From Roseibium album (GTDB taxonomy: Bacteria > Pseudomonadota > Alphaproteobacteria > Rhizobiales > Stappiaceae): DNA of 64,000 nt. The notes under the pieces were generated by a model. It was not told where the DNA came from. It saw only the letters and a program-made list of their open reading frames with translations, and did not search any database. A program made the translations under genes and the position numbers. Below are positions 1-64,000 of this stretch, piece by piece. The stretch lies in assembly GCA_001404055.1 (NCBI GenBank), contig CXTY01000001.1, positions 124,001 to 188,000 on the forward strand. Direction: 5' to 3'. Numbering within the stretch: position 1 is the stretch's first letter; every line of letters starts with the position of its first letter.

Positions 1-4
1 CCGC

Positions 5-439
5 TTATTGTTCCGGCGGTATTGTGATCGCGCCATCGGGATCGATTGTCCAGAACGGGTTATGAGCAATCTCAAGCAGGTGGCCACCGGGAACTTCGAC
101 GTAGGAGGAGTAACCTCCCCAGAATGCCTTTTCTGGTTGTTTTACAGGCTTTGCACCGGCAGAGACCGCCTTTTTGAAGGTTTGGTCGACTTCCTCATCG
201 GAGCGAGCATTCCAGGCGAGTGTGAAGGCGCCTGTTGTGTCTTCAGTCACAGGGCGCTCAATTTCCTTGGCAAGCGCTTCGCGGCTATAGAGCGCAAAAA
301 TGCTGCCGACAATCTGGAAAAAGACAACTTCCGGAGATGGGGCTGCCGCAACGGTCCACCCGAGACCCTCTTCAAAAAAACGCCGTGCCTCAGCAACATC
401 CGGCACCGCAAGCGTTGTCATCGAAATCTGCTGTTCCAT
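5..439 (-). CDS. VOC family (glyoxalase/bleomycin-resistance fold) protein
   Basis: 144 aa. It has the layout of a single-module VOC enzyme: a beta-strand start with TTLAVPDVAEARRFF, then GLGW, and a C-terminal VEVPGGHLLEIAHNP, where the His and Glu are in the usual metal-ligand region. The frame stays open upstream, but the ATG at 439 follows a clear AAGGAGA and gives the normal VOC N-terminus, so I start there. The substrate cannot be told from the sequence; the family includes lyases, isomerases and dioxygenases. The upstream region carries two tandem GGAACATATA copies that could be an operator. The gene is divergent from the aminotransferase at 798. Confidence 0.85.
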   Translation of the reverse strand: MEQQISMTTLAVPDVAEARRFFEEGLGWTVAAAPSPEVVFFQIVGSIFALYSREALAKEIERPVTEDTTGAFTLAWNARSDEEVDQTFKKAVSAGAKPVKQPEKAFWGGYSSYVEVPGGHLLEIAHNPFWTIDPDGAITIPPEQ

Positions 440-797
440 CTGAAATCTCCTTGTAGTGAGTATGGAACATATAGGGAACATATAAGCAGGATTGTCAATC
501 GACACTTCACTGGAAAGCTCTTTGCGCAGCGCGCAGGACAATATGACGGCGCTGTCGCGAGTGCGTCGAATATCGTCGGATTCCCAATTCAAATGCTACT
601 TTTCAGAGAAGCTTGCCATAGGAAGAAATTGTTCGAATATTCGCAAGAAGGGGATGAAACGCTTTGATGCTCTTGCATTAGAGGGAATAAAAATAGCAAC
701 TTTTTCGAATTTCGCGGTAAGCTATTGACCTTCTGATGTGGCCGGTGTTGTGTCGACCAAACGAACTGCTGAAGTGCAGACTTGAGAGGGAAGAGAC
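440..797. other. intergenic region between VOC and aminotransferase genes
   Basis: 358 bases without a convincing gene. Open frames crossing it lack a ribosome binding site and any recognisable motif. It must hold the divergent promoters of both flanking genes; apart from the tandem repeat at 464-484 I see no clear element. Confidence 0.5.
464..484. promoter_or_regulatory. tandem GGAACATATA repeat in the leader of the VOC gene
   Basis: Two adjacent copies of GGAACATATA, with periods about 11 bp apart, lie 25 bp upstream of the VOC start codon. One helical turn of spacing suits a regulator binding two half sites on one DNA face, or an overlap with the -10 region of the minus-strand promoter. 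Seen directly; the regulatory role is inferred. Confidence 0.35.
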
Positions 798-1655
798 ATG
801 AGTGGCTGGAGTGATACCTGGACCTGGATCGACGGGGAATGGCACAAGGGAAATCCACCAATCATGGGACCGCGGACGCATGCTTCGTGGCTCGGCTCAA
901 GCGTATTTGATGGCGGCCGCTTCTTTGAAGGGGTAATGCCGGACATCGACCTGCACAGCAGACGAGTGAATGATTCAGCAGTTGCGCTGGGAATGAAGCC
1001 AACGATGCAGGTCGGCGAGATGGTCGAACTCACCAAGGAAGGCTGTGAAAAGTTCCGTAGTGACCAGCAGATTTACGTCAAGCCGATGTACTGGATCGAA
1101 AACGATGGGCACGGTGTGATCACCGGAGACCCGGACAGCACGCGTTTCTGCCTGTGTCTTTTCGATGCGCCGATGGCGCCGAAAGACGCGGCAATGAGCA
1201 TTACCCTTTCTCCGTTCCGCCGACCGACCATGGAATGCATGCCGGTCAACGCAAAGGCGGGGTGTCTCTACCCCAACAATGCCCGTGCAATGCTGGAAGC
1301 CAAGGACCGCGGGTTTGACAATGCTGTGGTTCGGGACATGGTCGGCAACGTTGCAGAACTGACATCGGCGAACCTCTTCATGGCCAAGGACGGCCAAGTG
1401 CATACGCCGGTGCCAAACGGCACGTTCTTGAATGGGATAACACGCCAGCGGGTGATCAATCTTTTGCAGTCGTCCGGTTACGATGTCTTCGAAAGAACAA
1501 TGCACTATGACGATTTTCTTGAAGCCGATGAGATTTTTTCAACCGGCAATTACAATAAGGTCACTCCCGTTAAACGGATCGAAGACCGTGATCTGCAGCC
1601 CGGTCCGATAGCAGCACGGGCAAGAGACCTATATTGGGACTTTTCTCACGCCTAA
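798..1655 (+). CDS. class IV aminotransferase, branched-chain amino acid type
   Basis: 285 aa, PLP fold type IV, the right length for bacterial branched-chain aminotransferases. These interconvert Leu/Ile/Val and their 2-oxo acids with glutamate as partner. The PLP lysine is probably K153 in NAKAGCLYPN; E187 in NVAELTSANLF is the residue expected to contact the pyridine nitrogen; GITRQRV near 213-219 matches the phosphate-binding segment. The start has an AGAGGGAAGAG ribosome site. D-amino-acid transaminase and aminodeoxychorismate lyase share the fold, but the YIKP-like segment (YVKPMYW, 93-99) and motif order favour the branched-chain type. It stands alone; the next gene converges on it. 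Confidence 0.85.
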   Translation: MSGWSDTWTWIDGEWHKGNPPIMGPRTHASWLGSSVFDGGRFFEGVMPDIDLHSRRVNDSAVALGMKPTMQVGEMVELTKEGCEKFRSDQQIYVKPMYWIENDGHGVITGDPDSTRFCLCLFDAPMAPKDAAMSITLSPFRRPTMECMPVNAKAGCLYPNNARAMLEAKDRGFDNAVVRDMVGNVAELTSANLFMAKDGQVHTPVPNGTFLNGITRQRVINLLQSSGYDVFERTMHYDDFLEADEIFSTGNYNKVTPVKRIEDRDLQPGPIAARARDLYWDFSHA

Positions 1656-1670
1656 TATTCTTGTCGCGCC

Positions 1671-2843
1671 TTAGCGAACAACGAGCGCAGCCGCAACCAG
1701 CAATGCGGCGGCAGCTGCGAGAGACGGTGCTTCGAAGGAACCCGTGACTGCGTGAAGCCTGCCCGCGAACCAGGGGCCGATGACCTGACCGAGCCCAAAA
1801 CTTGCCGTTAGAATAGCCAGCATCTGACGGATCGCGGCAGGTCCTCCCACACTTGCCTGCTGGCGTGCTTCCATGAGCCCGAGCGCCGTAATTCCCATGA
1901 ACGTGATGCCCAGTAGTGCTGCACCGAGGAGAAACATCCCTGGTTCCTCGCTAATCACGGTCAACGCAACGCCAAGGGCCTCCAAAACACAGGCCAGCGC
2001 AAATGCGCGTCTTGCACCGAGTGCGCCTGCGGCCTTGTTCCAGAGAAAAATGGATGGCGCAGCGCAAATCCCGACAGACAGCCAGACGAAGGGTTCACTT
2101 GGTTGAAGGCTGGTTGTCGTGCGGGCGATAGTCGATACAAATGTTGCTGTTATGACGTAGCCGAACCCGAACAGACCGTAAGCCAGAACAAGACGGACTA
2201 GACCACCGTTCACATAGCCGTGGCTGGCTGACTGTTGTGGCAGGTCTGCTGGGTGTGTCGATTTTTGCGGAGTGTGCAGGGGCACCAAACGCAGGGAAAT
2301 CAAGAGAAAGACAAGTGTGACTGCTCCGCTGGCGAGCCAAAGGCCCCGCCAGTCGGTGCCAAGAAAATCAAGACCGCCGATCAGAAGCGCAGAGAACGCA
2401 ATTCCGCATCCCACTCCGGCAAAGTGCAGTGCGGACAATCCGCCACGTCCTGCCGCGTTCAGCCGTTCCAGAATAAGCGTAGTTGAAAAGACAAGAACAA
2501 AGGCGCTCGCTATGCCACTGAAAAAGCGGATCGCCAGAAATGCCCAGAGATCTGTCGTCATGGCCATGGCCGCACTGGTCAGGGCGCTTGCCAAAAGTCC
2601 GCCAAGAAACCAGCTTCGCGGTTTGCCGGGGAGGGACCTTGCGGCTCCAGCAAGCGCGCCAACGAGATAGCCAAGAAAATTTGCTGCTGCGATCAGCCCT
2701 GCTGCGTTTGCCGAAAGCTGCAGGCTTTCAGACATGAAAGGCAGGATTGGTGTATAGACGAAACGGCCTATTCCCATGGCAGCTGCGAGCGCGAAAAGTC
2801 CGCCGAGAGCGAGCGAGACGGGTGAACGGTCAGGCGCTGACAT
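1671..2843 (-). CDS. MFS transporter, YbfB/YjiJ type
   Basis: 390 aa hydrophobic protein with about 12 membrane spans. The N-terminus, with LFALAAAMGIGRFVYTPILPFM, is the signature of the YbfB/YjiJ group of major facilitator carriers, and GNFLGY-like AANFLGYLVGALAG follows in helix 2. The start ATG has GAGGATTGA upstream. Members have no firmly established substrate; export of a small organic compound across the inner membrane is usual for the superfamily. It is monocistronic and convergent with the aminotransferase. Confidence 0.85.
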   Translation of the reverse strand: MSAPDRSPVSLALGGLFALAAAMGIGRFVYTPILPFMSESLQLSANAAGLIAAANFLGYLVGALAGAARSLPGKPRSWFLGGLLASALTSAAMAMTTDLWAFLAIRFFSGIASAFVLVFSTTLILERLNAAGRGGLSALHFAGVGCGIAFSALLIGGLDFLGTDWRGLWLASGAVTLVFLLISLRLVPLHTPQKSTHPADLPQQSASHGYVNGGLVRLVLAYGLFGFGYVITATFVSTIARTTTSLQPSEPFVWLSVGICAAPSIFLWNKAAGALGARRAFALACVLEALGVALTVISEEPGMFLLGAALLGITFMGITALGLMEARQQASVGGPAAIRQMLAILTASFGLGQVIGPWFAGRLHAVTGSFEAPSLAAAAALLVAAALVVR

Positions 2844-3172
2844 TCAATCCTCAGCAGTTACCGGGTAGGGAAATATTTGAAGCGGCGAAGGCCTTCAGTT
2901 TTACACGATCACTGCACAATGTCATTTGCCTTCAAGGTAACATCCTGAAGAGGTAGGCAAGTTTGGCGCAAGCGATTGGGAAGCAGAACTTCGCACGCGA
3001 CGAACAAACAGTTTTGCATCAATGCAAAGGCGTAATTCTCTAAGGAAGGGACAAATTCCGGACTTCCCTGTAGGATAAATTGTCTGAGGATTGAAACCGA
3101 AATTCGAGAGATCTTCTTCTGACGTAAATGGGACTCCTATTTGCGATCAGATAGTTGCGGTGCGAGGCAGTT
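2844..3172. other. divergent intergenic region
   Basis: 329 bases between the MFS gene and the binding-protein gene. I see no open frame with a ribosome site, no strong hairpin with a T-run and no recognisable operator. It should hold the promoters of both flanking genes. Confidence 0.4.
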
Positions 3173-3889
3173 ATGCGGACATTGCTGACACTTGTATTAT
3201 CCGTTGGGCTGGCAGTTGGGTCGGCTGCAACTGCGAAATCCATAAAACTGACGACCGTGGACTGGCCGCCTTACGTATTTTCAGATGGCAGCGGGCCCAA
3301 TACGGAAACGGTTCGCAATATCTTCTCTCAGGCAGGCGTCGATATCGAAATTCAGGTGTTGCCCTGGAACCGTGCCGTCAGGCTTGCCGCTGACGACCCG
3401 GAGTGGATCGGCGTTTATCCGGAATACTATTCTGATGACATTGACGCTGAAAAAAGAGGTCGGCGGTGCCTGTTCTCAATGTCATTCGGTGTCAGCCCGG
3501 TTGGTTTCCTGAAACGCAAGGACAGCGATTTCACCTGGTCCAGCCATGAAGACCTAAGCCGCTACGTGGTCGGTGTCGTTCGTGGCTATGTCAATGAAGA
3601 TCTGCTGGATCAAATGATCGCAATAGGAGAAGTTGCGGTAGACTTGGCCGAGAATGACACAGAAAATATTCTGAAGGTCGCTGCGCGTCGCTCGGATGCT
3701 ATCGTGATTGACCAACTTGTTTTTCAGTATCTGACCGAAAACCTTGATGCAGTTGCCGAAGTTGCCGGGGAACTGGAGTTCCACGACAAGCTGTTGATCG
3801 AACACGGTCTTCACGTTTGTTTTGAGAACTCCGCAACCGGGCGAACCGCGCGCGACCTGTTTGACAAGCATTTAATGGAGCTGAACTGA
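3173..3889 (+). CDS. periplasmic substrate-binding protein, amino-acid (SBP_bac_3) type
   Basis: 238 aa. Residues 1 to about 21 are a Sec signal peptide (MRTLLTLVLSVGLAVGSAATAK). The mature part starts IKLTTVDWPPYVFSDG, the typical first strand of type II periplasmic binding proteins of the polar amino acid class. The frame is open further up to a TTG, but the ATG at 3173 gives a clean signal peptide. No permease or ATPase gene is adjacent, so this is an orphan binding protein that may act as a scavenger or a signalling receptor. The ligand is unknown. Confidence 0.8.
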   Translation: MRTLLTLVLSVGLAVGSAATAKSIKLTTVDWPPYVFSDGSGPNTETVRNIFSQAGVDIEIQVLPWNRAVRLAADDPEWIGVYPEYYSDDIDAEKRGRRCLFSMSFGVSPVGFLKRKDSDFTWSSHEDLSRYVVGVVRGYVNEDLLDQMIAIGEVAVDLAENDTENILKVAARRSDAIVIDQLVFQYLTENLDAVAEVAGELEFHDKLLIEHGLHVCFENSATGRTARDLFDKHLMELN

Positions 3890-3958
3890 CCCGCAGCAGA
3901 GGGGCAAGCGGCAACCAAGCTGAAACCAGTTGCCGAATGCACTCAAATTCTAGCGTCT

Positions 3959-4339
3959 TTATAGAATGCCCTGCGCCAAAATCATCAGTATGCCTGCACA
4001 GATGATATAACCGGCATCAATGGCTAGCGCCGTGTTTGACTTCTTGCAGAACGCCCCATTGGAAATTGTCATTGTTGCAGCAGCCAGAATTGCAAAAATG
4101 GCTGCGAACAGCGCGTTGAATGTCGCCGTGATGCCGACGACTGTCGCCAAAAAGAATAGACCAACAAATTGCAGGACCATGGCACCCATTGGAGGCTTGC
4201 TGTCCGGGTTAAATTCGACGCCGGACCCTTTTGCCCATGCTTTGACGAATAGCAACGGGGAATACCAAAGCCAGCCAAACAAAAAAGCAACAACAGTGCC
4301 CGCGGCAACCGCGATCCAGTTCAAATTTTCAAATTCCAT
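3959..4339 (-). CDS. DUF1761 family membrane protein
   Basis: 126 aa with four likely membrane helices. The N-terminal NWIAVAAGTVVAFLFGWLWYSPLLF and the later GFCK-like NGAFCKKS are typical of DUF1761. The ATG is preceded by AAGGGG. Function is unknown for the family. Two palindromes with the core TCAACC-N4-GGTTGA lie upstream (4421-4440 and 4462-4477), suggesting control by a TetR-type repressor that is not encoded next door. Confidence 0.8.
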   Translation of the reverse strand: MEFENLNWIAVAAGTVVAFLFGWLWYSPLLFVKAWAKGSGVEFNPDSKPPMGAMVLQFVGLFFLATVVGITATFNALFAAIFAILAAATMTISNGAFCKKSNTALAIDAGYIICAGILMILAQGIL

Positions 4340-4420
4340 TTCCGGCCCCTTACTTGAAACGCTCGATCAGATATCGCCAGCTTCAGGCTCCGATGCCCTT
4401 TAGCTGTTGATATGAGATTC

Positions 4421-4440
4421 ATTCAACCAGATGGATGAAT
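4421..4440. promoter_or_regulatory. palindrome 1, TetR-operator-like
   Basis: Arms ATTCAACC and GGATGAAT around a 4-bp centre, with one mismatch. It has the same core as the perfect palindrome 39 bp away and both are upstream of the DUF1761 gene. The repressor identity is inferred only from the symmetry and size. Confidence 0.45.
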
Positions 4441-4461
4441 TAACAGTGCTGATTGATACAG

Positions 4462-4477
4462 TCAACCGTTTGGTTGA
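4462..4477. promoter_or_regulatory. palindrome 2, TetR-operator-like
   Basis: Perfect inverted repeat TCAACC-GTTT-GGTTGA about 125 bp upstream of the DUF1761 start. Together with the imperfect copy at 4421-4440 it forms a two-site arrangement. No TetR gene lies within several kilobases. Confidence 0.5.
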
Positions 4478-4509
4478 GTTTATTGTCGGCAAGGGTGGGA
4501 ACAAACGAC

Positions 4510-4546
4510 AAAAGCCCTGCAACGCGTCCATTGCAGAGCTTTTTGT
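4510..4546 (-). terminator. rho-independent terminator of the small secreted protein gene
   Basis: Stem AAAGC-CTGCAA paired with TTGCAG-GCTTT with one bulge pair and an 8-base loop, flanked by T-runs on either strand. It is 18 bp past the stop of the minus-strand gene at 4564, and may also work in the other direction. Confidence 0.6.
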
Positions 4547-4563
4547 GAAATACGCCGGGGTGA

Positions 4564-4899
4564 TTAATTTGCGCGGCGCACCGGCTGTACTTTCGGTGTG
4601 GAGAGACGTGCATTGGAGCGTTGCGCTTTGCGCAGCGCGTTTGTCCTCATGGATTTGACCTGGTAACCCGGGATTTGCGTCATGCTTGCCTTGTGAACAC
4701 TGTCGCAATGGTCGAGGCTATCGCCATAACAGCTGTTTGGGTAGCCAGAGGTCTTATCGTTGCACCAGGTGATCCAGTTATTGTAGCAGTCACCTATTGT
4801 ACTTCCGTCGCTTGGTCCGGCTTGTGAAATCATTGTGGAAGCAAAAAATATGCTGCCTGAAACAACTAAAGCAATTGTGTAAGTATTATTCAATTTCAT
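4564..4899 (-). CDS. small secreted protein with four cysteines
   Basis: 111 aa, not recognised as a named family. Residues 1 to about 27 form a signal peptide (MKLNNTYTIALVVSGSIFFASTMISQA). The mature part has four Cys in a 31-residue stretch (DCYNNW, WCND, SCYGD, DHCDS), which could make two disulfides, and then a strongly basic tail rich in Arg, Lys and Ser. The ATG at 4899 follows AGGAGATAGAT. The frame is open 39 bases further up, but the ribosome site decides. Probably periplasmic or exported. Confidence 0.7.
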   Translation of the reverse strand: MKLNNTYTIALVVSGSIFFASTMISQAGPSDGSTIGDCYNNWITWCNDKTSGYPNSCYGDSLDHCDSVHKASMTQIPGYQVKSMRTNALRKAQRSNARLSTPKVQPVRRAN

Positions 4900-5090
4900 A
4901 TCTATCTCCTGTTTTGTTTTCAGCCGATGTGGCTGCAAGGCAATAGATAAGTCTGATGGTGAAATTTTCTCGTGCTGAAAATCACACTTCTTTACTTTCG
5001 TAAATATTGTTCAATTTCGTGTGAGCGTTGCAGTCTGGTTAAGCGGTGTATCAACTTCAACCCTAAGTGCTGCCAACACGCAGCAGGCGT

Positions 5091-6002
5091 TTATCCAACG
5101 GCCTCAAGTTCAGGCTGGGCAGAATTCTGCGCCTGCACTTCTGCGAAAATCCAATCTCGAAATGCTTGGATCATGGGGTCTTTGGAGTTCGCTTCAGGAT
5201 AAGCGACTGAATAAATCAGTTTTGGCGATGTCACCGCTTGAAAAAGTCGCACAAGCCGTCCTGACAACAACGTATCTTGCACCATCATATCGTATGCAAG
5301 AGCCGCTCCCTGGCCCTTTTCTGCAGCTGTTGTTGCCAGTTCGCAGTTTGGAAAAACGGGGCCGCACGGCATTGGGGGTGGCGCTACGCCTACAGATGTA
5401 AACCACTCTTTCCAGGAATCTGCAGTCTCATCATGCATGAGTGGCACGCGCGACAAATCTTCTGGTTTGCGAATGTTTTTCTTCGCCTTCAAATTTGGAC
5501 AAATTACAGGGTAGCGCTTTGACACCATCAATTTTTCTGTTTTCACACCGGGTGTGGGATCGTCAGACCATTGAATCACAAGATCGCTGTCATTTGTCGT
5601 AAAGTCTGTTGAGGGCGCTCCAATAGAGACTTTGAGCCTTATCCGGTCCCGGAAGCTGATTTTGTCGAGCCTTGGCACCAGCCAGCGAGCTGCAAAGCCG
5701 GGTGTACAAAGGATGTTGAAGGTTCGGCTTTCTTCGTTGCAAGCTGATCTGGTGGTCGTGTCAAAAGCGTCCAACAGACCTGTCAATTTACCAGCATACC
5801 CTTGCCCCGTGAGCGTCAGCTTCATCTGATTGCCTGAACGTTCAAACAATGCGGTGTCGAGATACTCCTCAAGAGCGCGTATCTGATGGCTTATTGCCGA
5901 AGGGGACAGGCAAAGCTCATCTGCTGCCTGTTTGAAGCTCAGATGGCGGGCGGCAGCTTCAAAAGCCCGCACCGCTGCAAATGGTGGAAAGTTTCGGCTC
6001 AT
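5091..6002 (-). CDS. LysR-type transcriptional regulator, GcvA-like
   Basis: 303 aa. The N-terminal winged helix-turn-helix (about residues 5-65) reads FPPFAAVRAFEAAARHLSFKQAADELCLSPSAISHQ in overlapping segments, the GcvA/AmpR branch of LysR proteins. The C-terminal part is a type II periplasmic-binding-like effector domain ending with FRDWIFAEVQAQ. GcvA relatives control glycine cleavage, beta-lactamase or other single targets. The gene is divergent from the 6110 metallopeptidase-like gene, 107 bp apart, which makes that gene the first candidate target. Confidence 0.88.
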   Translation of the reverse strand: MSRNFPPFAAVRAFEAAARHLSFKQAADELCLSPSAISHQIRALEEYLDTALFERSGNQMKLTLTGQGYAGKLTGLLDAFDTTTRSACNEESRTFNILCTPGFAARWLVPRLDKISFRDRIRLKVSIGAPSTDFTTNDSDLVIQWSDDPTPGVKTEKLMVSKRYPVICPNLKAKKNIRKPEDLSRVPLMHDETADSWKEWFTSVGVAPPPMPCGPVFPNCELATTAAEKGQGAALAYDMMVQDTLLSGRLVRLFQAVTSPKLIYSVAYPEANSKDPMIQAFRDWIFAEVQAQNSAQPELEAVG

Positions 6003-6109
6003 AGCAGGTGAAATCCCTTCAACTGCGGTTGAAAAATGGCCTTTTGCGCGCTTCTTGCTCCCAACATAGCATTTTTCGCATCCGATCCCAAAGCAAGGTG
6101 ACGAGTGCT

Positions 6110-6652
6110 ATGAAAAGTCAATTCAAGCTCAATGCCGCGCAAACTGTTTTGCTATTCGCATTTTTGTGCGCTTCCTTCGTCCCGATGCCCGTTTCTGGTG
6201 CGTCACGTCTGAATTCCGCGGAACCTCAAACAGTGCCTGCGCTGGTTGCACAATTGGAAAGCTGGTTGGATACACATGCAGCACAGCCAATGCGATCCGA
6301 GCGACCAACTATTCGGTTCATTGATGTTAACTTGGCCGTTCAATTGGCTGGCAGGCACTCGCTTGCGCTTGATGTGGCTCCACGTGGTCTGTACGACGCT
6401 GAAACGAAAACCATCTCATTGGTCAGTCCTTGGACTGCAGATAATCCACACGATGTCAGTGTGTTGCTTCACGAGTTGGTTCATCACCGGCAAGCTACGG
6501 CAGGTCATTGGTATTGCCCTGGTGCAATGGAACTTCCTGCCTACCGACTTCAGCAGGCTTGGCTGAACGAACTGAATTTGGAGGCAAGAATTAACTGGGT
6601 TGCTGTTGTGCTGGAGTCAGGATGTGCACCCCGTGACATCCATCCAAATTGA
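6110..6652 (+). CDS. secreted HExxH-motif protein (DUF6647-like putative metallopeptidase)
   Basis: 180 aa. A signal peptide covers about residues 1-31 (MKSQFKLNAAQTVLLFAFLC then a cleavage-like VSGAS). The middle holds LLHELVHHRQ, an HExxH zinc motif, and a downstream CPGAMELPAYRLQ segment in which a Glu could be the third ligand. These proteins are small periplasmic gluzincin-like putative peptidases with no proven activity. The start at 6110 has AAGGTGA upstream; the longer frame to 6008 would bury the signal peptide. A Cys in CPGAM and one near the C-terminus may pair. Confidence 0.7.
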   Translation: MKSQFKLNAAQTVLLFAFLCASFVPMPVSGASRLNSAEPQTVPALVAQLESWLDTHAAQPMRSERPTIRFIDVNLAVQLAGRHSLALDVAPRGLYDAETKTISLVSPWTADNPHDVSVLLHELVHHRQATAGHWYCPGAMELPAYRLQQAWLNELNLEARINWVAVVLESGCAPRDIHPN

Positions 6653-6772
6653 CACCATTGACATGTACCTAAAAAATATTCGCTGAGCGATCCAACCGGC
6701 GTCGTACTGACTTCATTAACGTCGCGTGCGCATAGTGGAGGGCGACAAAACTGGCGTTTGGGGAGGGCAGCT

Positions 6773-7636
6773 TTGCTTGAGAAAATGGAACGGGCTATTA
6801 CGCTTGGTGTGGCGTGCTGGGACGTCCTTATGCTGGATAAGGAAATGCTTCTTTTTCCAATCATGAGCACCGTGGCATTGCTGAGTGTGATCGGGAGCGG
6901 TGGCTGGATTGTCTATTCGACGCCAGAATTGCTCGCATACCTTCAAGCATTGTTTGAACAGGCAAATCCCGACCAGGACCCACGGTTCTGGCTGCTGGTT
7001 TTTGTGATCATGTTCGTCAACTACTTCATCATGATTTTCTTCAATGCGGCGCTCTTGTCCTGCGCGATGATCCGGTTCGCTGGTGGTGACCCGACAGTGA
7101 TGGATGGCTTGAATTCCTCCGTGCGACGGCTACCGCAAATTCTCGTGTGGGCATTGGTAACTGCGACTGTTGGCTGGCTCCTCAAAATCCTGGAAAGCAG
7201 ATTAAAGGGGCTGGGAAGGCTGTTTGTGGGTCTTCTGGGTGCCGGGTGGGCCGTCGCGACCTATTTCGCTGTGCCGATCCTGGTCGTCGATGGTGTCGGT
7301 CCGGTCGATGCCGTCAAGCGTTCGGTTCAGGCTGTTCGCAAAACCTGGGGTGAGGCCCTCGTCGGGCATATCGGACTGGGAGCGTTGAATCTGATTACGA
7401 CGCTGATTGCGGTTCTGATTGGCGTGGCTGGAGCTTCGGTGTTTGCGCAAAATCCGGTTCTTGGCAGTGCACTAGTGACCGTAGCAGTCGTCATCCTGTT
7501 ACTGGGGGTTCTAATTGTGACTACTCTGAGCGCCATCCTTCGGGCCGCACTCTACATATACGCGATAGAGGGCGAAGTACCGATGAATTTCGACCGGAAG
7601 CTGATCCGCGATGCCTTTCAGCCGGACAAGCGCTAA
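6773..7636 (+). CDS. DUF6159 family membrane protein
   Basis: 287 aa with a start at TTG 6773, chosen because GGGAGGG lies 6 bp before it; an ATG four codons later is further from that site. The protein has about six membrane helices, with a basic KRSVQAVRKTWGEAL amphipathic segment after ILVVDGVGPVDA, a pattern shared by glycerophosphoryl-diester-phosphodiesterase-type membrane domains and DUF6159 proteins. Function unknown. It is monocistronic; an A-rich and T-rich stretch follows the stop but I see no stem. Confidence 0.7.
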   Translation: MLEKMERAITLGVACWDVLMLDKEMLLFPIMSTVALLSVIGSGGWIVYSTPELLAYLQALFEQANPDQDPRFWLLVFVIMFVNYFIMIFFNAALLSCAMIRFAGGDPTVMDGLNSSVRRLPQILVWALVTATVGWLLKILESRLKGLGRLFVGLLGAGWAVATYFAVPILVVDGVGPVDAVKRSVQAVRKTWGEALVGHIGLGALNLITTLIAVLIGVAGASVFAQNPVLGSALVTVAVVILLLGVLIVTTLSAILRAALYIYAIEGEVPMNFDRKLIRDAFQPDKR

Positions 7637-7769
7637 AAAAAGAAAAAAGTTGTTTTATTTTCCTCTTGCCGCTTGCCGATGCGGCTTTGCAACCCTATTT
7701 TGCCGCACGAAGCGGATTGCAGGCATGTTGTCCTGACCGCCGGTCAAAGACCATCTTGAGGAGTTTGTC

Positions 7770-8372
7770 ATGTCTTTCGAATTGCCTGACCTGCCGTATG
7801 CATATGATGCACTGGCCCCTTACATGTCCGCTGAAACTTTGGAGTTTCACCACGACAAGCACCACCAGGCCTATGTCACAAAAGGCAACGAGCTGCTTGC
7901 CGGCAGTGGCCTTGAGGGCAAGTCCCTGGAAGAAATCGTAAAAGGGAGCTACGGCAAAAACGCGCCGTTGTTCAACAACGCCGGCCAGCACTACAACCAC
8001 ATCCATTTCTGGAAATGGATGAAGAAAGATGGCGGCGGTTCCTCACTGCCAGGCGCACTTGCTTCTGCGATCGATAGTGATCTGGGCGGTTTTGACAAGT
8101 TCCGCGCTGACTTTATCGCAGCAGGTATTGGCCAGTTCGGTTCCGGTTGGGCGTGGCTTGCGGTCAAAGACGGCAAACTGGAAATCCAGAAGACGCCAAA
8201 TGGTGAAAACCCGCTTGTTCACGGCGCTTCGCCGATCCTCGGCTGCGATGTGTGGGAACATTCCTATTACATCGATTATCGCAATGCGCGCCCGAAGTAT
8301 CTGGAAGCGTTTATCGATAACATGATCAACTGGGATTACGTCCTTGAGATGTATGAAGCTGCTGTAAAATAA
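7770..8372 (+). CDS. sodB: superoxide dismutase, Fe type
   Basis: 200 aa, full length. It converts superoxide to oxygen and hydrogen peroxide in the cytoplasm. Metal ligands are placed by motif at H27 (FHHDKHH), H77 (QHYNHIHFW), D160 and H164 (DVWEHSYYIDYRNARP). Q73 sits three residues before the ligand H77's Asn, the position used by Fe-type enzymes, rather than the later Gln of Mn-type enzymes, so Fe is favoured, though cambialistic use is possible. The start follows GAGGAG. A hairpin terminator lies 24 bp after the stop. Confidence 0.93.
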   Translation: MSFELPDLPYAYDALAPYMSAETLEFHHDKHHQAYVTKGNELLAGSGLEGKSLEEIVKGSYGKNAPLFNNAGQHYNHIHFWKWMKKDGGGSSLPGALASAIDSDLGGFDKFRADFIAAGIGQFGSGWAWLAVKDGKLEIQKTPNGENPLVHGASPILGCDVWEHSYYIDYRNARPKYLEAFIDNMINWDYVLEMYEAAVK

Positions 8373-8395
8373 GTGTTTTCGTCTGCAAATGTATT

Positions 8396-8436
8396 GAAGG
8401 CCTCGGTTGGATCAACCGGGGCCTTTCTTGTTTTGC
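8396..8436 (+). terminator. terminator after sodB
   Basis: Stem AAGGCC-CGGTTG paired with CAACCG-GGCCTT around a 3-base loop, followed by TTCTTGTTTT. It lies directly downstream of sodB and before the cytochrome c' gene. Confidence 0.75.
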
Positions 8437-8578
8437 TTGCTCGCCGAAGTGGTGGGTTCTAGGCAATTCCCCTGAACTTCACAGGAGCGTGATTTTGTAG
8501 CAGGCGGATTGTTGGGGTGTACTGCCGCTCGTGTCATTCGCGTGGACGGCGCGCAAAACCAGAGGGAGAGGAATACGC

Positions 8579-9034
8579 ATGATCAAAAAAATCATGGCCA
8601 CAGGCCTGGCTGCCGGATTGCTGGTAGCAGTTGGAACAGCTCAGGCGGCAGAAGATCCGATCGCAACCAGGCAAGCCATCATGGCATCTGTTGGTGCTGC
8701 AGCCGCACTTGCAGGCAGTATGATGAAAAGCGAAATCGCTTATTCACCTGTCGCCGGAAAATCGGCGATTGCGACGATGAATGCAGCCTCTCACTCATAT
8801 GGCGCGTTTTTCCCGGACGGATCAAATGCAAGCAACACGAAGGCTGCAGAAGCAATCTGGGACAAGCCCGATGGATTTGCCGCCGAGCTTGCAAAATTCA
8901 ATGCCGCGGCCGAAAAAGCCATGGCAGCTGCCGGAAAAAAGGGACCGGCAGATCTCGATGCATTCAAAGCCGCCATGGGTCCGGTTTTTGGCACTTGCAA
9001 ATCATGTCATGAGACTTACCGTAAGAAGAACTGA
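8579..9034 (+). CDS. cytochrome c' family protein
   Basis: 151 aa. A Sec signal peptide ends at about residue 23 (GTAQA). The C-terminal CKSCH at 140-144 (C140, C143, H144) followed by ETYRKK is the hallmark of class II c-type cytochromes, four-helix periplasmic proteins with the heme near the C-terminus. Such proteins bind NO and are linked to nitrosative stress tolerance. The ATG at 8579 has GAGGGAGAGGAA upstream; the frame opens earlier but without signal. It is followed 48 bp later by a diheme cytochrome, probably co-transcribed. Confidence 0.9.
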   Translation: MIKKIMATGLAAGLLVAVGTAQAAEDPIATRQAIMASVGAAAALAGSMMKSEIAYSPVAGKSAIATMNAASHSYGAFFPDGSNASNTKAAEAIWDKPDGFAAELAKFNAAAEKAMAAAGKKGPADLDAFKAAMGPVFGTCKSCHETYRKKN

Positions 9035-9082
9035 CCGGTTCTAAAACTGTGAATCGGGCTATCGGTACTTCAGAGAGGGTCC

Positions 9083-10015
9083 ATGAAGAAGGCAATTGTT
9101 GTCCTGTTTGCGCTTGTGATAATTGCCGCAGGCGTTGGATGGGGCCTCTCTGAACCAACACGTTTGAGCGAGACGGAGGTGTCCGCTCTGAAAGAAGGTG
9201 ACCCAGGCCGCGGTGAAACAGTGTTTTGGGCGGGAGGATGTGCGTCCTGCCACGCTGCAAAGGGGGCAAAAGGCGATGACCTTCTGAACCTTGGCGGTGG
9301 TTTGCGGCTGGAAACACCATTTGGCGTATTTGTTGCGCCTAACATCTCCTCAAGCCAGGCGGACGGGATTGGATCTTGGTCGCTGGTCGATTTTGCAAAT
9401 GCGATGACCCACGGAACTTCACCAGATAACCGAAATTATTATCCGGCGTTTCCCTATACGTCCTATGCGAGAATGACATCGCAAGACCTGGGTGATCTTT
9501 ATGCCTTCATGAATACGCTTCCTGCGATAGGCGGTAAGGCAGCTCCACATGAGCTCGGGTTCCCCTTCAACGTCAGACGTGGACTTGGTCTCTGGAAACG
9601 CCTGTTTTTGGATCCGGAGCCGGTCATTGCAGCACCAGTTAGCGGTGTGCAATCCGATACGAAATTATGGGAGCGCGGCAGATATCTGGTCGAAGGGCCT
9701 GGTCATTGCGGAGAGTGCCACACAAAGCGGGATTTTGCAGGTGGTCTTGTGCTGGCAAAATGGCTCGGAGGTGCACCAGCGCCGACAGGTGACGGGTCCA
9801 TTCCCGATATAACGCCTGTGGAAGGCGCCTTTGGAAGCTGGAGTGCTGCAGACATTGCCTATTATCTGGAGAGCGGGTTTACACCGGAGTATGATTCAGT
9901 TGGCGGCGAAATGGTGCATGTTCAGGAAAACATGGCCAGACTTCCAGCCAGTGACCGCGAGGCTATTGCTGCCTATCTGAAGGCTATTCCGGCTGTTGCC
10001 AGCGCCCCCAACTAA
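9083..10015 (+). CDS. diheme c-type cytochrome
   Basis: 310 aa with an N-terminal membrane anchor or signal (residues 2-20) and two class I cytochrome c domains. Heme sites are CASCH (53-57) and CGECH (209-213). PAFPYTSYARM with M131 is the likely axial Met loop of domain 1. This domain style is found in cytochrome subunits of membrane dehydrogenases such as alcohol dehydrogenase, but no dehydrogenase gene is adjacent. A start with GAGAGGGTCC is clear. Likely carries electrons in the periplasm together with the cytochrome c' upstream. Confidence 0.88.
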   Translation: MKKAIVVLFALVIIAAGVGWGLSEPTRLSETEVSALKEGDPGRGETVFWAGGCASCHAAKGAKGDDLLNLGGGLRLETPFGVFVAPNISSSQADGIGSWSLVDFANAMTHGTSPDNRNYYPAFPYTSYARMTSQDLGDLYAFMNTLPAIGGKAAPHELGFPFNVRRGLGLWKRLFLDPEPVIAAPVSGVQSDTKLWERGRYLVEGPGHCGECHTKRDFAGGLVLAKWLGGAPAPTGDGSIPDITPVEGAFGSWSAADIAYYLESGFTPEYDSVGGEMVHVQENMARLPASDREAIAAYLKAIPAVASAPN

Positions 10016-10045
10016 CTTTTAGCAGTTCACCGATCAAAATCATCA

Positions 10046-10531
10046 ATGAGCAAACCCGCCGCGTTCAAAATATTTTCCGCAAAGACGGCAGAGGATCTGG
10101 AAGCCGTGAAGAGGCTGTTTCGGGCCTATGTCGACTGGCTGGAGATTGACCTTTCCTACCAGGGTTTTGAAGAAGAACTGGCAGGCATGCCTGGCAAATA
10201 CGCACCGCCGCAAGGAGCTCTGTATCTGGCCAAAAGGACGAATGGCGAGGTGCTAGGGTGCGTTGGCCTTCGACCTTTCGGTGAAGAAGGTGCCTGCGAA
10301 ATGAAACGGCTTTACGTGTCGCCGAAAGCGCGTGGACTGGGAGTAGGGGCAGCCCTTGTGGACAGTGTTTTGCGCGCGGCGCGGGAAGCGGAATACGCCG
10401 TGATGCTGCTGGATACGCTTCCAACGATGACCGGGGCCATCAAACTTTACACGAATGCAGGATTTGAAGAGACCAGCGCCTACTACGAGACGCCGATCCG
10501 GGAAACGGTTTTCTTTCGAAAGCATCTTTGA
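10046..10531 (+). CDS. GNAT family N-acetyltransferase
   Basis: 161 aa. The acetyl-CoA binding motif A is clear: MKRLYVSPKARGLGVGAALV, with the R-x-x-G-x-G/A loop. The C-terminal LYTNAGFEETSAYY is motif B. The acceptor is unknown. It begins 30 bp after the diheme cytochrome gene and may share its transcript, though no functional link is obvious. Confidence 0.88.
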   Translation: MSKPAAFKIFSAKTAEDLEAVKRLFRAYVDWLEIDLSYQGFEEELAGMPGKYAPPQGALYLAKRTNGEVLGCVGLRPFGEEGACEMKRLYVSPKARGLGVGAALVDSVLRAAREAEYAVMLLDTLPTMTGAIKLYTNAGFEETSAYYETPIRETVFFRKHL

Positions 10532-10566
10532 GCTACAGCTCTGAAATCAGCAGTTTCGATGGCTGA

Positions 10567-10696
10567 TAAACAAAGCCACCCGGGAGACAGGTGGCCAAAG
10601 TTGATTTTTATTGTTGTTTTTGGGTCGCATTGCCCGTGCACAGTTTTTGAAGTTGGTAGTAGTGCCTCCTTCAAATTTTAGGGCGAGCACGGGTCT
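10567..10696 (-). ncRNA. candidate trans-acting small RNA
   Basis: Minus-strand element of about 125 nt in a region with no gene. A -35-like TTTTAC (10726-10731) and -10-like TACATA (10704-10709) with a 16-bp spacer would start RNA near 10696. The RNA then has an outer stem (10687-10693 pairs with 10633-10639), an inner stem TTTGAAG/CTTCAAA (10669-10675 with 10646-10652) with AAGGAGG at its base, a long A-rich single-stranded linker, and a final stem GCCACC/GGTGGC followed by TTTGTTT as terminator. This order (structured 5' part, A-rich linker, terminator) resembles Hfq-dependent sRNAs. Family not recognised. Confidence 0.45.
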
Positions 10697-10793
10697 GTTC
10701 AACTATGTAGAAATACGTAAAGCACGTAAAAACACCTAATATGCATAATTCCGCCCAATTCCCGGAGAAATAGGGCGTAATTGGCAACCTTGG

Positions 10794-11168
10794 TCAAAGA
10801 CCGAACATCCCTTCAATCTCCACCTTCAGCTCCGGGGCAAACAGCCCTGAAACCATCACCATCGAGCTGGCTGGCACGTGTGCGCCGTAACGCTCCGTTA
10901 GAGCGTCCCTGATTTCCGGAATGACAGCCGGATTGGTGATGAAAACGGTGACCTTCACCAGGTCAGCTAGGGATTTTCCGTAATGTCTGGCAATTATCTC
11001 CAGCTGATCCATCACGGCATGCGCTTGTTCACCACCTGAACTGTTCTGGGCATTCGTTCCAAAAGCAGTGAAGCCGGAAGTGTGGAGGGTGCTTTCGTGT
11101 TTGACGACATGAGTATATGGCCCGACGGGCAGACCGAGTTCTTCGAAATTCTTGCGGGTGATTGTCAT
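10794..11168 (-). CDS. RidA family protein lacking the catalytic arginine
   Basis: 124 aa, the normal length of a RidA/YjgF subunit, which forms trimers. Most conserved parts are present: HTSGFTAFG, LEIIARHYGKSLADLVKVTVFI and the terminal KVEIEG. The Arg that binds the imine substrate's carboxylate in true RidA enamine deaminases, normally in a P-x-R-S-x-V segment, is Ser here (PASSMVMV, 99-106). It is therefore likely of another RidA subgroup with unknown activity. It is the last gene of a three-gene unit with DUF2798 and a monooxygenase. Confidence 0.85.
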   Translation of the reverse strand: MTITRKNFEELGLPVGPYTHVVKHESTLHTSGFTAFGTNAQNSSGGEQAHAVMDQLEIIARHYGKSLADLVKVTVFITNPAVIPEIRDALTERYGAHVPASSMVMVSGLFAPELKVEIEGMFGL

Positions 11169-11186
11169 GGTTGCTCTTTACACTTT

Positions 11187-11405
11187 TCAGGGAAGGTGGC
11201 TGGTGATGACTGCGGTTGCTCTTTGCACCCAGGGTGCAAGAAAAAAGGCGCAAACTGCAGCAGCGGGCCAGGCGAGGCGGAAGGCAGCCATCCAGTGAAC
11301 GACAAATCCATCATCCCAACCGAGATTGATCAGTGTCACCCAGCCTGACATTAAAAATGACAGACTGAGCGACATCAAGAATGAGGCGATGAGCCGGGAC
11401 TTCAT
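11187..11405 (-). CDS. DUF2798 family two-helix membrane protein
   Basis: 72 aa. Two membrane helices with the DUF2798 signature SFLMSGWVTLINLGW and a second helix followed by a short basic tail (APWVQRAT). The frame extends to an ATG at 11423 that would overlap the upstream gene by 11 bp; I prefer 11405, which fits the family N-terminus and has GAGAAG before it. Function unknown. It sits between the monooxygenase and the RidA gene. Confidence 0.75.
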   Translation of the reverse strand: MKSRLIASFLMSLSLSFLMSGWVTLINLGWDDGFVVHWMAAFRLAWPAAAVCAFFLAPWVQRATAVITSHLP

Positions 11406-11412
11406 AGGCTTC

Positions 11413-11724
11413 TCAAGCCGCATCTGCTTCGGTGATTTCGCCGATTTCAGCCAGTTCCTCGATGTAATTTACCTGGGTAAGGTTCTGGGCAAGGAAATCC
11501 TTGGTATGCGGCATTTCGAAATGGTTGGCGAGAGCCTGCCGATCGGTCCAGCTTTCCCAAAGCGTAAATTTGCCGGGTTCTTTCTGGTTCTGACGAATTT
11601 CAAAAAGGATGCAGCCCGGTTCACCCTGGGTTTTCTCTGCAAGCAGGCGAAGTCCGATCTCGGCTAGTTTCAGGTCTGCTCCGTCCTGGAGTTCGATACC
11701 AGCGCTGATGAAGTGTTTGGACAT
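11413..11724 (-). CDS. antibiotic biosynthesis monooxygenase (ABM) family, putative quinol monooxygenase
   Basis: 103 aa, a single ABM dimeric ferredoxin-like fold. Recognisable parts are ISAGIELQDG, EPGCILFEIRQ, FTLWESWTDRQALANHFEMPHTKDFL and the C-terminal LTQVNYIEEL. Relatives such as YgiN act on quinols without cofactor. The ATG at 11724 follows GGAGT. It is divergent from a LysR gene 100 bp away, which probably regulates the three-gene unit that it leads. Confidence 0.87.
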   Translation of the reverse strand: MSKHFISAGIELQDGADLKLAEIGLRLLAEKTQGEPGCILFEIRQNQKEPGKFTLWESWTDRQALANHFEMPHTKDFLAQNLTQVNYIEELAEIGEITEADAA

Positions 11725-11823
11725 GAATGACTCCGTTGATGAAATTGGACAACGCAGATCTATTATTTCCAATTATGATGATCTATATCTAATATCGGGA
11801 CCTATAATTTCATTTTTGGAATC

Positions 11824-12732
11824 ATGCTGGACGACGTAGCACTCTTTATTCACATCGCCAGAAGCAGGGGCCTGTCTTCTGCTGCTGCAAAACTAAATCT
11901 ACCCGCAGCGACGGTCACGCGACGCTTACGCAAGCTGGAAGAGAAGGTTGGAGCGCAGCTTGTTCACAGATCCGCGCGCAAATTTGCACTGACGACGGAA
12001 GGGGATGCGTATTTTGAGGCGTTTGCCGATCTCGTGACGCAATTTGAAACCGCGCGTCAGGGGTTGCGAAGCGATCTTCATGAATTACGCGGGCGATTGA
12101 AAGTTGCCGCGCCAACCAATATTTCGGTTGGTTTGCTGGAGCCGATGTGGTCGGGGTTCCTGAACGCGTATCCCGAGATCCAGCTGACGCTAAATCTCAG
12201 TAATGAAAACAAGGATCTGCTAGAAACGCAAATTGATCTTGCGCTGCGTGTCGGCCCGCAAACAGACATGAGATTGTATCAAAAGCGCCTCGGGTGCGTA
12301 GCAACCATGCTTGTGGCATCTCCCGAGTATCTTGCAGCCACGGGCGAGCTCAATGATCCAGAGGACCTGCGTCAGCACAAACTGATCTGGGTGTCTGCTT
12401 TGCCGATCTGGCAACTTTCAAATCTGGACACCGGGCTGCAGGAAACACTGCACTTGTCCGCCAATGTTGCGGTTGACGACATCGGTCTTGCGCGTCAGTT
12501 GGCCCGGGACGGCCACGGGATCGCCCTGCTACCGGTAAGCGAATTCTGGGAAAACTTTGAAACTGGACAACTACATCCGGTCTTACCCCGTTGGCAGGGA
12601 CAGAAACGGGACGTTTACGCAGTTTGGCCAACAGGACGTTTGCTAAATGCCCGCGCAAAATGTCTTCGAGACTATGTGCAGGACTATCTTGCAGAGCGTC
12701 CGGTGTTTCAGGGCGCTCTGCCACATCTGTGA
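11824..12732 (+). CDS. LysR-type transcriptional regulator
   Basis: 302 aa. The N-terminal helix-turn-helix is LFIHIARSRGLSSAAAKLNL followed by PAATVTRRLRKLEEKVGAQL, in the aminoacyl-leader (CrgA/DsdC-like) branch. The C-terminal ligand domain covers about 90-295. It is divergent from the monooxygenase-DUF2798-RidA unit, the standard arrangement of a LysR regulator and its target. The effector is not deducible. The gene converges on a lipoprotein gene with a 9-bp gap. Confidence 0.88.
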   Translation: MLDDVALFIHIARSRGLSSAAAKLNLPAATVTRRLRKLEEKVGAQLVHRSARKFALTTEGDAYFEAFADLVTQFETARQGLRSDLHELRGRLKVAAPTNISVGLLEPMWSGFLNAYPEIQLTLNLSNENKDLLETQIDLALRVGPQTDMRLYQKRLGCVATMLVASPEYLAATGELNDPEDLRQHKLIWVSALPIWQLSNLDTGLQETLHLSANVAVDDIGLARQLARDGHGIALLPVSEFWENFETGQLHPVLPRWQGQKRDVYAVWPTGRLLNARAKCLRDYVQDYLAERPVFQGALPHL

Positions 12733-12741
12733 GGTTTCACC

Positions 12742-13128
12742 CTACGCGTTGTAGGGGGTGCAGCGAATAAAACGTGGAACGTCGATATAGCTTCGCATAA
12801 CCGAGAGCCAGGAGAGGCATTCATTCTGCGTTTTGAAGCAGCCAGCCTGGGAAATCTGGTACCTCTTATCGAAATTGTAGACGACACCGCCCGCAATGCC
12901 CTTCCACCCTGAGCCGGCGAAATGACGGCAGTCATACGGCGTATTGTAAGTACTTGGAATGTCTCCCCGTTCCTTGGAGAAGGTCGGCGCAAACAGAATA
13001 TCTGAAGGCTGCTGAATTTGAGATTGGCAGGCAGTCAGTGCAAAAATGATTGAAATGATCGATGCGGCACGCAGGCCTGAATTCAGACCGCGAACAGCTT
13101 TGGAAAGGCTGCGGATGGGGCGGTACAT
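12742..13128 (-). CDS. small lipoprotein of unknown function
   Basis: 128 aa, family not recognised. The N-terminal positively charged stretch is followed by SIISIIFALTAC, a lipobox with the acylated Cys at about residue 34. The mature part has four Cys (YDCRHF, AGCFKTQNEC, IRCTPY) likely to be paired in the periplasm. The start ATG is preceded by CCGGAG. The last codons form a small hairpin with the convergent gene's end. Confidence 0.7.
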   Translation of the reverse strand: MYRPIRSLSKAVRGLNSGLRAASIISIIFALTACQSQIQQPSDILFAPTFSKERGDIPSTYNTPYDCRHFAGSGWKGIAGGVVYNFDKRYQISQAGCFKTQNECLSWLSVMRSYIDVPRFIRCTPYNA

Positions 13129-13239
13129 GGTGAGCTCCGGTTTTTATAGCGGACACCTACACGAAAGTGTCCAAAAGACTGATTTGCAACGTGTTTCAAT
13201 TGAGCCGAAGACAAGGTCAAAATCAAGACACAATAGGTA

Positions 13240-13272
13240 AAGCCCTTTCGCTCAGATGAGCAAAAGGGCCTG
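13240..13272 (-). terminator. terminator after the acidic protein gene
   Basis: Minus-strand stem GCCCTTT-GCTC paired with GAGC-AAAGGGC around a 4-base loop, then TTTA. Lies 55 bp past the stop of the gene at 13327. Confidence 0.7.
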
Positions 13273-13326
13273 AATGACGTCTTGGAAAAACTTGGAGAGG
13301 CGGCGGTGAACAGCCGGATTGTTGGA

Positions 13327-14367
13327 TTACGTAAACGGGTCCACGTTTGGCAGATCGAAATCAAACGGGTTTTCTATGCCGCCGCCCATGTTGTCGTAAA
13401 GGTCGTAATATCCATCGTCCTTCAGCTTCAACAGGAGCGCTTGCATGTGATCGTCAAAGGACTGAACCGCATCCCAGGCGCCGCCCATGTCCCTCTGGAA
13501 ATTGCTGACCTTGTCAAGAATGTCGTCGTTGAATTCAAAGTTGAAATTATCCAGATCCGACCAGAAGCCCATGTCTTCCTGAAACGCTTCGCCTTCGAAA
13601 ACACGGCCGTCCAGCATCTCGATCATGTAGACGGCCTCTACACTGACTTCGGAATAATAAACACCCAGTTCCGCGTCCCACTGAATCGAGATGTTGATTG
13701 CAAATTCAAACTCGAATGTGTCGATGCCGTAGGAAGGCGCCATTCCGTCCAGGGTCATGCCCATGCCCCAGTCATAGGCACTTAGTCCTTGGGACATCTC
13801 GCCGTTTTCGAACGTGAAGCGCTCCGCCTGTACACTTTCGTGGATTTCAACAGCGGATTTGAGCCAAACAGAGCCCTGGTTGAGATAGTCGATGCTGCCG
13901 CTTGCTTCGTGAGAAATGCCGTTTTGCCATTCGATCGCGACCTTCTGGCCGTTGAAATTGCCGTATTGAACTTCGGTTACACGGGTTTCTGACAGGCCTT
14001 CCAGATGGATGCGGGCGTCATCCGACCGCAGATTTGCATTGAAAACGCCCAGGTCATGTTCGAGCTGATCCGGTGTGCCACCCAGTTCCCAATTGATGTA
14101 GTCGGGGTCGGGGCTGGAAATCGTAAATTCCGGGAGATCGTCTTTGCCTTCCAGGTCATACGGATCAAGATTCAGGAAAGGGAGATCATGCGGGCTCGTC
14201 GCGTCAAAGTCGGAAAACCCAGTCGTTTCGACTTCTACATCAAGATATCCAGGCGGACCGCTTGGTTCGAAGTTGTTTGACTTCTTGTTGAAGTCATCGA
14301 GTTGCAGCTCCAGCAATTTTTCCGGCTCTACTACGTCGGTTCCGAAGGTTCGTGTATGAGCGTTCAT
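13327..14367 (-). CDS. cysteine-free acidic protein, possible type I secretion substrate
   Basis: 346 aa, not recognised. It has no cysteine and no signal peptide, is very rich in Asp and Glu, and contains repeated Phe/Asp-rich patches such as NFNFEF and GMGMTLDGM. The C-terminus ends in NPFDFDLPNVDPFT, an acidic/hydrophobic tail of the sort seen in type I secreted proteins, but no RTX repeats or transporter genes are nearby. The start is decided by a strong AAGGAGAGG before the ATG at 14367. A good terminator follows. Secretion is an inference. Confidence 0.7.
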   Translation of the reverse strand: MNAHTRTFGTDVVEPEKLLELQLDDFNKKSNNFEPSGPPGYLDVEVETTGFSDFDATSPHDLPFLNLDPYDLEGKDDLPEFTISSPDPDYINWELGGTPDQLEHDLGVFNANLRSDDARIHLEGLSETRVTEVQYGNFNGQKVAIEWQNGISHEASGSIDYLNQGSVWLKSAVEIHESVQAERFTFENGEMSQGLSAYDWGMGMTLDGMAPSYGIDTFEFEFAINISIQWDAELGVYYSEVSVEAVYMIEMLDGRVFEGEAFQEDMGFWSDLDNFNFEFNDDILDKVSNFQRDMGGAWDAVQSFDDHMQALLLKLKDDGYYDLYDNMGGGIENPFDFDLPNVDPFT

Positions 14368-14593
14368 GACTTTTCCTCTCCTTAAGTCAGTATCAACCAA
14401 ATTTCAATTCAATTTGACTTGGTTTTACTGACTTGGGGAGCCGGTTAGTCTCGAGCAAATTAAAATAGTTTCATTAAATTTTCGAAATAATTCGATTGCT
14501 GTATTAAACGTAATTCTGTCTGGAATGCTCAATACGGGAAAGATTTTTCCCGCTTGGCTCTGAGAAAATGCTGGATTGGAAAAATCATGCACG

Positions 14594-14623
14594 CAAAAAA
14601 ATACCGGCGCATGAAGCGCCGGT
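14594..14623 (-). terminator. terminator of the peptide-binding protein gene
   Basis: Minus-strand stem ACCGGCGC/GCGCCGGT with a 5-base loop followed by ATTTTTTT, 30 bp beyond the stop at 14653. A textbook rho-independent terminator. Confidence 0.85.
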
Positions 14624-14652
14624 TTGTTGTTGTCTGGTCCTTGCGGACAGGG

Positions 14653-16245
14653 TCAGTTGACGGTGACCCAGCGCAACATCAGGAAGTTGTCCGCGCGTTG
14701 CGTCAGGTCGATATTGGATTTCGACCCCCACAGCAGTGGCTGGATATGTAGCGGGACATATACCACGTCGTCCCGAATGATACCTGCAACTTCATCCAGC
14801 ATTGCCTGACGCTCGGCCGGGTCTATTTCCTTTTGGATCAATGGTAGTAGTTCATCCACGCGTGCGTTGGAATAGCGGCCGAAATTCCAGCTACCGAGTT
14901 TTTTCTCATCGTTCTTCGTGGTGACAAGGAAGCGTACTGGATGCTCGGCGTCAAAGGTGCCCGGCGACCAGCCGAGAAGATACATGTCGAAATTACCTTC
15001 CCGCAATTCTGGCCAGTAGCTTCTCACCGGCATGGCGTTGAGCTCCGCTTTCATACCCGCCTTTGTCAGCATGGCAGACATTGCCTTGCACAAGGCTTCG
15101 TCATTGATATAGCGGTCGTTCGGGCATTTCAGGCCAAATGAGAACCCATCCGGATAGCCAGCTTCAGCAAGCAGGGCCTTGGCACCTTCCGGATCGTATC
15201 CAATGCGATTGCTGGCAGCATCGCTATGCCCTTTCATTTGAGGGCTGACCAGTTGACTGGCCACTTCGGCATTGCCGCGCATGATCTTGTCGACCAGTGC
15301 TTCAGCGTTGATGGCTTTCTGGACAGCTTCACGAACCTTTACATCCTGGAATGGATTCTTGTCCTTGGTTTCATTGGAATATTTCAGTGCATCATGTCCA
15401 TGGCCAAACCCAAGCATGATGACGCGGGCCTCGATGCCCTGATGCAGTGTCAGTCCATCCTGGCTTGCAACCCGGTCGACGTCCTGAACTGGAACCGGAT
15501 TGATCAGATCAACCTGTCCGCTCAAAAGGCCTGAAACGGCAGTTGCCGGATTGGCGATCGGCATGAAGGTTGCTTTGGTCAGATTATGCTCTGTTTCGTC
15601 CCACCAGCCGTCGAAGGGTTCCATGACAGTCTGGACACCAGGCTCGCGGGAGGCGAGTTTGAAGGGACCAGTGCCATTTGCATTGAGCGTTGCATAGGTT
15701 TCCGTGTCCTTTGCAGGACGTACGGCATTGTTGGCTTCAGACCATCCCTTGTCCATGATCATGAAGTTGGCAATGGAATCTGGAAAGATCGGGTTCGGCG
15801 CATGCGTCAGGAAGTCGACGGTATGATCGTCGACTATCTTCACTTCCTTGACCGGGGCAAACCAGGAGCTGGTGTCAGCCTCTTCAGAAGAGGCGCGTTC
15901 ATAAGAGAACAGGACGTCTTCTGCTGTCAGCTCTGATCCATCGTGGAATTTTACGCCATCGCGCAGTTTGAAACGCCAGCCGTCAGCACCAATCGGTTCC
16001 CAGCTTTCGGCCAGCGAACCTTCAATCTGCATGTTCTTGTCGCGGCGGACGAGGCCTTCATAGACGTTATTCAAAAAGCCCAGCACAGGTGCGGAATTAA
16101 CTGCATGTGGATCCATGGTCTGTGGGTCGGTCGGAGACGACCAGCGAAGCTCTGCAGCGCTCGCAAGCGACACAGAAGAGAGTAGGGCGGCGGCAAGTGT
16201 AATACCGGCAGCGGACATGGTGCCCCAACTTGCTGACTTTGTCAT
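14653..16245 (-). CDS. ABC transporter substrate-binding protein, dipeptide/oligopeptide (SBP_bac_5) type
   Basis: 530 aa. Signal peptide at about residues 1-31 ending SLASAAEL. The mature part starts LRWSSPTDPQTMDPHA and has YEGLVRRD, LAESWEP, WRFKLRDGVKFHDGSELTAEDV, all diagnostic of the large peptide/nickel-class binding proteins. The gene is alone, with its own terminator and no permease genes, so it must use a transporter encoded elsewhere. The ATG at 16245 has AAGGGG; the frame runs further upstream without a signal. Possible ligands are peptides, but the class also includes opine and sugar binders. Confidence 0.92.
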   Translation of the reverse strand: MTKSASWGTMSAAGITLAAALLSSVSLASAAELRWSSPTDPQTMDPHAVNSAPVLGFLNNVYEGLVRRDKNMQIEGSLAESWEPIGADGWRFKLRDGVKFHDGSELTAEDVLFSYERASSEEADTSSWFAPVKEVKIVDDHTVDFLTHAPNPIFPDSIANFMIMDKGWSEANNAVRPAKDTETYATLNANGTGPFKLASREPGVQTVMEPFDGWWDETEHNLTKATFMPIANPATAVSGLLSGQVDLINPVPVQDVDRVASQDGLTLHQGIEARVIMLGFGHGHDALKYSNETKDKNPFQDVKVREAVQKAINAEALVDKIMRGNAEVASQLVSPQMKGHSDAASNRIGYDPEGAKALLAEAGYPDGFSFGLKCPNDRYINDEALCKAMSAMLTKAGMKAELNAMPVRSYWPELREGNFDMYLLGWSPGTFDAEHPVRFLVTTKNDEKKLGSWNFGRYSNARVDELLPLIQKEIDPAERQAMLDEVAGIIRDDVVYVPLHIQPLLWGSKSNIDLTQRADNFLMLRWVTVN

Positions 16246-16313
16246 GACATCCCCTTGAACTGTTGTTGTAATGTGCTTGGAAAACAACCTAAGCCATTTC
16301 AGAACAAAAGAAA

Positions 16314-16347
16314 TACCGGACCTGCAGGCAGGCCCGGTCTTGGTGTC
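16314..16347 (-). terminator. terminator of the oligopeptidase gene, displaced by a MITE
   Basis: Minus-strand stem ACCGG-CCTG/CAGG-CCGGT followed by ATTTCTTTTG. Without the 262-bp insertion at 16377-16638 it would lie about 30 bp after the stop of the oligopeptidase gene, the usual spacing. Confidence 0.65.
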
Positions 16348-16376
16348 AAAAATCTGTGATCGGCGCAGATAGCTAG

Positions 16377-16638
16377 GGTCAGGACCCATTAATTTGGATG
16401 AAATGGTAGGAATGAATTTGTTCGGATACGAGGCGCAAAACTGTAGGAAACCGCATGGTTTTCAAATATTTGCAACGACGTTGCTGAGCAAATTCACCCT
16501 ATCCCAAAGGGACGCAAAAACGGCTTCGATCTGCTGCGTCAAACCGCTCATCCGGGCAGAAAGCCCGCTTATCGCGCTTTTCCTTGCAGCTCATTGCCGT
16601 TTGTTGCGCCATTTCAATCAAATTAATGGGTCCTGACC
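16377..16638. mobile_element. 262-bp MITE with 30-bp terminal inverted repeats and CTAG target duplication
   Basis: The two ends are inverted copies of one another: the first 20 bases GGTCAGGACCCATTAATTTG match perfectly, and 8 of the next 10 match (TGAAATGG shared). Each end is flanked by CTAG (16373-16376 and 16639-16642), a 4-bp target duplication. The interior has no transposase; an 80-codon open frame within it has no ribosome site. CTAG duplication fits IS5/IS427-type transposases, which would have to act in trans. This family assignment is inferred from the target site. Confidence 0.85.
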
Positions 16639-18723
16639 CTAGGCCTTCCCAGCCACCATCAGAGCGAAGGCCTGGTTCAGGGCAACTTCCTTGAGGCGGT
16701 CAAATCGACCGGATGCACCGCCGTGGCCGGCTTCCATGTTCGTCTTGAGCATCAGCAGGTTTTCATCGGTCTTCGTCGCCCGCAGTTTCGCAACCCATTT
16801 CGCCGGTTCCCAATAAGTCACACGTGGGTCGGTCAGACCGGCAACAGCAAGAATTGCGGGATAGTTCTTCGTGTCCACATTGTCGTAGGGCGAATAGCTC
16901 GCGATATACTCATAGGCTGTCTTGTCTGTGATCGGATTGCCCCACTCAGGCCATTCTGGCGGCGTCAGCGGCAACGTGTCATCGAGCATGGTTGCCAGAA
17001 CGTCGACAAAGGGAACCTCGGCGATAATTCCGCCGAATTTCTCCGGAGCAATATTCGCGACTGCCCCCATGAGCATGCCACCTGCGGAGCCTCCCTGGGC
17101 CACGATCCGGTCATGTGCCGAAAACCGCTCAGCCACGAGGTGATCTGCAGCAGCAATGAAGTCGGTAAAGGTGTTCTTCTTGTTTTCGCGGCGGCCATCC
17201 TTGTACCACCGGAAACCCTTGTCCTTGCCACCACGGATATGCGCGATCGCATAAACAAAGCCTCGGTCGACAAGCGACAGGCAATTGGTGTTGAAGCTGG
17301 CCGGGATAGACATCCCATAGGATCCATATCCGTAGAGCAGAAGCGGCGCATTGCCGTCCAGCTTTGTGTCCTTGTGATAGAGCAGGGACACCGGAACTGT
17401 TTCGCCGTCAGAGGCCGGCGCCAACAGGCGGCGGGTGACATAATCGAAAGCGTTGTGGCCCGACGGAATTTCCTGCTCTTTTCTGAGCACCCGTTCTCGT
17501 GTTTCGACATTGTAGTCGAAGGTCTGCGAGGGGGTGGTCATGGAGGAATAGGAGAAACGGATAGTGGTCGTATCGAACTCATAGCTACCGCCGAGTCCGA
17601 GCGAATAAGCTTCTTCGTCAAAGGAGACGGTGTGTTCGATGTCGTCGGCCAGCCTATGGATCACGATCCGCGGCAAACCGTCTTCCCGCTCAAGTCTCGT
17701 CATGAAAGTCTTATAGACACAGTGTGAAAGGATCAGGCAGCCCGGCTTGTGGGCCACAAGGTCGGTCCAGAACTCACGCCCCGGAGTAGCCTTTGGAGCG
17801 GTGACAATCCTGAAATCTTCTGCATCACCCAGGTTTGTCAGGATGTAGAGCTTTTCACCATGATCCTCGACTGAATATTCCACGCCGGTATCGCGCGGGG
17901 CGATCAGCATAGGCGGAGTTTCAGGCCGGTTTGCTGGGATCATCCAAACTTCAGACGTTTCATGATCGTGAATGTCGATCAATATGGTGTCGCCGGACTG
18001 GGTCTTGCCAACTCCCATAAAGAAACCGGCATCCTTTTCTTCGTAGACAAGCACGTCGTTTGCCGGATCCGTACCGATTTCGTGCCTGAACAGTTTCGAT
18101 GGCCTGTGATTGTCATCCAGCCGAATGTAAAAGACGAATTTGCAGTCGGCGGAAAAGACGCCGCCACCGCCCGTATCGTCGATGCTGTAATCAAGATCCT
18201 TGCCGGATGCGGTGTCGCGCAGTTGCAGGGAATAATACTCCGAGCCCTTGTCGTCATAGGCCCAGGCGAGCAATTTGTGATCCGGTGATTGGCTGGCCCC
18301 GCCGATCTTGAAGTAGGCCTTGCCTTCCGATTCCTTGTCGCCATGGAGAAGAATTGTTTCTTCACCACCATCACGCGGTGTTCTGAAGAAAATCGGTTGC
18401 TGACCACCGGTCTCGTATTTCAGGCCGTAAGCGAACGGACCATCCGGTGAGGGGACTGAACTGTCGTCCTCCTTTATCCGGCCGCGCATCTCTGCAAAGA
18501 GCTTTTCCTGAAGCTCCTTTGTCGGCGCCATCTGCGCCTCCTGATAAGCGTTCTCGGCCTCCAGGTAAGTCCGGATATCAGCTTCAAGCACGCTCGGGTC
18601 GCGCATGACTTCCTGCCAGTTATCGGCGCGAAGCCAGCCGTAATCGTCCTGGCGTGAAATACCGTGGGTCTCAAGGGTGACGGGGCGCGGCTCTGCGCGC
18701 GGGGGGAGGGCATCCTGTTTCAT
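16639..18723 (-). CDS. ptrB: S9 family peptidase, oligopeptidase B
   Basis: 694 aa from the ATG at 18723. Cytoplasmic serine peptidase cleaving short peptides after basic residues. An N-terminal beta-propeller is followed by an alpha/beta-hydrolase domain with the triad Ser in QGGSAGG (S546), Asp in GLTDPRV (D632) and His in EAGHGG (H667). LLLYGYGSYG and AHIRGG are family signatures. No strong ribosome site is visible, so the start is uncertain; a TTG at 18759 is the main alternative. The TAG stop lies in the CTAG target duplication of the MITE, so the insertion leaves the protein intact but separates it from its terminator. Confidence 0.9.
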   Translation of the reverse strand: MKQDALPPRAEPRPVTLETHGISRQDDYGWLRADNWQEVMRDPSVLEADIRTYLEAENAYQEAQMAPTKELQEKLFAEMRGRIKEDDSSVPSPDGPFAYGLKYETGGQQPIFFRTPRDGGEETILLHGDKESEGKAYFKIGGASQSPDHKLLAWAYDDKGSEYYSLQLRDTASGKDLDYSIDDTGGGGVFSADCKFVFYIRLDDNHRPSKLFRHEIGTDPANDVLVYEEKDAGFFMGVGKTQSGDTILIDIHDHETSEVWMIPANRPETPPMLIAPRDTGVEYSVEDHGEKLYILTNLGDAEDFRIVTAPKATPGREFWTDLVAHKPGCLILSHCVYKTFMTRLEREDGLPRIVIHRLADDIEHTVSFDEEAYSLGLGGSYEFDTTTIRFSYSSMTTPSQTFDYNVETRERVLRKEQEIPSGHNAFDYVTRRLLAPASDGETVPVSLLYHKDTKLDGNAPLLLYGYGSYGMSIPASFNTNCLSLVDRGFVYAIAHIRGGKDKGFRWYKDGRRENKKNTFTDFIAAADHLVAERFSAHDRIVAQGGSAGGMLMGAVANIAPEKFGGIIAEVPFVDVLATMLDDTLPLTPPEWPEWGNPITDKTAYEYIASYSPYDNVDTKNYPAILAVAGLTDPRVTYWEPAKWVAKLRATKTDENLLMLKTNMEAGHGGASGRFDRLKEVALNQAFALMVAGKA

Positions 18724-18851
18724 GAATTCGGAGGTAGGATTTTTGCACGCGTAAGGCAAGAGGTTGTGGTTCCAAACAAGTTGAGTATTCGTAGATACCC
18801 AAAATTAAAAATGCACTCTATGGTTGATGGCGACTCGTGGAGTATTGCATT

Positions 18852-19298
18852 TTGAAAACCATTTTTGATTATTCTCTTATCTGTATTGTTGGGTTTGTGG
18901 TTGGGGTCTGGATCATGATCGGTGCGGGTTTTCTCGGCCTGACAGAAACTTCGACTGTATTGGCGGCAAAGCCAACCGAGGAGGCGCTAGCCTCCACGAC
19001 TGCTGGAAACGAGGCTATCAAAGAGAAACTACCCAAAAAACCCAAGAAGATTGATCCCAGCAGGACGCATGATTGGGTGAAAAACGCATCTCCGTTTGTC
19101 GAAGAATTGAAATACCTCGAAGAGGCAAACTGCTCAGATCATGCGATGCGCCAATATGCATCGTTCATTCGAAACCTGGACACCAGTGGGTTCGACAAAA
19201 AGTCCGGTCGTTTGATTTCTGCAGATGGAGAAGTGCTGACCCGTATGCAGTGGAACTTTGTTCGCAAGACCTTGGTGCCGCTACAACCGCTCACCTAA
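18852..19298 (+). CDS. hypothetical membrane-anchored protein
   Basis: 148 aa, not recognised. Residues 1 to about 28 form a single hydrophobic segment (IFDYSLICIVGFVVGVWIMI) that is either an anchor or signal; then a Lys/Pro-rich linker (KEKLPKKPKKIDPSR) and a small C-terminal domain with DHAMRQYASFIRNLD and MQWNFVRKTL. I place the start at TTG 18852, with GGAG 9 bp before; GTG at 18837 in the same frame is an alternative. The protein probably faces the periplasm. Confidence 0.6.
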   Translation: MKTIFDYSLICIVGFVVGVWIMIGAGFLGLTETSTVLAAKPTEEALASTTAGNEAIKEKLPKKPKKIDPSRTHDWVKNASPFVEELKYLEEANCSDHAMRQYASFIRNLDTSGFDKKSGRLISADGEVLTRMQWNFVRKTLVPLQPLT

Positions 19299-19491
19299 AT
19301 GAAAGACGAACATGTGCCGGAAAGTTTCAAACATGTAATGAAGGCGATCCCGCGCGCGCGTTCTTGGAAAACGTGTAAATTCAATATTCCAATCACGAGT
19401 ATGTTGCCGAATTTCTAGTCCTCATCTGAAACCATCGTTCGGGAGGCTGGGTCAATGCAGGCTACGTTTTTATCTCGCCAGCAAGAAGGCT

Positions 19492-20445
19492 CTATTTGTA
19501 AACGATCTTGTTTGTCGCGTTTGTCAGATCAAGCTTTCTGGCAGCAGGGCTGTTTTTGTTAATAAAAATAGTTGTACCCGGCGCGGCGATTTCATCAATG
19601 GGAATGTCGTTGGGACTTGCGTTGTTTAAAAGGATATCAGCCGCGAGTATTGCAACGGCCTCACCGCGTTCGCGGTACTCTGTACCGAACGCGAGAGTGA
19701 TCTCATCTCCAAGATAAGCCGAAGAGGAACTGACGCTTACCATTTCAGGCGGAATGATCATCTTGAGAAGATGCGAATTCACTATGAAGGAACTGGTTGA
19801 TGCCACAAAGACAATATCGGCATCCATAATCTGCTTAGCCAGTGATGCGATCTGTATCTCTTTCTCGGCCGCGTCAGGGGTAAAACGAAGTCTGATGGGC
19901 TGTTTGCCGGTTGCTCTCGTAATCGCTGTCAGCTGATCAACTTCCGAAACCGCATTCGGCTCGCGTGGATCAAACAGGATCGCAATTTTTTCAAAGGGAT
20001 AGATTTGCTCGAGCAAATCCAGCATTACATCGGGAGGCAGCGACAGCTTTGCCCCGGTCGATCCCCGGCCAGGAGAATCCAGTGACTCCGCGATGCCAAC
20101 CGCAACCGGATCAGTAACGATGTTAAAAACATGTGGGACGCCACCGAAATCAAAATTTTGGGTGGTCAAGGCCGTGGTCGTGCCGAAGGTATAAATCAGG
20201 TCCTTGGATTTCAGTCTTTCCTGGTTTTCACGAAGAAAGCCCGCCAACTTGTCCTGGTCCCGGTCCGCGTCAAAGAACTCATATTTTGCGTCAACACCAA
20301 GTTCCTCCAGCTTGCTCATGAATCCTTCTTCGGCAGCAGTTTGTCCGCGCCATGTAATGACCAAGATGGATTTGACGTCCGCGAGAGAGCTGCCCGCAAA
20401 AGCGGAAAAAACGAGCACGATCAGTAGAGCCAACCGAATGAACAA
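19492..20445 (-). CDS. ABC transporter substrate-binding protein (ABC_sub_bind / TrpX-like)
   Basis: 317 aa. Signal peptide residues 1 to about 22 (ending GSSLA). The mature part has VKSILVITWRG and TFGTTTAL, VFNIVTDPVAVGIA, with a C-terminal GEAVAILAADILLN, matching the PF04392-type binding proteins often linked to tryptophan or other aromatic uptake. No permease/ATPase neighbour, so it is an orphan. A sensory role is possible. Confidence 0.82.
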   Translation of the reverse strand: MFIRLALLIVLVFSAFAGSSLADVKSILVITWRGQTAAEEGFMSKLEELGVDAKYEFFDADRDQDKLAGFLRENQERLKSKDLIYTFGTTTALTTQNFDFGGVPHVFNIVTDPVAVGIAESLDSPGRGSTGAKLSLPPDVMLDLLEQIYPFEKIAILFDPREPNAVSEVDQLTAITRATGKQPIRLRFTPDAAEKEIQIASLAKQIMDADIVFVASTSSFIVNSHLLKMIIPPEMVSVSSSSAYLGDEITLAFGTEYRERGEAVAILAADILLNNASPNDIPIDEIAAPGTTIFINKNSPAARKLDLTNATNKIVYK

Positions 20446-20941
20446 TCGAACGTTCCCAATTTGTGAGTGCGGGAAAAACCCGTCCTCAAGGGTGTATTGG
20501 TTGTTAAATTCAACCTGTTATTATTGGCACCTTTCGAGCGTGTCGCCAATTTGCAATTTTACCAATGATTTCAGTTTGAAAGTCCGGTTCAGTACCACAA
20601 CGTACTTTGTTTCAGATGAGGCTGTAACACTCCTCTGCACCTTTCTTGGATTGCATGTTTTGCCGTTATGTATCTTAGGGTTGTGAAAGAAGGTGTGGTT
20701 GAATAAGCGGCAGTTAAATTGTCTTTCCTGTTGTTACGCTTCGGCAGGGAAAAGACCAGCGTTTACCGTTACTGGAACTTTGTGTGTACAGCCTTTGGTC
20801 AATCCTATATGTGATCAGATGCTGGGTAAAAGACCGCGAGCGACAACTAGATTTGTCTGCCCGACCCGTTCCAAAACGTCGTTGATAAAGACTCCATAAC
20901 CCGATCTGCATGTGTATGGATTTTTTTGCCGGAGAAACTCC
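20446..20941. other. long divergent intergenic region
   Basis: 496 bases between two divergent binding-protein genes. I looked for a cobalamin or other riboswitch because the downstream gene is of the BtuF/siderophore class, but found no conserved B12 box. No gene with a ribosome site and no strong terminator is visible. Its function beyond promoters is unclear. Confidence 0.4.
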
Positions 20942-21877
20942 ATGAAATTTTTGATCCTGAGCCTGGCTGCAAGCTTCATCGCAAGTGCCGCGCAAGCACA
21001 GATCACGGTGCAGAGTTGTGATCGCGAACTGACGTTTGAGGCTCCCCCCAAGGCTGCGATTTCAAATGATGTCAATCAGACTGAAATGATGCTTGCGCTT
21101 GGGCTTGCTGAACGCATGGCAGGCTATACAGGCGTTTCAGGCTGGACGACACTGGATGCAGAAATGCGTGACGGGGTTTCGGAGTTGCCTGAACTCTCCG
21201 CAAATTATCCAACGAAGGATATTCTGGTCGGCGCTGATGCGGATTTCTATTTTGCCGGATGGAATTACGGTTTGAAGGCTGGCAGCGAAGTGACGCCAGA
21301 GTCCTTGGCGCCGTTCGGAATTCAAGTCTACGAGCTAACGGAATCGTGCATTCATGTCGGTGAAAAACCGAAAGTTTCGATGAAGGATCTGTACAGCGAT
21401 ATAATCAATCTGGGTAGAATATTTGGTGTCGAGGATACGGCATATGATCTTGTTGCTGCTTATAAAATCGAGCTGAACAGGTTCCAGTCCTCACTGAATA
21501 CCGGTGATGAACCCATGCGGGTGTTTGTCTATGACAGCGGTGAGGACAAGCCGTTTACGGCAGGTCGATACGCCATGCCAACCGCGCTGATAGAGGCCGC
21601 AGGCGGTGTGAATGTTCTCGACGATTTCGAAAAGAGCTGGGCCAGGACCGATTGGGAATCTGTGGCTGAAAAGAACCCGGAAATGATCGTGATCGTCAAC
21701 AATGGTATTGTCGGCGCAGAACAAAAGCGGGATTTCATGAAGAACAATCCTGCGTTGGCGGAAGTCGACGCGATCAGGAATGATCGTTTCGTTACGCTTG
21801 ACCAGGTGGAAGTTTCACCGGGAATGCGCAATATCAAGTCCATTAAAAAGCTCGCCCGCACCTTTTGGGGTGAGTGA
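20942..21877 (+). CDS. periplasmic binding protein, Fe-siderophore/cobalamin (BtuF-like) type
   Basis: 311 aa. Signal peptide residues 1-19 (ending AAQAQ). Clues to the helical-backbone class III binding proteins are PKAAISNDVNQTEMMLALGLAERMAGYTG, then KDILVGADADFYFAG and a C-terminal MRNIKSIKKLARTFWG. They bind metal chelates and pass them to a BtuCD-type importer. No importer genes are adjacent. Two Cys in the first 100 mature residues could be paired. The ATG follows GGAGAA. Confidence 0.87.
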   Translation: MKFLILSLAASFIASAAQAQITVQSCDRELTFEAPPKAAISNDVNQTEMMLALGLAERMAGYTGVSGWTTLDAEMRDGVSELPELSANYPTKDILVGADADFYFAGWNYGLKAGSEVTPESLAPFGIQVYELTESCIHVGEKPKVSMKDLYSDIINLGRIFGVEDTAYDLVAAYKIELNRFQSSLNTGDEPMRVFVYDSGEDKPFTAGRYAMPTALIEAAGGVNVLDDFEKSWARTDWESVAEKNPEMIVIVNNGIVGAEQKRDFMKNNPALAEVDAIRNDRFVTLDQVEVSPGMRNIKSIKKLARTFWGE

Positions 21878-21889
21878 ACGTTTGTCCGG

Positions 21890-23143
21890 TTAGATACGGA
21901 CCTGTTCAGGCTGCGCTGATTTCGGCCGCATGCGGCCACTGAACAGAATAAATACCATGATGCCCATGTTGAGGAAGTTCCAGGCAATGCCATTGAGGAA
22001 CGCTGCTTGATAAGATCCTGTGAGATCATAGATCAGTCCGGACAACCAACCGCCGAGCGCCATCCCCAAGATGGTTGACATGATGACAAGACCGACACGC
22101 TGACCGGCCTCGCGTGCAGGCAGATATTCACGGACAATGATCGCATAACTCGGGACAATGCCACCTTGTGAAAGGCCGAATATCAGGGACACGAGATAAA
22201 GTGAGGCCAGACTGTTGAACGGGATATAGAGAAACAGGGCCGTGCACTGCAGAACCGATCCGATCAACAGCGTTTTGACACCGCCGATCTTGTCGGCAAT
22301 GAAGCCGGATGCCAGGCGGCTGATAATTCCGGCACCAGTCATCAACGCAATCATGTCTGCACCGGGTGCAACGCCAAAGCCGAGATCAACGCAATAGGCA
22401 ACGATGTGAACCTGGGGCATGGACATGGCAACGCAGCATCCGAGACCCGCAAGGATCAATAATGCCTGAAGCGCCTTTGGTGAAAGTCCTATCGAATGGC
22501 TTCCGAAGGAGGTTCCGTTCGCCGCCTCAGACAATGCCGTTTCCGGTGGTGGGCGGCGTAAAATCAACGCTAGGGGGATCATCGTGACGAGGCAGATTAT
22601 TGCAATCAGCAGATAGGTTTCCCTCCAGCTTGTTGTCGCAAGGCTCCACTGAATGAGCGATGGCCAGAGGACACCAGCCAGATAGTTGCCGCAGGCAGCA
22701 CAGGCAACCGCAAAGCCACGGCGTTTCAAAAACCAGTGGGAAATATCGGCGATCAAGGGACCGAAGGTTGCCGCTGTTCCGAGCCCGATCAGGACACCCT
22801 GGGCCAAAGAAAAAAGCCAGACGCCCGGCGCAATTGCAGCCAACGCAAAACCTGCACTCAGCGAGAACGCAGAGGCAATGACCGGCGGAACAATTCCGAA
22901 GCGATCCACAAATCGACCCAGAATGTAGTTGCCAGCTGCAAAACCCAGCATGGTCGCGGTGTAAGGCAGCGATGCTCCGGCGCGATCAATGCCAAATTCT
23001 GCCTGCACGGCAGGTAAGACAATGACAACAGCCCACATGCCAGCACCGCCAAGTGTGCTGAGCAAAATCGATATCGCCAGTCTGAACCATGCATATGGCC
23101 CGTCCTGGACGTATTGATCGGATATTGCTGCGGTGTTGGGCAT
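21890..23143 (-). CDS. MFS transporter, monocarboxylate-porter-like
   Basis: 417 aa from the ATG at 23143, with 12 predicted helices. AEFGIDRAGASLPYTATMLGFAAGNYILGRFVDRFG is the helix 1-2 region; the second half has SGFIADKIGG, the repeated MFS loop. The helix-1 pattern WAVVIVLPAVQAEFG resembles OxlT/monocarboxylate porters. Substrate unknown. The frame continues 78 bases further upstream but that part has no membrane or signal character. Confidence 0.82.
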   Translation of the reverse strand: MPNTAAISDQYVQDGPYAWFRLAISILLSTLGGAGMWAVVIVLPAVQAEFGIDRAGASLPYTATMLGFAAGNYILGRFVDRFGIVPPVIASAFSLSAGFALAAIAPGVWLFSLAQGVLIGLGTAATFGPLIADISHWFLKRRGFAVACAACGNYLAGVLWPSLIQWSLATTSWRETYLLIAIICLVTMIPLALILRRPPPETALSEAANGTSFGSHSIGLSPKALQALLILAGLGCCVAMSMPQVHIVAYCVDLGFGVAPGADMIALMTGAGIISRLASGFIADKIGGVKTLLIGSVLQCTALFLYIPFNSLASLYLVSLIFGLSQGGIVPSYAIIVREYLPAREAGQRVGLVIMSTILGMALGGWLSGLIYDLTGSYQAAFLNGIAWNFLNMGIMVFILFSGRMRPKSAQPEQVRI

Positions 23144-23256
23144 TCTTGGCTTTCGGAAGGTCTTGAGCCCTCTAGCTATCAGGTTCGAGAAACTGCGACC
23201 AACAAATTTCCTTGAAGCCATTGAACAGTTTTTGAGATGGATCGGTGTTTCAGGGC

Positions 23257-23284
23257 AAACGAAGGCGCTGAAGCGCCTTCGTTG
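23257..23284 (-). terminator. hairpin after qorB-like gene
   Basis: Perfect 10-bp stem ACGAAGGCGC/GCGCCTTCGT with a 4-base loop, 17 bp past the stop at 23300 on the minus strand; the T-run is weak, so a structural terminator only. Confidence 0.5.
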
Positions 23285-23299
23285 CGTGCAGGATATTTA

Positions 23300-24169
23300 T
23301 CACGCCGCCGCAGTGTTTTTCGTACCAAGCGTTTCGGCAATGAGTGCGCTTAAGGTCTTGGTCTCATGACCTATCAGGTCCTTAAGCGCCGTCGAAGCAT
23401 TGAAGAGTTCGCCCCTTTCTGCGCCGCGATCAGCGTCCGCAAGCGCCTTGGCAAATCCTGCGGGCAGGCCCGCACCCAGCAGAGCGTCGGCATAGTCATC
23501 TTCACTGAGGTTTTGGAACGGGATCTCACGACCGGCCTGTTTGGAAAGTTCAGTGGCAAGGTCTGCCAGGTTGAATGCTGGCTGCGCCGCAAGCTCAACA
23601 GATCTGGTGGACAAGTCGGTGCCGGAGACAACAAGCGCTGCGGCCTCGGCATAATCTTCTCGGCCAGCAGCCGAAAATTTTCCTTCGCCGCTTGCACCGA
23701 TAACCGCACCATGTTCGAGAGCTGCGGCGATTTTGCCCGTAAAGTTTTCGATGTACCAACCGTTGCGAAGTACGGCATGTGGAATACCGCTATCGGCCAG
23801 GCGTTTTTCTGTGTCCTTGTGTTCTGCAGCCAGCACGAGGCTCGATTGCGGGACGTTCAGGAGACTGGTGTAGGTTATGAACTGGACGCCTGCGTTTTTC
23901 GCCGCATCGATCACAGCGGCATGCTGCTTTGTGCGTTTGCCAACTTCTGAGCCGGATATGAGAAGCAGTCGATCGACGCCTTTCAACGCCAGCTGAAGGC
24001 TGGCCGGATCGTTGTAGTCTGCCTGCACCAAGACAGTTTGATCACTTGCGAGATCCTGGGCCTTTTGAGGTGTACGTACCAGCGCGCGGATGGGCTGTTT
24101 CGTAAACCTGGTGAGGTGTTTGAGGACAAGACGGCCAAGCTGGCCGTTGGCACCCGTGATTGCGATCAT
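23300..24169 (-). CDS. NAD(P)-binding quinone oxidoreductase, QorB-like
   Basis: 289 aa. Atypical short-chain dehydrogenase of the NmrA/QorB type: GANGQLGRLV (about 5-14) is the dinucleotide loop, then ALVR and QADYNDPASL; YTSLLNVP and HAVLRNGWYIENF are characteristic of QorB, which reduces quinones with NADPH. It is divergent from an HxlR regulator, just as ytfG/ytfH are in Escherichia coli, and a palindromic operator lies between them. The start at 24169 is 8 bp after AAGGAG-like sequence. Confidence 0.87.
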   Translation of the reverse strand: MIAITGANGQLGRLVLKHLTRFTKQPIRALVRTPQKAQDLASDQTVLVQADYNDPASLQLALKGVDRLLLISGSEVGKRTKQHAAVIDAAKNAGVQFITYTSLLNVPQSSLVLAAEHKDTEKRLADSGIPHAVLRNGWYIENFTGKIAAALEHGAVIGASGEGKFSAAGREDYAEAAALVVSGTDLSTRSVELAAQPAFNLADLATELSKQAGREIPFQNLSEDDYADALLGAGLPAGFAKALADADRGAERGELFNASTALKDLIGHETKTLSALIAETLGTKNTAAA

Positions 24170-24235
24170 GTCTGTTCTCCTTGAAGGTTGATCGTTGTTT
24201 CTCTTCGGATGCCATCCATGTAGACGCAGAACTTA

Positions 24236-24259
24236 CTTTTTGTTAGTACATACAAAAAG
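24236..24259. promoter_or_regulatory. palindromic operator between qorB-like and HxlR genes
   Basis: Perfect 8-bp arms CTTTTTGT and ACAAAAAG separated by TAGTACAT, whose centre GTAC is itself palindromic. It lies 66 bp before the qorB-like start and 44 bp before the regulator start, the expected place for an autoregulated HxlR repressor. Binding is inferred. Confidence 0.65.
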
Positions 24260-24303
24260 GTTAGTTATGAAAAAATGTACTCTGCAATTGAGAAGATGGC
24301 GAC

Positions 24304-24756
24304 ATGACACAGAACCCTGGAAAAAAGGCGGCCAAAAAAGACAAGCCAACGGCGTTGTCTGAACTGGTGCGGCGCGGAGAATTGTTCAACAAGAACTGCC
24401 CGTCCCGGGATATCCTCAAGCATCTGACAAGCCGTTGGGGCGTGCTGGTCCTGATTGCCCTTTTGGAGCGGGACCACCGATTTTCGGATTTGAGGCGCAC
24501 TGTAGGGGGCGTCAGTGAAAAAATGCTGGCGCAAACTCTTCAGACCTTGGAGGCAGACGGTTTTGTGAACCGCTACTCCCATCCAGTGGTCCCGCCACAC
24601 GTCGACTACAACCTGACACCAATTGGGCGTGAAGTTGCTGAAAAGGTTCGCGACTTTGCGGATTGGATCGAGGTCAATACAAGTCGAATTATGGCTTCAA
24701 AATCTGAGAGAGCGACTTCGCGCATGGATGAAACAAATCGCGTCTTATCCACTTAG
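24304..24756 (+). CDS. HxlR-type redox-sensing regulator (QorR/YtfH-like)
   Basis: 150 aa. The HxlR winged helix spans about 28-125: NCPSRDILKHLTSRWGVLVL, then HRFSDLRRTVGGVSEKMLAQTLQTLE. C32 just before the first helix is the single conserved Cys that in QorR/HypR relatives is oxidised by quinones or disulfide stress. The N-terminal 20 residues are Lys-rich. Divergent from its probable target, the quinone reductase gene. Confidence 0.88.
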   Translation: MTQNPGKKAAKKDKPTALSELVRRGELFNKNCPSRDILKHLTSRWGVLVLIALLERDHRFSDLRRTVGGVSEKMLAQTLQTLEADGFVNRYSHPVVPPHVDYNLTPIGREVAEKVRDFADWIEVNTSRIMASKSERATSRMDETNRVLST

Positions 24757-24954
24757 TGCTGTTATTCCACGTCGGCCAACAAACAAGTTCTTTTAGGACG
24801 CGTGATTGCTTGAAATAAAAGCTCCGGTGTATCGCAAAAAAAACTGGGCTTTGCGGGCAGTCCCGGGACTGCCACTCAAGGGTAAACAAAGTTGACGGGG
24901 AATAATATTCACCCTCATCATTGGCCTGTTCAATTGAGCAAAAGGGGCTTGAGC

Positions 24955-26229
24955 ATGCTTACCGATGCATACGGGAACTCGTTGAGCACAAAGTCTGCAG
25001 TTGCGCGTGATGCTTACGACTTGGGTGTCCGGAAATTTCTCGGGGCTGAGCCAGACGTTTCTGAGGCATTTAATCAGGCGCTCGAGGCAGACGACAGTTT
25101 CGCGTTGGCTCATATTGGCCTTGCGCGTGAAATGCAGATGCGAAGCCAAACCGGCCATGTCAAGGCGAACCTTGCCCGCGCACGCGAACTGGCCGAAGGA
25201 CTTAGCGACCGGGAACGTTCTCACATAGATACAACCGGGCTGCTTCTGGAAGGCAAGTCCGCAGCCGCAAGGGCCGCAGTCTACGAGCACGTTGAAGAGT
25301 GGCCAACGGATGTCATGATAGCTCAGATGTGCACGAGCGTTTTTGGCCTTATCGGTTTTTCAGGCCTGCCTGGACGGGAGGCTGAACAGTTGGCTTACAC
25401 GACGCGTCTAACGCGACACTATGGTGCGAATTGGTGGTTCCGCGCGCAGTTGGCATTTGCCCAATTGGAAGTCGGACAACTGGCAGCGGCAGAAGCCAAT
25501 ATAGAAACGGCGCTTGAAGCCAACCCCAACAGCGCGCATTCCGCGCATATTCGCGCTCACCTGTATTATGAGAATCAGCAGGATAGCGAAGGACTTCGCT
25601 ACCTGACAGAATGGTGGAAAGACTATAGCCCGGAGGGAACGCTACATAATCATGTATCGTGGCACGTTGGGCTCTGGTCGCTGGAGGCTGGTGATCTAGA
25701 CAGGATGTGGCAGGTTCTGGACGCTCAAATCGCGCCGGAAATCAGCCATGGTCCACCACTCAATGTTTTGACAGATGCCTCTGCGCTCCTGTTTCGCGCC
25801 GAACTGATGGGTGTGGACATACCAACTGAACGGTGGCGGAAGATTAGCGACTACGCAGTTGCTCGATTTCCGAAAACCGGCCTTGCCTTCGCCGATGTCC
25901 ATGCAGCAATCGCGCACGCTCGAAGCGGCAATCGCGAAGCTTTGGACACTATTATTGAAAACGCGCGGGGACCGGCTGGTGACCTAACCAGCACTCTGGC
26001 CATGGGGTACAAGGCAATGGAGGATGGCAGCTGGGCAAGCGCAGCGGAGTTTTTCGAGGACGCTGTTCGCGATCATGCCAGAATTGGCGGTTCGAATGCG
26101 CAACGAGACTTGATAGACTTTTCTTTAGCTGCATGTCTTGCGCGCGACGGACGCAGGCAGGAAGCGCGAACCGTCTTGAAAATCACAAGACCAAGAGCGC
26201 TTGATAAGGAGCTGGTTGCAGGGCTTTAA
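24955..26229 (+). CDS. tetratricopeptide repeat protein (TTC38-like)
   Basis: 424 aa from the ATG at 24955, which has AAAGGGG 9 bp before. The order DAYGNSLSTKSAVARDAYDLG, LADDSFALAHIGLAR and LEANPNSAHSAHIRAHLYYE is typical of the TPR-repeat family related to human TTC38. No signal peptide or catalytic motif. Bacterial members are often next to sugar or aromatic metabolism genes, but here it stands alone. The role is probably as a protein-binding scaffold. Confidence 0.8.
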   Translation: MLTDAYGNSLSTKSAVARDAYDLGVRKFLGAEPDVSEAFNQALEADDSFALAHIGLAREMQMRSQTGHVKANLARARELAEGLSDRERSHIDTTGLLLEGKSAAARAAVYEHVEEWPTDVMIAQMCTSVFGLIGFSGLPGREAEQLAYTTRLTRHYGANWWFRAQLAFAQLEVGQLAAAEANIETALEANPNSAHSAHIRAHLYYENQQDSEGLRYLTEWWKDYSPEGTLHNHVSWHVGLWSLEAGDLDRMWQVLDAQIAPEISHGPPLNVLTDASALLFRAELMGVDIPTERWRKISDYAVARFPKTGLAFADVHAAIAHARSGNREALDTIIENARGPAGDLTSTLAMGYKAMEDGSWASAAEFFEDAVRDHARIGGSNAQRDLIDFSLAACLARDGRRQEARTVLKITRPRALDKELVAGL

Positions 26230-26312
26230 GATTGCTGAATGTGGCGCGGGAAACGTTTGTTCAGTGACGAAAACCTGGGAGCTTAACGCAAGAAGGGCAA
26301 CAAGTTTCAGCG

Positions 26313-27251
26313 CTATTTTCCTCTTGCGGAATGCGGAGAGCAAAGGTCAAAAACTTCAACGCTTTCCAGTTTCAACCGTAAGCAATTGTTTTGATTACCA
26401 GCCTGATGATCGGCGCGGCTTTTTACAGCATTTGGCAGTGAGAACCGGTCCAGTTCCTCAAGTTGACCATTTGCAAAACCTATAATCTTGAGCGTTCTTC
26501 GGCTGTCCGAGGGTACGCCGAGATCGGGCAAACTATCGTCATTGTAGAATATGTCCGCAGACAAGTTCTGATTGCGCGATCCGATCTTGTGATTGGAAAA
26601 TCCAGGCATCGACGCAATCGGTATAAGTTTGCTGCCCTGCCATTTTACAAAATAGAGCGTTCCGCCAATATGAGGTGTTTCAACATAGGAAATCTGGGGT
26701 GTGCCGTGGCCCGCGTAGTCAGCGATGCCTGCAATGTTCAACCATCTGTTTGGCCGACCAATGGCTGCAGTGCTTGCCAGCTCAACGAGTTTTTCGTCCC
26801 TGACGCCGAATATGGCGACGCTGGCACCTGCCTTCACATAAGAGCGTATCGTGATAACTTCTGGCCGGCCGTCTCCATCCATGTCTGCAAGACGAGGTGT
26901 ACGATCTTCAAAGACCTCCGTTGATGGCAGGGTCAGGGATAAACGGCGCCCGTCACGATATTCGACATGCAGAGAACCTGCCTCAATAGCATCGCCTAAA
27001 ATGCCGTGCCGATAGCGGGTGGTCGGGGAGCCGTACCAGGCTGCGATTTTGGTTTTCCCACCGACTTCATAAAATGCGAATTCACCGTCCGGCAGGCCGG
27101 TTTCCGGAGTTTGTCCTGACCCCTCCCAAACAGCCTTTGGTAATGGGGCGTCATTTGCGCTAGCAGGCAGTACCGCTGCCAGCAGGTTGAATACGATCAA
27201 AGAAGCGAGGTAACCGAAAGCCGAGATGCCGCTGCCCAAGAAACTCCTCAT
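26313..27251 (-). CDS. secreted FG-GAP/VCBS-like repeat protein
   Basis: 312 aa. Signal peptide residues 1 to about 33 (FLGSGISAFGYLASLIVFNLLAAVLPASA region). LADMDGDGRPEVITIRS is a calcium-binding FG-GAP/VCBS signature, and similar D-x-D-rich turns such as IADYAGHG and YNDDSLPDLGVPSD suggest several blades of a beta-propeller. Two Cys near the C-terminus (NCLRL, DLCSP) could form a disulfide. It starts 4 bp after the XRE regulator stop, so the two are co-translated. Function unknown; not enzymatic by sight. Confidence 0.72.
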   Translation of the reverse strand: MRSFLGSGISAFGYLASLIVFNLLAAVLPASANDAPLPKAVWEGSGQTPETGLPDGEFAFYEVGGKTKIAAWYGSPTTRYRHGILGDAIEAGSLHVEYRDGRRLSLTLPSTEVFEDRTPRLADMDGDGRPEVITIRSYVKAGASVAIFGVRDEKLVELASTAAIGRPNRWLNIAGIADYAGHGTPQISYVETPHIGGTLYFVKWQGSKLIPIASMPGFSNHKIGSRNQNLSADIFYNDDSLPDLGVPSDSRRTLKIIGFANGQLEELDRFSLPNAVKSRADHQAGNQNNCLRLKLESVEVFDLCSPHSARGK

Positions 27252-27255
27252 GTCG

Positions 27256-28062
27256 CTATTCCGCCGCGTATTTCGAGTTGGCCAGTTCGCCAAAGGCAAA
27301 CAGCATGTTTTCCGTCACCTTGTCCATCGGCACCATCAATTCGATTGTCATGCCTTCAATAACTGCGTCCTGGACAGATGCCAGTTGACCGAGAAGCGAT
27401 GTGAGCCGAAGACGGGTGCCATCCGGTCCGAGCAGTTCGACAGGAACAAAAATCGGTGTTTCTTCTCGGTAAACCTCATCCAGTCCGTCAAGAAAGCCGC
27501 TCTCACGTACTTGTTCAAGAATGTCCGCCATTTCCGGGTCGTCTGCAGCTTGTTTGAATAGCCGAGCTGCAAAAATTGGCGCGGCTTCCTCCCAGTTCAA
27601 AACACGCTCGCGAAAGGTTGCCGATGTGAAAATTCGAAACAAGTTGGCCGGTTCGTTCCGACCGTCGGTGAAATCGGAAAGAAACAATTTGGCCGGAACG
27701 TTCATTCGCAGAATTGTCCAGCGCTTATCAAGGACAAATGCCGGGAAGGGCCAGTTGGCCAGAAGGCGGTTCTCGATCAGGTTCAGCGCGTCCAGTACGT
27801 CAGGCGAGTCTTCTGCCAGGCAGCTGTAGGGGCTGGCGAACCCGGCGGTTTCGTAAAGCACCTGGGCACGACCAATTGGTAAGGCTAGTTCGCGCTCCAC
27901 GCGCTGGATCATGTAGCGGCTTGGGCGCGCGCGTCCGGTTTCCAGAAAAGACACGTGGCGCTGGGTAGAACCAAGTCTGCTGGCCAGCTCAACCTGACTG
28001 AACCCACGTTCACGGCGCAGAGATTTCAGGGATTTACCGAAAGCCGGGCAGGGAGTGTTCAT
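27256..28062 (-). CDS. XRE-family regulator with MmyB-like ligand domain
   Basis: 268 aa from the ATG at 28062. N-terminal helix-turn-helix (about 7-65): GKSLKSLRRERGFSQVELASRLG then STQRHVSFLETGRARPS. The remaining 200 residues form a MmyB-type PAS-like ligand domain (NWPFPAFVLDKRWTILRMN). Regulators of this class sit in oxidoreductase loci; here the partner downstream is a secreted FG-GAP protein and a MAPEG gene is divergent. The ligand is not known; fatty acids have been found in relatives. Confidence 0.85.
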   Translation of the reverse strand: MNTPCPAFGKSLKSLRRERGFSQVELASRLGSTQRHVSFLETGRARPSRYMIQRVERELALPIGRAQVLYETAGFASPYSCLAEDSPDVLDALNLIENRLLANWPFPAFVLDKRWTILRMNVPAKLFLSDFTDGRNEPANLFRIFTSATFRERVLNWEEAAPIFAARLFKQAADDPEMADILEQVRESGFLDGLDEVYREETPIFVPVELLGPDGTRLRLTSLLGQLASVQDAVIEGMTIELMVPMDKVTENMLFAFGELANSKYAAE

Positions 28063-28162
28063 GAATGCGGCAACCTTATTCCCTCTGAAGGAATTGCTGA
28101 GAATTTCAAAAGAAATAGGTTTGCCAACGACTTCATACAAATCACGAAACCGGGAACGACAA

Positions 28163-28549
28163 ATGACGACATGGATATTAGCGGCTCTGGGACTTTATCT
28201 CGGTCAGATATATTTGAGTGCCTTGATTTACTTCCCGACGGAGGGAGCACTCCGTCACCTCGGCGGCAGGGACGACCAGCCTGAAAAGGGCAAGCTCACG
28301 AAGCGTTCTGACCGTGCGCTGGTGAATATGAAAGAGAACCTGCCGCTGTTCTTCGTGCCGGCACTTTTGACCTACGTTGTTCCTGGTGCGAACCTGGAGT
28401 TGGCTATCCTGGGCGCGCAGGTCTTCTTTCTTGGGCGTCTTGCCTATGTGCCTCTATATCTAACCGGCATTCCAGGATTGCGCTCGCTTGCATATACAGT
28501 TGCCTTTGTCGGCAATGTTGTTGTTGCCTGGGCTTTGTTTTCCAACTGA
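28163..28549 (+). CDS. MAPEG family membrane protein
   Basis: 128 aa, four membrane helices. The loop between helices 1 and 2 and ENLPLFFVPALLTYVVPG with RLAYVPLYLTGIPGLRSLAY are characteristic of bacterial MAPEG proteins, relatives of microsomal glutathione transferases. The ATG at 28163 is used because it starts right at helix 1; the longer frame up to 28055 overlaps the divergent regulator. Divergent from the XRE gene, 100 bp apart, and therefore a likely target. Confidence 0.82.
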   Translation: MTTWILAALGLYLGQIYLSALIYFPTEGALRHLGGRDDQPEKGKLTKRSDRALVNMKENLPLFFVPALLTYVVPGANLELAILGAQVFFLGRLAYVPLYLTGIPGLRSLAYTVAFVGNVVVAWALFSN

Positions 28550-28563
28550 GGCGAAGAGTGAAA

Positions 28564-28596
28564 TTGGAAGCTGGCCAAAGTTCAGCTTCCTTTAAT
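28564..28596 (+). terminator. hairpin after MAPEG gene
   Basis: Stem GGAAGCT/AGCTTCC with an 11-base loop followed by TTTAAT, 16 bp after the MAPEG stop. Moderate T-run. Confidence 0.5.
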
Positions 28597-28601
28597 CACC
28601 T

Positions 28602-29072
28602 CTATTCATCACCATCCGATTTGGCGCTATCCGCTTTGTACGGTTGGCGCGCGCCGTGAACAAAATTCATGGCATGCCCATTCAGGCAGTAACGTAGTCC
28701 GGTCGGCTGCGGGCCGTCTGGAAAAACATGCCCAAGGTGAGCGTCACAGTCCTTGCAGCGAATTTCAGTACGGGTCATGCCATGTGAACTGTCTTCAAGT
28801 TCCCGGATGGCTTCCGGGTGGACAGCTTCAAAGAAGCTGGGCCAACCACAGCCGGCATCAAATTTGGAGTCCGACATGAACAGCGGCGCATCACAGCAAA
28901 CGCAATCATAGCGACCTATCAATTTGTTGTCCCAATGAGGGCCCGTAAAAGGTCGCTCGGTACCAGACTGCCGGGTTACGTAAAACTGCTCCGCTGTCAG
29001 CTGATCCATCCATTCGGCAGTTGTCTTTTTTACTTTTGGAGCATCATCATCACGGGTGAAATCGTCACTCAT
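28602..29072 (-). CDS. msrB: peptide-methionine (R)-S-oxide reductase
   Basis: 156 aa from the ATG at 29072, preceded by AGGAAC. Repairs the R epimer of oxidised methionine, with thioredoxin as reductant. Zinc ligands are the two CxxC pairs C57/C60 (CVCC) and C106/C109 (CKDC). The catalytic Cys is C129 in RYCLNG; C75 in CGWPSF is the usual resolving Cys. All are intact. It is followed downstream on the same strand by nothing and preceded by a GGDEF gene 84 bp upstream. Confidence 0.93.
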
Positions 29073-29156
29073 CACCAGGTTCCTGTTTCGGATGTTGTAT
29101 GTAAGAGATAAGTAGAGCAGCAAGAGGCGGCAAGTCGTGAATAATATCCCCGGCAA

Positions 29157-30134
29157 TCAACGGGTTAAAAAATCCACGACAGTCTTCACTCTGTTGCCAC
29201 CTTCCTGACGCGCCAGAAATACGCAGTTTTCGGCAGCTGCCAGAATAAATTCGGAACTCTCCGTAACACCAGTTTGTTCGGCAACGGCACAGGCAGCACC
29301 AACCGAGGCGGTCAACATACTTTCACCGTTGGTGTTATCTGGAATGGGAATGCCGAGATCCTGGATCGCAATATGAATGTAGGCACTGATCGTTTCTGCC
29401 CCCATTTCATGCGTGCGCGGTAAAAGGAGTGAAAATTCCGAAGTTGCGGTTCGTGCCACGATGTCGGCAGGGCGGCGTGCCGTTTCCTTGAGCGTTGTGG
29501 CGACCTTTGTAAGGCAATCTTCAGCAGCTCTTTCGCCGCACTGTTCTGAGAGCGCCTCAAACCGGTCAAGGGAGACCTTGATCAAGCTGGTATGGGTTTT
29601 CTCGCGCAGGGCAACCGCCCATTCGCGTTTCAAACTGTCTTCAAAGGTGCGGCGATTATAGAGCCCCGTAAGTGGGTCAGTCTGGCTTGCTGCTTCCAGC
29701 AGACTCTCAAGTTCCTTCCGCTTGGCAATGCTGCGGAAATAGACCGCAAATGCATAAGGCTCTCCGGAAGTGTCCTTGACGAGGTGCGTGTTCGTCTCCG
29801 CCCAGATTAGCGGGCCGAATGCTGATCTGAGCTGCAAATCTGCCTGGGGCAGGGCCCCTTTTGGATCACCCTTTCCAGAGAGGATCTGGTGCAGCAGTTC
29901 ACCGTCCTTGTTGGGATCGCCAAGGTAGACAAGATCACTTAAATGGCCTGCAAACGTGTCCGGCTTCCATCCGAACATCTGCTCCGCGGATGGGGAAACA
30001 TAGGCAGGCGCTCCATCGAGAGCCAAAAGCACAAGCACGTCCTTGCTGAGATCGACAAGTGCCCGAAAGTCGATGTCAACCGGACGGAGCAGATCTTTCC
30101 CGGAAAGTCTGTCGCTGTTGTTGTCCGACGCCAT
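29157..30134 (-). CDS. PAS-GGDEF domain protein with degenerate GGDEF signature
   Basis: 325 aa. The PAS domain covers about 25-150 (FRALVDLSKDVLVLLALDG, YVSPSAEQMFGWKP). The GGDEF domain begins SQTDPLTGLYNRRTFE at about 160, but the active-site loop reads ATSEF instead of GGDEF (ADIVARTATSEFSLLLP), so diguanylate cyclase activity is unlikely. The inhibitory-site RxxD (RPAD), five residues before, is kept, which is compatible with c-di-GMP binding. Start ATG at 30134 follows GCGAGGCAG; no signal peptide, so cytoplasmic. Confidence 0.85.
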   Translation of the reverse strand: MASDNNSDRLSGKDLLRPVDIDFRALVDLSKDVLVLLALDGAPAYVSPSAEQMFGWKPDTFAGHLSDLVYLGDPNKDGELLHQILSGKGDPKGALPQADLQLRSAFGPLIWAETNTHLVKDTSGEPYAFAVYFRSIAKRKELESLLEAASQTDPLTGLYNRRTFEDSLKREWAVALREKTHTSLIKVSLDRFEALSEQCGERAAEDCLTKVATTLKETARRPADIVARTATSEFSLLLPRTHEMGAETISAYIHIAIQDLGIPIPDNTNGESMLTASVGAACAVAEQTGVTESSEFILAAAENCVFLARQEGGNRVKTVVDFLTR

Positions 30135-30557
30135 CTCTGCCTCGCTCAAAATTCTGTTGGCAATGCTTAGCCTTATATGAAACTGAACGGCATTCACGCC
30201 ATGAAATCAAGGGGGGAGACTTCTTTCTTGGTGCTGTGCCCAGAGTGTGCCGCTTTTCCTCAATAGATGAGCGGTCAAAATGTGGTGGCTTCTCTCCTGT
30301 TTCTCCCCATGGATACTAATCTTGCGTGAGTTAGAAGATGAATGTGAATAGTCTGGCGCTCAGTGGAACTTTCTGCTCAAAAATCTGTCGAGTAGAACCG
30401 AAACCTGTCTAAAACCGCTCGTCGGTACTAAACAGGACCAAAATCGACTGCTTGGGACATGTCATAATATTTCCAGCTCGCTATTATTCGGCAAAATGGT
30501 GTTGATTCGATTAGATAGGCACCTGTCGTTTCTTGAAAATCGTGACGAAAGATCATC
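30135..30557. other. intergenic region upstream of the mrp operon
   Basis: 423 bases with no convincing gene or hairpin. It must hold divergent promoters for the GGDEF gene and for mrpABCDEFG. I see no clear sigma-70 or sodium-responsive element; the part next to mrpA is AT-rich. Confidence 0.4.
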
Positions 30558-32951
30558 ATGACACCAGTAGTGATCGACGACACCACACTCTACGCCGTTT
30601 TGGCGCCGTTTGCTGCGGCTGTGGTAGCGCCCATCCTAACGCGCTGGTTCAAGCACAACGCTGCTTGGCCTCTTGCAATTGTGCCTGCTCTGATCTTTCT
30701 ACATTTTGCCGGATTTGTCGGCCCCGTATCTGAGGGCAAGAGCTTTATTGCGGCCAAGTCCTGGGCACCCAGTTATGGCATAAACTTTTCCGTTTACGTC
30801 GATGGTTTGTCGACGCTTTTCGCGATGCTGATTTCGGGTATTGGAACATTCATCATTCTCTATGCCGGCGGATACCTGAAAGGGCATCCGCAACAGGGGC
30901 GTTTCTTTTCATTCCTGTTCATGTTCATGGGGTCAATGCTTGGGTTGGTTCTGGGTAATAACCTGATATCGCTGTTCATTTTCTGGGAACTGACGTCGGT
31001 TACATCCTTCCTGCTCATCGGTTTTGATCATTTGCGCGCAGCTTCGAGGCGTGCAGCGATACAGGCCCTTGTGGTCACGGGCGGGGGAGGGCTCGCACTT
31101 CTGGCCGGGTTTATCCTCATCATCTCGGCGACTGGTGAAATCGAGATGTCAGCGCTGCTTGGTTCGCCGGAAATCATCAAGAATTCGGGCCTTTACCTGC
31201 CGATTTTTCTGCTTGTGTTGGCTGGAGCTTTCACCAAGTCGGCGCAGTTTCCCTTCCATTTCTGGCTGCCCAACGCGATGGAGGCGCCGACGCCGGTGTC
31301 CGCGTACCTGCACTCGGCCACCATGGTCAAGGCGGGTGTTTATCTGCTGATGCGCATGCAGCCCGTACTGGGAGGCACCGAGCTTTGGACGACTGTGCTG
31401 CCGCTTTTTGGTGGCATCACGCTCCTGGTCGGAACCATTTTGGCTGTTCGCCAGACCGACCTGAAACTGATGCTGGCCTACACCACCGTTGCTTCGCTTG
31501 GTCTGCTTGTGATGCTGACAGGCACAAGTGAAGTAAAGGCGCTCGAGGGCGCCGTGCTTTATCTCTTGGCGCACTCGCTTTTCAAGGGCGCGCTCTTCAT
31601 GGTGGCGGGTACAATCGACCATGAAGCCGGCACGCGCGACATTACAAAGCTCGGCGGGTTGCGTTCTGCCATGCCGATCACCTTTGTGGCCGCTTGTCTT
31701 GCAGCGCTCTCCATGGCTGGCTTGCCTCCCTTTATCGGCTTTGTCGCCAAGGAGGTCCTTTATTACGGTACCTGGGGCTGGCTGGAATTCTGGGGGCTGC
31801 CATTGACGCTTACAGCGCTTGTTGGCAATGCCCTGATGTTTGTGATCGCAGCCGCGGTGGCTCTCAAACCGTTTTTGGGGCCAAAGATCGAGACTCCCAA
31901 ACATGCGCACGAAGGACCGGTGTTGCTGTTTGCCGGTCCTGTCGTGCTATCGGTCCTCGGGCTGGGCTTGGCACTCTTCACACACACCACGGGTGAGCTT
32001 CTGATCGCACCGACGCTTGCGTCAGTGAGTGGGACATTTGTTGAACTCGACCTTCATCTCTGGCCGACCTATATTTTCGGCAATGTTGCCCTTTATCTCT
32101 CGCTGATCACGATTGGTTTGGGTGTGATCTTATTCACTCAGATCAACAAGCTCCGCAACCTGATTGGTTTGGTGCTGACTGCAATCGGTTGGGGGCCGGA
32201 CAAAGGCTTTGACCAGTTTGTCGCCGGAATTGTTGGGTTCTCAAGTTGGCTTACGCGGCGCCTGCAGACCGGCAAGATGCAGACCTACATGCTGGTGATT
32301 TTTGGTTTCACCGCGCTTGCTGTCCTGGTGCCAGCTTTTCTGTCGAACAGTTTACCGGCGATACCAAAGGTGCCGGATTATCGTTTTTATGAATGGGGCA
32401 TCCTGCTGATAGCAGTCTTGGGACTGATTGCGGTTCTGATCGCCAAGACCCGGCTGACGGCTATTGTCTCACTCGGTATTCAGGGCTTTGCGGTTGCGCT
32501 GATTTTCATGATGTTTGGTGCGCCGGACCTGGCCTTCACGCAGTTCATGGTTGAAACGCTCTCGGTCGTCATTCTGGCTCTTGTGATGACGCGTCTTAAC
32601 CTGTCTCCCCGGGATCATCGTCACGCGGGCAACGCCGTGATCACAGGTGTAGTTGCGGCGGCGGTCGGACTGGGGTTGATGCTGACTTTGCTCGCAATAA
32701 CCCAGCAGCCATTTGACAGCCGTCTTTCAGATTTCTTCACCGAGTACAGCCGTTCGATTGCCCATGGCCGCAATATCGTGAACGTTATTCTGGTCGACTT
32801 CAGGGGCTTTGATACGCTTGGCGAAATCGCTGTGGTCGTGCTTGCAGGCTTGTGTGTGCTGGCCTTGATACGCGTGAGGACCAAGCCGGACATTCCTGAC
32901 GAAACATCGTCGAATGAGACAACACAAACCCAGACTGCGGAGGCACGCTGA
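30558..32951 (+). CDS. mrpA: Na+/H+ antiporter subunit A (MrpA)
   Basis: 797 aa, about 20 membrane helices. Large proton-pumping-like subunit of the seven-component Mrp complex, homologous to NuoL. The middle contains [23 protein letters not shown] and MVKAGVYLL, the conserved proton-channel core, and [25 protein letters not shown] is the MbhD/MbhE-type C-terminal part. The start ATG has GAAAG upstream. The next gene starts within its stop codon, so translation is coupled. The complex exports Na+ (or other monovalent cations) in exchange for H+. Confidence 0.95.
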
Positions 32952-33370
32952 TGCGCACGATTATCTTCCGCACCATTGCGCCGTACCTGACAGCCTTGAT
33001 GGTTCTGTTCTCGATATTTGTGCTGCTACGTGGACACAATGAGCCCGGCGGCGGGTTTATCGGTGGTCTCATAGCGGCGTCAGCCCTGGCGATTTTCGGG
33101 ATTGCCTGCGGCGTTGCCTCGGTCCGCCGCGCAATTGTCTTTCACCCGATGAGTGTTGCCGGTTTCGGTCTCTTTATCGGAGCACTCGCGGGAACCTTAT
33201 CGTTTTTCAAGGACCAGGCCTTCATGACCAGTCAATGGCTGATCTTCCACATCTTCGATGCGGAGATCGCGCTTTCGACGCCGTTGATATTCGATATAGG
33301 GGTCTATCTCGTCGTGGTCGGAGCAATCGGTTCAATCGCTCTGGCACTGGAAGAAAGGGAGGTCGATTGA
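32951..33370 (+). CDS. mrpB: Na+/H+ antiporter subunit B (MrpB)
   Basis: 139 aa with four helices. [20 protein letters not shown] is the MnhB signature. It overlaps mrpA by one base and mrpC by one base. The separate A and B genes make this a seven-gene (group 1) system, not the fused A' type. Confidence 0.95.
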
Positions 33371-33747
33371 TGGAAACCGGCGTCGTCGTTCTGATCGGCC
33401 TGTTTTTCGCTGTCTCGGTCTATCTCATGCTTTCCAAACAGCTCGTCCGGATGCTGCTGGGTATTGCGATTTTGGGGAACTCGGTGAACATGCTCATTTT
33501 TGCAAATGGCAGGCTTACCCGTGAAGTGCCACCGCTTATCCCGAAACATCTCTATACGCCGGAGTTCGCCACGGCGAACCCGCTTCCACAGGCGCTCGTG
33601 CTGACCGCGATTGTGATTTCGTTCTCGTTTTTTGCATTTCTTCTGGTGCTTGCATTCCGCGCCTATCAGGAATTGGGAACTGACGAAGTAAACAAGATGC
33701 GCGTTGCCGAACCTGACGACAATCAAACTCCGCCACAAGGGTACTGA
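33370..33747 (+). CDS. mrpC: Na+/H+ antiporter subunit C (MrpC)
   Basis: 125 aa, homologous to NuoK. GIAILGNSVNMLIFANG and ALVLTAIVISFSFFAFLLVL are the conserved helices. The ATG lies in a TGATG overlap with mrpB; the longer upstream frame is inside mrpB in another reading phase and is not used. It is followed by mrpD 5 bp later. Confidence 0.95.
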   Translation: METGVVVLIGLFFAVSVYLMLSKQLVRMLLGIAILGNSVNMLIFANGRLTREVPPLIPKHLYTPEFATANPLPQALVLTAIVISFSFFAFLLVLAFRAYQELGTDEVNKMRVAEPDDNQTPPQGY

Positions 33748-33752
33748 GCTTT

Positions 33753-35354
33753 ATGGCTGGTTCTTCCGTTTCCGTCGATCTTACGCAAGCCATGGTTACT
33801 GCGCCTGTCGCGGCTGGTGACTGGCTGATAGTGGCCCCATCGCTGATCACGATGCTGGGCGGATCACTTTGTCTGATGCTGCGCAAAAACACGGAGCTTC
33901 AACCCAAGCTTGGCATAGCGTTTCTAGCACTTCTCGTGCTTGCCTCTCTGGCGTTGCTTGTGCGTGTCCTTGATTACGGCGTTATCACCATGGTGATGGG
34001 CAGCTGGCTACCGCCATTCGGGATTGCACTCACAGTGGATGCACTCGGCGCAACGTTGACACTCATTGGCTCGATAGTGGCTCTCTGTGCCGGCATCTAT
34101 GGCATGGCGACAGTCGATGGAACCGGTCGGCGCTATGGGTTCTACCCATTCCTTCTCTTGCTCATGACTGGCGTATGCGGTGCCTTTCTAACTGGTGACG
34201 TCTTCAACCTCTATGTCTGGTTTGAGGTTCTGTTGATCTCGTCTTACGGCATGCTGATTTTGGGGAATGACCGGATCCAGCTGGACGGTGCAGTAAAATA
34301 TGGTGTGCTCAACCTTGTTGGCACGAACCTTTTTCTGATCGCCACTGGCTTGCTCTACGGCATTTTCGGCACGCTCAACATGGCCGATATTGCGATGAAG
34401 GTGTCCGCTCTGGAAAATCCGGCGTCCGGCACACTCTCAACAGTAGCAGCGCTCTATTTCCTGGCCTTTGCGATGAAAGCCGCTGCGTTTCCTGTAAACT
34501 TCTGGCTTCCAGCCTCCTATCACACGCCTAATGTGGTGGTGTCGGCTGTCTTTGCGGGGTTGCTGACAAAGGTGGGTGTATACGCGCTGATCCGCATTTT
34601 TGTGCTGATCTTGCCAGATTCACTTGAATATATGGCCGATCTGATCAGTCTCGTCGCGATTGCAACACTTTTGACCGGCGCTTTTGGCGCGTTGGCGCAA
34701 AGTGAAATGCGCCGCTTGCTGGGATATCTGGTCATCGCTGGTATCGGGGCGATGCTGGCCGGTGTCGTGGTCGGATCGATCGAGGCGATTTCAGGCGCAA
34801 TATTTTATGCGGTACATTCGATCATCGTGATGACCGCGCTCTATATGGCTGCAGGTATCATGAGTTACATGGGCGGGTCCTACGATCTGCGAAAGCTTGG
34901 TGGCCTTTACCAGAAAAATGCCGCTTTCGCCGGCGTGTTTCTGGTACTGGGATTTGCGGTCTCCGGTCTGCCACCTTTCTCGGGATTTTGGCCCAAGATC
35001 ATGCTCGTGCAGGCAGCCTTCAATGATGGATGGGGCTGGCTCGGTGCCGCTATCCTGGTCAGCGGTTTCCTGACCACTTTGGCGATGGGCCGTGTTTGGA
35101 TTTATGCGTTTTGGCGTGGGGGTCCGGAAGGGACGCCTGACGGTACGAGCATCGCGATTCCCGCGGGAAGCGTTGTTCAGCTTGGTGGAGCTGCACCGTG
35201 GATACCATTGGGTATTCTCACTGCTCTCGTGATCTACTTCGGACTACAGCCAGAGTGGATGATTGAACTCTCAACACAAGGCGCGGTCGGCGTCGGTGCC
35301 GGTGTCGATGATCCGGTTGGTTACTTACGATCAGTCTTTGGAGATCAGGGATGA
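33753..35354 (+). CDS. mrpD: Na+/H+ antiporter subunit D (MrpD)
   Basis: 533 aa, about 14 helices, NuoM/NuoN-like. FPVNFWLPASYHTPNVVVSAVFAGLLTKVGVYALIR is the proton-antiporter core in pieces; GLPPFSGFWPK comes later. The second proton-translocating subunit. Its end overlaps mrpE by four bases (ATGA). Confidence 0.95.
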   Translation: MAGSSVSVDLTQAMVTAPVAAGDWLIVAPSLITMLGGSLCLMLRKNTELQPKLGIAFLALLVLASLALLVRVLDYGVITMVMGSWLPPFGIALTVDALGATLTLIGSIVALCAGIYGMATVDGTGRRYGFYPFLLLLMTGVCGAFLTGDVFNLYVWFEVLLISSYGMLILGNDRIQLDGAVKYGVLNLVGTNLFLIATGLLYGIFGTLNMADIAMKVSALENPASGTLSTVAALYFLAFAMKAAAFPVNFWLPASYHTPNVVVSAVFAGLLTKVGVYALIRIFVLILPDSLEYMADLISLVAIATLLTGAFGALAQSEMRRLLGYLVIAGIGAMLAGVVVGSIEAISGAIFYAVHSIIVMTALYMAAGIMSYMGGSYDLRKLGGLYQKNAAFAGVFLVLGFAVSGLPPFSGFWPKIMLVQAAFNDGWGWLGAAILVSGFLTTLAMGRVWIYAFWRGGPEGTPDGTSIAIPAGSVVQLGGAAPWIPLGILTALVIYFGLQPEWMIELSTQGAVGVGAGVDDPVGYLRSVFGDQG

Positions 35355-35827
35355 CCAGTCTCTTTCTCATCAATATTCTTCTTGCGCTCGCATGGGGGGC
35401 TGTCACCGGCAGTTTTTCAGAGCTCAACCTTGCATTCGGCTTTGTTCTGGGGCTGGGAGCCCTTTACCTGATCCGGGAACAGGTTGGTACGTCTGCCTAT
35501 TTCCAACGGGTGGGCCGGGCTTTCGGACTGGCATTCATGTTTGTTTACGAGCTAGTGCTTTCCGCCTGGCGTGTCACCATGATCGTACTGAGGCCAAAGA
35601 TCGAGCTGCAGCCGGGAATTATCGCATTTCCGCTGACGGTGGACCGGGATTTTGAAATCACAATGCTTGCCAATCTGATCACCTTGACCCCTGGCACCTT
35701 GTCAGTAGACGTGTCAGAGGACCGCAAGATCCTCTATGTCCACTGCATCGACGTTCCTGATCCGCAAGCCACGATCGACGACATCAAAAATGGATTTGAG
35801 CGCAAGATAATGGAGGCGTTCAGATGA
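35351..35827 (+). CDS. mrpE: Na+/H+ antiporter subunit E (MrpE)
   Basis: 158 aa, with two to three N-terminal helices and a small cytoplasmic C-terminal domain. [19 protein letters not shown] is the MnhE signature. Overlaps both neighbours by ATGA. Confidence 0.95.
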
Positions 35828-36180
35828 CACCACTTGACACTTTCGCAACAGAGTTTCTGGATTGGGCGGTCAATGTTTCCCTGGGTATCCTGACCGTCGC
35901 CTTTTTCCTGATTGTCTACAGAACGGTCAAAGGCCCAAGCCTTCCGGACAGGGTTGTTGCACTGGATATGCTGGTTGCAGTCGGAATTGGCTTCATTGCC
36001 GCGATGGGGGTCCAGACAGGATTTTATCTCTATATCGACATTGCCATCACTCTCGGACTGGTTGGCTTTCTGGCGACTGTGGCCTTTGCCAGATTTGTAC
36101 TGAACCGAGGTCTGGCAGGCGATGAGACGATCATGGAAGAAGTTGAAGAGAGCATTCAGCGTAGAAAGTCAGGTCAATGA
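35824..36180 (+). CDS. mrpF: Na+/H+ antiporter subunit F (MrpF)
   Basis: 118 aa, three helices. [18 protein letters not shown] is the diagnostic loop of MnhF. The C-terminal tail ([14 protein letters not shown]) is longer and more charged than the core needs. Overlaps mrpE and mrpG by four bases each. Confidence 0.94.
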
Positions 36181-36521
36181 ACGCCATTGTCGAAATCATT
36201 ACCGGTTTGATGCTGGTGACAGGCGCCTCCTTTGCCCTGGTCGCGTCAGTCGGTCTGATCCGCTTGAAGGACGTCTACATGCGGATGCATGCTGCATCTA
36301 AAGCCGGGACGCTGGGGTCAGGTGTCATGTTGCTGGCGCTTGCCGTGGACGCGGGCGACCTGGGAGTTGTTACCCGAGCGCTTGCCGGTGTCGTGTTCTT
36401 CCTGTTGACCGCCCCCATTTCTGCTCACCTGCTGGCAAAGGCTGCATATGCGGCGGGGTACCGTCCCTGTGCCGATACCAAAACCGACGCCTTGGCCGAG
36501 ACTATTCAACCAAAGACGTAG
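36177..36521 (+). CDS. mrpG: Na+/H+ antiporter subunit G (MrpG)
   Basis: 114 aa, three helices. [22 protein letters not shown] is the MnhG signature. Last gene of the operon. I see no strong terminator after it; 321 bases of AT-rich sequence follow before mucR. Confidence 0.94.
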
Positions 36522-36842
36522 TTTTGACGTAAGGAAGCTTATGCTAAGGAGAAAGACTGCGCGCTCGGCAATACTATGCGTTCATTGTCGATTCAGGTGT
36601 GTCTGAAATACTCAATTCTTATTGAATTTGATTTTTATTGTCGCAGTTCGACTTTTATTTGATTTCTGGGGTTGTCTGATCTGGAAAGCAGAGATATAAG
36701 GCTGAGACGAATACCTGCAAAGTAGAATCAATTTTGAATTCTAGATCCGCAAGTAACAGATTTCCATTTTACGCTTACGGTACAATCATTTTGCAGGTTT
36801 AAGCCGCAGCTAATTTTGATTTCAGTAGAGAACGGGTGAAAT
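36522..36842. promoter_or_regulatory. AT-rich region upstream of mucR, possible autoregulatory site
   Basis: 321 bases with no gene. About 36610-36660 and 36720-36800 are runs rich in T and A with many TA steps, the type of DNA that MucR/Ros proteins bind, including at their own promoters. The association is established for the family; here it is inferred from composition and position only. Confidence 0.4.
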
Positions 36843-37259
36843 ATGACTGACAATCCGGTGGATGCTAATCTGATAGATCTTACGGCAGACATTGTCTCAG
36901 CCTATGTGAGCAACAATACCGTAGCGTCAACAGATCTGCCAAACCTGATCAACGAAGTACACGGTGCTTTGCAGAAAACCGCTACCGCTTCCAACGAGCC
37001 GGAGCCGGAGCCGCTGAAGCCTGCCGTGCCGGTGAAGAAGTCGGTAATGCCTGACTACATCGTTTGCCTTGAAGACGGGAAGAAGTTCAAGTCGCTCAAG
37101 CGTCACCTTCGGACTCATTACAGCATGACCCCTGAAGAGTATCGTGACAAATGGGACCTTGCTTCGGATTACCCGATGGTTGCTCCAAACTACGCTGCAG
37201 CGCGCTCCGAGCTCGCCAAGAAAATGGGCCTCGGCCAACAGCGTAAACGCGCCAAATAA
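36843..37259 (+). CDS. mucR: MucR/Ros family zinc-finger transcriptional regulator
   Basis: 138 aa. The finger is C75[17 protein letters not shown]: C75, D78, H88 and H92 give a Cys-Asp-His-His zinc site, as known in several MucR relatives, within [41 protein letters not shown] completes the domain. MucR is a global repressor of alphaproteobacteria that controls exopolysaccharide, motility and cell-cycle genes and oligomerises through its N-terminal part. The linker 48-62 is Glu/Pro-rich. A strong terminator follows 28 bp after the stop. Confidence 0.93.
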
Positions 37260-37285
37260 GATCTGATTGTTTTCAAACGGATCCA

Positions 37286-37314
37286 GAAAGAGCTGCCCTT
37301 GGGCAGCTCTTTTT
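37286..37314 (+). terminator. terminator after mucR
   Basis: Perfect stem AGAGCTGCCC/GGGCAGCTCT with a 2-base loop and a TTTT run, 27 bp past the stop. Confidence 0.9.
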
Positions 37315-37461
37315 ACTTAGTGCAGGAGCACAAATGGTCAGCCAGAGCTGTTTTAGTTTTATCAGGAAATATTGATCAGGATTACATTTCAATTTGGGCA
37401 ATTCAGGAGAAAATGGTCCCGTCCGTGGGCAGCTAATTTCCTGTTTGCGGTAAGAAGTGCC

Positions 37462-37893
37462 TTAAGCCGCTGCCAGAGCTGTTTGCGCATCAGACCGGAT
37501 GCGTCCCACCATTGACTTCAGTCCGTTGGAGCGTTGTGGGGTGAGATGCTCCTGAAGCTCAAGCGTTTGAAAGAAACCTTCAACATCTGTATTCAAAATG
37601 TCCTGGGCAGTTTTGCCGCTGAACAAGGCAGTCACAATTGCGACGAGCCCCTGAACGATCAAAGCATCGCTGTCGCCCCTGAAGGTCAGGACCGGTACGC
37701 CGTCTGGGCCTCTGTCTATCGTGGTGATCAACCAGACCTGTGATACGCAGCCTCGAACCTTGTTGGCGTCTGTTCGTTCACCTTCTGTGAGCTCGGGTAA
37801 TTCCTTTCCGAGATCGATCAGATATTTGTAGCGATCTTCCCAGTCGTCCAGAAATTCGAATGTCTCAAAAATTTCGCTAAGTGTAGTTTTCAT
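37462..37893 (-). CDS. sufE: SufE family cysteine-desulfurase activator
   Basis: 143 aa. SufE accepts persulfide sulfur from SufS for Fe-S cluster assembly. C49 in VRGCVSQVW is the acceptor cysteine; FLDDWEDRYKYLIDLGKELP is the family N-terminus. Length is standard. It stands alone, away from any suf operon. Confidence 0.92.
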   Translation of the reverse strand: MKTTLSEIFETFEFLDDWEDRYKYLIDLGKELPELTEGERTDANKVRGCVSQVWLITTIDRGPDGVPVLTFRGDSDALIVQGLVAIVTALFSGKTAQDILNTDVEGFFQTLELQEHLTPQRSNGLKSMVGRIRSDAQTALAAA

Positions 37894-37993
37894 GACACCG
37901 GTCTTTGTAGGTCTGTTTCGCCTTCATATAGCCCGCCTGCAGCGTGTTGCAAATCCCGTCAGCAATGAAGCGATGCAAATAATGAAACAAAAC

Positions 37994-38038
37994 AAAAATA
38001 CGCCGCAGATGGAATGGGCAGCTATCCATCTACGGCGC
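37994..38038 (-). terminator. terminator after the DUF5330 gene
   Basis: Minus-strand stem CGCCG-AGATGGA/TCCATCT-CGGCG with one mismatch and an 11-base loop, then TATTTTTGTTTT. The last of four tandem hairpins between 38092 and 37994. Confidence 0.75.
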
Positions 38039-38039
38039 A

Positions 38040-38093
38040 GCGGTACGAGCCGCTGAAGTGAAACTGTCTTCACGATGTGGGTTCACATCATCG
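38040..38093 (-). other. three tandem hairpins, possible 3' UTR small RNA
   Basis: Before the terminator on the minus strand lie CGATGTG/CACATC-TCG, GTGAA/TTCAC and CAGCGG/CCGCTG hairpins in direct succession. Such closely packed stems are more than a terminator needs and may mark a processed 3' RNA. Seen in sequence; function is inferred. Confidence 0.35.
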
Positions 38094-38162
38094 CAATGGC
38101 AGGGGTGCAATTGACTGTTTGCGATTCCTGGAGATCATTGAAACCAAAACAGTCGAGGGTGC

Positions 38163-38609
38163 TCAGGTTTTTTGACCTGAGCGGGGTTTAGGCCGCGGGA
38201 AGGGCCCAAGGGCAGTCTCCAGTTGGGAGACATTATTTGCGTCCGGTTGCCATGAAGAGGCACCGGAGAAATTCTGCAGAGGCTGATTGGATTGAGCTGG
38301 CACAGTGGATCCTGTCACCAATTGCGGTTTCTCAGGATTGGCCGCGACTTGAGCACCAATATACTCGTAGACAACTCGCACGCCATTACTTGCGCGGTTG
38401 CCGATCGTTGTCAGTGCGTTGCCGCCGGTCTCGCAGGCCAGAGGATTGCGTTGGCAGAAACTACCGATATCAGAAACTGTCGCCTGTGCGGCTATGAAAG
38501 CGGAGACTGGATTGACGTCTTCTGCCGAAGTACTTTCATAATTTGATCCCAGTGGAATCAACGCAAGCACCAAGGTAAGCCAAAAGGCCGTCCTCAAAAG
38601 AAAAAACAT
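38163..38609 (-). CDS. DUF5330 domain protein
   Basis: 148 aa. MFFLLRTAFWLTLVLALIPLG is the family start and an N-terminal membrane anchor; CQRNPLACETGGNAL with two Cys is the conserved core. The C-terminal half is low-complexity, rich in Gln, Ser and Pro. The frame is open to 38663 but the family N-terminus favours 38609. Known only from Hyphomicrobiales-type bacteria; function unknown, probably periplasmic. Confidence 0.82.
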   Translation of the reverse strand: MFFLLRTAFWLTLVLALIPLGSNYESTSAEDVNPVSAFIAAQATVSDIGSFCQRNPLACETGGNALTTIGNRASNGVRVVYEYIGAQVAANPEKPQLVTGSTVPAQSNQPLQNFSGASSWQPDANNVSQLETALGPFPRPKPRSGQKT

Positions 38610-38937
38610 GTCGCTACCCATAGTTAGTTCTGTTGTGCGTGCCGTTTTTTGTTGGTGGCACACTTGTTATGTTGGCAACGTAGCAGCGACGTGAGAATGC
38701 CGGGTTGAACCTGAAACCCCAATTTTCATAAAATAAATCAGGTATTTAAGTCGTGTTTTCTGAAATATTGATTCAAGTTTTATGTATTTTGCCGCAAGCA
38801 ATTGAATCTCCCGAACTTTTTTGAAATTTTTCCGCTCTTTGGATTCATCCTTTATCGTTCCTTAAGTGCTCGCGCACACAATGGCCCCATCAGAGTTTCT
38901 AGCGGCTGTGTCCGCATCTGTGGTGTGGTAGTGTAGA
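38610..38937. other. divergent AT-rich intergenic region
   Basis: 328 bases between the DUF5330 gene and the kinase-like gene. It is AT-rich between 38720 and 38830. I see no hairpin or recognisable operator. It should carry both promoters. Confidence 0.4.
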
Positions 38938-40692
38938 GTGCGTAAGTTTTTGATTTATATCTGTAATTTGATGAGTGGCTGGCGTGCTCACGTTGACGGG
39001 ATGATTCATCCTCAGGCCGCCACAGATCCTTTTTTGTCACCGCTGCACAGATCTTTCCTCATTTTTTGTTTTGTGAGCGGTACAGCTGCCCTGCTTGTAT
39101 TGCCCCTGCATCTGGCTCTGGCAGGTCCTCCGCAAGCGGCGATGATACTGGTTTTGGCCTGGATGTTGAGCCAATGGCCGCTGGCTCTATATCTGTCGCA
39201 GTCGGGTAACCTTGACCGTTCCATAGGGCTCTCCGCCTCACTGTTTGCGTGCTTCATCTCTGCAATCTGTTTCCTGACTGGTGGCATGGCGTCCTTTGCG
39301 TTGCCCTGGCTACTTATTCCGCCTGTCGAAGCAGCGTTTTCTACCCAGCGAAAAACTGCTGTCTGGGTAACTGTCCTATGTGCCGTGCTTCTCGCTTCGA
39401 TAGCAGCTATTCAGCCAAGGCTGCCGGAATTTGCGGCTCTGGCGCTGGAAGTTCGGCTAATTGCGACGCTTGCAGCCCTGATCTACGTGGGTGTAATGGC
39501 GCAGCGCGTATCGCATGACCGAAGGCGAGCACGATATGCGGTCAAGAATTCTGAATTGAAGCGCCAACTTATGAGCCAAAGTGTCTCAGAGATTTTCTGC
39601 GAGCTTGATATTGAGGGAAATCTGCAGGTCGTTGGTGGTCCGGCCGCGGACCTTTTTGGCACCATGCCTTCCTCAATTGGCGACGACTGGTTGTTCCAGC
39701 GGTTGCATGTGGCGGATCGACCACTTTATCTGACCAAACTCTCAGATGTTCGCAATGGCGGCGCTATCTCCACGTTTGAAGCTCGAATGCGTGTTGGTGC
39801 ATCGGTTCCAGGTGAAAGAGGGCAAGCGGAGTTTAGGCAACTGGAATTGCAACTGCGTTCCATTCAAGCCGTTGCTTCTTCTTCTGAGACTTCGAGTGAC
39901 AAGATTTTGCTGAAAATCCGTGTTCTTGCGGGGAACGAGGTCAGGAGTGCCGACGGGTCTCTGTCTTCCGGTTTTGTTGCCAGGACTGACAGGATTTCAG
40001 GTTCGATCATTGAAAATGCCAACACGGAAGCCAGAGCAGCGTTTTCCAAAATCAATTTGCAAGCCGAACGACTTGGCAAGTTTGCCGAGACGAATGATGT
40101 TACTTCCATCCGTGAGACAGCGTTTCAGATTGATGAAACAAGCAAATCCGGGACGGTTCTGTTGAACACCGTATCGGATTTTGTTCCAGGTGCAGAAGAT
40201 CTTCAGGAGCAGGATTATGCATCTGTTGATGTTGGTATCAGTCTGCGAGAAAGCTTGAAACTCGTGTCTCATGCTGCCAGCCAACACGGTGTCGAGATCG
40301 ATCTCGGTTCTATCGGCGATCTGCCGCATGTGTTGTCTGACGAAAAGCTGTTGCACAAAGCGCTTTGCTACATACTTCATGAGCTGGTTGAGACTTCTGG
40401 AAATCGCGCAGTTGTCGACATTTCCGGAATTGCAGAACAGTCCTTTGTGGAGATCATATTCTCGGTCAGTAACCGGGCGTCCAGCTTGAGCTGGAACTCA
40501 GCCGATTCCAGACCGGTTCTCGATTTTGCCAACGGGCTTCTGGAAAAATCTGGAGCGTCTGTTTCGGTCCAAACATTGCTTGGTCATGGAGACAACATTG
40601 TTCTGCGATTGCCAAGACGCACGCAGCGGGCAGCAAGCTCCAGCTCAGCTTGTGGTATGGCCGACATCCGTCCAATTGCGAAAACGGCATAG
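38938..40692 (+). CDS. membrane sensor kinase-like protein lacking the phospho-acceptor histidine
   Basis: 584 aa. Five to six N-terminal helices (about 38-190), a PAS-like segment (FCELDIEGNLQVVGGPAADLFG), a helical stretch where the DHp box should be (NTEARAAFSKINLQAERLGKF) but with no His, and a C-terminal ATPase-like part: LHKALCYILHELVE replaces the N-box without its Asn, and GHGDNIVLRLPRR ends it. I read it as a pseudokinase, perhaps a scaffold or signal modulator. A GTG start is used; ATG 38971 is possible. A peptidoglycan-binding gene follows 9 bp later. Confidence 0.7.
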   Translation: MRKFLIYICNLMSGWRAHVDGMIHPQAATDPFLSPLHRSFLIFCFVSGTAALLVLPLHLALAGPPQAAMILVLAWMLSQWPLALYLSQSGNLDRSIGLSASLFACFISAICFLTGGMASFALPWLLIPPVEAAFSTQRKTAVWVTVLCAVLLASIAAIQPRLPEFAALALEVRLIATLAALIYVGVMAQRVSHDRRRARYAVKNSELKRQLMSQSVSEIFCELDIEGNLQVVGGPAADLFGTMPSSIGDDWLFQRLHVADRPLYLTKLSDVRNGGAISTFEARMRVGASVPGERGQAEFRQLELQLRSIQAVASSSETSSDKILLKIRVLAGNEVRSADGSLSSGFVARTDRISGSIIENANTEARAAFSKINLQAERLGKFAETNDVTSIRETAFQIDETSKSGTVLLNTVSDFVPGAEDLQEQDYASVDVGISLRESLKLVSHAASQHGVEIDLGSIGDLPHVLSDEKLLHKALCYILHELVETSGNRAVVDISGIAEQSFVEIIFSVSNRASSLSWNSADSRPVLDFANGLLEKSGASVSVQTLLGHGDNIVLRLPRRTQRAASSSSACGMADIRPIAKTA

Positions 40693-40701
40693 GCGGGGCT
40701 C

Positions 40702-41451
40702 ATGGCACGAACAACCAAAAAAGCAAAGCCGTCCAAAATCAACGGGTCTTTCATGTCAAAGGCCGGCCATGTCGCGTTGGATAATCCTGTCGGGGCTGGC
40801 GGGGCTGTTGTCATGGGGCTTACAGCCTGTCTGATTGTTGCAAATGCAGTGGGTCTTCAGCCAAGCCGTCATCCTGCCCCTTTGTTTTCTACGCGCGAAC
40901 GCTCGGATAGTTTGCTGCTACCAGAGCCGGATGGGCGACGTGGTGGTCTGCAGATACAGGAAATATCGACACTCGTTTTAGATCTGCAGATATCTTTGCG
41001 GAAAATCGGTCTTTACGAAGGACCTCTGGATGGCTTGAGCGGGCCGGCGACGGAGCGTGCAATTCGCGCTTTCGAACGTCGTCTTGGTCAGATTGAGACA
41101 GGTGATGCAAATGAAGCCATGTTGGCCCTGGTGCTCATGCATGGAGAAGAAACCATCTCGACTCAAATTCCAATCCCTCGAAAGAAGCCGGGGTTTACGG
41201 GAACAGTTGAGCTGGGCCAGGGGCCGTCATCTATCTCTGATGTTGATTCCGATCCTCAGTTGCTGAGAATCCAGAAAGCGTTGTCCGACCTCGGATATGG
41301 ACCTTTGAAAGCTGATGGCGTTCTCGGGGCCAATACAACTGCGGCCATCAAGCGGTTTGAACTTGATCGTGGTTTACCTTTGACCGGTGAACCGGGTCCC
41401 ACAGTGATCGAACGCCTGGAAATGATTAGCGGACGGACACTGTCTGGCTGA
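40702..41451 (+). CDS. membrane-anchored protein with two peptidoglycan-binding domains
   Basis: 249 aa. A basic N-terminus, one membrane helix (about 30-50), then two PG_binding_1 repeats: LQISLRKIGLYEGPLDGLSGPATERAIRAFE (in parts, 95-130) and IQKALSDLGYGPLKADGVLGANTTAAIKRFE (190-225). No catalytic domain. It probably tethers a complex to the cell wall from the inner membrane and is co-transcribed with the kinase-like gene. Confidence 0.85.
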   Translation: MARTTKKAKPSKINGSFMSKAGHVALDNPVGAGGAVVMGLTACLIVANAVGLQPSRHPAPLFSTRERSDSLLLPEPDGRRGGLQIQEISTLVLDLQISLRKIGLYEGPLDGLSGPATERAIRAFERRLGQIETGDANEAMLALVLMHGEETISTQIPIPRKKPGFTGTVELGQGPSSISDVDSDPQLLRIQKALSDLGYGPLKADGVLGANTTAAIKRFELDRGLPLTGEPGPTVIERLEMISGRTLSG

Positions 41452-41532
41452 TTGCCACGTTACCGAATATCGCGTAGATCTCCTCGCCGGATTCATTCTT
41501 AAAGTCAGGCAAGGCAGTTTCGCTGCAAAAAA

Positions 41533-41913
41533 ATGACACGCGTTACTTCAGATTTTTATGTCAGTTCGCTCGTTCGCCGCATCTTTTCAGAGGGCGGATT
41601 TGCCGCTGTCTCAAGAAGAGGGGCGATGGAAGCGGGCGCTGTTTTTGTAAGTGTCGATCGTCTGGATGGCTTGTTTGACCTCTATGGTCCGGCTCCACAA
41701 TCCATGTTCAGTGAGCTTCCAAACGGTCGCCTCTTTGAGCAGCTATTTTCCAGCGTGGAAAGAGAGACGCTACAAGAACGGCTTAACAGTGAAGCTCGCA
41801 TGGACCCCGACTATTGGCTTGTTGAAATCGAAGCGCGTGACGGTTTGGTCGATTTGCCACTGGCAAAGGATGAGGAAGAGGAACCGGACAAACGAGACTT
41901 TTTCCGGTTCTAG
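41533..41913 (+). CDS. DUF1491 family protein
   Basis: 126 aa. VSSLVRRIFSEGGFAAVSRRGAMEAGAVFVSVDRLDG is the DUF1491 signature; ARMDPDYWLVEIEARDG ends the domain, with an acidic tail. Function unknown. It follows the peptidoglycan-binding gene by 81 bp on the same strand. Confidence 0.85.
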   Translation: MTRVTSDFYVSSLVRRIFSEGGFAAVSRRGAMEAGAVFVSVDRLDGLFDLYGPAPQSMFSELPNGRLFEQLFSSVERETLQERLNSEARMDPDYWLVEIEARDGLVDLPLAKDEEEEPDKRDFFRF

Positions 41914-41947
41914 AGCATGTCTAAGCCTTTATTGAAACGGGCTCGCC

Positions 41948-43096
41948 CTAAAGGCGGGATTTCCGTATGCCTTTCGAGCCCTCTTCTTTTATCGTCGATT
42001 TAGCCTGGCGCTCGGCGCGCTTGCTATCCTGATATTGCGTTCCCTGGTGCGGGCCCGTTGCATCCAGGGTCTGGTCTTGCAGCATCCATTGTCCGACAAG
42101 CACTTTGGCTGCACCGACGCTGAGTGTGCGATGGAAGCGTAGCAAGGCGCGCACATCCGCAAGGGCCAGATGATCACCGAACATGCGGATCACGACCACG
42201 CTCACCTGATTGGCCGTCATGTTCAGCGATTTCAGCGCCACGACGAGGCCATCACCCTGATCCTTTTGCAACAAAAGATCACAAGTTGTTTGAGAAAGCC
42301 CCAAACCTTGTCCGAGCAAGTCGGCCAATCCTGACCGGTTTTGCGTCAGGGCTTTCTTCATCAATCCGTCGATGAGTTTAAGGCGGGATGTGTTCAGGCG
42401 TGGATTTTCTGCCTTGGCTGGTGCCTGTGCCTGTTTCACCAGGCTTGTCATTTCAGCTGACGCGACTGCTTTTGCCTTGAGGGACACCGGAAGATGCAGA
42501 AATTGACTCATCAGTCCGTCGGGGCTCAATGCATCCTGTCCAGCCAGTTCAAGCCCCAGCGTTGCAACAATTTCACTCCGGCGGCTGAGCTTTGTCTGAT
42601 GCGATGACGACAAGATAATATCGTTCCGATCCAACAGGATCTGAATGACGCCAGCGCCTGCGTGCTCACACAAGGAGTTAATGACCGATTCGCGAAGAGA
42701 AGGCCGATTTGCAATTGCCTTTCGCAATGTGTCAGGACCGGTTTTTGCGATCTCAAGCAGGAGATCCACAGAAAGCCTTGGACTGTAACGAAGCGCTGAA
42801 AAGGCCGTCAGTTCATCTTCGTCAGTCGCCAGGCGCTCCAGAAGATCGTCCGGCATTTCGGGATGCGACGCGAGCAAACTGGCAATCCGACGACGGTCTT
42901 TCAGTGCGGTTGCAGGAAGAAGGTTTCGCGCGAGTTCAAGAAAAATCTTTTTATCTTCAATGTCATGCCCGTCGCGACCTGCAAATAGTTCCGTCGCGTC
43001 AAGCAAAATCCCGCGATCTGATGCGATGCTATCAGAAGTATTTTTTTGAAAAGCTGAATTCGGCACAGATTTATTGAAACGTGTAATTTGGCGCAT
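41948..43096 (-). CDS. DUF2336 family protein
   Basis: 382 aa. HEAT-like helical repeats in the N-terminal half (SLLASHPEMPDDLLERLATDED, ALRYSPRLSVDLLLEIAKTG, AIANRPSLRESVINSLCEH) are the DUF2336 pattern; these are common in alphaproteobacteria, including motility loci, but without known function. The C-terminus is basic and disordered. No signal peptide. Convergent with the DUF1491 gene and alone. Confidence 0.8.
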   Translation of the reverse strand: MRQITRFNKSVPNSAFQKNTSDSIASDRGILLDATELFAGRDGHDIEDKKIFLELARNLLPATALKDRRRIASLLASHPEMPDDLLERLATDEDELTAFSALRYSPRLSVDLLLEIAKTGPDTLRKAIANRPSLRESVINSLCEHAGAGVIQILLDRNDIILSSSHQTKLSRRSEIVATLGLELAGQDALSPDGLMSQFLHLPVSLKAKAVASAEMTSLVKQAQAPAKAENPRLNTSRLKLIDGLMKKALTQNRSGLADLLGQGLGLSQTTCDLLLQKDQGDGLVVALKSLNMTANQVSVVVIRMFGDHLALADVRALLRFHRTLSVGAAKVLVGQWMLQDQTLDATGPHQGTQYQDSKRAERQAKSTIKEEGSKGIRKSRL

Positions 43097-43290
43097 GACA
43101 CCCGTCTACAAAATACGAAATGACCGATCGACCGGCTGAAGTTGTTTCGATCAATTTGCAGGAAAAGCGTTAGCATGCTGTTAACCCTGACGACTTCTAA
43201 ATGAAACTGCAGAATGTAATGCGTCGCCCGTTTGACCGTTTCCGCCCGGTAATACCTACCGTGAGGAAGCAGGAACCGAAGGAGGAGACG

Positions 43291-43500
43291 ATGGGCACTT
43301 TGTTAAATTTTTCATCCGCAGCGAGACCCGCGGCGAGAGTGGGGCATCGCCCCAATAATCACTGTTCGACCGGACAGGAGAGCTTTGGTGAAGTTATCCT
43401 CTTCCCAGGCATCCGGTATGAGCATCATGACCTTGATCTTGCCGCGCGAATCGGAACCATCAGTAAAGCTGCTGGACCCGTAGGCTCTGACAAGGACTGA
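43291..43500 (+). CDS. small conserved-looking hypothetical protein
   Basis: 69 aa, not recognised. The start is fixed by an excellent GAAGGAGGAG site before the ATG at 43291; the frame opens 90 bases earlier. FGEVILFPGIRYEHHD is a compact hydrophobic/His motif. No signal peptide. A lipoprotein gene follows 54 bp later on the same strand. Confidence 0.6.
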   Translation: MGTLLNFSSAARPAARVGHRPNNHCSTGQESFGEVILFPGIRYEHHDLDLAARIGTISKAAGPVGSDKD

Positions 43501-43554
43501 CGATTACCAGCCGCATCAGGTTCTGACACGATAAGCGGTCTGGAGAAGCGCCCT

Positions 43555-44418
43555 ATGGGCATTGGCAAAGCGGATCATATGAGCCTCGCCTCAAGAAGGA
43601 GGGGCAGCCGGAGACTTCAGCAGAGTTCTGTTCTTGCTTTGATTGTTCTTGCGGTCACAGTGCTTTCCGCATGTGTTCGCCCAACCGGGGACTTCGATCG
43701 CGCCAGGCCGTCAGTTATCCATGATGACTTGATGCCAACTGTTGGTGATGGCGCTGCCAGGTTGCGCGGCGACCCGGTCTCGAAATTCAATTACACAGAC
43801 GACGAAAAATTAATGCGCGACCGAGGTTGGACGCTGATCAGACCACCCTGGACCAAGGACTGGATCGGCGGAACTAAAGTAGAGCTGGCGCGCACCCGTG
43901 TGCTGCCGGAAACGGATGGCCGGGTTCCTCCTGATCTTTATTTCATCTTTTTGCGCTCGGACAAATTCAGATCCTCCAACGCCCGTTTCGACAAGATTGC
44001 CTCCGATGCAAAAGGCGATGCTGATCTGGTCATGCCGTTCTGTGAAGTGGCACTACGTGTAAAAAAAGCCGATGACGAGCGGTTGCGCGCTTTGAGGAGC
44101 AGGCAACTGGCTACTGAGGAAACCTATAAAGGCGCCAAGGCCCGGGTCTGGGAAAACAGGGTCATGATCAAATGGGTTGGTCAGGCCCTTCGCTATCGCA
44201 TTATCGCTTACAAACTGGCTCTTGACGGTCTCGAAATCGAAACACCGAGCGAAAATCGGCGCTGGAGGGTCAATACTGCGATCCGTCAGCTTGAGGGCCA
44301 GGTTCAGATTGCGGAAGCAGGTTGCGAGCTGGAAAGCAGCAATACCAACGACGCGCCGGTCAAAAAGTCACGGATCTTTACTGGTTGGGGCACAGAGCGG
44401 GCACCGGTGCAGAAGTAG
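43555..44418 (+). CDS. lipoprotein of unknown function
   Basis: 287 aa. A long basic N-terminus, a hydrophobic segment and the lipobox VLSAC (Cys at about 40) mark an inner- or outer-membrane lipoprotein. The mature part contains RGWTLIRPPWTKDWIGG and LRSRQLATEETYKGAKARVWENR, a helical, charged region. Two later Cys (FCEVAL, GCELES) may pair. The ATG follows GGAGAAG. I do not recognise the family. It converges on the protease gene. Confidence 0.7.
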   Translation: MGIGKADHMSLASRRRGSRRLQQSSVLALIVLAVTVLSACVRPTGDFDRARPSVIHDDLMPTVGDGAARLRGDPVSKFNYTDDEKLMRDRGWTLIRPPWTKDWIGGTKVELARTRVLPETDGRVPPDLYFIFLRSDKFRSSNARFDKIASDAKGDADLVMPFCEVALRVKKADDERLRALRSRQLATEETYKGAKARVWENRVMIKWVGQALRYRIIAYKLALDGLEIETPSENRRWRVNTAIRQLEGQVQIAEAGCELESSNTNDAPVKKSRIFTGWGTERAPVQK

Positions 44419-44513
44419 CAAAAAACTCTCGAAAGCGCTGATCCCGGTGAGTTGCAGAGCTAAGTTTCGCTGTGTTGGCTCAGCAGGTCTCGGTGACCAA
44501 TCGTATTTTGGTT

Positions 44514-45611
44514 TCAGGAATTCATTGGGATGCGGCGCCGCAGAAATCTGGCAGCGTCGGAAGACCAGAGACCCAGGAGTTGTTCTCGCTTGGTATTATG
44601 CGCCGGGCTGGATAACGTCGCCTCCCGAATAGCCTTGAGCAGGCGAGAGGCACGGATCCCTTCATTGGCAATGTATTCCGCTTTTTCCGGAAATGCGTGA
44701 AAGTCTTCTGCGGACATCGGATTTCCGAGACGGTCAATGACGTTGCCGTGTTCATCGACGCGTGGCACTGCCTTGTGATGGAGTGCAACGATTTTCCAGT
44801 CATTGGAGAATACCGGCGCACCTGAACTTCCTTTTTTCGTATCTCCTGTGTACCAACAGAAGGGGTCAACCTCCGATCCGTCTTCGACAAGCAGGAAATT
44901 GCTGTTGTGAAGGGCGATTGATTTTCGATTACCGCCAGGATGCTGAATGATGTTCACAGGCATGCCCTGCAAAATCTTGCCTGCTTTCAGGAGTGGGTGC
45001 CAACCGAATGTATCAACGCGGCCGCCTGTGTCGTCCAGCGTACTGAGAGCAACCAGAGTGTAATCAAGATTTTTGTCTGTCAGCCAGAAGTCTTTGGGTT
45101 TCAGAAGGAACTCGGAAATCGGTTGCACCTTGCCGTATTTATTGTCTTCAAAGTTGAAGCGAACCGTGCTGGCCGCGGCCATTTCTGGCGACCTCAGTAC
45201 ATGATGATTGGTCAGGAACAATCCTTCACCAACCAGGAAACCCGACCCAACTGCCGCGTCGCTTAAAACCGATACGCGGCCGACGGGCCGGCCAGCCAGA
45301 AGGCCCTCTTCCAGGAACTCGATCGAGACTATTTCGTCAGTGTTTCCGATCTGGGCTTCCAGGGTCGCGTCGTCGAACGTCGACCCGGTATCACCCTCCA
45401 AGCCATGTTTTTGCAGGAAAAATGCTTTTTTCCGATCAGTTGTTTCATGAGAAGAAACTTTGGACTGGGCGGCCTCTAGCTTGATGCCTTCGATGGTCTC
45501 TATCCGATTGTTTATCCGATTGAGTGCTGCCGCCAAGAGTTCATCTTCGAGTTCGTCAAAGTCTCGAAATGTACTGCGAAGGCTATTTGGAGCATCTTTC
45601 ATCGATTGCAT
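44514..45611 (-). CDS. trypsin-like serine protease with long N-terminal extension
   Basis: 365 aa. A chymotrypsin-fold domain covers about 105-330: GSGFLVGEGLFLTNHHVL (His 137), DKNLDYTLVAL (Asp 183) and GDTKKGSSGAPVF (Ser 263) supply the full triad. There is no signal peptide, so it is likely cytoplasmic, unlike HtrA/DegP, and no PDZ. The first 100 residues are a helical charged region (DFDELEDELLAAALNRINNRIETIEG) that may be an adaptor. It is divergent from an SGNH hydrolase gene, sharing an 82-bp promoter region. I infer a regulated intracellular protease. Confidence 0.85.
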   Translation of the reverse strand: MQSMKDAPNSLRSTFRDFDELEDELLAAALNRINNRIETIEGIKLEAAQSKVSSHETTDRKKAFFLQKHGLEGDTGSTFDDATLEAQIGNTDEIVSIEFLEEGLLAGRPVGRVSVLSDAAVGSGFLVGEGLFLTNHHVLRSPEMAAASTVRFNFEDNKYGKVQPISEFLLKPKDFWLTDKNLDYTLVALSTLDDTGGRVDTFGWHPLLKAGKILQGMPVNIIQHPGGNRKSIALHNSNFLLVEDGSEVDPFCWYTGDTKKGSSGAPVFSNDWKIVALHHKAVPRVDEHGNVIDRLGNPMSAEDFHAFPEKAEYIANEGIRASRLLKAIREATLSSPAHNTKREQLLGLWSSDAARFLRRRIPMNS

Positions 45612-45615
45612 TCCC

Positions 45616-45652
45616 TAGGGTTATGCTATAATAAATTGAATAATAAACCCTT
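45616..45652. promoter_or_regulatory. bidirectional promoter of protease and SGNH genes with inverted repeat
   Basis: An extended -10 TGCTATAAT (45624-45632) points to the SGNH gene. It is embedded in an imperfect palindrome with arms AGGGTTAT (45618-45625) and ATAAACCCT (45643-45651), so a regulator bound there would cover the promoter. Binding is inferred. Confidence 0.5.
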
Positions 45653-45693
45653 TGGTTGAGAATTTTCCAGAACTAAATTTGGGAGGGAAAGCT

Positions 45694-46821
45694 ATGGGGA
45701 AGATTTCTTACCAAGAATATTTGGCGCTTCTCACGCGATCGCCCGAGGTCGATCAGGATGCTTTTGACAGGCAATCGGCGGAAATCCTTGAATACTCGGT
45801 TGTGAAAAAGGGGGAAGGCGGTTTCGAGTTCGAGTTGCGACCAGACCCGGACAAGGTTGAGCTGGACCCAGATCTTGAGAACCTTGAAAACGCCATGAAG
45901 ATGGCCAACGGGATCGACCGTTGGCGGCGAAAGCGACGGTTTCACAAGCGCTTGAAATCAGGGGAAGCTCGCCCGGTCCTGGTGTCGGAAGGCGACAGCT
46001 GGTTTCAATTTCCGGTGCTGATCCGGGACGTGATCGACCAACTCGGCAAAGACTATCTGATCTATTCGGTCGGTGCCGCGGGCGATACGGCAAAGAACAT
46101 GGTTTACGGGGAAGAAGTTGATGGCCAGCGTGAGTATATGGCTGCGCTGGGAGAAACACGAAACCATGTGAAGGGCTTCCTGTTTTCAGCCGCTGGCAAC
46201 GACATAATTGGAGAGGATCCGAACACTGGTGAACCGGCTCTCTACGACCTGATCCGTCCGTTCAATGGTAATCCGTCCGACGTTGACGGGCACATAGACC
46301 ATAGCGTCCTGAAAGAGAAGGTTACATATCTTAAAAAGGCCTATCGGAAGGTTATTTCCGATGTGCGGGCAGATCCGCAATTTCGAGACTTGCCCATTAT
46401 TATACACGGCTATGACTATGCATTCCCTTACCCCCACCACCCGGATGGGAGCAAGGACCAGCGCAGGCCTCTATATGCAGATCGGAACGGGTGGCTGGGT
46501 GACCCGCTTGACCGACGCGGTATCGAGGATCAGGTACTCCGGAGAGATCTGATCATATATCTGGTGGATGAGCTTTACGCCATGTTGGCCGGACTTTCCG
46601 GCAATCCGAAAAACACAGGTGTCTGGCTGGTCGATTGCCGAGGTGCCATGCCCAATGTTGCCGACTGGAATGATGAGATCCATGGGACAAACGCTGGGTT
46701 TGCAAAAGTTTCCAACCGGTTCAGAACGACGTTGACTGCGGCATTGACTGTCCAGGTTGCAAGCGCAACGCCATCGGCTTCTGCGACACCAGCCTCGGCC
46801 GTTGCGACAAAGATAATTTGA
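45694..46821 (+). CDS. SGNH/GDSL-type hydrolase
   Basis: 375 aa from the ATG at 45694, after GGGAGGGAAA. Catalytic blocks: GDSW with S102 (block I), GAAGDT with G130 (block II), SAAGNDI with N169 (block III) and NDEIH with D327 and H330 (block V). All four SGNH residues are therefore present. The first 90 residues are an extension rich in acidic residues with no signal peptide, unusual for this mostly exported class, so it is probably cytosolic. Ester substrate unknown. First of three same-strand genes ending with a DyP peroxidase. Confidence 0.82.
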   Translation: MGKISYQEYLALLTRSPEVDQDAFDRQSAEILEYSVVKKGEGGFEFELRPDPDKVELDPDLENLENAMKMANGIDRWRRKRRFHKRLKSGEARPVLVSEGDSWFQFPVLIRDVIDQLGKDYLIYSVGAAGDTAKNMVYGEEVDGQREYMAALGETRNHVKGFLFSAAGNDIIGEDPNTGEPALYDLIRPFNGNPSDVDGHIDHSVLKEKVTYLKKAYRKVISDVRADPQFRDLPIIIHGYDYAFPYPHHPDGSKDQRRPLYADRNGWLGDPLDRRGIEDQVLRRDLIIYLVDELYAMLAGLSGNPKNTGVWLVDCRGAMPNVADWNDEIHGTNAGFAKVSNRFRTTLTAALTVQVASATPSASATPASAVATKII

Positions 46822-47106
46822 AGCAGGGTTTCCCTATGAACGCACGACGTTCGAGGGGCTCGGAGCGCCGCGGTGGTGGAATTGCCCTGAGCTTTTCCTG
46901 TACTGCCCTTACCGGTGGTCGGGAGCGGTTAAAGACAGATTCAGATAGCAAATTGGCTATTTGGAGGCGCGGGAAACAGGAGCTGCAGACCAACTTGACC
47001 TATCGGTGAGAACCATCCGGCACCGAATTGGAAAGCCGCCGTCGCAGTAATTTCAACGCGGGCGATCTGAACTCGTCGTCTGCAGCAGTCAATAAGGGAG
47101 AAGATC
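46822..47106. other. intergenic region in the SGNH-DyP cluster
   Basis: 285 bases. A 58-codon open frame from ATG 46836 has AGGG upstream but strongly Arg/Gly/Ser-rich composition and no family likeness; I do not call it. A promoter for the two downstream genes could lie here. Confidence 0.35.
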
Positions 47107-47577
47107 ATGACACATCCATTGACATTGACGTTGAAGATCAAGCAGGACCCGGAAACTCTTGCCGCTCTTGAAGCGCTGAAAGAAAACTTCGCAGAGCAGA
47201 TTCAGCCCAAAATTGACGAAGCCCTGAGGGCGTCCAAACTTGTCCATTTTGCGCGGGTCGCTGTCATTGGTGACAATGACTATATCCAGGTCATCACTGA
47301 ATATGACGGCGACCATTTCGAGTACACGGAGTTTTTCCGTAGAGCCCTAACGCCGATCTTTGCCAAGATTTTCTCGCTGGCGGACGGCGTGCCGGACGTG
47401 CAGGACCCGACAGCGTTCTTCGAATTCTCCAAGAATGCCAATTACCGCACCCTGGGTCTTTCCGCAGATGGCGCAAATGACATGAATGGAAACCAGGCTG
47501 GGTGGCTATTCTCCGCATACGACCACGCTGAGGTCAGGGATATTCTGGGTGCGCTTCAGGCTGAAGCGGCAGAATAG
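47107..47577 (+). CDS. small protein, ferredoxin-like fold suspected, partner of DyP peroxidase
   Basis: 156 aa. The segment HFARVAVIGDNDYIQVITEYDGDHFEYTEFFRRAL, in parts, has the beta-alpha-beta look of proteins found with or inside heme peroxidases of the DyP and related dimeric alpha/beta barrel folds. No signal peptide, no Cys. AAGGGAGAAGATC precedes the ATG. The DyP gene starts 28 bp after its stop, so co-expression is likely. Family name not known to me; the link to DyP is from context and pattern. Confidence 0.7.
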   Translation: MTHPLTLTLKIKQDPETLAALEALKENFAEQIQPKIDEALRASKLVHFARVAVIGDNDYIQVITEYDGDHFEYTEFFRRALTPIFAKIFSLADGVPDVQDPTAFFEFSKNANYRTLGLSADGANDMNGNQAGWLFSAYDHAEVRDILGALQAEAAE

Positions 47578-47605
47578 TCAAAACCACAATGTTGAAGAGG
47601 TCAGC

Positions 47606-49057
47606 GTGCTACCGGACCCGGACAATGTACAGAGCTTGATTATTGCCCGGTACCGGCATCGATACAGGGTCGTTTTGTTGTTCCAGATCTCTGACCCTGT
47701 CGCTGCTCAGGGGTTTCTTCGCAAATGGGTGCCTGACGTGAATGGTGGGCTACAACCTCCAAGTTCCTATCAAGCAGGTTTGGACGGCGCAGCGGGGACA
47801 CCTGACCCGGTTTATCATTTTGCTTTCAGTTGGCGGGGAATTTCGAAGTTGCTGAAGGCGCGCAGGAGTGAAACCCAGGGGCTCAACCCGGATGCAGTGG
47901 CGAACCATCTGGAATCCTTTTTTACCAAGGAAGAAAACGCACCTCATTCAAGATCGGTCGCCGCCAGCCTGGACATGAAAGACGTCAATGCTCCGGAAAA
48001 CTGGTGGGCTGAAGATACCGATCCGGCTGGCTTTCATATTGCTTTGTTTTGCTACTTCGGCGATGAAGCACAAAAAAAACAGGGCCTTGAGAATATACGG
48101 CGGGAAGCGACTGAATCGGGACTACGCGAATGGCAGTTTCCGTCTTTCGAAGACAAGGCGCTTTCCGGCAAGGTACCACCTGGAGGCATTCTTCATTTTG
48201 GGTTCCGCGATGGTGTTTCCAAAGTTGAAATCGATTGGGAGGATGCAGACAAACCGGGAAAGGTGAACTTTCGCGAATTGCTCCTGGGGTACCCTTCAGA
48301 CCAGTATCCGCTCAGTCCTGCGGAACCAGGTCCTTGGAGAGAATTTGTTCGAGATGGTACCTATGTGAACCTGGCTTGGCTTTATCAGGATGTCGCCACT
48401 TTCAATCGGTTCTTGAGGGAAAATCGAGGTGCAGCCGAGCCTCATAGTGGGGCCGAAGATCCGGAGGAATGGCTGGCAGCGAAGATGATGGGACGTTGGC
48501 GCAACGGATCCGCGCTTGCCTTGCACCCTGAAGGGAAACCGGCTTCCAATGACACGTCCAATAAGTTTGGTTATCAAAACGACGCCAATGGCGAAACGAC
48601 ACCGCTATTTTCCCATATTCGGGTATGCAATCCACGAGACCAGGGATTGACGAGTGTCAACGAGGCCAGGTTTCCTAATGGGCCCCCCAGACTGGTAAGG
48701 CGAGGGTTTTCTTACGGGCCACCACTTCAAGGAGAAGAGGATGACGGTCGTGACCGTGGTCTTGTTGGTGTTTTTGCCTGTTCCCGGATCAACGAGCAAT
48801 TCTACACTGTGGTTCGTTGGATTCAGAAAACCAGTTTCAGTGATCAATTCGACTCAATCAAAAACGGCCGTAAGCGCCAGGACATGATGTTCGGGTTTCG
48901 CAAAAAACATAATGCAGAGACAACGACCCATATCCCGGTGACACCCGAAGGCAGCGTGCCGTTGAAATTGCCTCTGGCAGATTTTATTCGCTATCGTGGT
49001 TTAGCGGTTTTCTTGGCTCCGAGCCTCAAATCGCTCAGGTACCTTGCTGGCGATTGA
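47606..49057 (+). CDS. DyP-type heme peroxidase
   Basis: 483 aa from GTG 47606, which has GAAGAGG upstream; the frame opens earlier inside the previous gene. The DyP hallmark GFRDG contains the distal Asp (D202); SHIRVCNPR supplies the proximal heme His (H337); LVRRGFSYG has the distal Arg (R365 or R366). WLAAKMMGRWRNGSAL and FIRYRGLAVFLA also fit. DyP enzymes oxidise dyes, phenols and Mn with hydrogen peroxide. Long loops and length suggest a class V-like member. No Tat or Sec signal and no encapsulin gene, so a cytosolic role is inferred. Confidence 0.85.
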   Translation: MLPDPDNVQSLIIARYRHRYRVVLLFQISDPVAAQGFLRKWVPDVNGGLQPPSSYQAGLDGAAGTPDPVYHFAFSWRGISKLLKARRSETQGLNPDAVANHLESFFTKEENAPHSRSVAASLDMKDVNAPENWWAEDTDPAGFHIALFCYFGDEAQKKQGLENIRREATESGLREWQFPSFEDKALSGKVPPGGILHFGFRDGVSKVEIDWEDADKPGKVNFRELLLGYPSDQYPLSPAEPGPWREFVRDGTYVNLAWLYQDVATFNRFLRENRGAAEPHSGAEDPEEWLAAKMMGRWRNGSALALHPEGKPASNDTSNKFGYQNDANGETTPLFSHIRVCNPRDQGLTSVNEARFPNGPPRLVRRGFSYGPPLQGEEDDGRDRGLVGVFACSRINEQFYTVVRWIQKTSFSDQFDSIKNGRKRQDMMFGFRKKHNAETTTHIPVTPEGSVPLKLPLADFIRYRGLAVFLAPSLKSLRYLAGD

Positions 49058-49228
49058 AGGATTGCGAAGCGAGATAAACTGTGTTGTGCGAGGCCGAATT
49101 TCAGGCTTGTTCGACGCCATCGAGACCTGCAAATCATAGTCAGAAGCTTCAGCAAACACGCTCTCAATTCAGAGAAATCCAAAAATTTGGGATACAAAAG
49201 TTTGTGGCGCTCCGCGTTCAGAAAATTC

Positions 49229-49792
49229 TTAAATCGTCCCGCAACTCGCCGCCATCAATGCACCATCGATTTCCTCAGCCTTGGAGAGATGCGGCACATA
49301 GGCTCGAAGCAAGGCGAATCCACTAATCTGGCCGGTCTCTATAACGATCAGGTCTTCCAGGTTTTCAGGTGGATTTTCACGCAGGATCGAGAGCTGCTCG
49401 GTGGTCAGGACAAGCATGGAAAGCCGTTCAGCACCTGCTGTGCGGTTGTTGAGGCTGTAAACCGTTTCACCTGCTGAATTAAAAAGACCTATCGACCAGA
49501 ACGGTGCAGGAATGCTGGCGTCGAAGAGGACTGGGCCATCCGCCAGTTCAAATCGACAGGCAGCGTGTTTCATCGCAGGGTCAAGGTCAGGAAGAGCCTC
49601 CAGGCCGGGTTTGACATCAGGCAACAGGTTAAACTGCCGGTCCGGGCCATGTTTGGCCACATTGTCGAACGCACTGTGCTGAACATTGTGGGGTATGCTG
49701 AATATCACCAGAATATGGATGATCGCTGCCAGGCTTAGTGTGGCCAGTATTCCAACGGTCAGGCTGAAGCGCGGGGATAAGGTCACGGGCAC
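49229..49792 (-). CDS. DUF1254 family membrane-anchored protein
   Basis: 187 aa. One N-terminal helix, then a domain with AACRFELADGPVLFDASIPAPFWSIGLFNSAGETVYSLNNRTA (in parts), matching the DUF1254 C-terminal part. Its ATG overlaps the end of the DUF1214 gene by 10 bp. Function unknown; such DUF1214/DUF1254 pairs behave as two halves of one module and here follow PBP1A. Confidence 0.82.
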   Translation of the reverse strand: MPVTLSPRFSLTVGILATLSLAAIIHILVIFSIPHNVQHSAFDNVAKHGPDRQFNLLPDVKPGLEALPDLDPAMKHAACRFELADGPVLFDASIPAPFWSIGLFNSAGETVYSLNNRTAGAERLSMLVLTTEQLSILRENPPENLEDLIVIETGQISGFALLRAYVPHLSKAEEIDGALMAASCGTI

Positions 49793-50472
49793 CCCAACCT
49801 TTCAATCAGGGGAACGCTGACCCCGTCAAGTGCCGCGCCCGTGGTGACCGGCGCATCATACAAGCGCAGCACAAAACGCAGGCCGTCTCCCGCATGAGCG
49901 TCAGAGGCGAGGGGAAGCCAGTTCCCTGAATGGGGGTTACGGGCCGCCGTAACCTCGAAAGTTCCGTCGATTTTGCGCAGAAGATTATGGCTCACGAGGT
50001 GAGCCCGGCCCGGCAAGGTCTCGACCAGCCGGCCGTGCCCGTCGACAGCTGTCAGCGTCCATAGTCTTGCAGCCGGCGTCTGGCCCGCAAGCCGGTAGAT
50101 ACAAGTTGGGTCTAGCAGGTGTCCTGCGTTATCTTCCCGGGCAACCAGCGCCAATCCTTCACCGGATGCCAGCGGGACAACCGCTCCACGCGTGTAAATG
50201 GCAACCGAATAGGGGTCGGCTTCATCAGTGCCAGCCTTGGGATAGGCTCGCCACTGGCCAATGGTTTCAGCGTCCAGGGGTTGTTCTCGTTCGATGATGA
50301 GGTATGCAGAGCTTATTCCAAGGAGCGAGGCCAGGACGATCACAAGGCAGACTGCAGTCAGGGTACGCAGCGGGTGACTTCGGTATGGCCGCAACACACT
50401 TGGCTGTTTGTCTTCATACCAGTCAGTTTCACTGTCTCCTGCATTGCCAGGACGCATGAGTTCATCTGTCAT
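49783..50472 (-). CDS. DUF1214 family membrane-anchored protein
   Basis: 229 aa. N-terminal cytosolic tail, one helix (about 38-60), then a beta-rich periplasmic DUF1214 domain with WTLTAVDGHGRLVETLPGRAHLVSHNLLR and a final FVLRLYDAPV. Start overlaps the PBP1A stop (ATGA), end overlaps the DUF1254 start, so the three are translationally coupled. Confidence 0.84.
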   Translation of the reverse strand: MTDELMRPGNAGDSETDWYEDKQPSVLRPYRSHPLRTLTAVCLVIVLASLLGISSAYLIIEREQPLDAETIGQWRAYPKAGTDEADPYSVAIYTRGAVVPLASGEGLALVAREDNAGHLLDPTCIYRLAGQTPAARLWTLTAVDGHGRLVETLPGRAHLVSHNLLRKIDGTFEVTAARNPHSGNWLPLASDAHAGDGLRFVLRLYDAPVTTGAALDGVSVPLIERLGCP

Positions 50473-52667
50473 TGCGCGGCCGCAAAATCTGCTGACGCCG
50501 GAGCGCGATCAAGATCTGCCCTGGTGTTTGATGCTTCCAGCAGCTGACGCAGATCCTTGCCAATTTGAAGAAGCAATTGCTGGGTGCGCCGTTTCAAAAC
50601 GCGCGGCTGTGGCGCCGATGATGTGCTGTCGGCAAGTTTCTTGGTTTGAGCACGCGCAAGCCGAGGCAAGTTTTCTGCATCTACGCCAGGCATTCTGGCA
50701 AGCTCGATGCCATTGTGCGCAAATGCCATGTATTTTTGCCATGTCATGGCGGGCAGACTGCCGCCGGTTACACGCCGTGTAGACGTGAAGTCATCATTGC
50801 CGATCCAGACTGCGGTCGTGAAATTGCCGGTATAGCCGACAAACCAGGCATCCCTATAGGCGTTTGTCGTACCGGTTTTGCCAGCGGCCACAACACCGTC
50901 GATCCGGGCACGACGTGCCGTGCCAGCCTCAACCACGTTGACGAGAATGTCGTTCATTTCATGAACCTTGTCTTCAGGAAGAACGCGCTTGGGTGCGGGT
51001 TCTTCCTGTTCTCGCCGGTAAAGAACCTTTCCATCGCTGTTCTTGACTTCCAGGATCGCGTAGCTCGTGGCCTTGAGTCCGCCGTTTGCGAAAGTGGAAT
51101 AGGACGAGGCCATATCGATCACACTCACTTCCGAGGATCCAATTGGAAGGGAAAGCGAGTTTTCCAGTTCGTGTGTAATGCCCATTGTATAGGCTGTTTC
51201 AATGATCTTCTCCCGGCCGAAAGCCTGGGAGAGCCGGATTGGGATGGTGTTGATCGATTTGGTCAGCGCTAGCCTCAGACTGACCGGACCTCGGTAGCTT
51301 CTGTTGTAGTTTCGCGGCGTCCAGTTTCCGATGTAGATCGGCCTGTCAGGTACAATGCTTTCTGAGGAATAGCCGTTCATGAAAGCAGTCATGTAAACAA
51401 AGGGTTTGAATGAAGAGCCGGGCTGGCGAAGCGCATTGACGGCACGATTGAACTGGCTTTGCCCATAGGACCTACCACCCACCATGGCGACGACGGCACC
51501 GTCAGGGACCATCGAGACCAAAGCAGCTTCGTCTACGTCACGAAGTTTACCGTTTTCCCGCAATATCGTTTCAACAGCCAAATCCGCCTGACGCTGCAAA
51601 GCTGGGTCCAAAGTCGTGCGCACGGTCACGATCCGGTCGCGTGCCAGTGCCGGATAGCGACGTGCCAGTTTTTTGACCTCATCCAGGGCCCAGTCGAGGA
51701 AGTATTCCGGTAGTTGCTCTTGGGACCGGTCAACCGCCAACGCTGGATTGCGTCTCGCCCCGATCACCTGGCCCTCTGTCAGTAGTTCGGCTTGCACCAT
51801 GTTGGTCAGAACCTCGTTGGCTCTGGCGCGGGCGGCAGGCAGATTTATGTGCGGCGCATATTTTGTAGGCGCCTTGTAAAGGCCGGCGAGCATTGCGCTT
51901 TCAGCGAGGGTCAATTCCCTGACGTTCTTGTTGAAATAAAATTCGGCAGCCGCAGTCACTCCGAATACGCCCCCGCCCATGTAGGCTCTGTCGAGGTAGA
52001 GTTTCAGAATTTCCTGCTTGGACAGATTGGCTTCAAGCCACAGGGCCAGATACGCTTCCTTGATTTTTCGGCTGAGGCTGCGTTCGTTCGTAAGAAAAAG
52101 GTTCTTTGCGAGCTGTTGTGTCAGGGTCGAACCGCCCTGGACGACGCCGCCAGCCCTGGCATTTTCCACCATCGCCCGGAATGTGCCGAGAAAGTCGATG
52201 CCAAAATGGAAGAAAAACCGGCGGTCCTCGGTGGCAAGTGTGGCCTTGACCAGAGAATCAGGAATTTCTTCAAGCGGGACACTGTCGTTGAGCACAATGC
52301 CCCTGCGCCCGATTTCCTTTCCGAACCTGTCGAGAAAAGTGACTGCGAAATCGTCCGTCGTTTTCCAGTCGGAATAACGCGTTGCTTCAAAGGCGGGCTG
52401 AGCGAAAGCCAGGACGACGAAGAAGCCAATCAACCCGAACGTCAGGCCGTCAGACGACAGTTCAGACAAAACGCGCCAGATTCCTTTTGCCCGAAACCGG
52501 CGCAGGAAAGCGTCATAGCCCTCGACAATCCGGCGGACTGCAGCGCCGGATTTCCAGAGCGCGGTATCAACAAAGGCGTCGATGCCAAGAAAGAACCGGC
52601 GAATTCGGTCTCGCAGGCGAGGTTTGGCGATACCGTCTTTGTGATTTGTATGCGGTTCGTCTTCCAC
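50469..52667 (-). CDS. penicillin-binding protein 1A family bifunctional transglycosylase/transpeptidase
   Basis: 732 aa. One membrane helix (about 73-95). Transglycosylase GT51 domain: ATEDRRFFFHFGID with catalytic E147, then GGSTLTQQLAKNLFL. Transpeptidase domain: S418-x-x-K421 in QPGSSFKPF, a SIN motif in LTKSINTIPI, and KTGT in AAGKTGTTNAY. It polymerises and cross-links peptidoglycan at the outer face of the inner membrane. GTG start with GGAG before. The two downstream DUF genes may modulate it. Confidence 0.93.
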   Translation of the reverse strand: MEDEPHTNHKDGIAKPRLRDRIRRFFLGIDAFVDTALWKSGAAVRRIVEGYDAFLRRFRAKGIWRVLSELSSDGLTFGLIGFFVVLAFAQPAFEATRYSDWKTTDDFAVTFLDRFGKEIGRRGIVLNDSVPLEEIPDSLVKATLATEDRRFFFHFGIDFLGTFRAMVENARAGGVVQGGSTLTQQLAKNLFLTNERSLSRKIKEAYLALWLEANLSKQEILKLYLDRAYMGGGVFGVTAAAEFYFNKNVRELTLAESAMLAGLYKAPTKYAPHINLPAARARANEVLTNMVQAELLTEGQVIGARRNPALAVDRSQEQLPEYFLDWALDEVKKLARRYPALARDRIVTVRTTLDPALQRQADLAVETILRENGKLRDVDEAALVSMVPDGAVVAMVGGRSYGQSQFNRAVNALRQPGSSFKPFVYMTAFMNGYSSESIVPDRPIYIGNWTPRNYNRSYRGPVSLRLALTKSINTIPIRLSQAFGREKIIETAYTMGITHELENSLSLPIGSSEVSVIDMASSYSTFANGGLKATSYAILEVKNSDGKVLYRREQEEPAPKRVLPEDKVHEMNDILVNVVEAGTARRARIDGVVAAGKTGTTNAYRDAWFVGYTGNFTTAVWIGNDDFTSTRRVTGGSLPAMTWQKYMAFAHNGIELARMPGVDAENLPRLARAQTKKLADSTSSAPQPRVLKRRTQQLLLQIGKDLRQLLEASNTRADLDRAPASADFAAAQ

Positions 52668-52911
52668 TCGAGCGGAATCTCCGGGGTCAGATGAAGTCTG
52701 ATCAAAGTAACGGTTTTTGCTGCGAGTTGAAACCGGTCAGGAAGTGGAGCGGGAATTGCTCCCAGCTAATTGATCTATATTACAATAGGTTTGCCGGAAA
52801 GACGCTGCCAAGTGCTTGCATCTTGCTGCGCGGGCTACGCCGTGATACGCGCTCCCGCTTGATCTTGTACCTCCGATGGGTCCAAACCGCATTATGAAAC
52901 TGGATAGCGAC

Positions 52912-53373
52912 ATGAACGAGCTACCGTTCTGGAAAACCAAAACTCTGGAGCAGATGAGTTCATCTGAGTGGGAATCGCTTTGTGACGGCTGTGCCAGATG
53001 TTGTTTGAACAAGCTCGAAGACTGGGACACGGGTGCGATTGTCTGGACGGATGTCGCCTGCACATTACTGGATGGCAGCAGTTGCCGTTGTAAAGACTAT
53101 GAAAACAGAGCCGCAACTGTTCCGGATTGCATCCGTCTTACGCCAGGAGAAGTGCGGACGCTTTCCTGGCTACCACCGACTTGCGGTTATCGGCTGGTTC
53201 ACGAGGGACAGGATCTTTACTGGTGGCACCCTTTGATCTCAGGGGATGAGAACACCGTACATCAAGCCGGTATCTCCGTTCGTGACCAGACCGTGCCTGA
53301 AGATGATATGGCCCTGGAAGATTATGAAAACCATGTAGTGACCTGGCCGGGAGAGGTTCCGGACGTGGTCTGA
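52912..53373 (+). CDS. YcgN family cysteine cluster protein
   Basis: 153 aa. [24 protein letters not shown] and [28 protein letters not shown], in parts, are the Cys clusters of the YcgN/UPF0260 family; their metal binding is presumed, not known in detail. [15 protein letters not shown] is the family N-terminus, so I start at 52912 instead of upstream Met codons. Conserved in proteobacteria; function unknown. Confidence 0.87.
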
Positions 53374-53401
53374 GAGGCACCGCAGGGAAGACGCCGGTTT
53401 T

Positions 53402-54016
53402 CTAGGTCTTCAAAAGAAAAGCTTCCACATGTCGCCGCAGCCGGGCCTCTAATGCCACGCGGTCTGTGAGTTGATGGCTTTTGAATAGCATTGCCCCGTG
53501 GATCATGAAAGCTATAAGCCCATCAACCATCTCATCTGAGGTTCTGTCCTGACGCAATACGGGCTGAACGACGTCAGAGCGCTGCCACTTCTCAAGAAAC
53601 GAGGCGAGATCTGCATCGAGTGCAGCCAGGGTTTCAACAAATTCAGCGGCGCAATTGGGCTTGGTGACGCCGATGTTATCCAGAAATAGACGCAAGATCG
53701 TCGGGCTGTCCGTGATCACGGCTATGAGACCCATCATGCGGTCGAGCAGGAGGCCGACGGGGTCGGACATGTCATCAGAGCGAGCTGCGTCTTCCGATGT
53801 CGATTTGAGAGATTTTAGCCGGTCCATCAAGACGTGCGACAAAAGACCGTCCATATCGCCGAAGTGCGAAAACACTGTGCCTTTGGCGACACCGGCTTCA
53901 GTTGCAACTGCATCAGCCGTAACCAATTCCAGACCATGCCTTTGACTTAAATCCATGGCGGCCTGCAACACTCGGGCTCTTGTGGCAATGCTGCGTTGCT
54001 GCGGTTTCCGTGTCAT
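53402..54016 (-). CDS. TetR family transcriptional repressor
   Basis: 204 aa. The helix-turn-helix is GVAKGTVFSHFGDMDGLL at about 48-65 after MDLSQRHGLELVTADAVATEA. The C-terminal domain is ligand-binding and unclassified. Two identical palindromes TTGACCGTGGTCAA-type lie in the 121-bp gap to the divergent oxidoreductase gene, and are the likely operators for both genes. GAGGA precedes the ATG. Confidence 0.9.
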   Translation of the reverse strand: MTRKPQQRSIATRARVLQAAMDLSQRHGLELVTADAVATEAGVAKGTVFSHFGDMDGLLSHVLMDRLKSLKSTSEDAARSDDMSDPVGLLLDRMMGLIAVITDSPTILRLFLDNIGVTKPNCAAEFVETLAALDADLASFLEKWQRSDVVQPVLRQDRTSDEMVDGLIAFMIHGAMLFKSHQLTDRVALEARLRRHVEAFLLKT

Positions 54017-54030
54017 GAGTCCTCGTAAAA

Positions 54031-54044
54031 TTGACCGTGGTCAA
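54031..54044. promoter_or_regulatory. TetR operator 1
   Basis: Perfect palindrome TTGACCGTGGTCAA just upstream of the TetR gene start, 50 bp from a second copy. Confidence 0.75.
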
Positions 54045-54081
54045 ATAATTCTTGACCTTTGAGCATAATAGTGTCAAAAAA

Positions 54082-54095
54082 TGACCGTGGTCAAT
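54082..54095. promoter_or_regulatory. TetR operator 2
   Basis: TGACCGTGGTCA core identical to operator 1, located 43 bp upstream of the oxidoreductase start. On the minus strand its arm doubles as a -35-like TTGACC with TATTAT 18 bp on. Confidence 0.7.
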
Positions 54096-54137
54096 TTTAG
54101 GTGATTCCAACCACCATGGAACAAGACGGATGCAAAA

Positions 54138-54719
54138 ATGACACGGATACTGATCATTGACGGACACCCGGCAAAGGCCTCCTTTTGTGGAGCGCTGGCG
54201 GGAGAATACGCAAAAAATGCAGAGAAGAAGGGACATGAAGTGCGTGTGCGCCCATTGTCGGGAATGGATTTCAATCCCGACTTTGGAACGTCGTCATTCA
54301 AGGATATCCCGCCGTTGGAACCCGTTCTTCAGGCAATCTGGGACGACATAACCTGGTGTCAGCATCTGGTGATTGCCTATCCCCTGTGGTGGGGCGGGCA
54401 TCCGGCGAAGCTGAAGGGGTTGTTCGACAGGGTGCTGTTGCCGGGCAAAGCTTTCAAATATGTCTCCGGGAAGGCACTGCCTGAAAAAATGCTACAGGGC
54501 AGGACAGCGCAGGTGTTGGTTACTTCTGACACGCCAGGCTGGTTTTTCCGCTGGATATATGGTGCAGGCACTCAAAAACAGACCGAAAAACAGATCCTTT
54601 CGTTCTGTGGCTTGAAGCCCACCGGTTATCACATGTTTTCGCCCATTAAAGGATCAAACGATGATGACCGGTCAAAAATGCTGAACCGGGCAGGGCAACT
54701 TGGCGGCAAAGCAGCCTGA
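54138..54719 (+). CDS. NAD(P)H-dependent flavin oxidoreductase, quinone-reductase (flavodoxin_2) type
   Basis: 193 aa. RILIIDGHPAKASFCGAL is the first strand and FMN phosphate loop; VIAYPLWWGGHPAKLKGLFDRVL is the hallmark of the NQO1/KefF/MdaB class. It probably reduces quinones with two electrons. Divergent from and likely repressed by the TetR gene. Confidence 0.9.
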   Translation: MTRILIIDGHPAKASFCGALAGEYAKNAEKKGHEVRVRPLSGMDFNPDFGTSSFKDIPPLEPVLQAIWDDITWCQHLVIAYPLWWGGHPAKLKGLFDRVLLPGKAFKYVSGKALPEKMLQGRTAQVLVTSDTPGWFFRWIYGAGTQKQTEKQILSFCGLKPTGYHMFSPIKGSNDDDRSKMLNRAGQLGGKAA

Positions 54720-54737
54720 GGAAAATTGATTTTCGAC

Positions 54738-56246
54738 CTATTTCTGAGCAGCCGCCTTTTTTGCGGCTGCTTCGGCTTTCCGTCGTAGCCGTTCGTTGTG
54801 AAAGACAACGTAGTATTGGTAAATGTTTCCGACATAATCGACGGGTTGTCTGCCAATCTCGGAAGCGACAATCCATTCGACATTCCCAAACCATTTGTCG
54901 GGGTCATAGCCTTTCTTTTTTGCCTTTTCTCTCAATCTTTTGAAACGGCTTGGCCCGGCATTGTAGGCGGCAAGTGCGAAAAAGACCTGATTTGCGTCCT
55001 TTGAAGACAGACCGGGAAAATACTGATCGGCCAAGTATCGCAGATATTTTACACCGGCCTGGACGTTTTTCTCAGGATCGGCTGAAATACCCTTGATGTT
55101 GATCGGGTTACCTTCTGCTGTGGAAGGCTTGATTTGCATCAGGCCAACAGCACCAGCGCGGCTGCGGGCCTTGGGGTCGAATTTCGATTCCTGAAAACTC
55201 TGAGCTGCGATCAATAGCCAGTCGAAATCATATTCATTCCCGTATTTCTCAAACAGCGCCTGATACTTGTCCAAGTCGACTTCGTAGCCCTCGTCACGGA
55301 GGTTTCTCAGGTAACTTGCTTCTTGCAGATAGCGCTTGAAAAGGATGTTTCCGAGCCGTGTTCCCTTTTTTACCGTCTCGACGTATCCATTGACTTCTTT
55401 CAGCAGATTGGGAGCGTTTTTGCGGGCAGCAATCGCGATTTCACCGTCTGTGCGCACCGCAGCTTTCGGGTGGGTTTTTAATCCCTTTAGCACCTCCAGC
55501 CAAAGTTCCGACTTGTGCTGATCGACAATTGTCATGGGAATTGCGCCAGCTGCAATCATTTCCAGAAGATCTTCGTCGCCCAGTCTCTCGTCCGCAATTT
55601 CGAGATTGACGATGTCCTTGCCTTCACTCGCAAGCCGCTCGTTCAGCTTTTCAAGACTTTGAAAATAGGACGCCGACTTGCGCACATAGATTGTCTTTCC
55701 GGACAGGTCTTCAGGCGAGTTGATATCGGTAACGGTGTCCACTGTAACTGGAACTGCCAGCACACCCGTCAGGAGTGGATTGGAAAAAGTGACCAGTTCC
55801 TGGCGTTTTTCAGTAATTGTCAGGTTGCCCAGTGCCAGATCTCCCCGTTTTTCGGAAAGGTCTGTAAAGATATTGGAGCGCGGCGTTGGTATCAGGATGA
55901 TTTTGACATCCCGCATTTTTTTGCCATGCGTCTTGTCCAGAAACTTGCCGAATTCGGAGGTGAGTTCGTAGGAATTGCCGCGTTGTGCGCCCTTGTCGAT
56001 GAAATACCCGGTCTTGGAAAAGGGAACGAGCACCCGCATGTATCCACGATCGACGATGGCGTCGAAATCGCCGTCAAACGGGACCCTAAGATTTGCTTCC
56101 AACTTGTCGGCAAGAACAGGTTCGGATGGCTGGGGTGACTGCGTTGGTTGGGTCGGCGGTGTCGAAGGCAGGAAGAGATAAAAGGCGACAGCCATACCAA
56201 CACCTGCGCAAATCACGAATAGAACGAGGGCACGGGTCGATTTCAT
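54738..56246 (-). CDS. MltF-like membrane-bound lytic transglycosylase
   Basis: 502 aa. An N-terminal membrane anchor and Pro/Gln/Ser-rich linker (to about 45) lead to an SBP_bac_3 domain (60-310; VDRGYMRVLVPFSKTGYF, RGDLALGNLTIT) and a C-terminal SLT lysozyme-like domain (335-470) with the catalytic E353 in AAQSFQESKFDP and GLMQIKP, AYNAGPSRF. MltF cleaves glycan strands in the periplasm, and the binding-like domain regulates it. The C-terminus is an Ala/Lys tail. Converges on the oxidoreductase gene. Confidence 0.9.
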   Translation of the reverse strand: MKSTRALVLFVICAGVGMAVAFYLFLPSTPPTQPTQSPQPSEPVLADKLEANLRVPFDGDFDAIVDRGYMRVLVPFSKTGYFIDKGAQRGNSYELTSEFGKFLDKTHGKKMRDVKIILIPTPRSNIFTDLSEKRGDLALGNLTITEKRQELVTFSNPLLTGVLAVPVTVDTVTDINSPEDLSGKTIYVRKSASYFQSLEKLNERLASEGKDIVNLEIADERLGDEDLLEMIAAGAIPMTIVDQHKSELWLEVLKGLKTHPKAAVRTDGEIAIAARKNAPNLLKEVNGYVETVKKGTRLGNILFKRYLQEASYLRNLRDEGYEVDLDKYQALFEKYGNEYDFDWLLIAAQSFQESKFDPKARSRAGAVGLMQIKPSTAEGNPINIKGISADPEKNVQAGVKYLRYLADQYFPGLSSKDANQVFFALAAYNAGPSRFKRLREKAKKKGYDPDKWFGNVEWIVASEIGRQPVDYVGNIYQYYVVFHNERLRRKAEAAAKKAAAQK

Positions 56247-56379
56247 GTCTGCCTCACCACGGCTTGAGAATGTTTCAAGCTAAACAGGCAGCGCATAGGT
56301 AATCAAGCGGGATTGTCCTGGCCTGATCTATATTGGCTGGGTTTTGTTTTCCGCTTAAAGTTTGCCGAACGATTTCCGG

Positions 56380-57384
56380 TCAGCCTCCAAATTTTTGTTG
56401 CCAGGTTGGAAGCGTGTCATCTGCCGCTGGTGTTGCGTTATAGATGCCGCGGGCAATGGCGCGTGCCAGGCAGGACGCTGCAGCCGCACCTAGCTGAACC
56501 ATATCGTCCAGCCCGTTTTCAGGTTTTCGCTGTCCAGTGGAAAGCGCAAAAACGAGGTCACCATCAAGAGGTGTGTGCGCCGGCCAAAGTGCGCGTGCAA
56601 GGCCATCATGGGCCATGACGGCCAGGCGTTTGGCTTCGCCCTTGGTCAGAACTGCATCTGTTGCGACCGCTGCAATGGTCGTATTTGCACCGGCTTTCAG
56701 CGCGTCAAGTTTCGTGCGTACATTTGTTCCATCATGGGGAAATGGGTGGGCGAAACCCCTACCACCAAACTCATTCTCGACTTCAAATGGGGCGGCCCAG
56801 AAATGGTCGCTGTCACCAATCGTCGCCCGGCCGAGTGCGTTCACAGCGACAATGGCTCCGACCGTGACACCATTTTCGAGAACCTGGGATGCTGATCCGA
56901 GCCCACCTTTCAGGTTTGCCGTCGTTGCACCCGTCCCGGCGCCGACAGAACCCAGCGCAAAATCATGCGAGACCGCATCGAGGGCAGACCGGCCCAGGTC
57001 ACGATAAGGTGCTGCCTGTCCCCAGCTCTTGTCGCCTCCGTTCAAGAGATCGAACAAGATCGCTGTTGGAACGATGGGAACACGCACCGGTCCAATCTGG
57101 AAACCGTAACCAAGTTCCGCAAGGCGACCCTGCACACCTGCTCCGGCATCCAGGCCAAACGCCGAACCACCGGCAAGAACCACAGCGTCGATTTTTTCAA
57201 CGGTTTGTTCTGGTTCAAGCAAAGCGATTTCGCGTGTACCCGGAGCGCCGCCGTGGATCGCTACAGACGTGACGGCCGGTTCGTCTGGCAAGAGTACAGT
57301 GGCGCCCGACTTGAGATCCTGATCTGACGCATTGCCGACCTTCAGGCCGGGAACATCGGTAATAAGATTGCGCGGGCCGGTCAT
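56380..57384 (-). CDS. P1 family (DmpA-like) peptidase
   Basis: 334 aa. NLITDVPGLKVGNA and VVLAGGSAFGLDAGAGV are at the N-terminus; the autocleavage/nucleophile region reads GANTTIAAVATDAVLTKGEAKRLA with a Thr where DmpA has a Ser-led beta subunit. P1 peptidases are Ntn-fold self-processing aminopeptidases that remove N-terminal residues, including D-amino acids. Cytoplasmic, no signal peptide. A lone gene. Confidence 0.87.
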   Translation of the reverse strand: MTGPRNLITDVPGLKVGNASDQDLKSGATVLLPDEPAVTSVAIHGGAPGTREIALLEPEQTVEKIDAVVLAGGSAFGLDAGAGVQGRLAELGYGFQIGPVRVPIVPTAILFDLLNGGDKSWGQAAPYRDLGRSALDAVSHDFALGSVGAGTGATTANLKGGLGSASQVLENGVTVGAIVAVNALGRATIGDSDHFWAAPFEVENEFGGRGFAHPFPHDGTNVRTKLDALKAGANTTIAAVATDAVLTKGEAKRLAVMAHDGLARALWPAHTPLDGDLVFALSTGQRKPENGLDDMVQLGAAAASCLARAIARGIYNATPAADDTLPTWQQKFGG

Positions 57385-57443
57385 AAAAGTTTCACTCCAA
57401 AAAATAGTTCTAGAGTTAAGAACCTAGTTTGGTCAGAACTGTG

Positions 57444-58007
57444 TCAGGTGTCGAGACTTTTGTAGCCACGGCGAACATAGAGCAGGGACTTGCCAGGATC
57501 CGTCATACGAAGATCTGCAACTGTGCCCACAATAATGGAATGGGTCCCCATCTCGGTTACAGAAAAGACTTCGCAATCAACACTTAAGCGTGCGCTGTCG
57601 AGGGCAGGGCAACCGGTGGCCATATTCGTCCAGTCGTGTTTGGCAAACCGATCGGACATCTCCAGATTATCACGGCCCGCAAAGGAGTCTGAGATATCCT
57701 CGTGATCGTCGCTAAGTGTGTTGAGGCAGAAGCGTCGATTTTTCAGAACAGCGTCGTGCATGCGCGTCTGCCTGTTGAGGCATATGAGAATGCTAGCTGG
57801 ATCATCGCTGACCGAACAGGCCGCAGAAACCGTAGCTCCCAAGCGCCCACCTGACCCATCTGTTGTCACGACATGAACAGCAGCAGCAATACGGCTCATT
57901 GCTTCGCGGAAGCTTTGAGCGTCGAGCGGCAGACGGCCTTGGCTGGCTGGATCAGACGAAGTAATGGGCAAATTTTCCGCTCCGGGGCAGTGGTAAGAGA
58001 ATCGCAT
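57444..58007 (-). CDS. flavin reductase domain protein
   Basis: 187 aa. FREAMSRIAAAVHVVTTDG, GATVSAACSVSDDPASILICLNRQTR and HSIIVGTVADLR are the split-barrel flavin reductase pattern, as in RutF and HpaC, which feed FMNH2 or FADH2 to a monooxygenase. No monooxygenase is adjacent. No strong ribosome site is seen at the ATG, so the start is tentative. Confidence 0.87.
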   Translation of the reverse strand: MRFSYHCPGAENLPITSSDPASQGRLPLDAQSFREAMSRIAAAVHVVTTDGSGGRLGATVSAACSVSDDPASILICLNRQTRMHDAVLKNRRFCLNTLSDDHEDISDSFAGRDNLEMSDRFAKHDWTNMATGCPALDSARLSVDCEVFSVTEMGTHSIIVGTVADLRMTDPGKSLLYVRRGYKSLDT

Positions 58008-58199
58008 GGTTGATTTGCTGGCGGGAGTTTATTCTCCCCATCCATCCATGCCTAGACTTAACACCTGATTTTACGCTGAAGCAGAGCCTGGACCTGCAAA
58101 AGTCCAAAAGTCTTTTGCAATTTGCCCGCGGTCAGATTGAGCTCGGCTCCCACACGGGTTAGGGGTAAGGAAGACACAATCGTACCTTCGGGGATATGG

Positions 58200-59303
58200 A
58201 TGACCTATCAATGGCTTGCCATCTGCATGTCTTTTCTGGCCTGGAGCCTGGCTCCTGGACATGCATCGGCTGAAATTCCGATTGCGGTCGCGGGGCCAAT
58301 GAAAGGCCAATTCAGCCAACTTGGTGCGCAAATGCAAGCCGGAGCCGAGCAAGCTGTGGCGGATATCAATGCTGCTGGTGGTGTGAATGGTGAACTCTTG
58401 CGTCTGGAAGTCGCGGATGACGCCTGCAATGCGGAAAAGGCGGTGGCCGTTGCCAACCAGCTGATCGGCAAGAGTGTTGTTTTTGTTGCCGGGCATTTCT
58501 GTTTCAGTGCTTCCATTCCTGCAAGTGAGGTTTATCAGGAAGCTGGTATCGTCCAGATAACGCCTGCAACCAGCTTGCCGAAGTACACAGATGAGCGTCC
58601 GGGAATGGGTATTTTTCGGCTGGCTGCGCGCGACGACAGGCAGGGGCAGATCGCCGGACGCTTTCTGGCAGAAGAGCTGGGCGACAAAAGAATTGCGATC
58701 CTCCACGACAAAACGGCGTACGGGAAAGGTCTTTCGGACGCGGTCAAGACCGTGATGAACGACCTGGGGAAAACAGAAAGCATTTCCCTTGGGTTTGACG
58801 CTGGCGAAAGTGATTACCGGAACCTGGTGTCGCAACTTCGCCTTGAAGGTGTCGATGTTGTTTACCTGGGTGGCTATCACCCGGAAGCGGGGCTAATCAA
58901 GCTGGAGATGGAACGCCAGGGGCTGGATGCTGTTTTGGTGTCTGGCGACGCCGTAATGTCAGAGGAATTCTGGTCCGTCGCAGGACCGGCTGGCAACGGA
59001 ACCTTGATGACATATCCGGAAATTCCAAGAGGCATTCCCCAGACCGAGGTAGTGGTCGCTGCATTGGAAGAGGCAGGTAAATCTGCCGACCGATACGCAC
59101 TGACCACTTATGCAGCCATTCAGGCATGGGCGCAGGCCGCTCAAGCCACAGGCGATTTCTCATTCAATGATGTATCTGCATCGCTGAGCGACGGGGTATT
59201 TGAAACGATACTTGGTACTGTCGAATTCGATGAAAAGGGCGACAGCAATCGGCCGGACTATGTTTGGTACGAATGGAGAGACGGCGCACCGCGCAGGCGG
59301 TAG
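58200..59303 (+). CDS. branched-chain amino acid type ABC transporter binding protein
   Basis: 367 aa from ATG 58200 (CGGGG 6-7 bp before). Signal peptide residues 1-24. IPIAVAGPMKGQFSQLGAQMQAGAEQAVADINAAGGVNG (in parts) and VVFVAGHFCFSASIPASEVYQEAGI are the LivJ/LivK-type peripla smic fold. Two Cys (DACNAEK, HFCFSA) match the conserved disulfide. No liv permease genes in view. Ligand: amino acids or related. Confidence 0.9.
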   Translation: MTYQWLAICMSFLAWSLAPGHASAEIPIAVAGPMKGQFSQLGAQMQAGAEQAVADINAAGGVNGELLRLEVADDACNAEKAVAVANQLIGKSVVFVAGHFCFSASIPASEVYQEAGIVQITPATSLPKYTDERPGMGIFRLAARDDRQGQIAGRFLAEELGDKRIAILHDKTAYGKGLSDAVKTVMNDLGKTESISLGFDAGESDYRNLVSQLRLEGVDVVYLGGYHPEAGLIKLEMERQGLDAVLVSGDAVMSEEFWSVAGPAGNGTLMTYPEIPRGIPQTEVVVAALEEAGKSADRYALTTYAAIQAWAQAAQATGDFSFNDVSASLSDGVFETILGTVEFDEKGDSNRPDYVWYEWRDGAPRRR

Positions 59304-59323
59304 CGTTCACCCATCATTCGACT

Positions 59324-59938
59324 TTATCGTCGCTGACCGATTCCGGTGATTTTGAGATTGACCTTGTCGGCGTAAACCGGCAATCCGACATCCATTCCAT
59401 AAAGGCTCCTGAAAAATCCTCCGGAGACCTCGAATACCACTTTTCCCTTGGCGTTGTTTCCAATCACACGTACACGAAGTTTGGTGCGTTTTTGTTGGCC
59501 ACGAAGGGATAAAACGCCCTCGATTTCCGCGGTTTTCTTGCCAGTAATACGCACTCTGGTGCTTTGAAAATTCGCAACCGGGTGGTTGGCGACATCGAAC
59601 ATTGCAGCGCTTTTCAGAAAACCAGTGACCTTGGCGTTGTCTGTTTGAACCGTTCTCAGGTCCACTTTGACCCTGACCTGGCTTTTGTCCGGTCGGTTTT
59701 GGTCGAGGATCATTTTACCGGTAACGCGCGTGAATTGACCTGTTACAGGACCGCGGCCAAGAACCCGGACAGAGAAACCGGTGTCAATATTCGCCGGGGA
59801 AAGAACGTAAATTCCGGAGATGGTTTCTCCCAGAGAAGGTGAAGGCACGATGCAGAACGCAACGAGAATTGACCAGACCGGCAGTAACCGCGAACTATAC
59901 CTGATGAAATCAATCAATCTGACGAAATGACTTGGCAT
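59324..59938 (-). CDS. YceI family periplasmic protein
   Basis: 204 aa. Signal/anchor in the first 45 residues. YVLSPANIDTGFSVRVLG and the QVRVKVDLRTVQTDNAKVTGFLKSAAMFDVANHPVANFQSTRV stretch are the YceI lipocalin-like barrel, which binds isoprenoid chains. The ATG at 59938 has AGGA 9 bp upstream. It converges on the binding-protein gene. Confidence 0.87.
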   Translation of the reverse strand: MPSHFVRLIDFIRYSSRLLPVWSILVAFCIVPSPSLGETISGIYVLSPANIDTGFSVRVLGRGPVTGQFTRVTGKMILDQNRPDKSQVRVKVDLRTVQTDNAKVTGFLKSAAMFDVANHPVANFQSTRVRITGKKTAEIEGVLSLRGQQKRTKLRVRVIGNNAKGKVVFEVSGGFFRSLYGMDVGLPVYADKVNLKITGIGQRR

Positions 59939-60278
59939 CGGAGCGTTTCCTGAGCGTGGCTGCAAAAAAATGGGACTATTGATTTCTTTCCAACGTTATG
60001 TGTTCAGGCTCCGAGCCGTTGTTTTTGGAGCCGCAGCTTGAATTATCGCCACAACCGGAAACGTGTGCTGTGCCGCCAATCACGACATTGCGCTATCCGC
60101 CACCCACTTCTTTCTTAGACGCTTCCCGGTGTGTCTGAGATTGAATTCGGCGTTTTTGGTCTCACGTTTGGGTTTTTGCGCGGTATGCCTGTTAACCTTT
60201 CGTAAAGAAAATAGGCGGCGCCCGGTTCTTTCAAGGGGGAGGGCGCTGTAAACTTTCTCGCAAAAATCGGGGAAAGTT
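59939..60278. other. divergent intergenic region with CtrA-like box
   Basis: 340 bases without a gene. The only marked element is TTAA-N7-TAAA at 60192-60206, listed separately. Confidence 0.4.
60192..60206. promoter_or_regulatory. CtrA-like binding site
   Basis: TTAACCTTTCGTAAA fits the CtrA full-site consensus TTAA-N7-TTAA with one mismatch, 72 bp before the L,D-transpeptidase start. CtrA is the alphaproteobacterial cell-cycle regulator; this is a match by eye. Confidence 0.4.
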
Positions 60279-60800
60279 ATGCGTTCGATACCCTTTTATC
60301 GCCTTATGACCATCTTGGTTGCCCTCGCAGCTTTTTGCCTGCCGGTCTCAAGTGCCAATAGTGCGGAGGTTGTTGGTTTTTCTGACCACAGGTTCCGGCC
60401 CGGAACCATTGTGATCAAGAATTCGGAAAAACGGCTCTATCTTGTGCTGCGCGGAAATCGGGCGATCCGTTACAAGGTTGCGGTCGGAAAGCGGCAGAAG
60501 TCCTGGACCGGACTGGCGCAGATTACAGCAAAATATGTGAAGCCGGACTGGTCGCCGTCGGCGGAAGTGCGTCGGGACTTTCCGCACTTGCCAGCCGTTA
60601 TCAAGGGCGGGGCGTCGAACAATCCAATGGGCGTGGCAGCCATGACCCTTTCCAACGGCAATTACGCCATTCACGGTACAAACAGACCGGGTTCTATTGG
60701 CCGAGCGGTTTCCTATGGCTGCATTCGCATGGCCAATCACGATATTCAGGACCTGTTTCAACGGGTGGGTGTCAGAACGCAGGTCGTGGCGGTGCCTTGA
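60279..60800 (+). CDS. L,D-transpeptidase (YkuD domain)
   Basis: 173 aa. Signal peptide to about residue 29. The YkuD domain runs 40-170; IHGTN (H132) and SYGCIRM (C148) are the catalytic residues. It forms meso-DAP cross-links in peptidoglycan or attaches proteins to it. ATG is preceded by GGGGAAAG. A CtrA-like site upstream suggests cell-cycle timed expression. Confidence 0.92.
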   Translation: MRSIPFYRLMTILVALAAFCLPVSSANSAEVVGFSDHRFRPGTIVIKNSEKRLYLVLRGNRAIRYKVAVGKRQKSWTGLAQITAKYVKPDWSPSAEVRRDFPHLPAVIKGGASNNPMGVAAMTLSNGNYAIHGTNRPGSIGRAVSYGCIRMANHDIQDLFQRVGVRTQVVAVP

Positions 60801-61062
60801 TCGATGTTGAGCAGCCTTCCGCGGTTGGATTCAAGTGTCTAAGAACAAAGTTTGAATGAACCACTGACGGCTCGAGAACAGGTCTTGCCGGATCCCAGTG
60901 TCGCGACATGGGATTGGTGGGCTATCGGTCCTGTTTTTCATTCCAGTTACAATTTGCGACACTTCCGTGCCTCTACTGGCACATGTCTGCGACAACTCCC
61001 CTGTAATATTTGGCCTGAATTTCGATTTGGCTGACTATTTTTGGCAGAGGGCAGGCTGTCTG

Positions 61063-61671
61063 ATGAAAAACATACTCAAAACCCGTGCATTCATCTGGGC
61101 GTTATTGGCGCTACCATCCATTCCGATGGTGTTTGCGTTGGCAAATGGAGGTGCTGCCGAGGACGGGCGGCCCGTGACTGAATTTCTTTTGCACCCGACG
61201 GGAGAATTCGCCGCCCGGTTCATGATCATCGCTATGATCATCACGCCCTTCCGCATGATGTTTCCGAAAAACGGGTTCTGGCTCTGGATGGTTCGCAGGC
61301 GTCGCTATTTCGGTGTCGCCGCCTTTGCATATGCGGCATTTCACACCGTTCTTTATCTGGTCGATCTGGGTGCGATGAAAGCCATACTGGACGAATTCTG
61401 GGATTTCGGCATCTGGACAGGCTGGCTCGCGTTCTTTGTGTTCCTGCCACTGGCAGTCACATCAAATGACACGTCAGTTCGTTTGCTTGGACGCGCTTGG
61501 AAATCGCTTCAGCGCCTGGTTTATCTCGCAGCAGTGGCCACGCTCCTGCATTGGATGTTCGTCCACAACGAATTCGGCCCGGCTCTGGTGCACTTTATCC
61601 CGCTCAGCCTGCTTGAAGCTTATCGACTCTATCGAACGTATTTCTCTCGCTCGCAGGCAGCCGCTGTCTGA
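61063..61671 (+). CDS. ferric-reductase-like transmembrane protein (MsrQ-like)
   Basis: 202 aa, five to six helices. HPTGEFAARFMIIAMIITPFRMMFP, YFGVAAFAYAAFHTVLYL and LVYLAAVATLLHWMFVHNE place His residues for b-type heme, as in the ferric-reductase-like domain of YedZ/MsrQ. MsrQ passes electrons to the methionine sulfoxide reductase MsrP; no msrP is nearby, and a PepSY protein follows instead, 32 bp on. The start at 61063 gives the natural N-terminus. Confidence 0.82.
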   Translation: MKNILKTRAFIWALLALPSIPMVFALANGGAAEDGRPVTEFLLHPTGEFAARFMIIAMIITPFRMMFPKNGFWLWMVRRRRYFGVAAFAYAAFHTVLYLVDLGAMKAILDEFWDFGIWTGWLAFFVFLPLAVTSNDTSVRLLGRAWKSLQRLVYLAAVATLLHWMFVHNEFGPALVHFIPLSLLEAYRLYRTYFSRSQAAAV

Positions 61672-61703
61672 ATTTCATTCAGTCCCGCAGGAAAGGGCCA
61701 GTT

Positions 61704-62009
61704 ATGAATTACACTCTCCACACAGCCTATTCGATGATTGCCAGTCTGTTTTCTTTTCCAGCGCTCGCCACCGGACTTTACGAATGTGAAGCGACCGACA
61801 GATCCGTCTGGCTCACGAAGACGCAAGTCACCCAGCAACTGAACGAAGACGGTTGGCAAGTGCGCAGAATGAAGGAAGATGGCGGATGCTGGGAAGTCTA
61901 CGGCACCACTCCTGAAGGCCAACGCGTTGAAGTTTATGTGCATCCAGTTTCAGGCGAAGTGCTTCTGATCAATCGGCGCGGAACGATCCTTTACCGAAAG
62001 GAAGAATGA
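61704..62009 (+). CDS. PepSY domain protein
   Basis: 101 aa. Signal peptide about 1-22. WLTKTQVTQQLNEDGWQVRRMKEDGGCWEVYGTTPEGQRVEVYVHPVSGEVL, in parts, is a PepSY domain. Two Cys (YECEAT, GCWEVY) may pair. Strong AGGAAAGGG site. Often paired with heme-b membrane proteins, as here. Confidence 0.85.
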   Translation: MNYTLHTAYSMIASLFSFPALATGLYECEATDRSVWLTKTQVTQQLNEDGWQVRRMKEDGGCWEVYGTTPEGQRVEVYVHPVSGEVLLINRRGTILYRKEE

Positions 62010-62021
62010 CGCTCGTTCTGA

Positions 62022-63227
62022 CTAAAGCCAATTTTTCGGCTCGATGTCCGGCGCATGTTTTTTCGATCCGCTTAGCGCCTCAACGAGATCGGCGACCGCA
62101 TCGAGTGAGTGGGCTGCACGGAATTCGTCGACATGAGGGAGCATGGTGCGAATGCCCTTGGCTTTTGCCTCGAAACCATCAAAACGTAATAGAGGGTTGA
62201 GCCAGACAAGACGTCGGCACGAACGGTGCAAACGGTCCATTTCCCGCTCCAGATCTTCATCTGTATCTCGTTCCAAGCCATCCGTGATCAGGAGCACGGT
62301 GGGCTTGCCACCGAGCACCCGACGTGACCAGTGACGGTTGAAATCATGCAGGGCAGAAGCAATTCGTGTTCCCCCCGACCAGTCCTCGACTCCGTCGGAA
62401 CAGGCTTCCAGCGCCTCATCAGGGTCCTTCATCCGGAGTTGCCGGGTCACATTCGAAAGGCGCGTTCCGAACAGGAAGGTATGAACATCCCGTCGTTCAG
62501 CTGTGACACCATGGAGGAAATGCAGCAGCAGACGGGAATATTGGCTCATGGACCCAGAGATGTCACAAAGCGCTACCAGAGGCGGGCGTTTTTCTATCGG
62601 CTTCCTGTACTTCAGATCGATCATGTCACCGCCGGCACGCATAGATGCTCGCAGTGTTTTTCGTGGATCTATGCGCCCCCTGGAAGCGGATTTGAGTCTT
62701 CTCAGCCTGATCTTGTCCATCGGCAGGGTCATGGCCCGAAGCGCCAGTTTGGCCTGATCGACTTCAGCCGCAGTCATCTGTGCAAAATCCTTCGTCTGCA
62801 GCAATTCCTTGCCCGACACGGTAAACTTAGCGTCGATCTCAATTTCCGGAACGGTTTCTTCCGCGACCCGCTCCTGTGCAGCCTGAAAGGCCTGAGAAAC
62901 GCGGGTTTGACCTGCCTTGGGTTTTTCCGGAGCGCCGCGCGGCGGCGCGACTGGCGAAAGGATGGCAAGCATTTTTTCAATCAGGCCGCGGCTTTGCCAA
63001 TAGATCCTGAACGCTTCGTCAAAGAGCACCTTTTGCTCGTGCTTGCGCACAAAGACAGCGAGCAGGGTCCAGTAGAGGTCGTCCCGATTTTCTATGCCGG
63101 AGACCTCCACTGCGCTCACGGCGTCAACAACTGAGGCAGGACCGACCGGAACGCCGGCCTTGCGCAGTGTTCTGGCGAAATAGACAATGTTGTCAGTTAT
63201 GCGGGAGCGAGAAGCCGTTGGTGCCAT
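62022..63227 (-). CDS. VWA domain protein, CoxE-like
   Basis: 401 aa. The N-terminal half is helical; the C-terminal von Willebrand A domain has DISGSMSQYSR (MIDAS DxSxS) and LLITDGLERD. Such proteins act with MoxR ATPases as chaperone pairs for metal-cofactor enzymes, for example in CO dehydrogenase maturation. The MoxR gene is 16 bp upstream on the same strand. No cox structural genes lie in the window. Confidence 0.88.
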   Translation of the reverse strand: MAPTASRSRITDNIVYFARTLRKAGVPVGPASVVDAVSAVEVSGIENRDDLYWTLLAVFVRKHEQKVLFDEAFRIYWQSRGLIEKMLAILSPVAPPRGAPEKPKAGQTRVSQAFQAAQERVAEETVPEIEIDAKFTVSGKELLQTKDFAQMTAAEVDQAKLALRAMTLPMDKIRLRRLKSASRGRIDPRKTLRASMRAGGDMIDLKYRKPIEKRPPLVALCDISGSMSQYSRLLLHFLHGVTAERRDVHTFLFGTRLSNVTRQLRMKDPDEALEACSDGVEDWSGGTRIASALHDFNRHWSRRVLGGKPTVLLITDGLERDTDEDLEREMDRLHRSCRRLVWLNPLLRFDGFEAKAKGIRTMLPHVDEFRAAHSLDAVADLVEALSGSKKHAPDIEPKNWL

Positions 63228-63243
63228 TTATGAGATTCTCCGC

Positions 63244-64000
63244 TCAAATGGCAGGGATGGACTGTTGCTGCGGTACGTCCTTGCGGATCTCATCTATCAT
63301 GTGCCGGACTTTGGAGCCGCGCACCCGTTCGATGTCGTCCTGATACTTGAGCAAAACACCAAGCGTGTCAGATGCCATGTCTGGATCGAGCGCGATTTCA
63401 TTGAGTTCTGAAAGTGCTGTTGCCCAATCAAGCGTTTCGGCGACACCGGGTTGTTTGAAGAGATCCTCATCCGCACGCAGTTTCTGGACGAACGCCACGA
63501 CTTCCGCGGTCAGTCTTTCAGCTGCGCCCGGCACCTTCCGGCGCACGATTTCAAGTTCTCTCTCCGCATCCGGATAGTCGACCCAGTGATAGAGGCAGCG
63601 GCGTTTCAACGCGTCATGGATTTCCCGGGTTCGGTTGGTGGTTATGATGACAATCGGCGGTTCGTCTGCTTTTACCGTTCCCAGCTCGGGGATTGTTACT
63701 TGATTGTCCGCCAGAACTTCCAGGAGAAACGCCTCGAAGGCTTCGTCAGCACGATCCAGTTCATCGATGAGGAAAACGGGAGCACCGTTCAACGACGGCT
63801 CAAGTGCCTGGAGGACAGGGCGTTTGATCAAAAAGCGTTCGTCGAAAATGGTTTTGGATAGCTCAGAATGTTCTGTGTCGCCGGTAGCTTCCGAAACGCG
63901 AATCTCGACCATCTGGGCCGGGTAATTCCATTCGTACACCGCCGAGGAAACATCGAGGCCTTCATAACACTGCAGTCTTATGAGATCACGTCCAAGCGTG
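63244..64000 (-). CDS. MoxR-type AAA ATPase, 5' end outside the window
   Basis: The frame is open to the window edge, so the gene is partial: LIRLQCYEGLD precedes the visible Walker-B-like VFLIDELDRADEAFEAFLLEVL. VIITTNRTREIHDALKRRCLYHWVDYP is sensor 1 and the arginine region. The Walker A loop must lie beyond base 64000. It powers remodelling together with the VWA partner downstream. Confidence 0.9.
   Translation of the reverse strand, partial: TLGRDLIRLQCYEGLDVSSAVYEWNYPAQMVEIRVSEATGDTEHSELSKTIFDERFLIKRPVLQALEPSLNGAPVFLIDELDRADEAFEAFLLEVLADNQVTIPELGTVKADEPPIVIITTNRTREIHDALKRRCLYHWVDYPDAERELEIVRRKVPGAAERLTAEVVAFVQKLRADEDLFKQPGVAETLDWATALSELNEIALDPDMASDTLGVLLKYQDDIERVRGSKVRHMIDEIRKDVPQQQSIPAI

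What the first reader, a model, noticed from the sequence alone, without database searches (positions are those of the whole stretch)
44514..49057. Protease-SGNH hydrolase-ferredoxin-like-DyP peroxidase gene group
A trypsin-like protease with full triad but no signal peptide is divergent from three same-strand genes: an SGNH hydrolase with all four catalytic blocks, a small protein whose pattern resembles DyP-associated folds, and a DyP heme peroxidase. None carries an export signal. Intracellular trypsin-like proteases, SGNH enzymes and peroxidases seldom occur together in housekeeping loci, but similar enzyme mixes with a protease are typical of effector/regulator modules in bacterial conflict or stress systems. 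The shared promoter with an inverted repeat suggests coordinated control.
Basis: partly seen in the sequence, partly recalled or inferred. Interest (0 to 1): 0.75.

Follow-up and report, generated by a model that had tools for sequence, protein, structure and literature searches.

The report
Protease gene paired with lipase-like gene
A bacterial protease gene sits back to back with a lipase-like enzyme gene, an arrangement found in about two dozen genus-level groups and resembling known systems in which a protease triggers a cell-killing enzyme; in this genome a peroxidase gene pair is attached.

Summary
The four ORFs are real, with intact catalytic residues; I see no export signal in them. 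The finding is two modules.

(1) A trypsin-like protease divergent from an SGNH hydrolase. Of 80 SGNH loci, 52 have this trypsin family beside or fused to SGNH (33 divergent, as here). The two families' divergence patterns correlate (r = 0.83). The trypsin is of the kind often fused to NucA nucleases (Kaur 2020, System 3); Sagittula salina has an nSTAND-type NTPase, EAD1-trypsin, SGNH and trypsin-NucA in one locus.

(2) A 156-aa gene next to a DyP peroxidase (9 of 9 loci), separable from module 1 but recurring in similar islands.

Most likely mechanism (inferred): a protease-activated esterase that kills or arrests the cell, a lipid counterpart of the nuclease-protease pairs of Tuck 2025. Trypsin-partnered SGNHs carry a loop with R-x-P (48 of 54 rows); caspase- or papain-partnered ones do not (0 of 12).

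No sensor was recognised among the flanking ORFs scanned; a genome-wide NTPase search was not made. The promoter inverted repeat is not supported. Eight paper searches found no account of the SGNH partner, though caspase/alpha-beta-hydrolase pairings are known. New variant of a known kind.

The parts
44514..45611 (-). Trypsin-like serine protease, 365 aa; helical N-terminal region (residues 9-68), chymotrypsin-fold core about 97-300, C-terminal helices; triad H137/D183/S263, S1-site D257
   Evidence: ORF; Trypsin_2; invariance; AlphaFold2 model pLDDT 85.6; PDB matches
45612..45693 (.). 82-bp shared intergenic stretch between the divergent starts; no supported inverted repeat
45694..46821 (+). 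SGNH (GDSL-type) hydrolase, 375 aa; S102, G130, N169, D327, H330 invariant; no solved homologue found by sequence profile
45694..45984 (+). N-terminal region of the SGNH protein (residues 1-97): low-confidence linker 61-70, then helix 71-88 with R76 (46 of 49) and R79 (49 of 49), before the catalytic core
46417..46491 (+). Loop of SGNH residues 242-266 with R257-R258-P259: candidate protease-sensitive gating loop, present in most trypsin-partnered SGNHs, not seen in caspase- or papain-partnered ones
   Evidence: cleavage is inferred, not shown
47107..47577 (+). 156-aa protein of unknown fold, next to a DyP gene in the 9 loci examined
47606..49057 (+). DyP-type haem peroxidase, 483 aa (corrected start), D202/H337/R366

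Best explanation
The core is a two-gene module made of a cytoplasmic trypsin-like protease and a cytoplasmic SGNH esterase/lipase. The SGNH enzyme is held inactive. When a trigger (phage infection, envelope damage or a developmental signal, unknown) activates the protease, it cuts the SGNH enzyme after an arginine, most likely in the 242-266 loop or in the basic helix before the core. The freed esterase then attacks membrane lipids or cell-wall esters and kills, lyses or arrests the cell. The 156-aa/DyP pair is an optional second oxidative effector recruited beside such modules. Shown: the conserved linkage, the correlated divergence, the conserved active-site residues, the kinship of the trypsin to the NucA-coupled kind, and the loop difference by partner type. 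Inferred: cytoplasmic location, autoinhibition, cleavage, substrate, trigger and outcome.
For: Linkage: trypsin beside or fused to SGNH in 52 of 80 loci (33 divergent, 8 tandem, 10 fused, 1 convergent). In 101 relatives the full-length trypsin (E<=1e-130) is in 6 genomes, each time next to SGNH (Fisher p 1.7e-7). Protease and SGNH identity matrices over 26 pairs correlate at r = 0.83, best of 2000 permutations 0.27. Other proteases take the same place: papain-like (local profile) in 10 of 80 loci, caspase fused in 7 of 80. Conflict context: Sagittula L112 has an nSTAND1/AAA_16 NTPase, EAD1, EAD1-trypsin, SGNH and trypsin-NucA. SGNH is elsewhere fused to amidase, M15, S8 or caspase domains. Loop: R-x-P in 48 of 54 trypsin-partnered rows and 0 of 12 caspase- or papain-partnered rows. 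S1-site Asp257 28 of 28 in A6. Precedents: Tuck 2025 (trypsin or caspase opens a gated pro-nuclease) and Banks 2026 (LypC trypsin activity needed for lysis; lytic effector unknown).
Against: No sensor or adaptor was recognised in the flanking ORFs scanned; EAD1 was not found in the genome, but that search rang nowhere, controls included. The modelled loop is well ordered (block pLDDT 87-92), unlike the disordered gates of Tuck 2025. Trypsin-partnered SGNHs are mostly related to each other, so rows are not independent; 8 of 11 rows with no trypsin, caspase or papain next to them also carry the R-x-P loop, and the basic helix is kept with some caspase-fused forms. S1-site Asp is not strictly invariant in the wider family (90% or more in the 15 rows of A2). 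In a draw of 385 alphaproteobacterial genomes trypsin (6) and SGNH (8) coincide only in the window's genome. No protease was found in 16 of 80 SGNH loci. No phage link: no trypsin relative and 6 weak SGNH relatives in viral contigs.
Confidence: 0.5

Rival explanations
1. The SGNH enzyme is not a proenzyme. Protease and esterase are parallel effectors of a broad self-demolition or antagonism arsenal (proteases, nucleases, peptidoglycan hydrolases, lipases, peroxidases), released on lysis or delivered by a secretion route, and are paired only because they are deployed together.
For: Related islands hold many hydrolases side by side: amidase plus glucosaminidase, S8, SGNH, papain-like, 156-aa and DyP in Mesorhizobium L077; GH19, amidase, murein endopeptidase and a trypsin-SGNH fusion in Geminocystis L022; PLD, S1/P1 nuclease, trypsin-NucA, CHAT, DyP fusion, EEP and heparin lyase in Rhizobium L147.
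Against: In 30 of the 33 divergent loci no further gene of the families scanned with my local profiles (papain, caspase, NucA, EEP, M15, Amidase_3, S8, DyP, 156-aa) was found in the stretch held (few-seed profiles can miss). The two families track each other in divergence; the loop differs by protease partner.
Confidence: 0.25
2. The pair is a metabolic or stress unit (for example turnover of misfolded or acylated proteins, or storage lipid), not a killing system.
For: The window's neighbours look like housekeeping genes (my reading); close folds of the protease include the quality-control enzymes DegS, DegP and HtrA1. In some genomes of the window's genus a BlaI/M56-like pair adjoins the SGNH, the four-gene block or the DyP pair.
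Against: Patchy distribution (SGNH in 17 of 101 relatives, 8 of 385 in the class), many trypsin relatives annotated as nucleases (15 of 30 listed rows), STAND/EAD1 partners in Sagittula. The BlaI/M56 pair was found only in loci of that one genus.
Confidence: 0.2
3. The DyP/156-aa pair is unrelated to the trypsin-SGNH pair and is next to it by chance.
For: 7 of 9 loci with the 156-aa/DyP pair have no such trypsin in the stretch examined; the gap between SGNH and the 156-aa gene is 285 bp.
Against: The same four-gene order occurs in two genomes of one genus in different surroundings (window and L026); an SGNH lies within 10 kb of the pair in Mesorhizobium L077; a DyP fusion adjoins an SGNH-trypsin-EEP fusion in Tropicimonas L090, and trypsin-NucA genes or pieces lie within 6 kb of DyP fusions in 5 of 10 plasmid records opened.
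Confidence: 0.4

Closest known systems
System 3, NucA-peptidase conflict system (Kaur et al. 2020, eLife, PMC7159879; section 32 read in full; other passages by term)
   Same: Trypsin-like core protease of the same kind: 15 of the 30 listed plasmid relatives (78 records in all) are annotated as DNA/RNA non-specific endonuclease; the paper says mostly alphaproteobacterial; Sagittula L112 has EAD1, an nSTAND-type NTPase, trypsin-NucA and the SGNH in one locus.
   Different: No NucA in the window locus or found in its genome; the partner is an SGNH hydrolase. The words lipase and peroxidase do not occur in that paper's main text and SGNH has 0 occurrences.
Caspase with alpha/beta-hydrolase pairing in VMAP ternary systems (Kaur et al. 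2020, passages; membrane-lipid alpha/beta-hydrolases also in Kaur et al. 2021, PMC8195603, passages)
   Same: A protease regularly encoded beside a hydrolase thought to act on lipids.
   Different: Alpha/beta-hydrolase fold and caspases there, with MoxR and vWA partners; here an SGNH-fold enzyme with a trypsin and no such partners seen.
LypABC of Caulobacter crescentus, CARD-NLR-like (Banks et al. 2026, Nat Microbiol, PMC13236601; abstract, section 9 and discussion read; passages)
   Same: LypC has a trypsin domain needed for lysis and a dispensable endonuclease; the lytic effector is unknown, so an esterase partner as in the window would fit that vacancy.
   Different: No LypA/LypB-like gene recognised beside the window pair; the LypC sequence was not fetched, so homology to LypC itself was not tested.
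Nuclease-protease pairs and canu (Tuck et al. 2025, Science, PMC12799240; abstract, introduction and passages read)
   Same: A trypsin or a caspase is paired with a hydrolase, gene trees are similar, and the hydrolase carries insertions cut by the protease.
   Different: Effector there is an MBL-fold nuclease and the trypsin is fused to a defence enzyme; here the partner is an SGNH hydrolase and no sensor is attached. Cleavage sites there are isoleucines; here an arginine is predicted.
DyP-type peroxidases (NCBIfam TIGR01413)
   Same: Asp, His and Arg of the active site (roles recalled) and the overall match.
   Different: 46.3 bits, below the curated 100.5; small 156-aa partner gene next to it.
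Human FAM111A protease domain
   Different: 20% identity; HtrA and V8 proteases score within 2 of it, so no special kinship is claimed.

Membership tests
Kaur System 3 (NucA-peptidase) | Trypsin-like peptidase of the NucA-coupled kind | tested here: met
   relatives found by the window protease include trypsin-NucA and trypsin-EEP fusions
Kaur System 3 (NucA-peptidase) | NucA (Endonuclease_NS) nuclease in the same protein or operon | tested here: not met
   no hit in the eight ORFs scanned; 0 in the whole genome; 4 of 14 controls ring
Kaur System 3 (NucA-peptidase) | EAD1 on a trypsin or neighbour (a subset of systems) | tested here: not met
   no EAD1 in the window protease or the 27 other proteases of A6; genome search uninformative as no control rang
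CARD-NLR / LypABC | CARD-trypsin plus NLR-like ATPase genes in the operon | tested here: not met
   none among the eight ORFs of 41948-49792 scanned; genome-wide NLR search not made; N-terminal helices of the protease model were not compared with CARD structures on their own
Nuclease-protease pair (Tuck 2025) | MBL-fold pro-nuclease partner | tested here: not met
   partner is an SGNH hydrolase
Nuclease-protease pair (Tuck 2025) | Partner is a proenzyme cut by the protease | not testable with these tools
   loop correlation only
SGNH hydrolase superfamily | Four blocks: GDS Ser, Gly, Asn, DxxH | tested here: met
   49 of 49 for S102, G130, N169, D327, H330; fold
Trypsin_2 / S1 peptidase | His-Asp-Ser triad | tested here: met
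   28 of 28
DyP peroxidase | Catalytic Asp of GxxDG, proximal His, distal Arg (roles recalled) | tested here: met
   4 of 4; NCBIfam below cut-off; no Pfam hit

The most novel reading that the evidence does not exclude
Protease-gated SGNH esterases are a general class of bacterial suicide or immune effector, parallel to protease-gated nucleases. One SGNH family is paired with trypsins, papain-like proteases and caspases in several phyla, carries a partner-specific gating loop, and is the kind of unknown lytic effector that LypABC-like systems are thought to trigger, with DyP peroxidases as an oxidative add-on.
Probability: 0.3. Interest if true: 0.78.

Novelty: new variant of a known kind. Interest (0 to 1): 0.58.

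Why it matters
Protease-triggered killing in bacteria is known for gasdermins and nucleases, and caspases have been noted beside alpha/beta-hydrolases. A conserved trypsin-SGNH pair would add a second, independent lipid- or ester-cleaving enzyme fold to that list and offers concrete candidates for the unnamed lytic effectors of CARD-NLR-like systems such as LypABC. It is a compact two-gene unit, so the idea can be tested directly by co-expression and in vitro cleavage.

Tried and rejected
Inverted repeat as an operator: rejected, not seen in the other four-gene locus and only short or imperfect. Effector-associated or Trypco domains in the window protease: no hit in the protein or its 27 relatives in A6. 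A shared N-terminal adaptor of SGNH or protease in other neighbour genes: none found by local profile search. Phage origin: 6 distant SGNH hits, no protease hit in viral contigs. PADLOC: RT-Protease_XI (E 4.1e-6) and weaker hits (Avs1b E 0.061), through the trypsin domain. BlaI/M56 as a general regulator of the module: found only in loci of the window's genus. The 156-aa protein as the stand-alone form of a domain inside the ~950-aa DyP fusion: hhalign gave only weak matches (probability 0.3%, 2.7% and 4.8%; E 0.18, 0.017 and 0.0083), so suggestive at most; PDB profile search gave only E 0.93 or worse. Co-occurrence in the class draw was not seen beyond the window's genome (only the best 5 candidates per genome were scored there). 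VIA-align listed no known fold for the N-terminal helices, which it barely tests. Papers were searched by term; Wein et al. 2025 was not held and is cited only as described by Banks 2026.
Full report
OBSERVATION. The four ORFs exist. The protease (44514-45611, minus) is Trypsin_2 with His137, Asp183 and Ser263 in 28 of 28 aligned relatives. The SGNH protein (45694-46821, plus) has no Pfam hit itself, but 15 of 49 family members hit Lipase_GDSL_2 at E<=0.1, the AlphaFold2 model (pLDDT 90.2) matches GDSL lipases, and Ser102, Gly130, Asn169, Asp327 and His330 are in 49 of 49. The DyP has no Pfam hit but matches NCBIfam Dyp_perox_fam below cut-off and solved DyPs; relatives begin at GTG 47606, so it does not overlap the 156-aa gene. 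The inverted repeat is not supported; the single sigma-70-like hit of the promoter scan lies in the shared stretch, on the protease strand, against 2.9 hits expected in the region. Absence of export signals is my reading of the sequences; no program was run.

MODULE 1, TRYPSIN-SGNH. Gene calling, profiles and tblastn place the same trypsin family next to or fused with SGNH in 52 of 80: 33 divergent, 8 tandem (two of them with gaps of 277 and 750 bp), 10 fused, 1 convergent. One search found 30 divergent loci under 24 genus-level labels (my labels from record titles); one search added three and one fusion. In three loci no SGNH gene was called by my script. Members include gammaproteobacteria and MAGs labelled Opitutaceae and Calditrichia (MAG labels may be wrong). 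Papain-like proteases adjoin SGNH in 10 of 80 and caspases are fused in 7 of 80 (local profiles; Pfam Peptidase_C1 supports L113 just below and L077 just above its cut-off, and finds nothing in L032 or L106). So 64 of 80 have some protease (52 trypsin, 11 papain or caspase only, 1 S8 nearby in L077); in 16 none was found.

In 101 relatives the full-length trypsin (E<=1e-130) is in 6 genomes and SGNH (E<=1e-100) in 10; all 6 trypsins adjoin SGNH by coordinates (Fisher p 1.7e-7). At looser cut-offs 10 genomes hold both, of 19 with trypsin and 17 with SGNH (p 4.7e-5). Identity matrices over 26 pairs correlate at 0.83, permutations at most 0.27 of 2000. This has no control for species relatedness, but members labelled Opitutaceae and Arenicella are nearest neighbours in both families. 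Against this, a draw of 385 alphaproteobacteria holds trypsin in 6 and SGNH in 8 genomes with only the window's genome in common. Of the 7 other SGNH loci there, 3 have a papain-like gene within two genes and 4 have nothing found; the other trypsins include fusions with NucA (L133, L134) and with amidase and EEP (L135).

WHAT KIND OF SYSTEM. The window protease has relatives in 78 plasmid records; 15 of the 30 listed are annotated as DNA/RNA non-specific endonuclease. Pfam shows trypsin with Endonuclease_NS, Exo_endo_phos or Endonuclease I, and SGNH fused with Amidase_3, M15, M74, S8 or caspase. Sagittula salina L112 holds, in order, an nSTAND1/AAA_16 NTPase, an EAD1 protein, EAD1-trypsin divergent from SGNH, then trypsin-NucA. 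That is System 3 of Kaur 2020 (section 32) with an SGNH added. No Endonuclease_NS was found in the window genome, so the window locus is not filed as System 3. Kaur 2020 also reports caspases with neighbouring alpha/beta-hydrolases in other systems, so a protease beside a lipid hydrolase is not new in principle; the SGNH fold and the trypsin partner are.

MECHANISM. Tuck 2025 (abstract, introduction and passages) show trypsins and caspases opening gated pro-nucleases that carry protease-sensitive insertions. Here the loop between the HGYD and WLG motifs is 18 residues or longer in 49 and carries R-x-P in 48 of 54 trypsin-partnered SGNH rows, against 0 of 12 caspase- or papain-partnered rows (13 of 90 rows lacked the flanking motifs and were dropped; rows are not independent; 8 of 11 rows with none of these proteases next to them also have it). 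The residue six before the catalytic Ser, the S1 specificity site in trypsin numbering (recalled), is Asp in 28 of 28 of A6 and in at least 90% of the 15 rows of A2, predicting cleavage after Arg or Lys. Arg79 in the helix before the SGNH core is 49 of 49 of A5; the basic stretch is kept in some caspase-fused forms, so it may be structural or membrane-binding. The protease model (pLDDT 85.6) has three N-terminal helices and a chymotrypsin fold nearest to FAM111A, HtrA and V8 proteases. Banks 2026 found that LypC's trypsin is needed for lysis, its nuclease is not, and the lytic effector is unknown; an SGNH esterase would fit, which is inference.

MODULE 2, 156-AA/DYP. The 156-aa gene adjoins a DyP in 9 of 9 loci (window, L026, L039, L040, L077, L143, L161, L162, L163). 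It is rare: 1 of 385, 2 of 249 and 5 of 101 genomes. It occurs with the trypsin in 2 of 9 and with SGNH in 3 of 9. In the window's genus (Roseibium/Labrenzia by the titles of L045-L047, the same contigs by length and coordinates as L023, L025 and L026) the BlaI/M56 site carries all four genes (L026), SGNH alone (L023-L025) or 156-aa/DyP alone (L162, L163), so the modules separate. The four-gene order in the window lies in other surroundings, so the block recurs as a unit too. A longer DyP fusion adjoins an SGNH-trypsin-EEP fusion in Tropicimonas L090. Of 81 plasmid records with relatives of that fusion 15 were listed and 10 opened: trypsin-NucA or a piece of it lies within 6 kb in 5 (H88, H89, H90, H92, H93), only an annotated NucA piece in H95, and none in H91, H96, H97, H98. 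The first eight rows are rhizobial and close kin, so this is few independent events.

NOVELTY. Paper searches found no description of the trypsin-SGNH pairing or of DyP in such systems. Only open-licence papers are held, and Wein 2025, said by Banks 2026 to mention phospholipase effectors in CARD-NLR variants, was not held, so the pairing may already be touched on there. I therefore rate it a new variant of a known kind.

Noticed in passing
L112 (Sagittula salina) 3337-13392: nSTAND-type NTPase, EAD1 protein, EAD1-trypsin, SGNH, trypsin-NucA in one locus: the best candidate for a complete, sensor-equipped version.
   Followed up: partly
L023-L026, L045-L047, L162, L163: A BlaI-like and an M56 (BlaR1-like) gene precede SGNH, the four-gene block or the 156-aa/DyP pair in several genomes of the window's genus; identified by sequence resemblance recalled, not by a profile.
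   Followed up: partly
L033 and L038: Adjacent genes for a protein that begins with GIGG or GMHG repeats (PAP2 hit in L038), an S8-like protein and a regulator of the same cluster as a BTAD-annotated one in L021, beside SGNH genes.
   Followed up: no
L077 3074-18981 (Mesorhizobium): Amidase plus glucosaminidase with ankyrin repeats, S8, SGNH, papain-like, 156-aa and DyP in one 16-kb island.
   Followed up: partly
L145, L146, L147, L160 (rhizobial plasmids): Recurrent islands of trypsin-NucA, ~950-aa DyP fusion and heparin-lyase-like genes, with EEP, PLD, CHAT or S1/P1 nuclease genes in some.
   Followed up: partly
L144 (Bradyrhizobium barranii plasmid) 1-30410: The 156-aa/DyP pair lies near a CHAT gene and several oxidative enzymes annotated as LodA/GoxA oxidase, FAD monooxygenase, tryptophan halogenase and ferritin-like.
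   Followed up: no
[not shown]
   Followed up: no
L034 and L036: Copies of a ~206-aa gene family (several in L036) and a 283-aa gene also found in Hymenobacter L043, near SGNH-M15 and trypsin-EEP genes.
   Followed up: no
L030 11619-12449: A protein with a papain-like Cys motif (by eye) adjoins the trypsin gene in Pseudovibrio (no Pfam hit).
   Followed up: no
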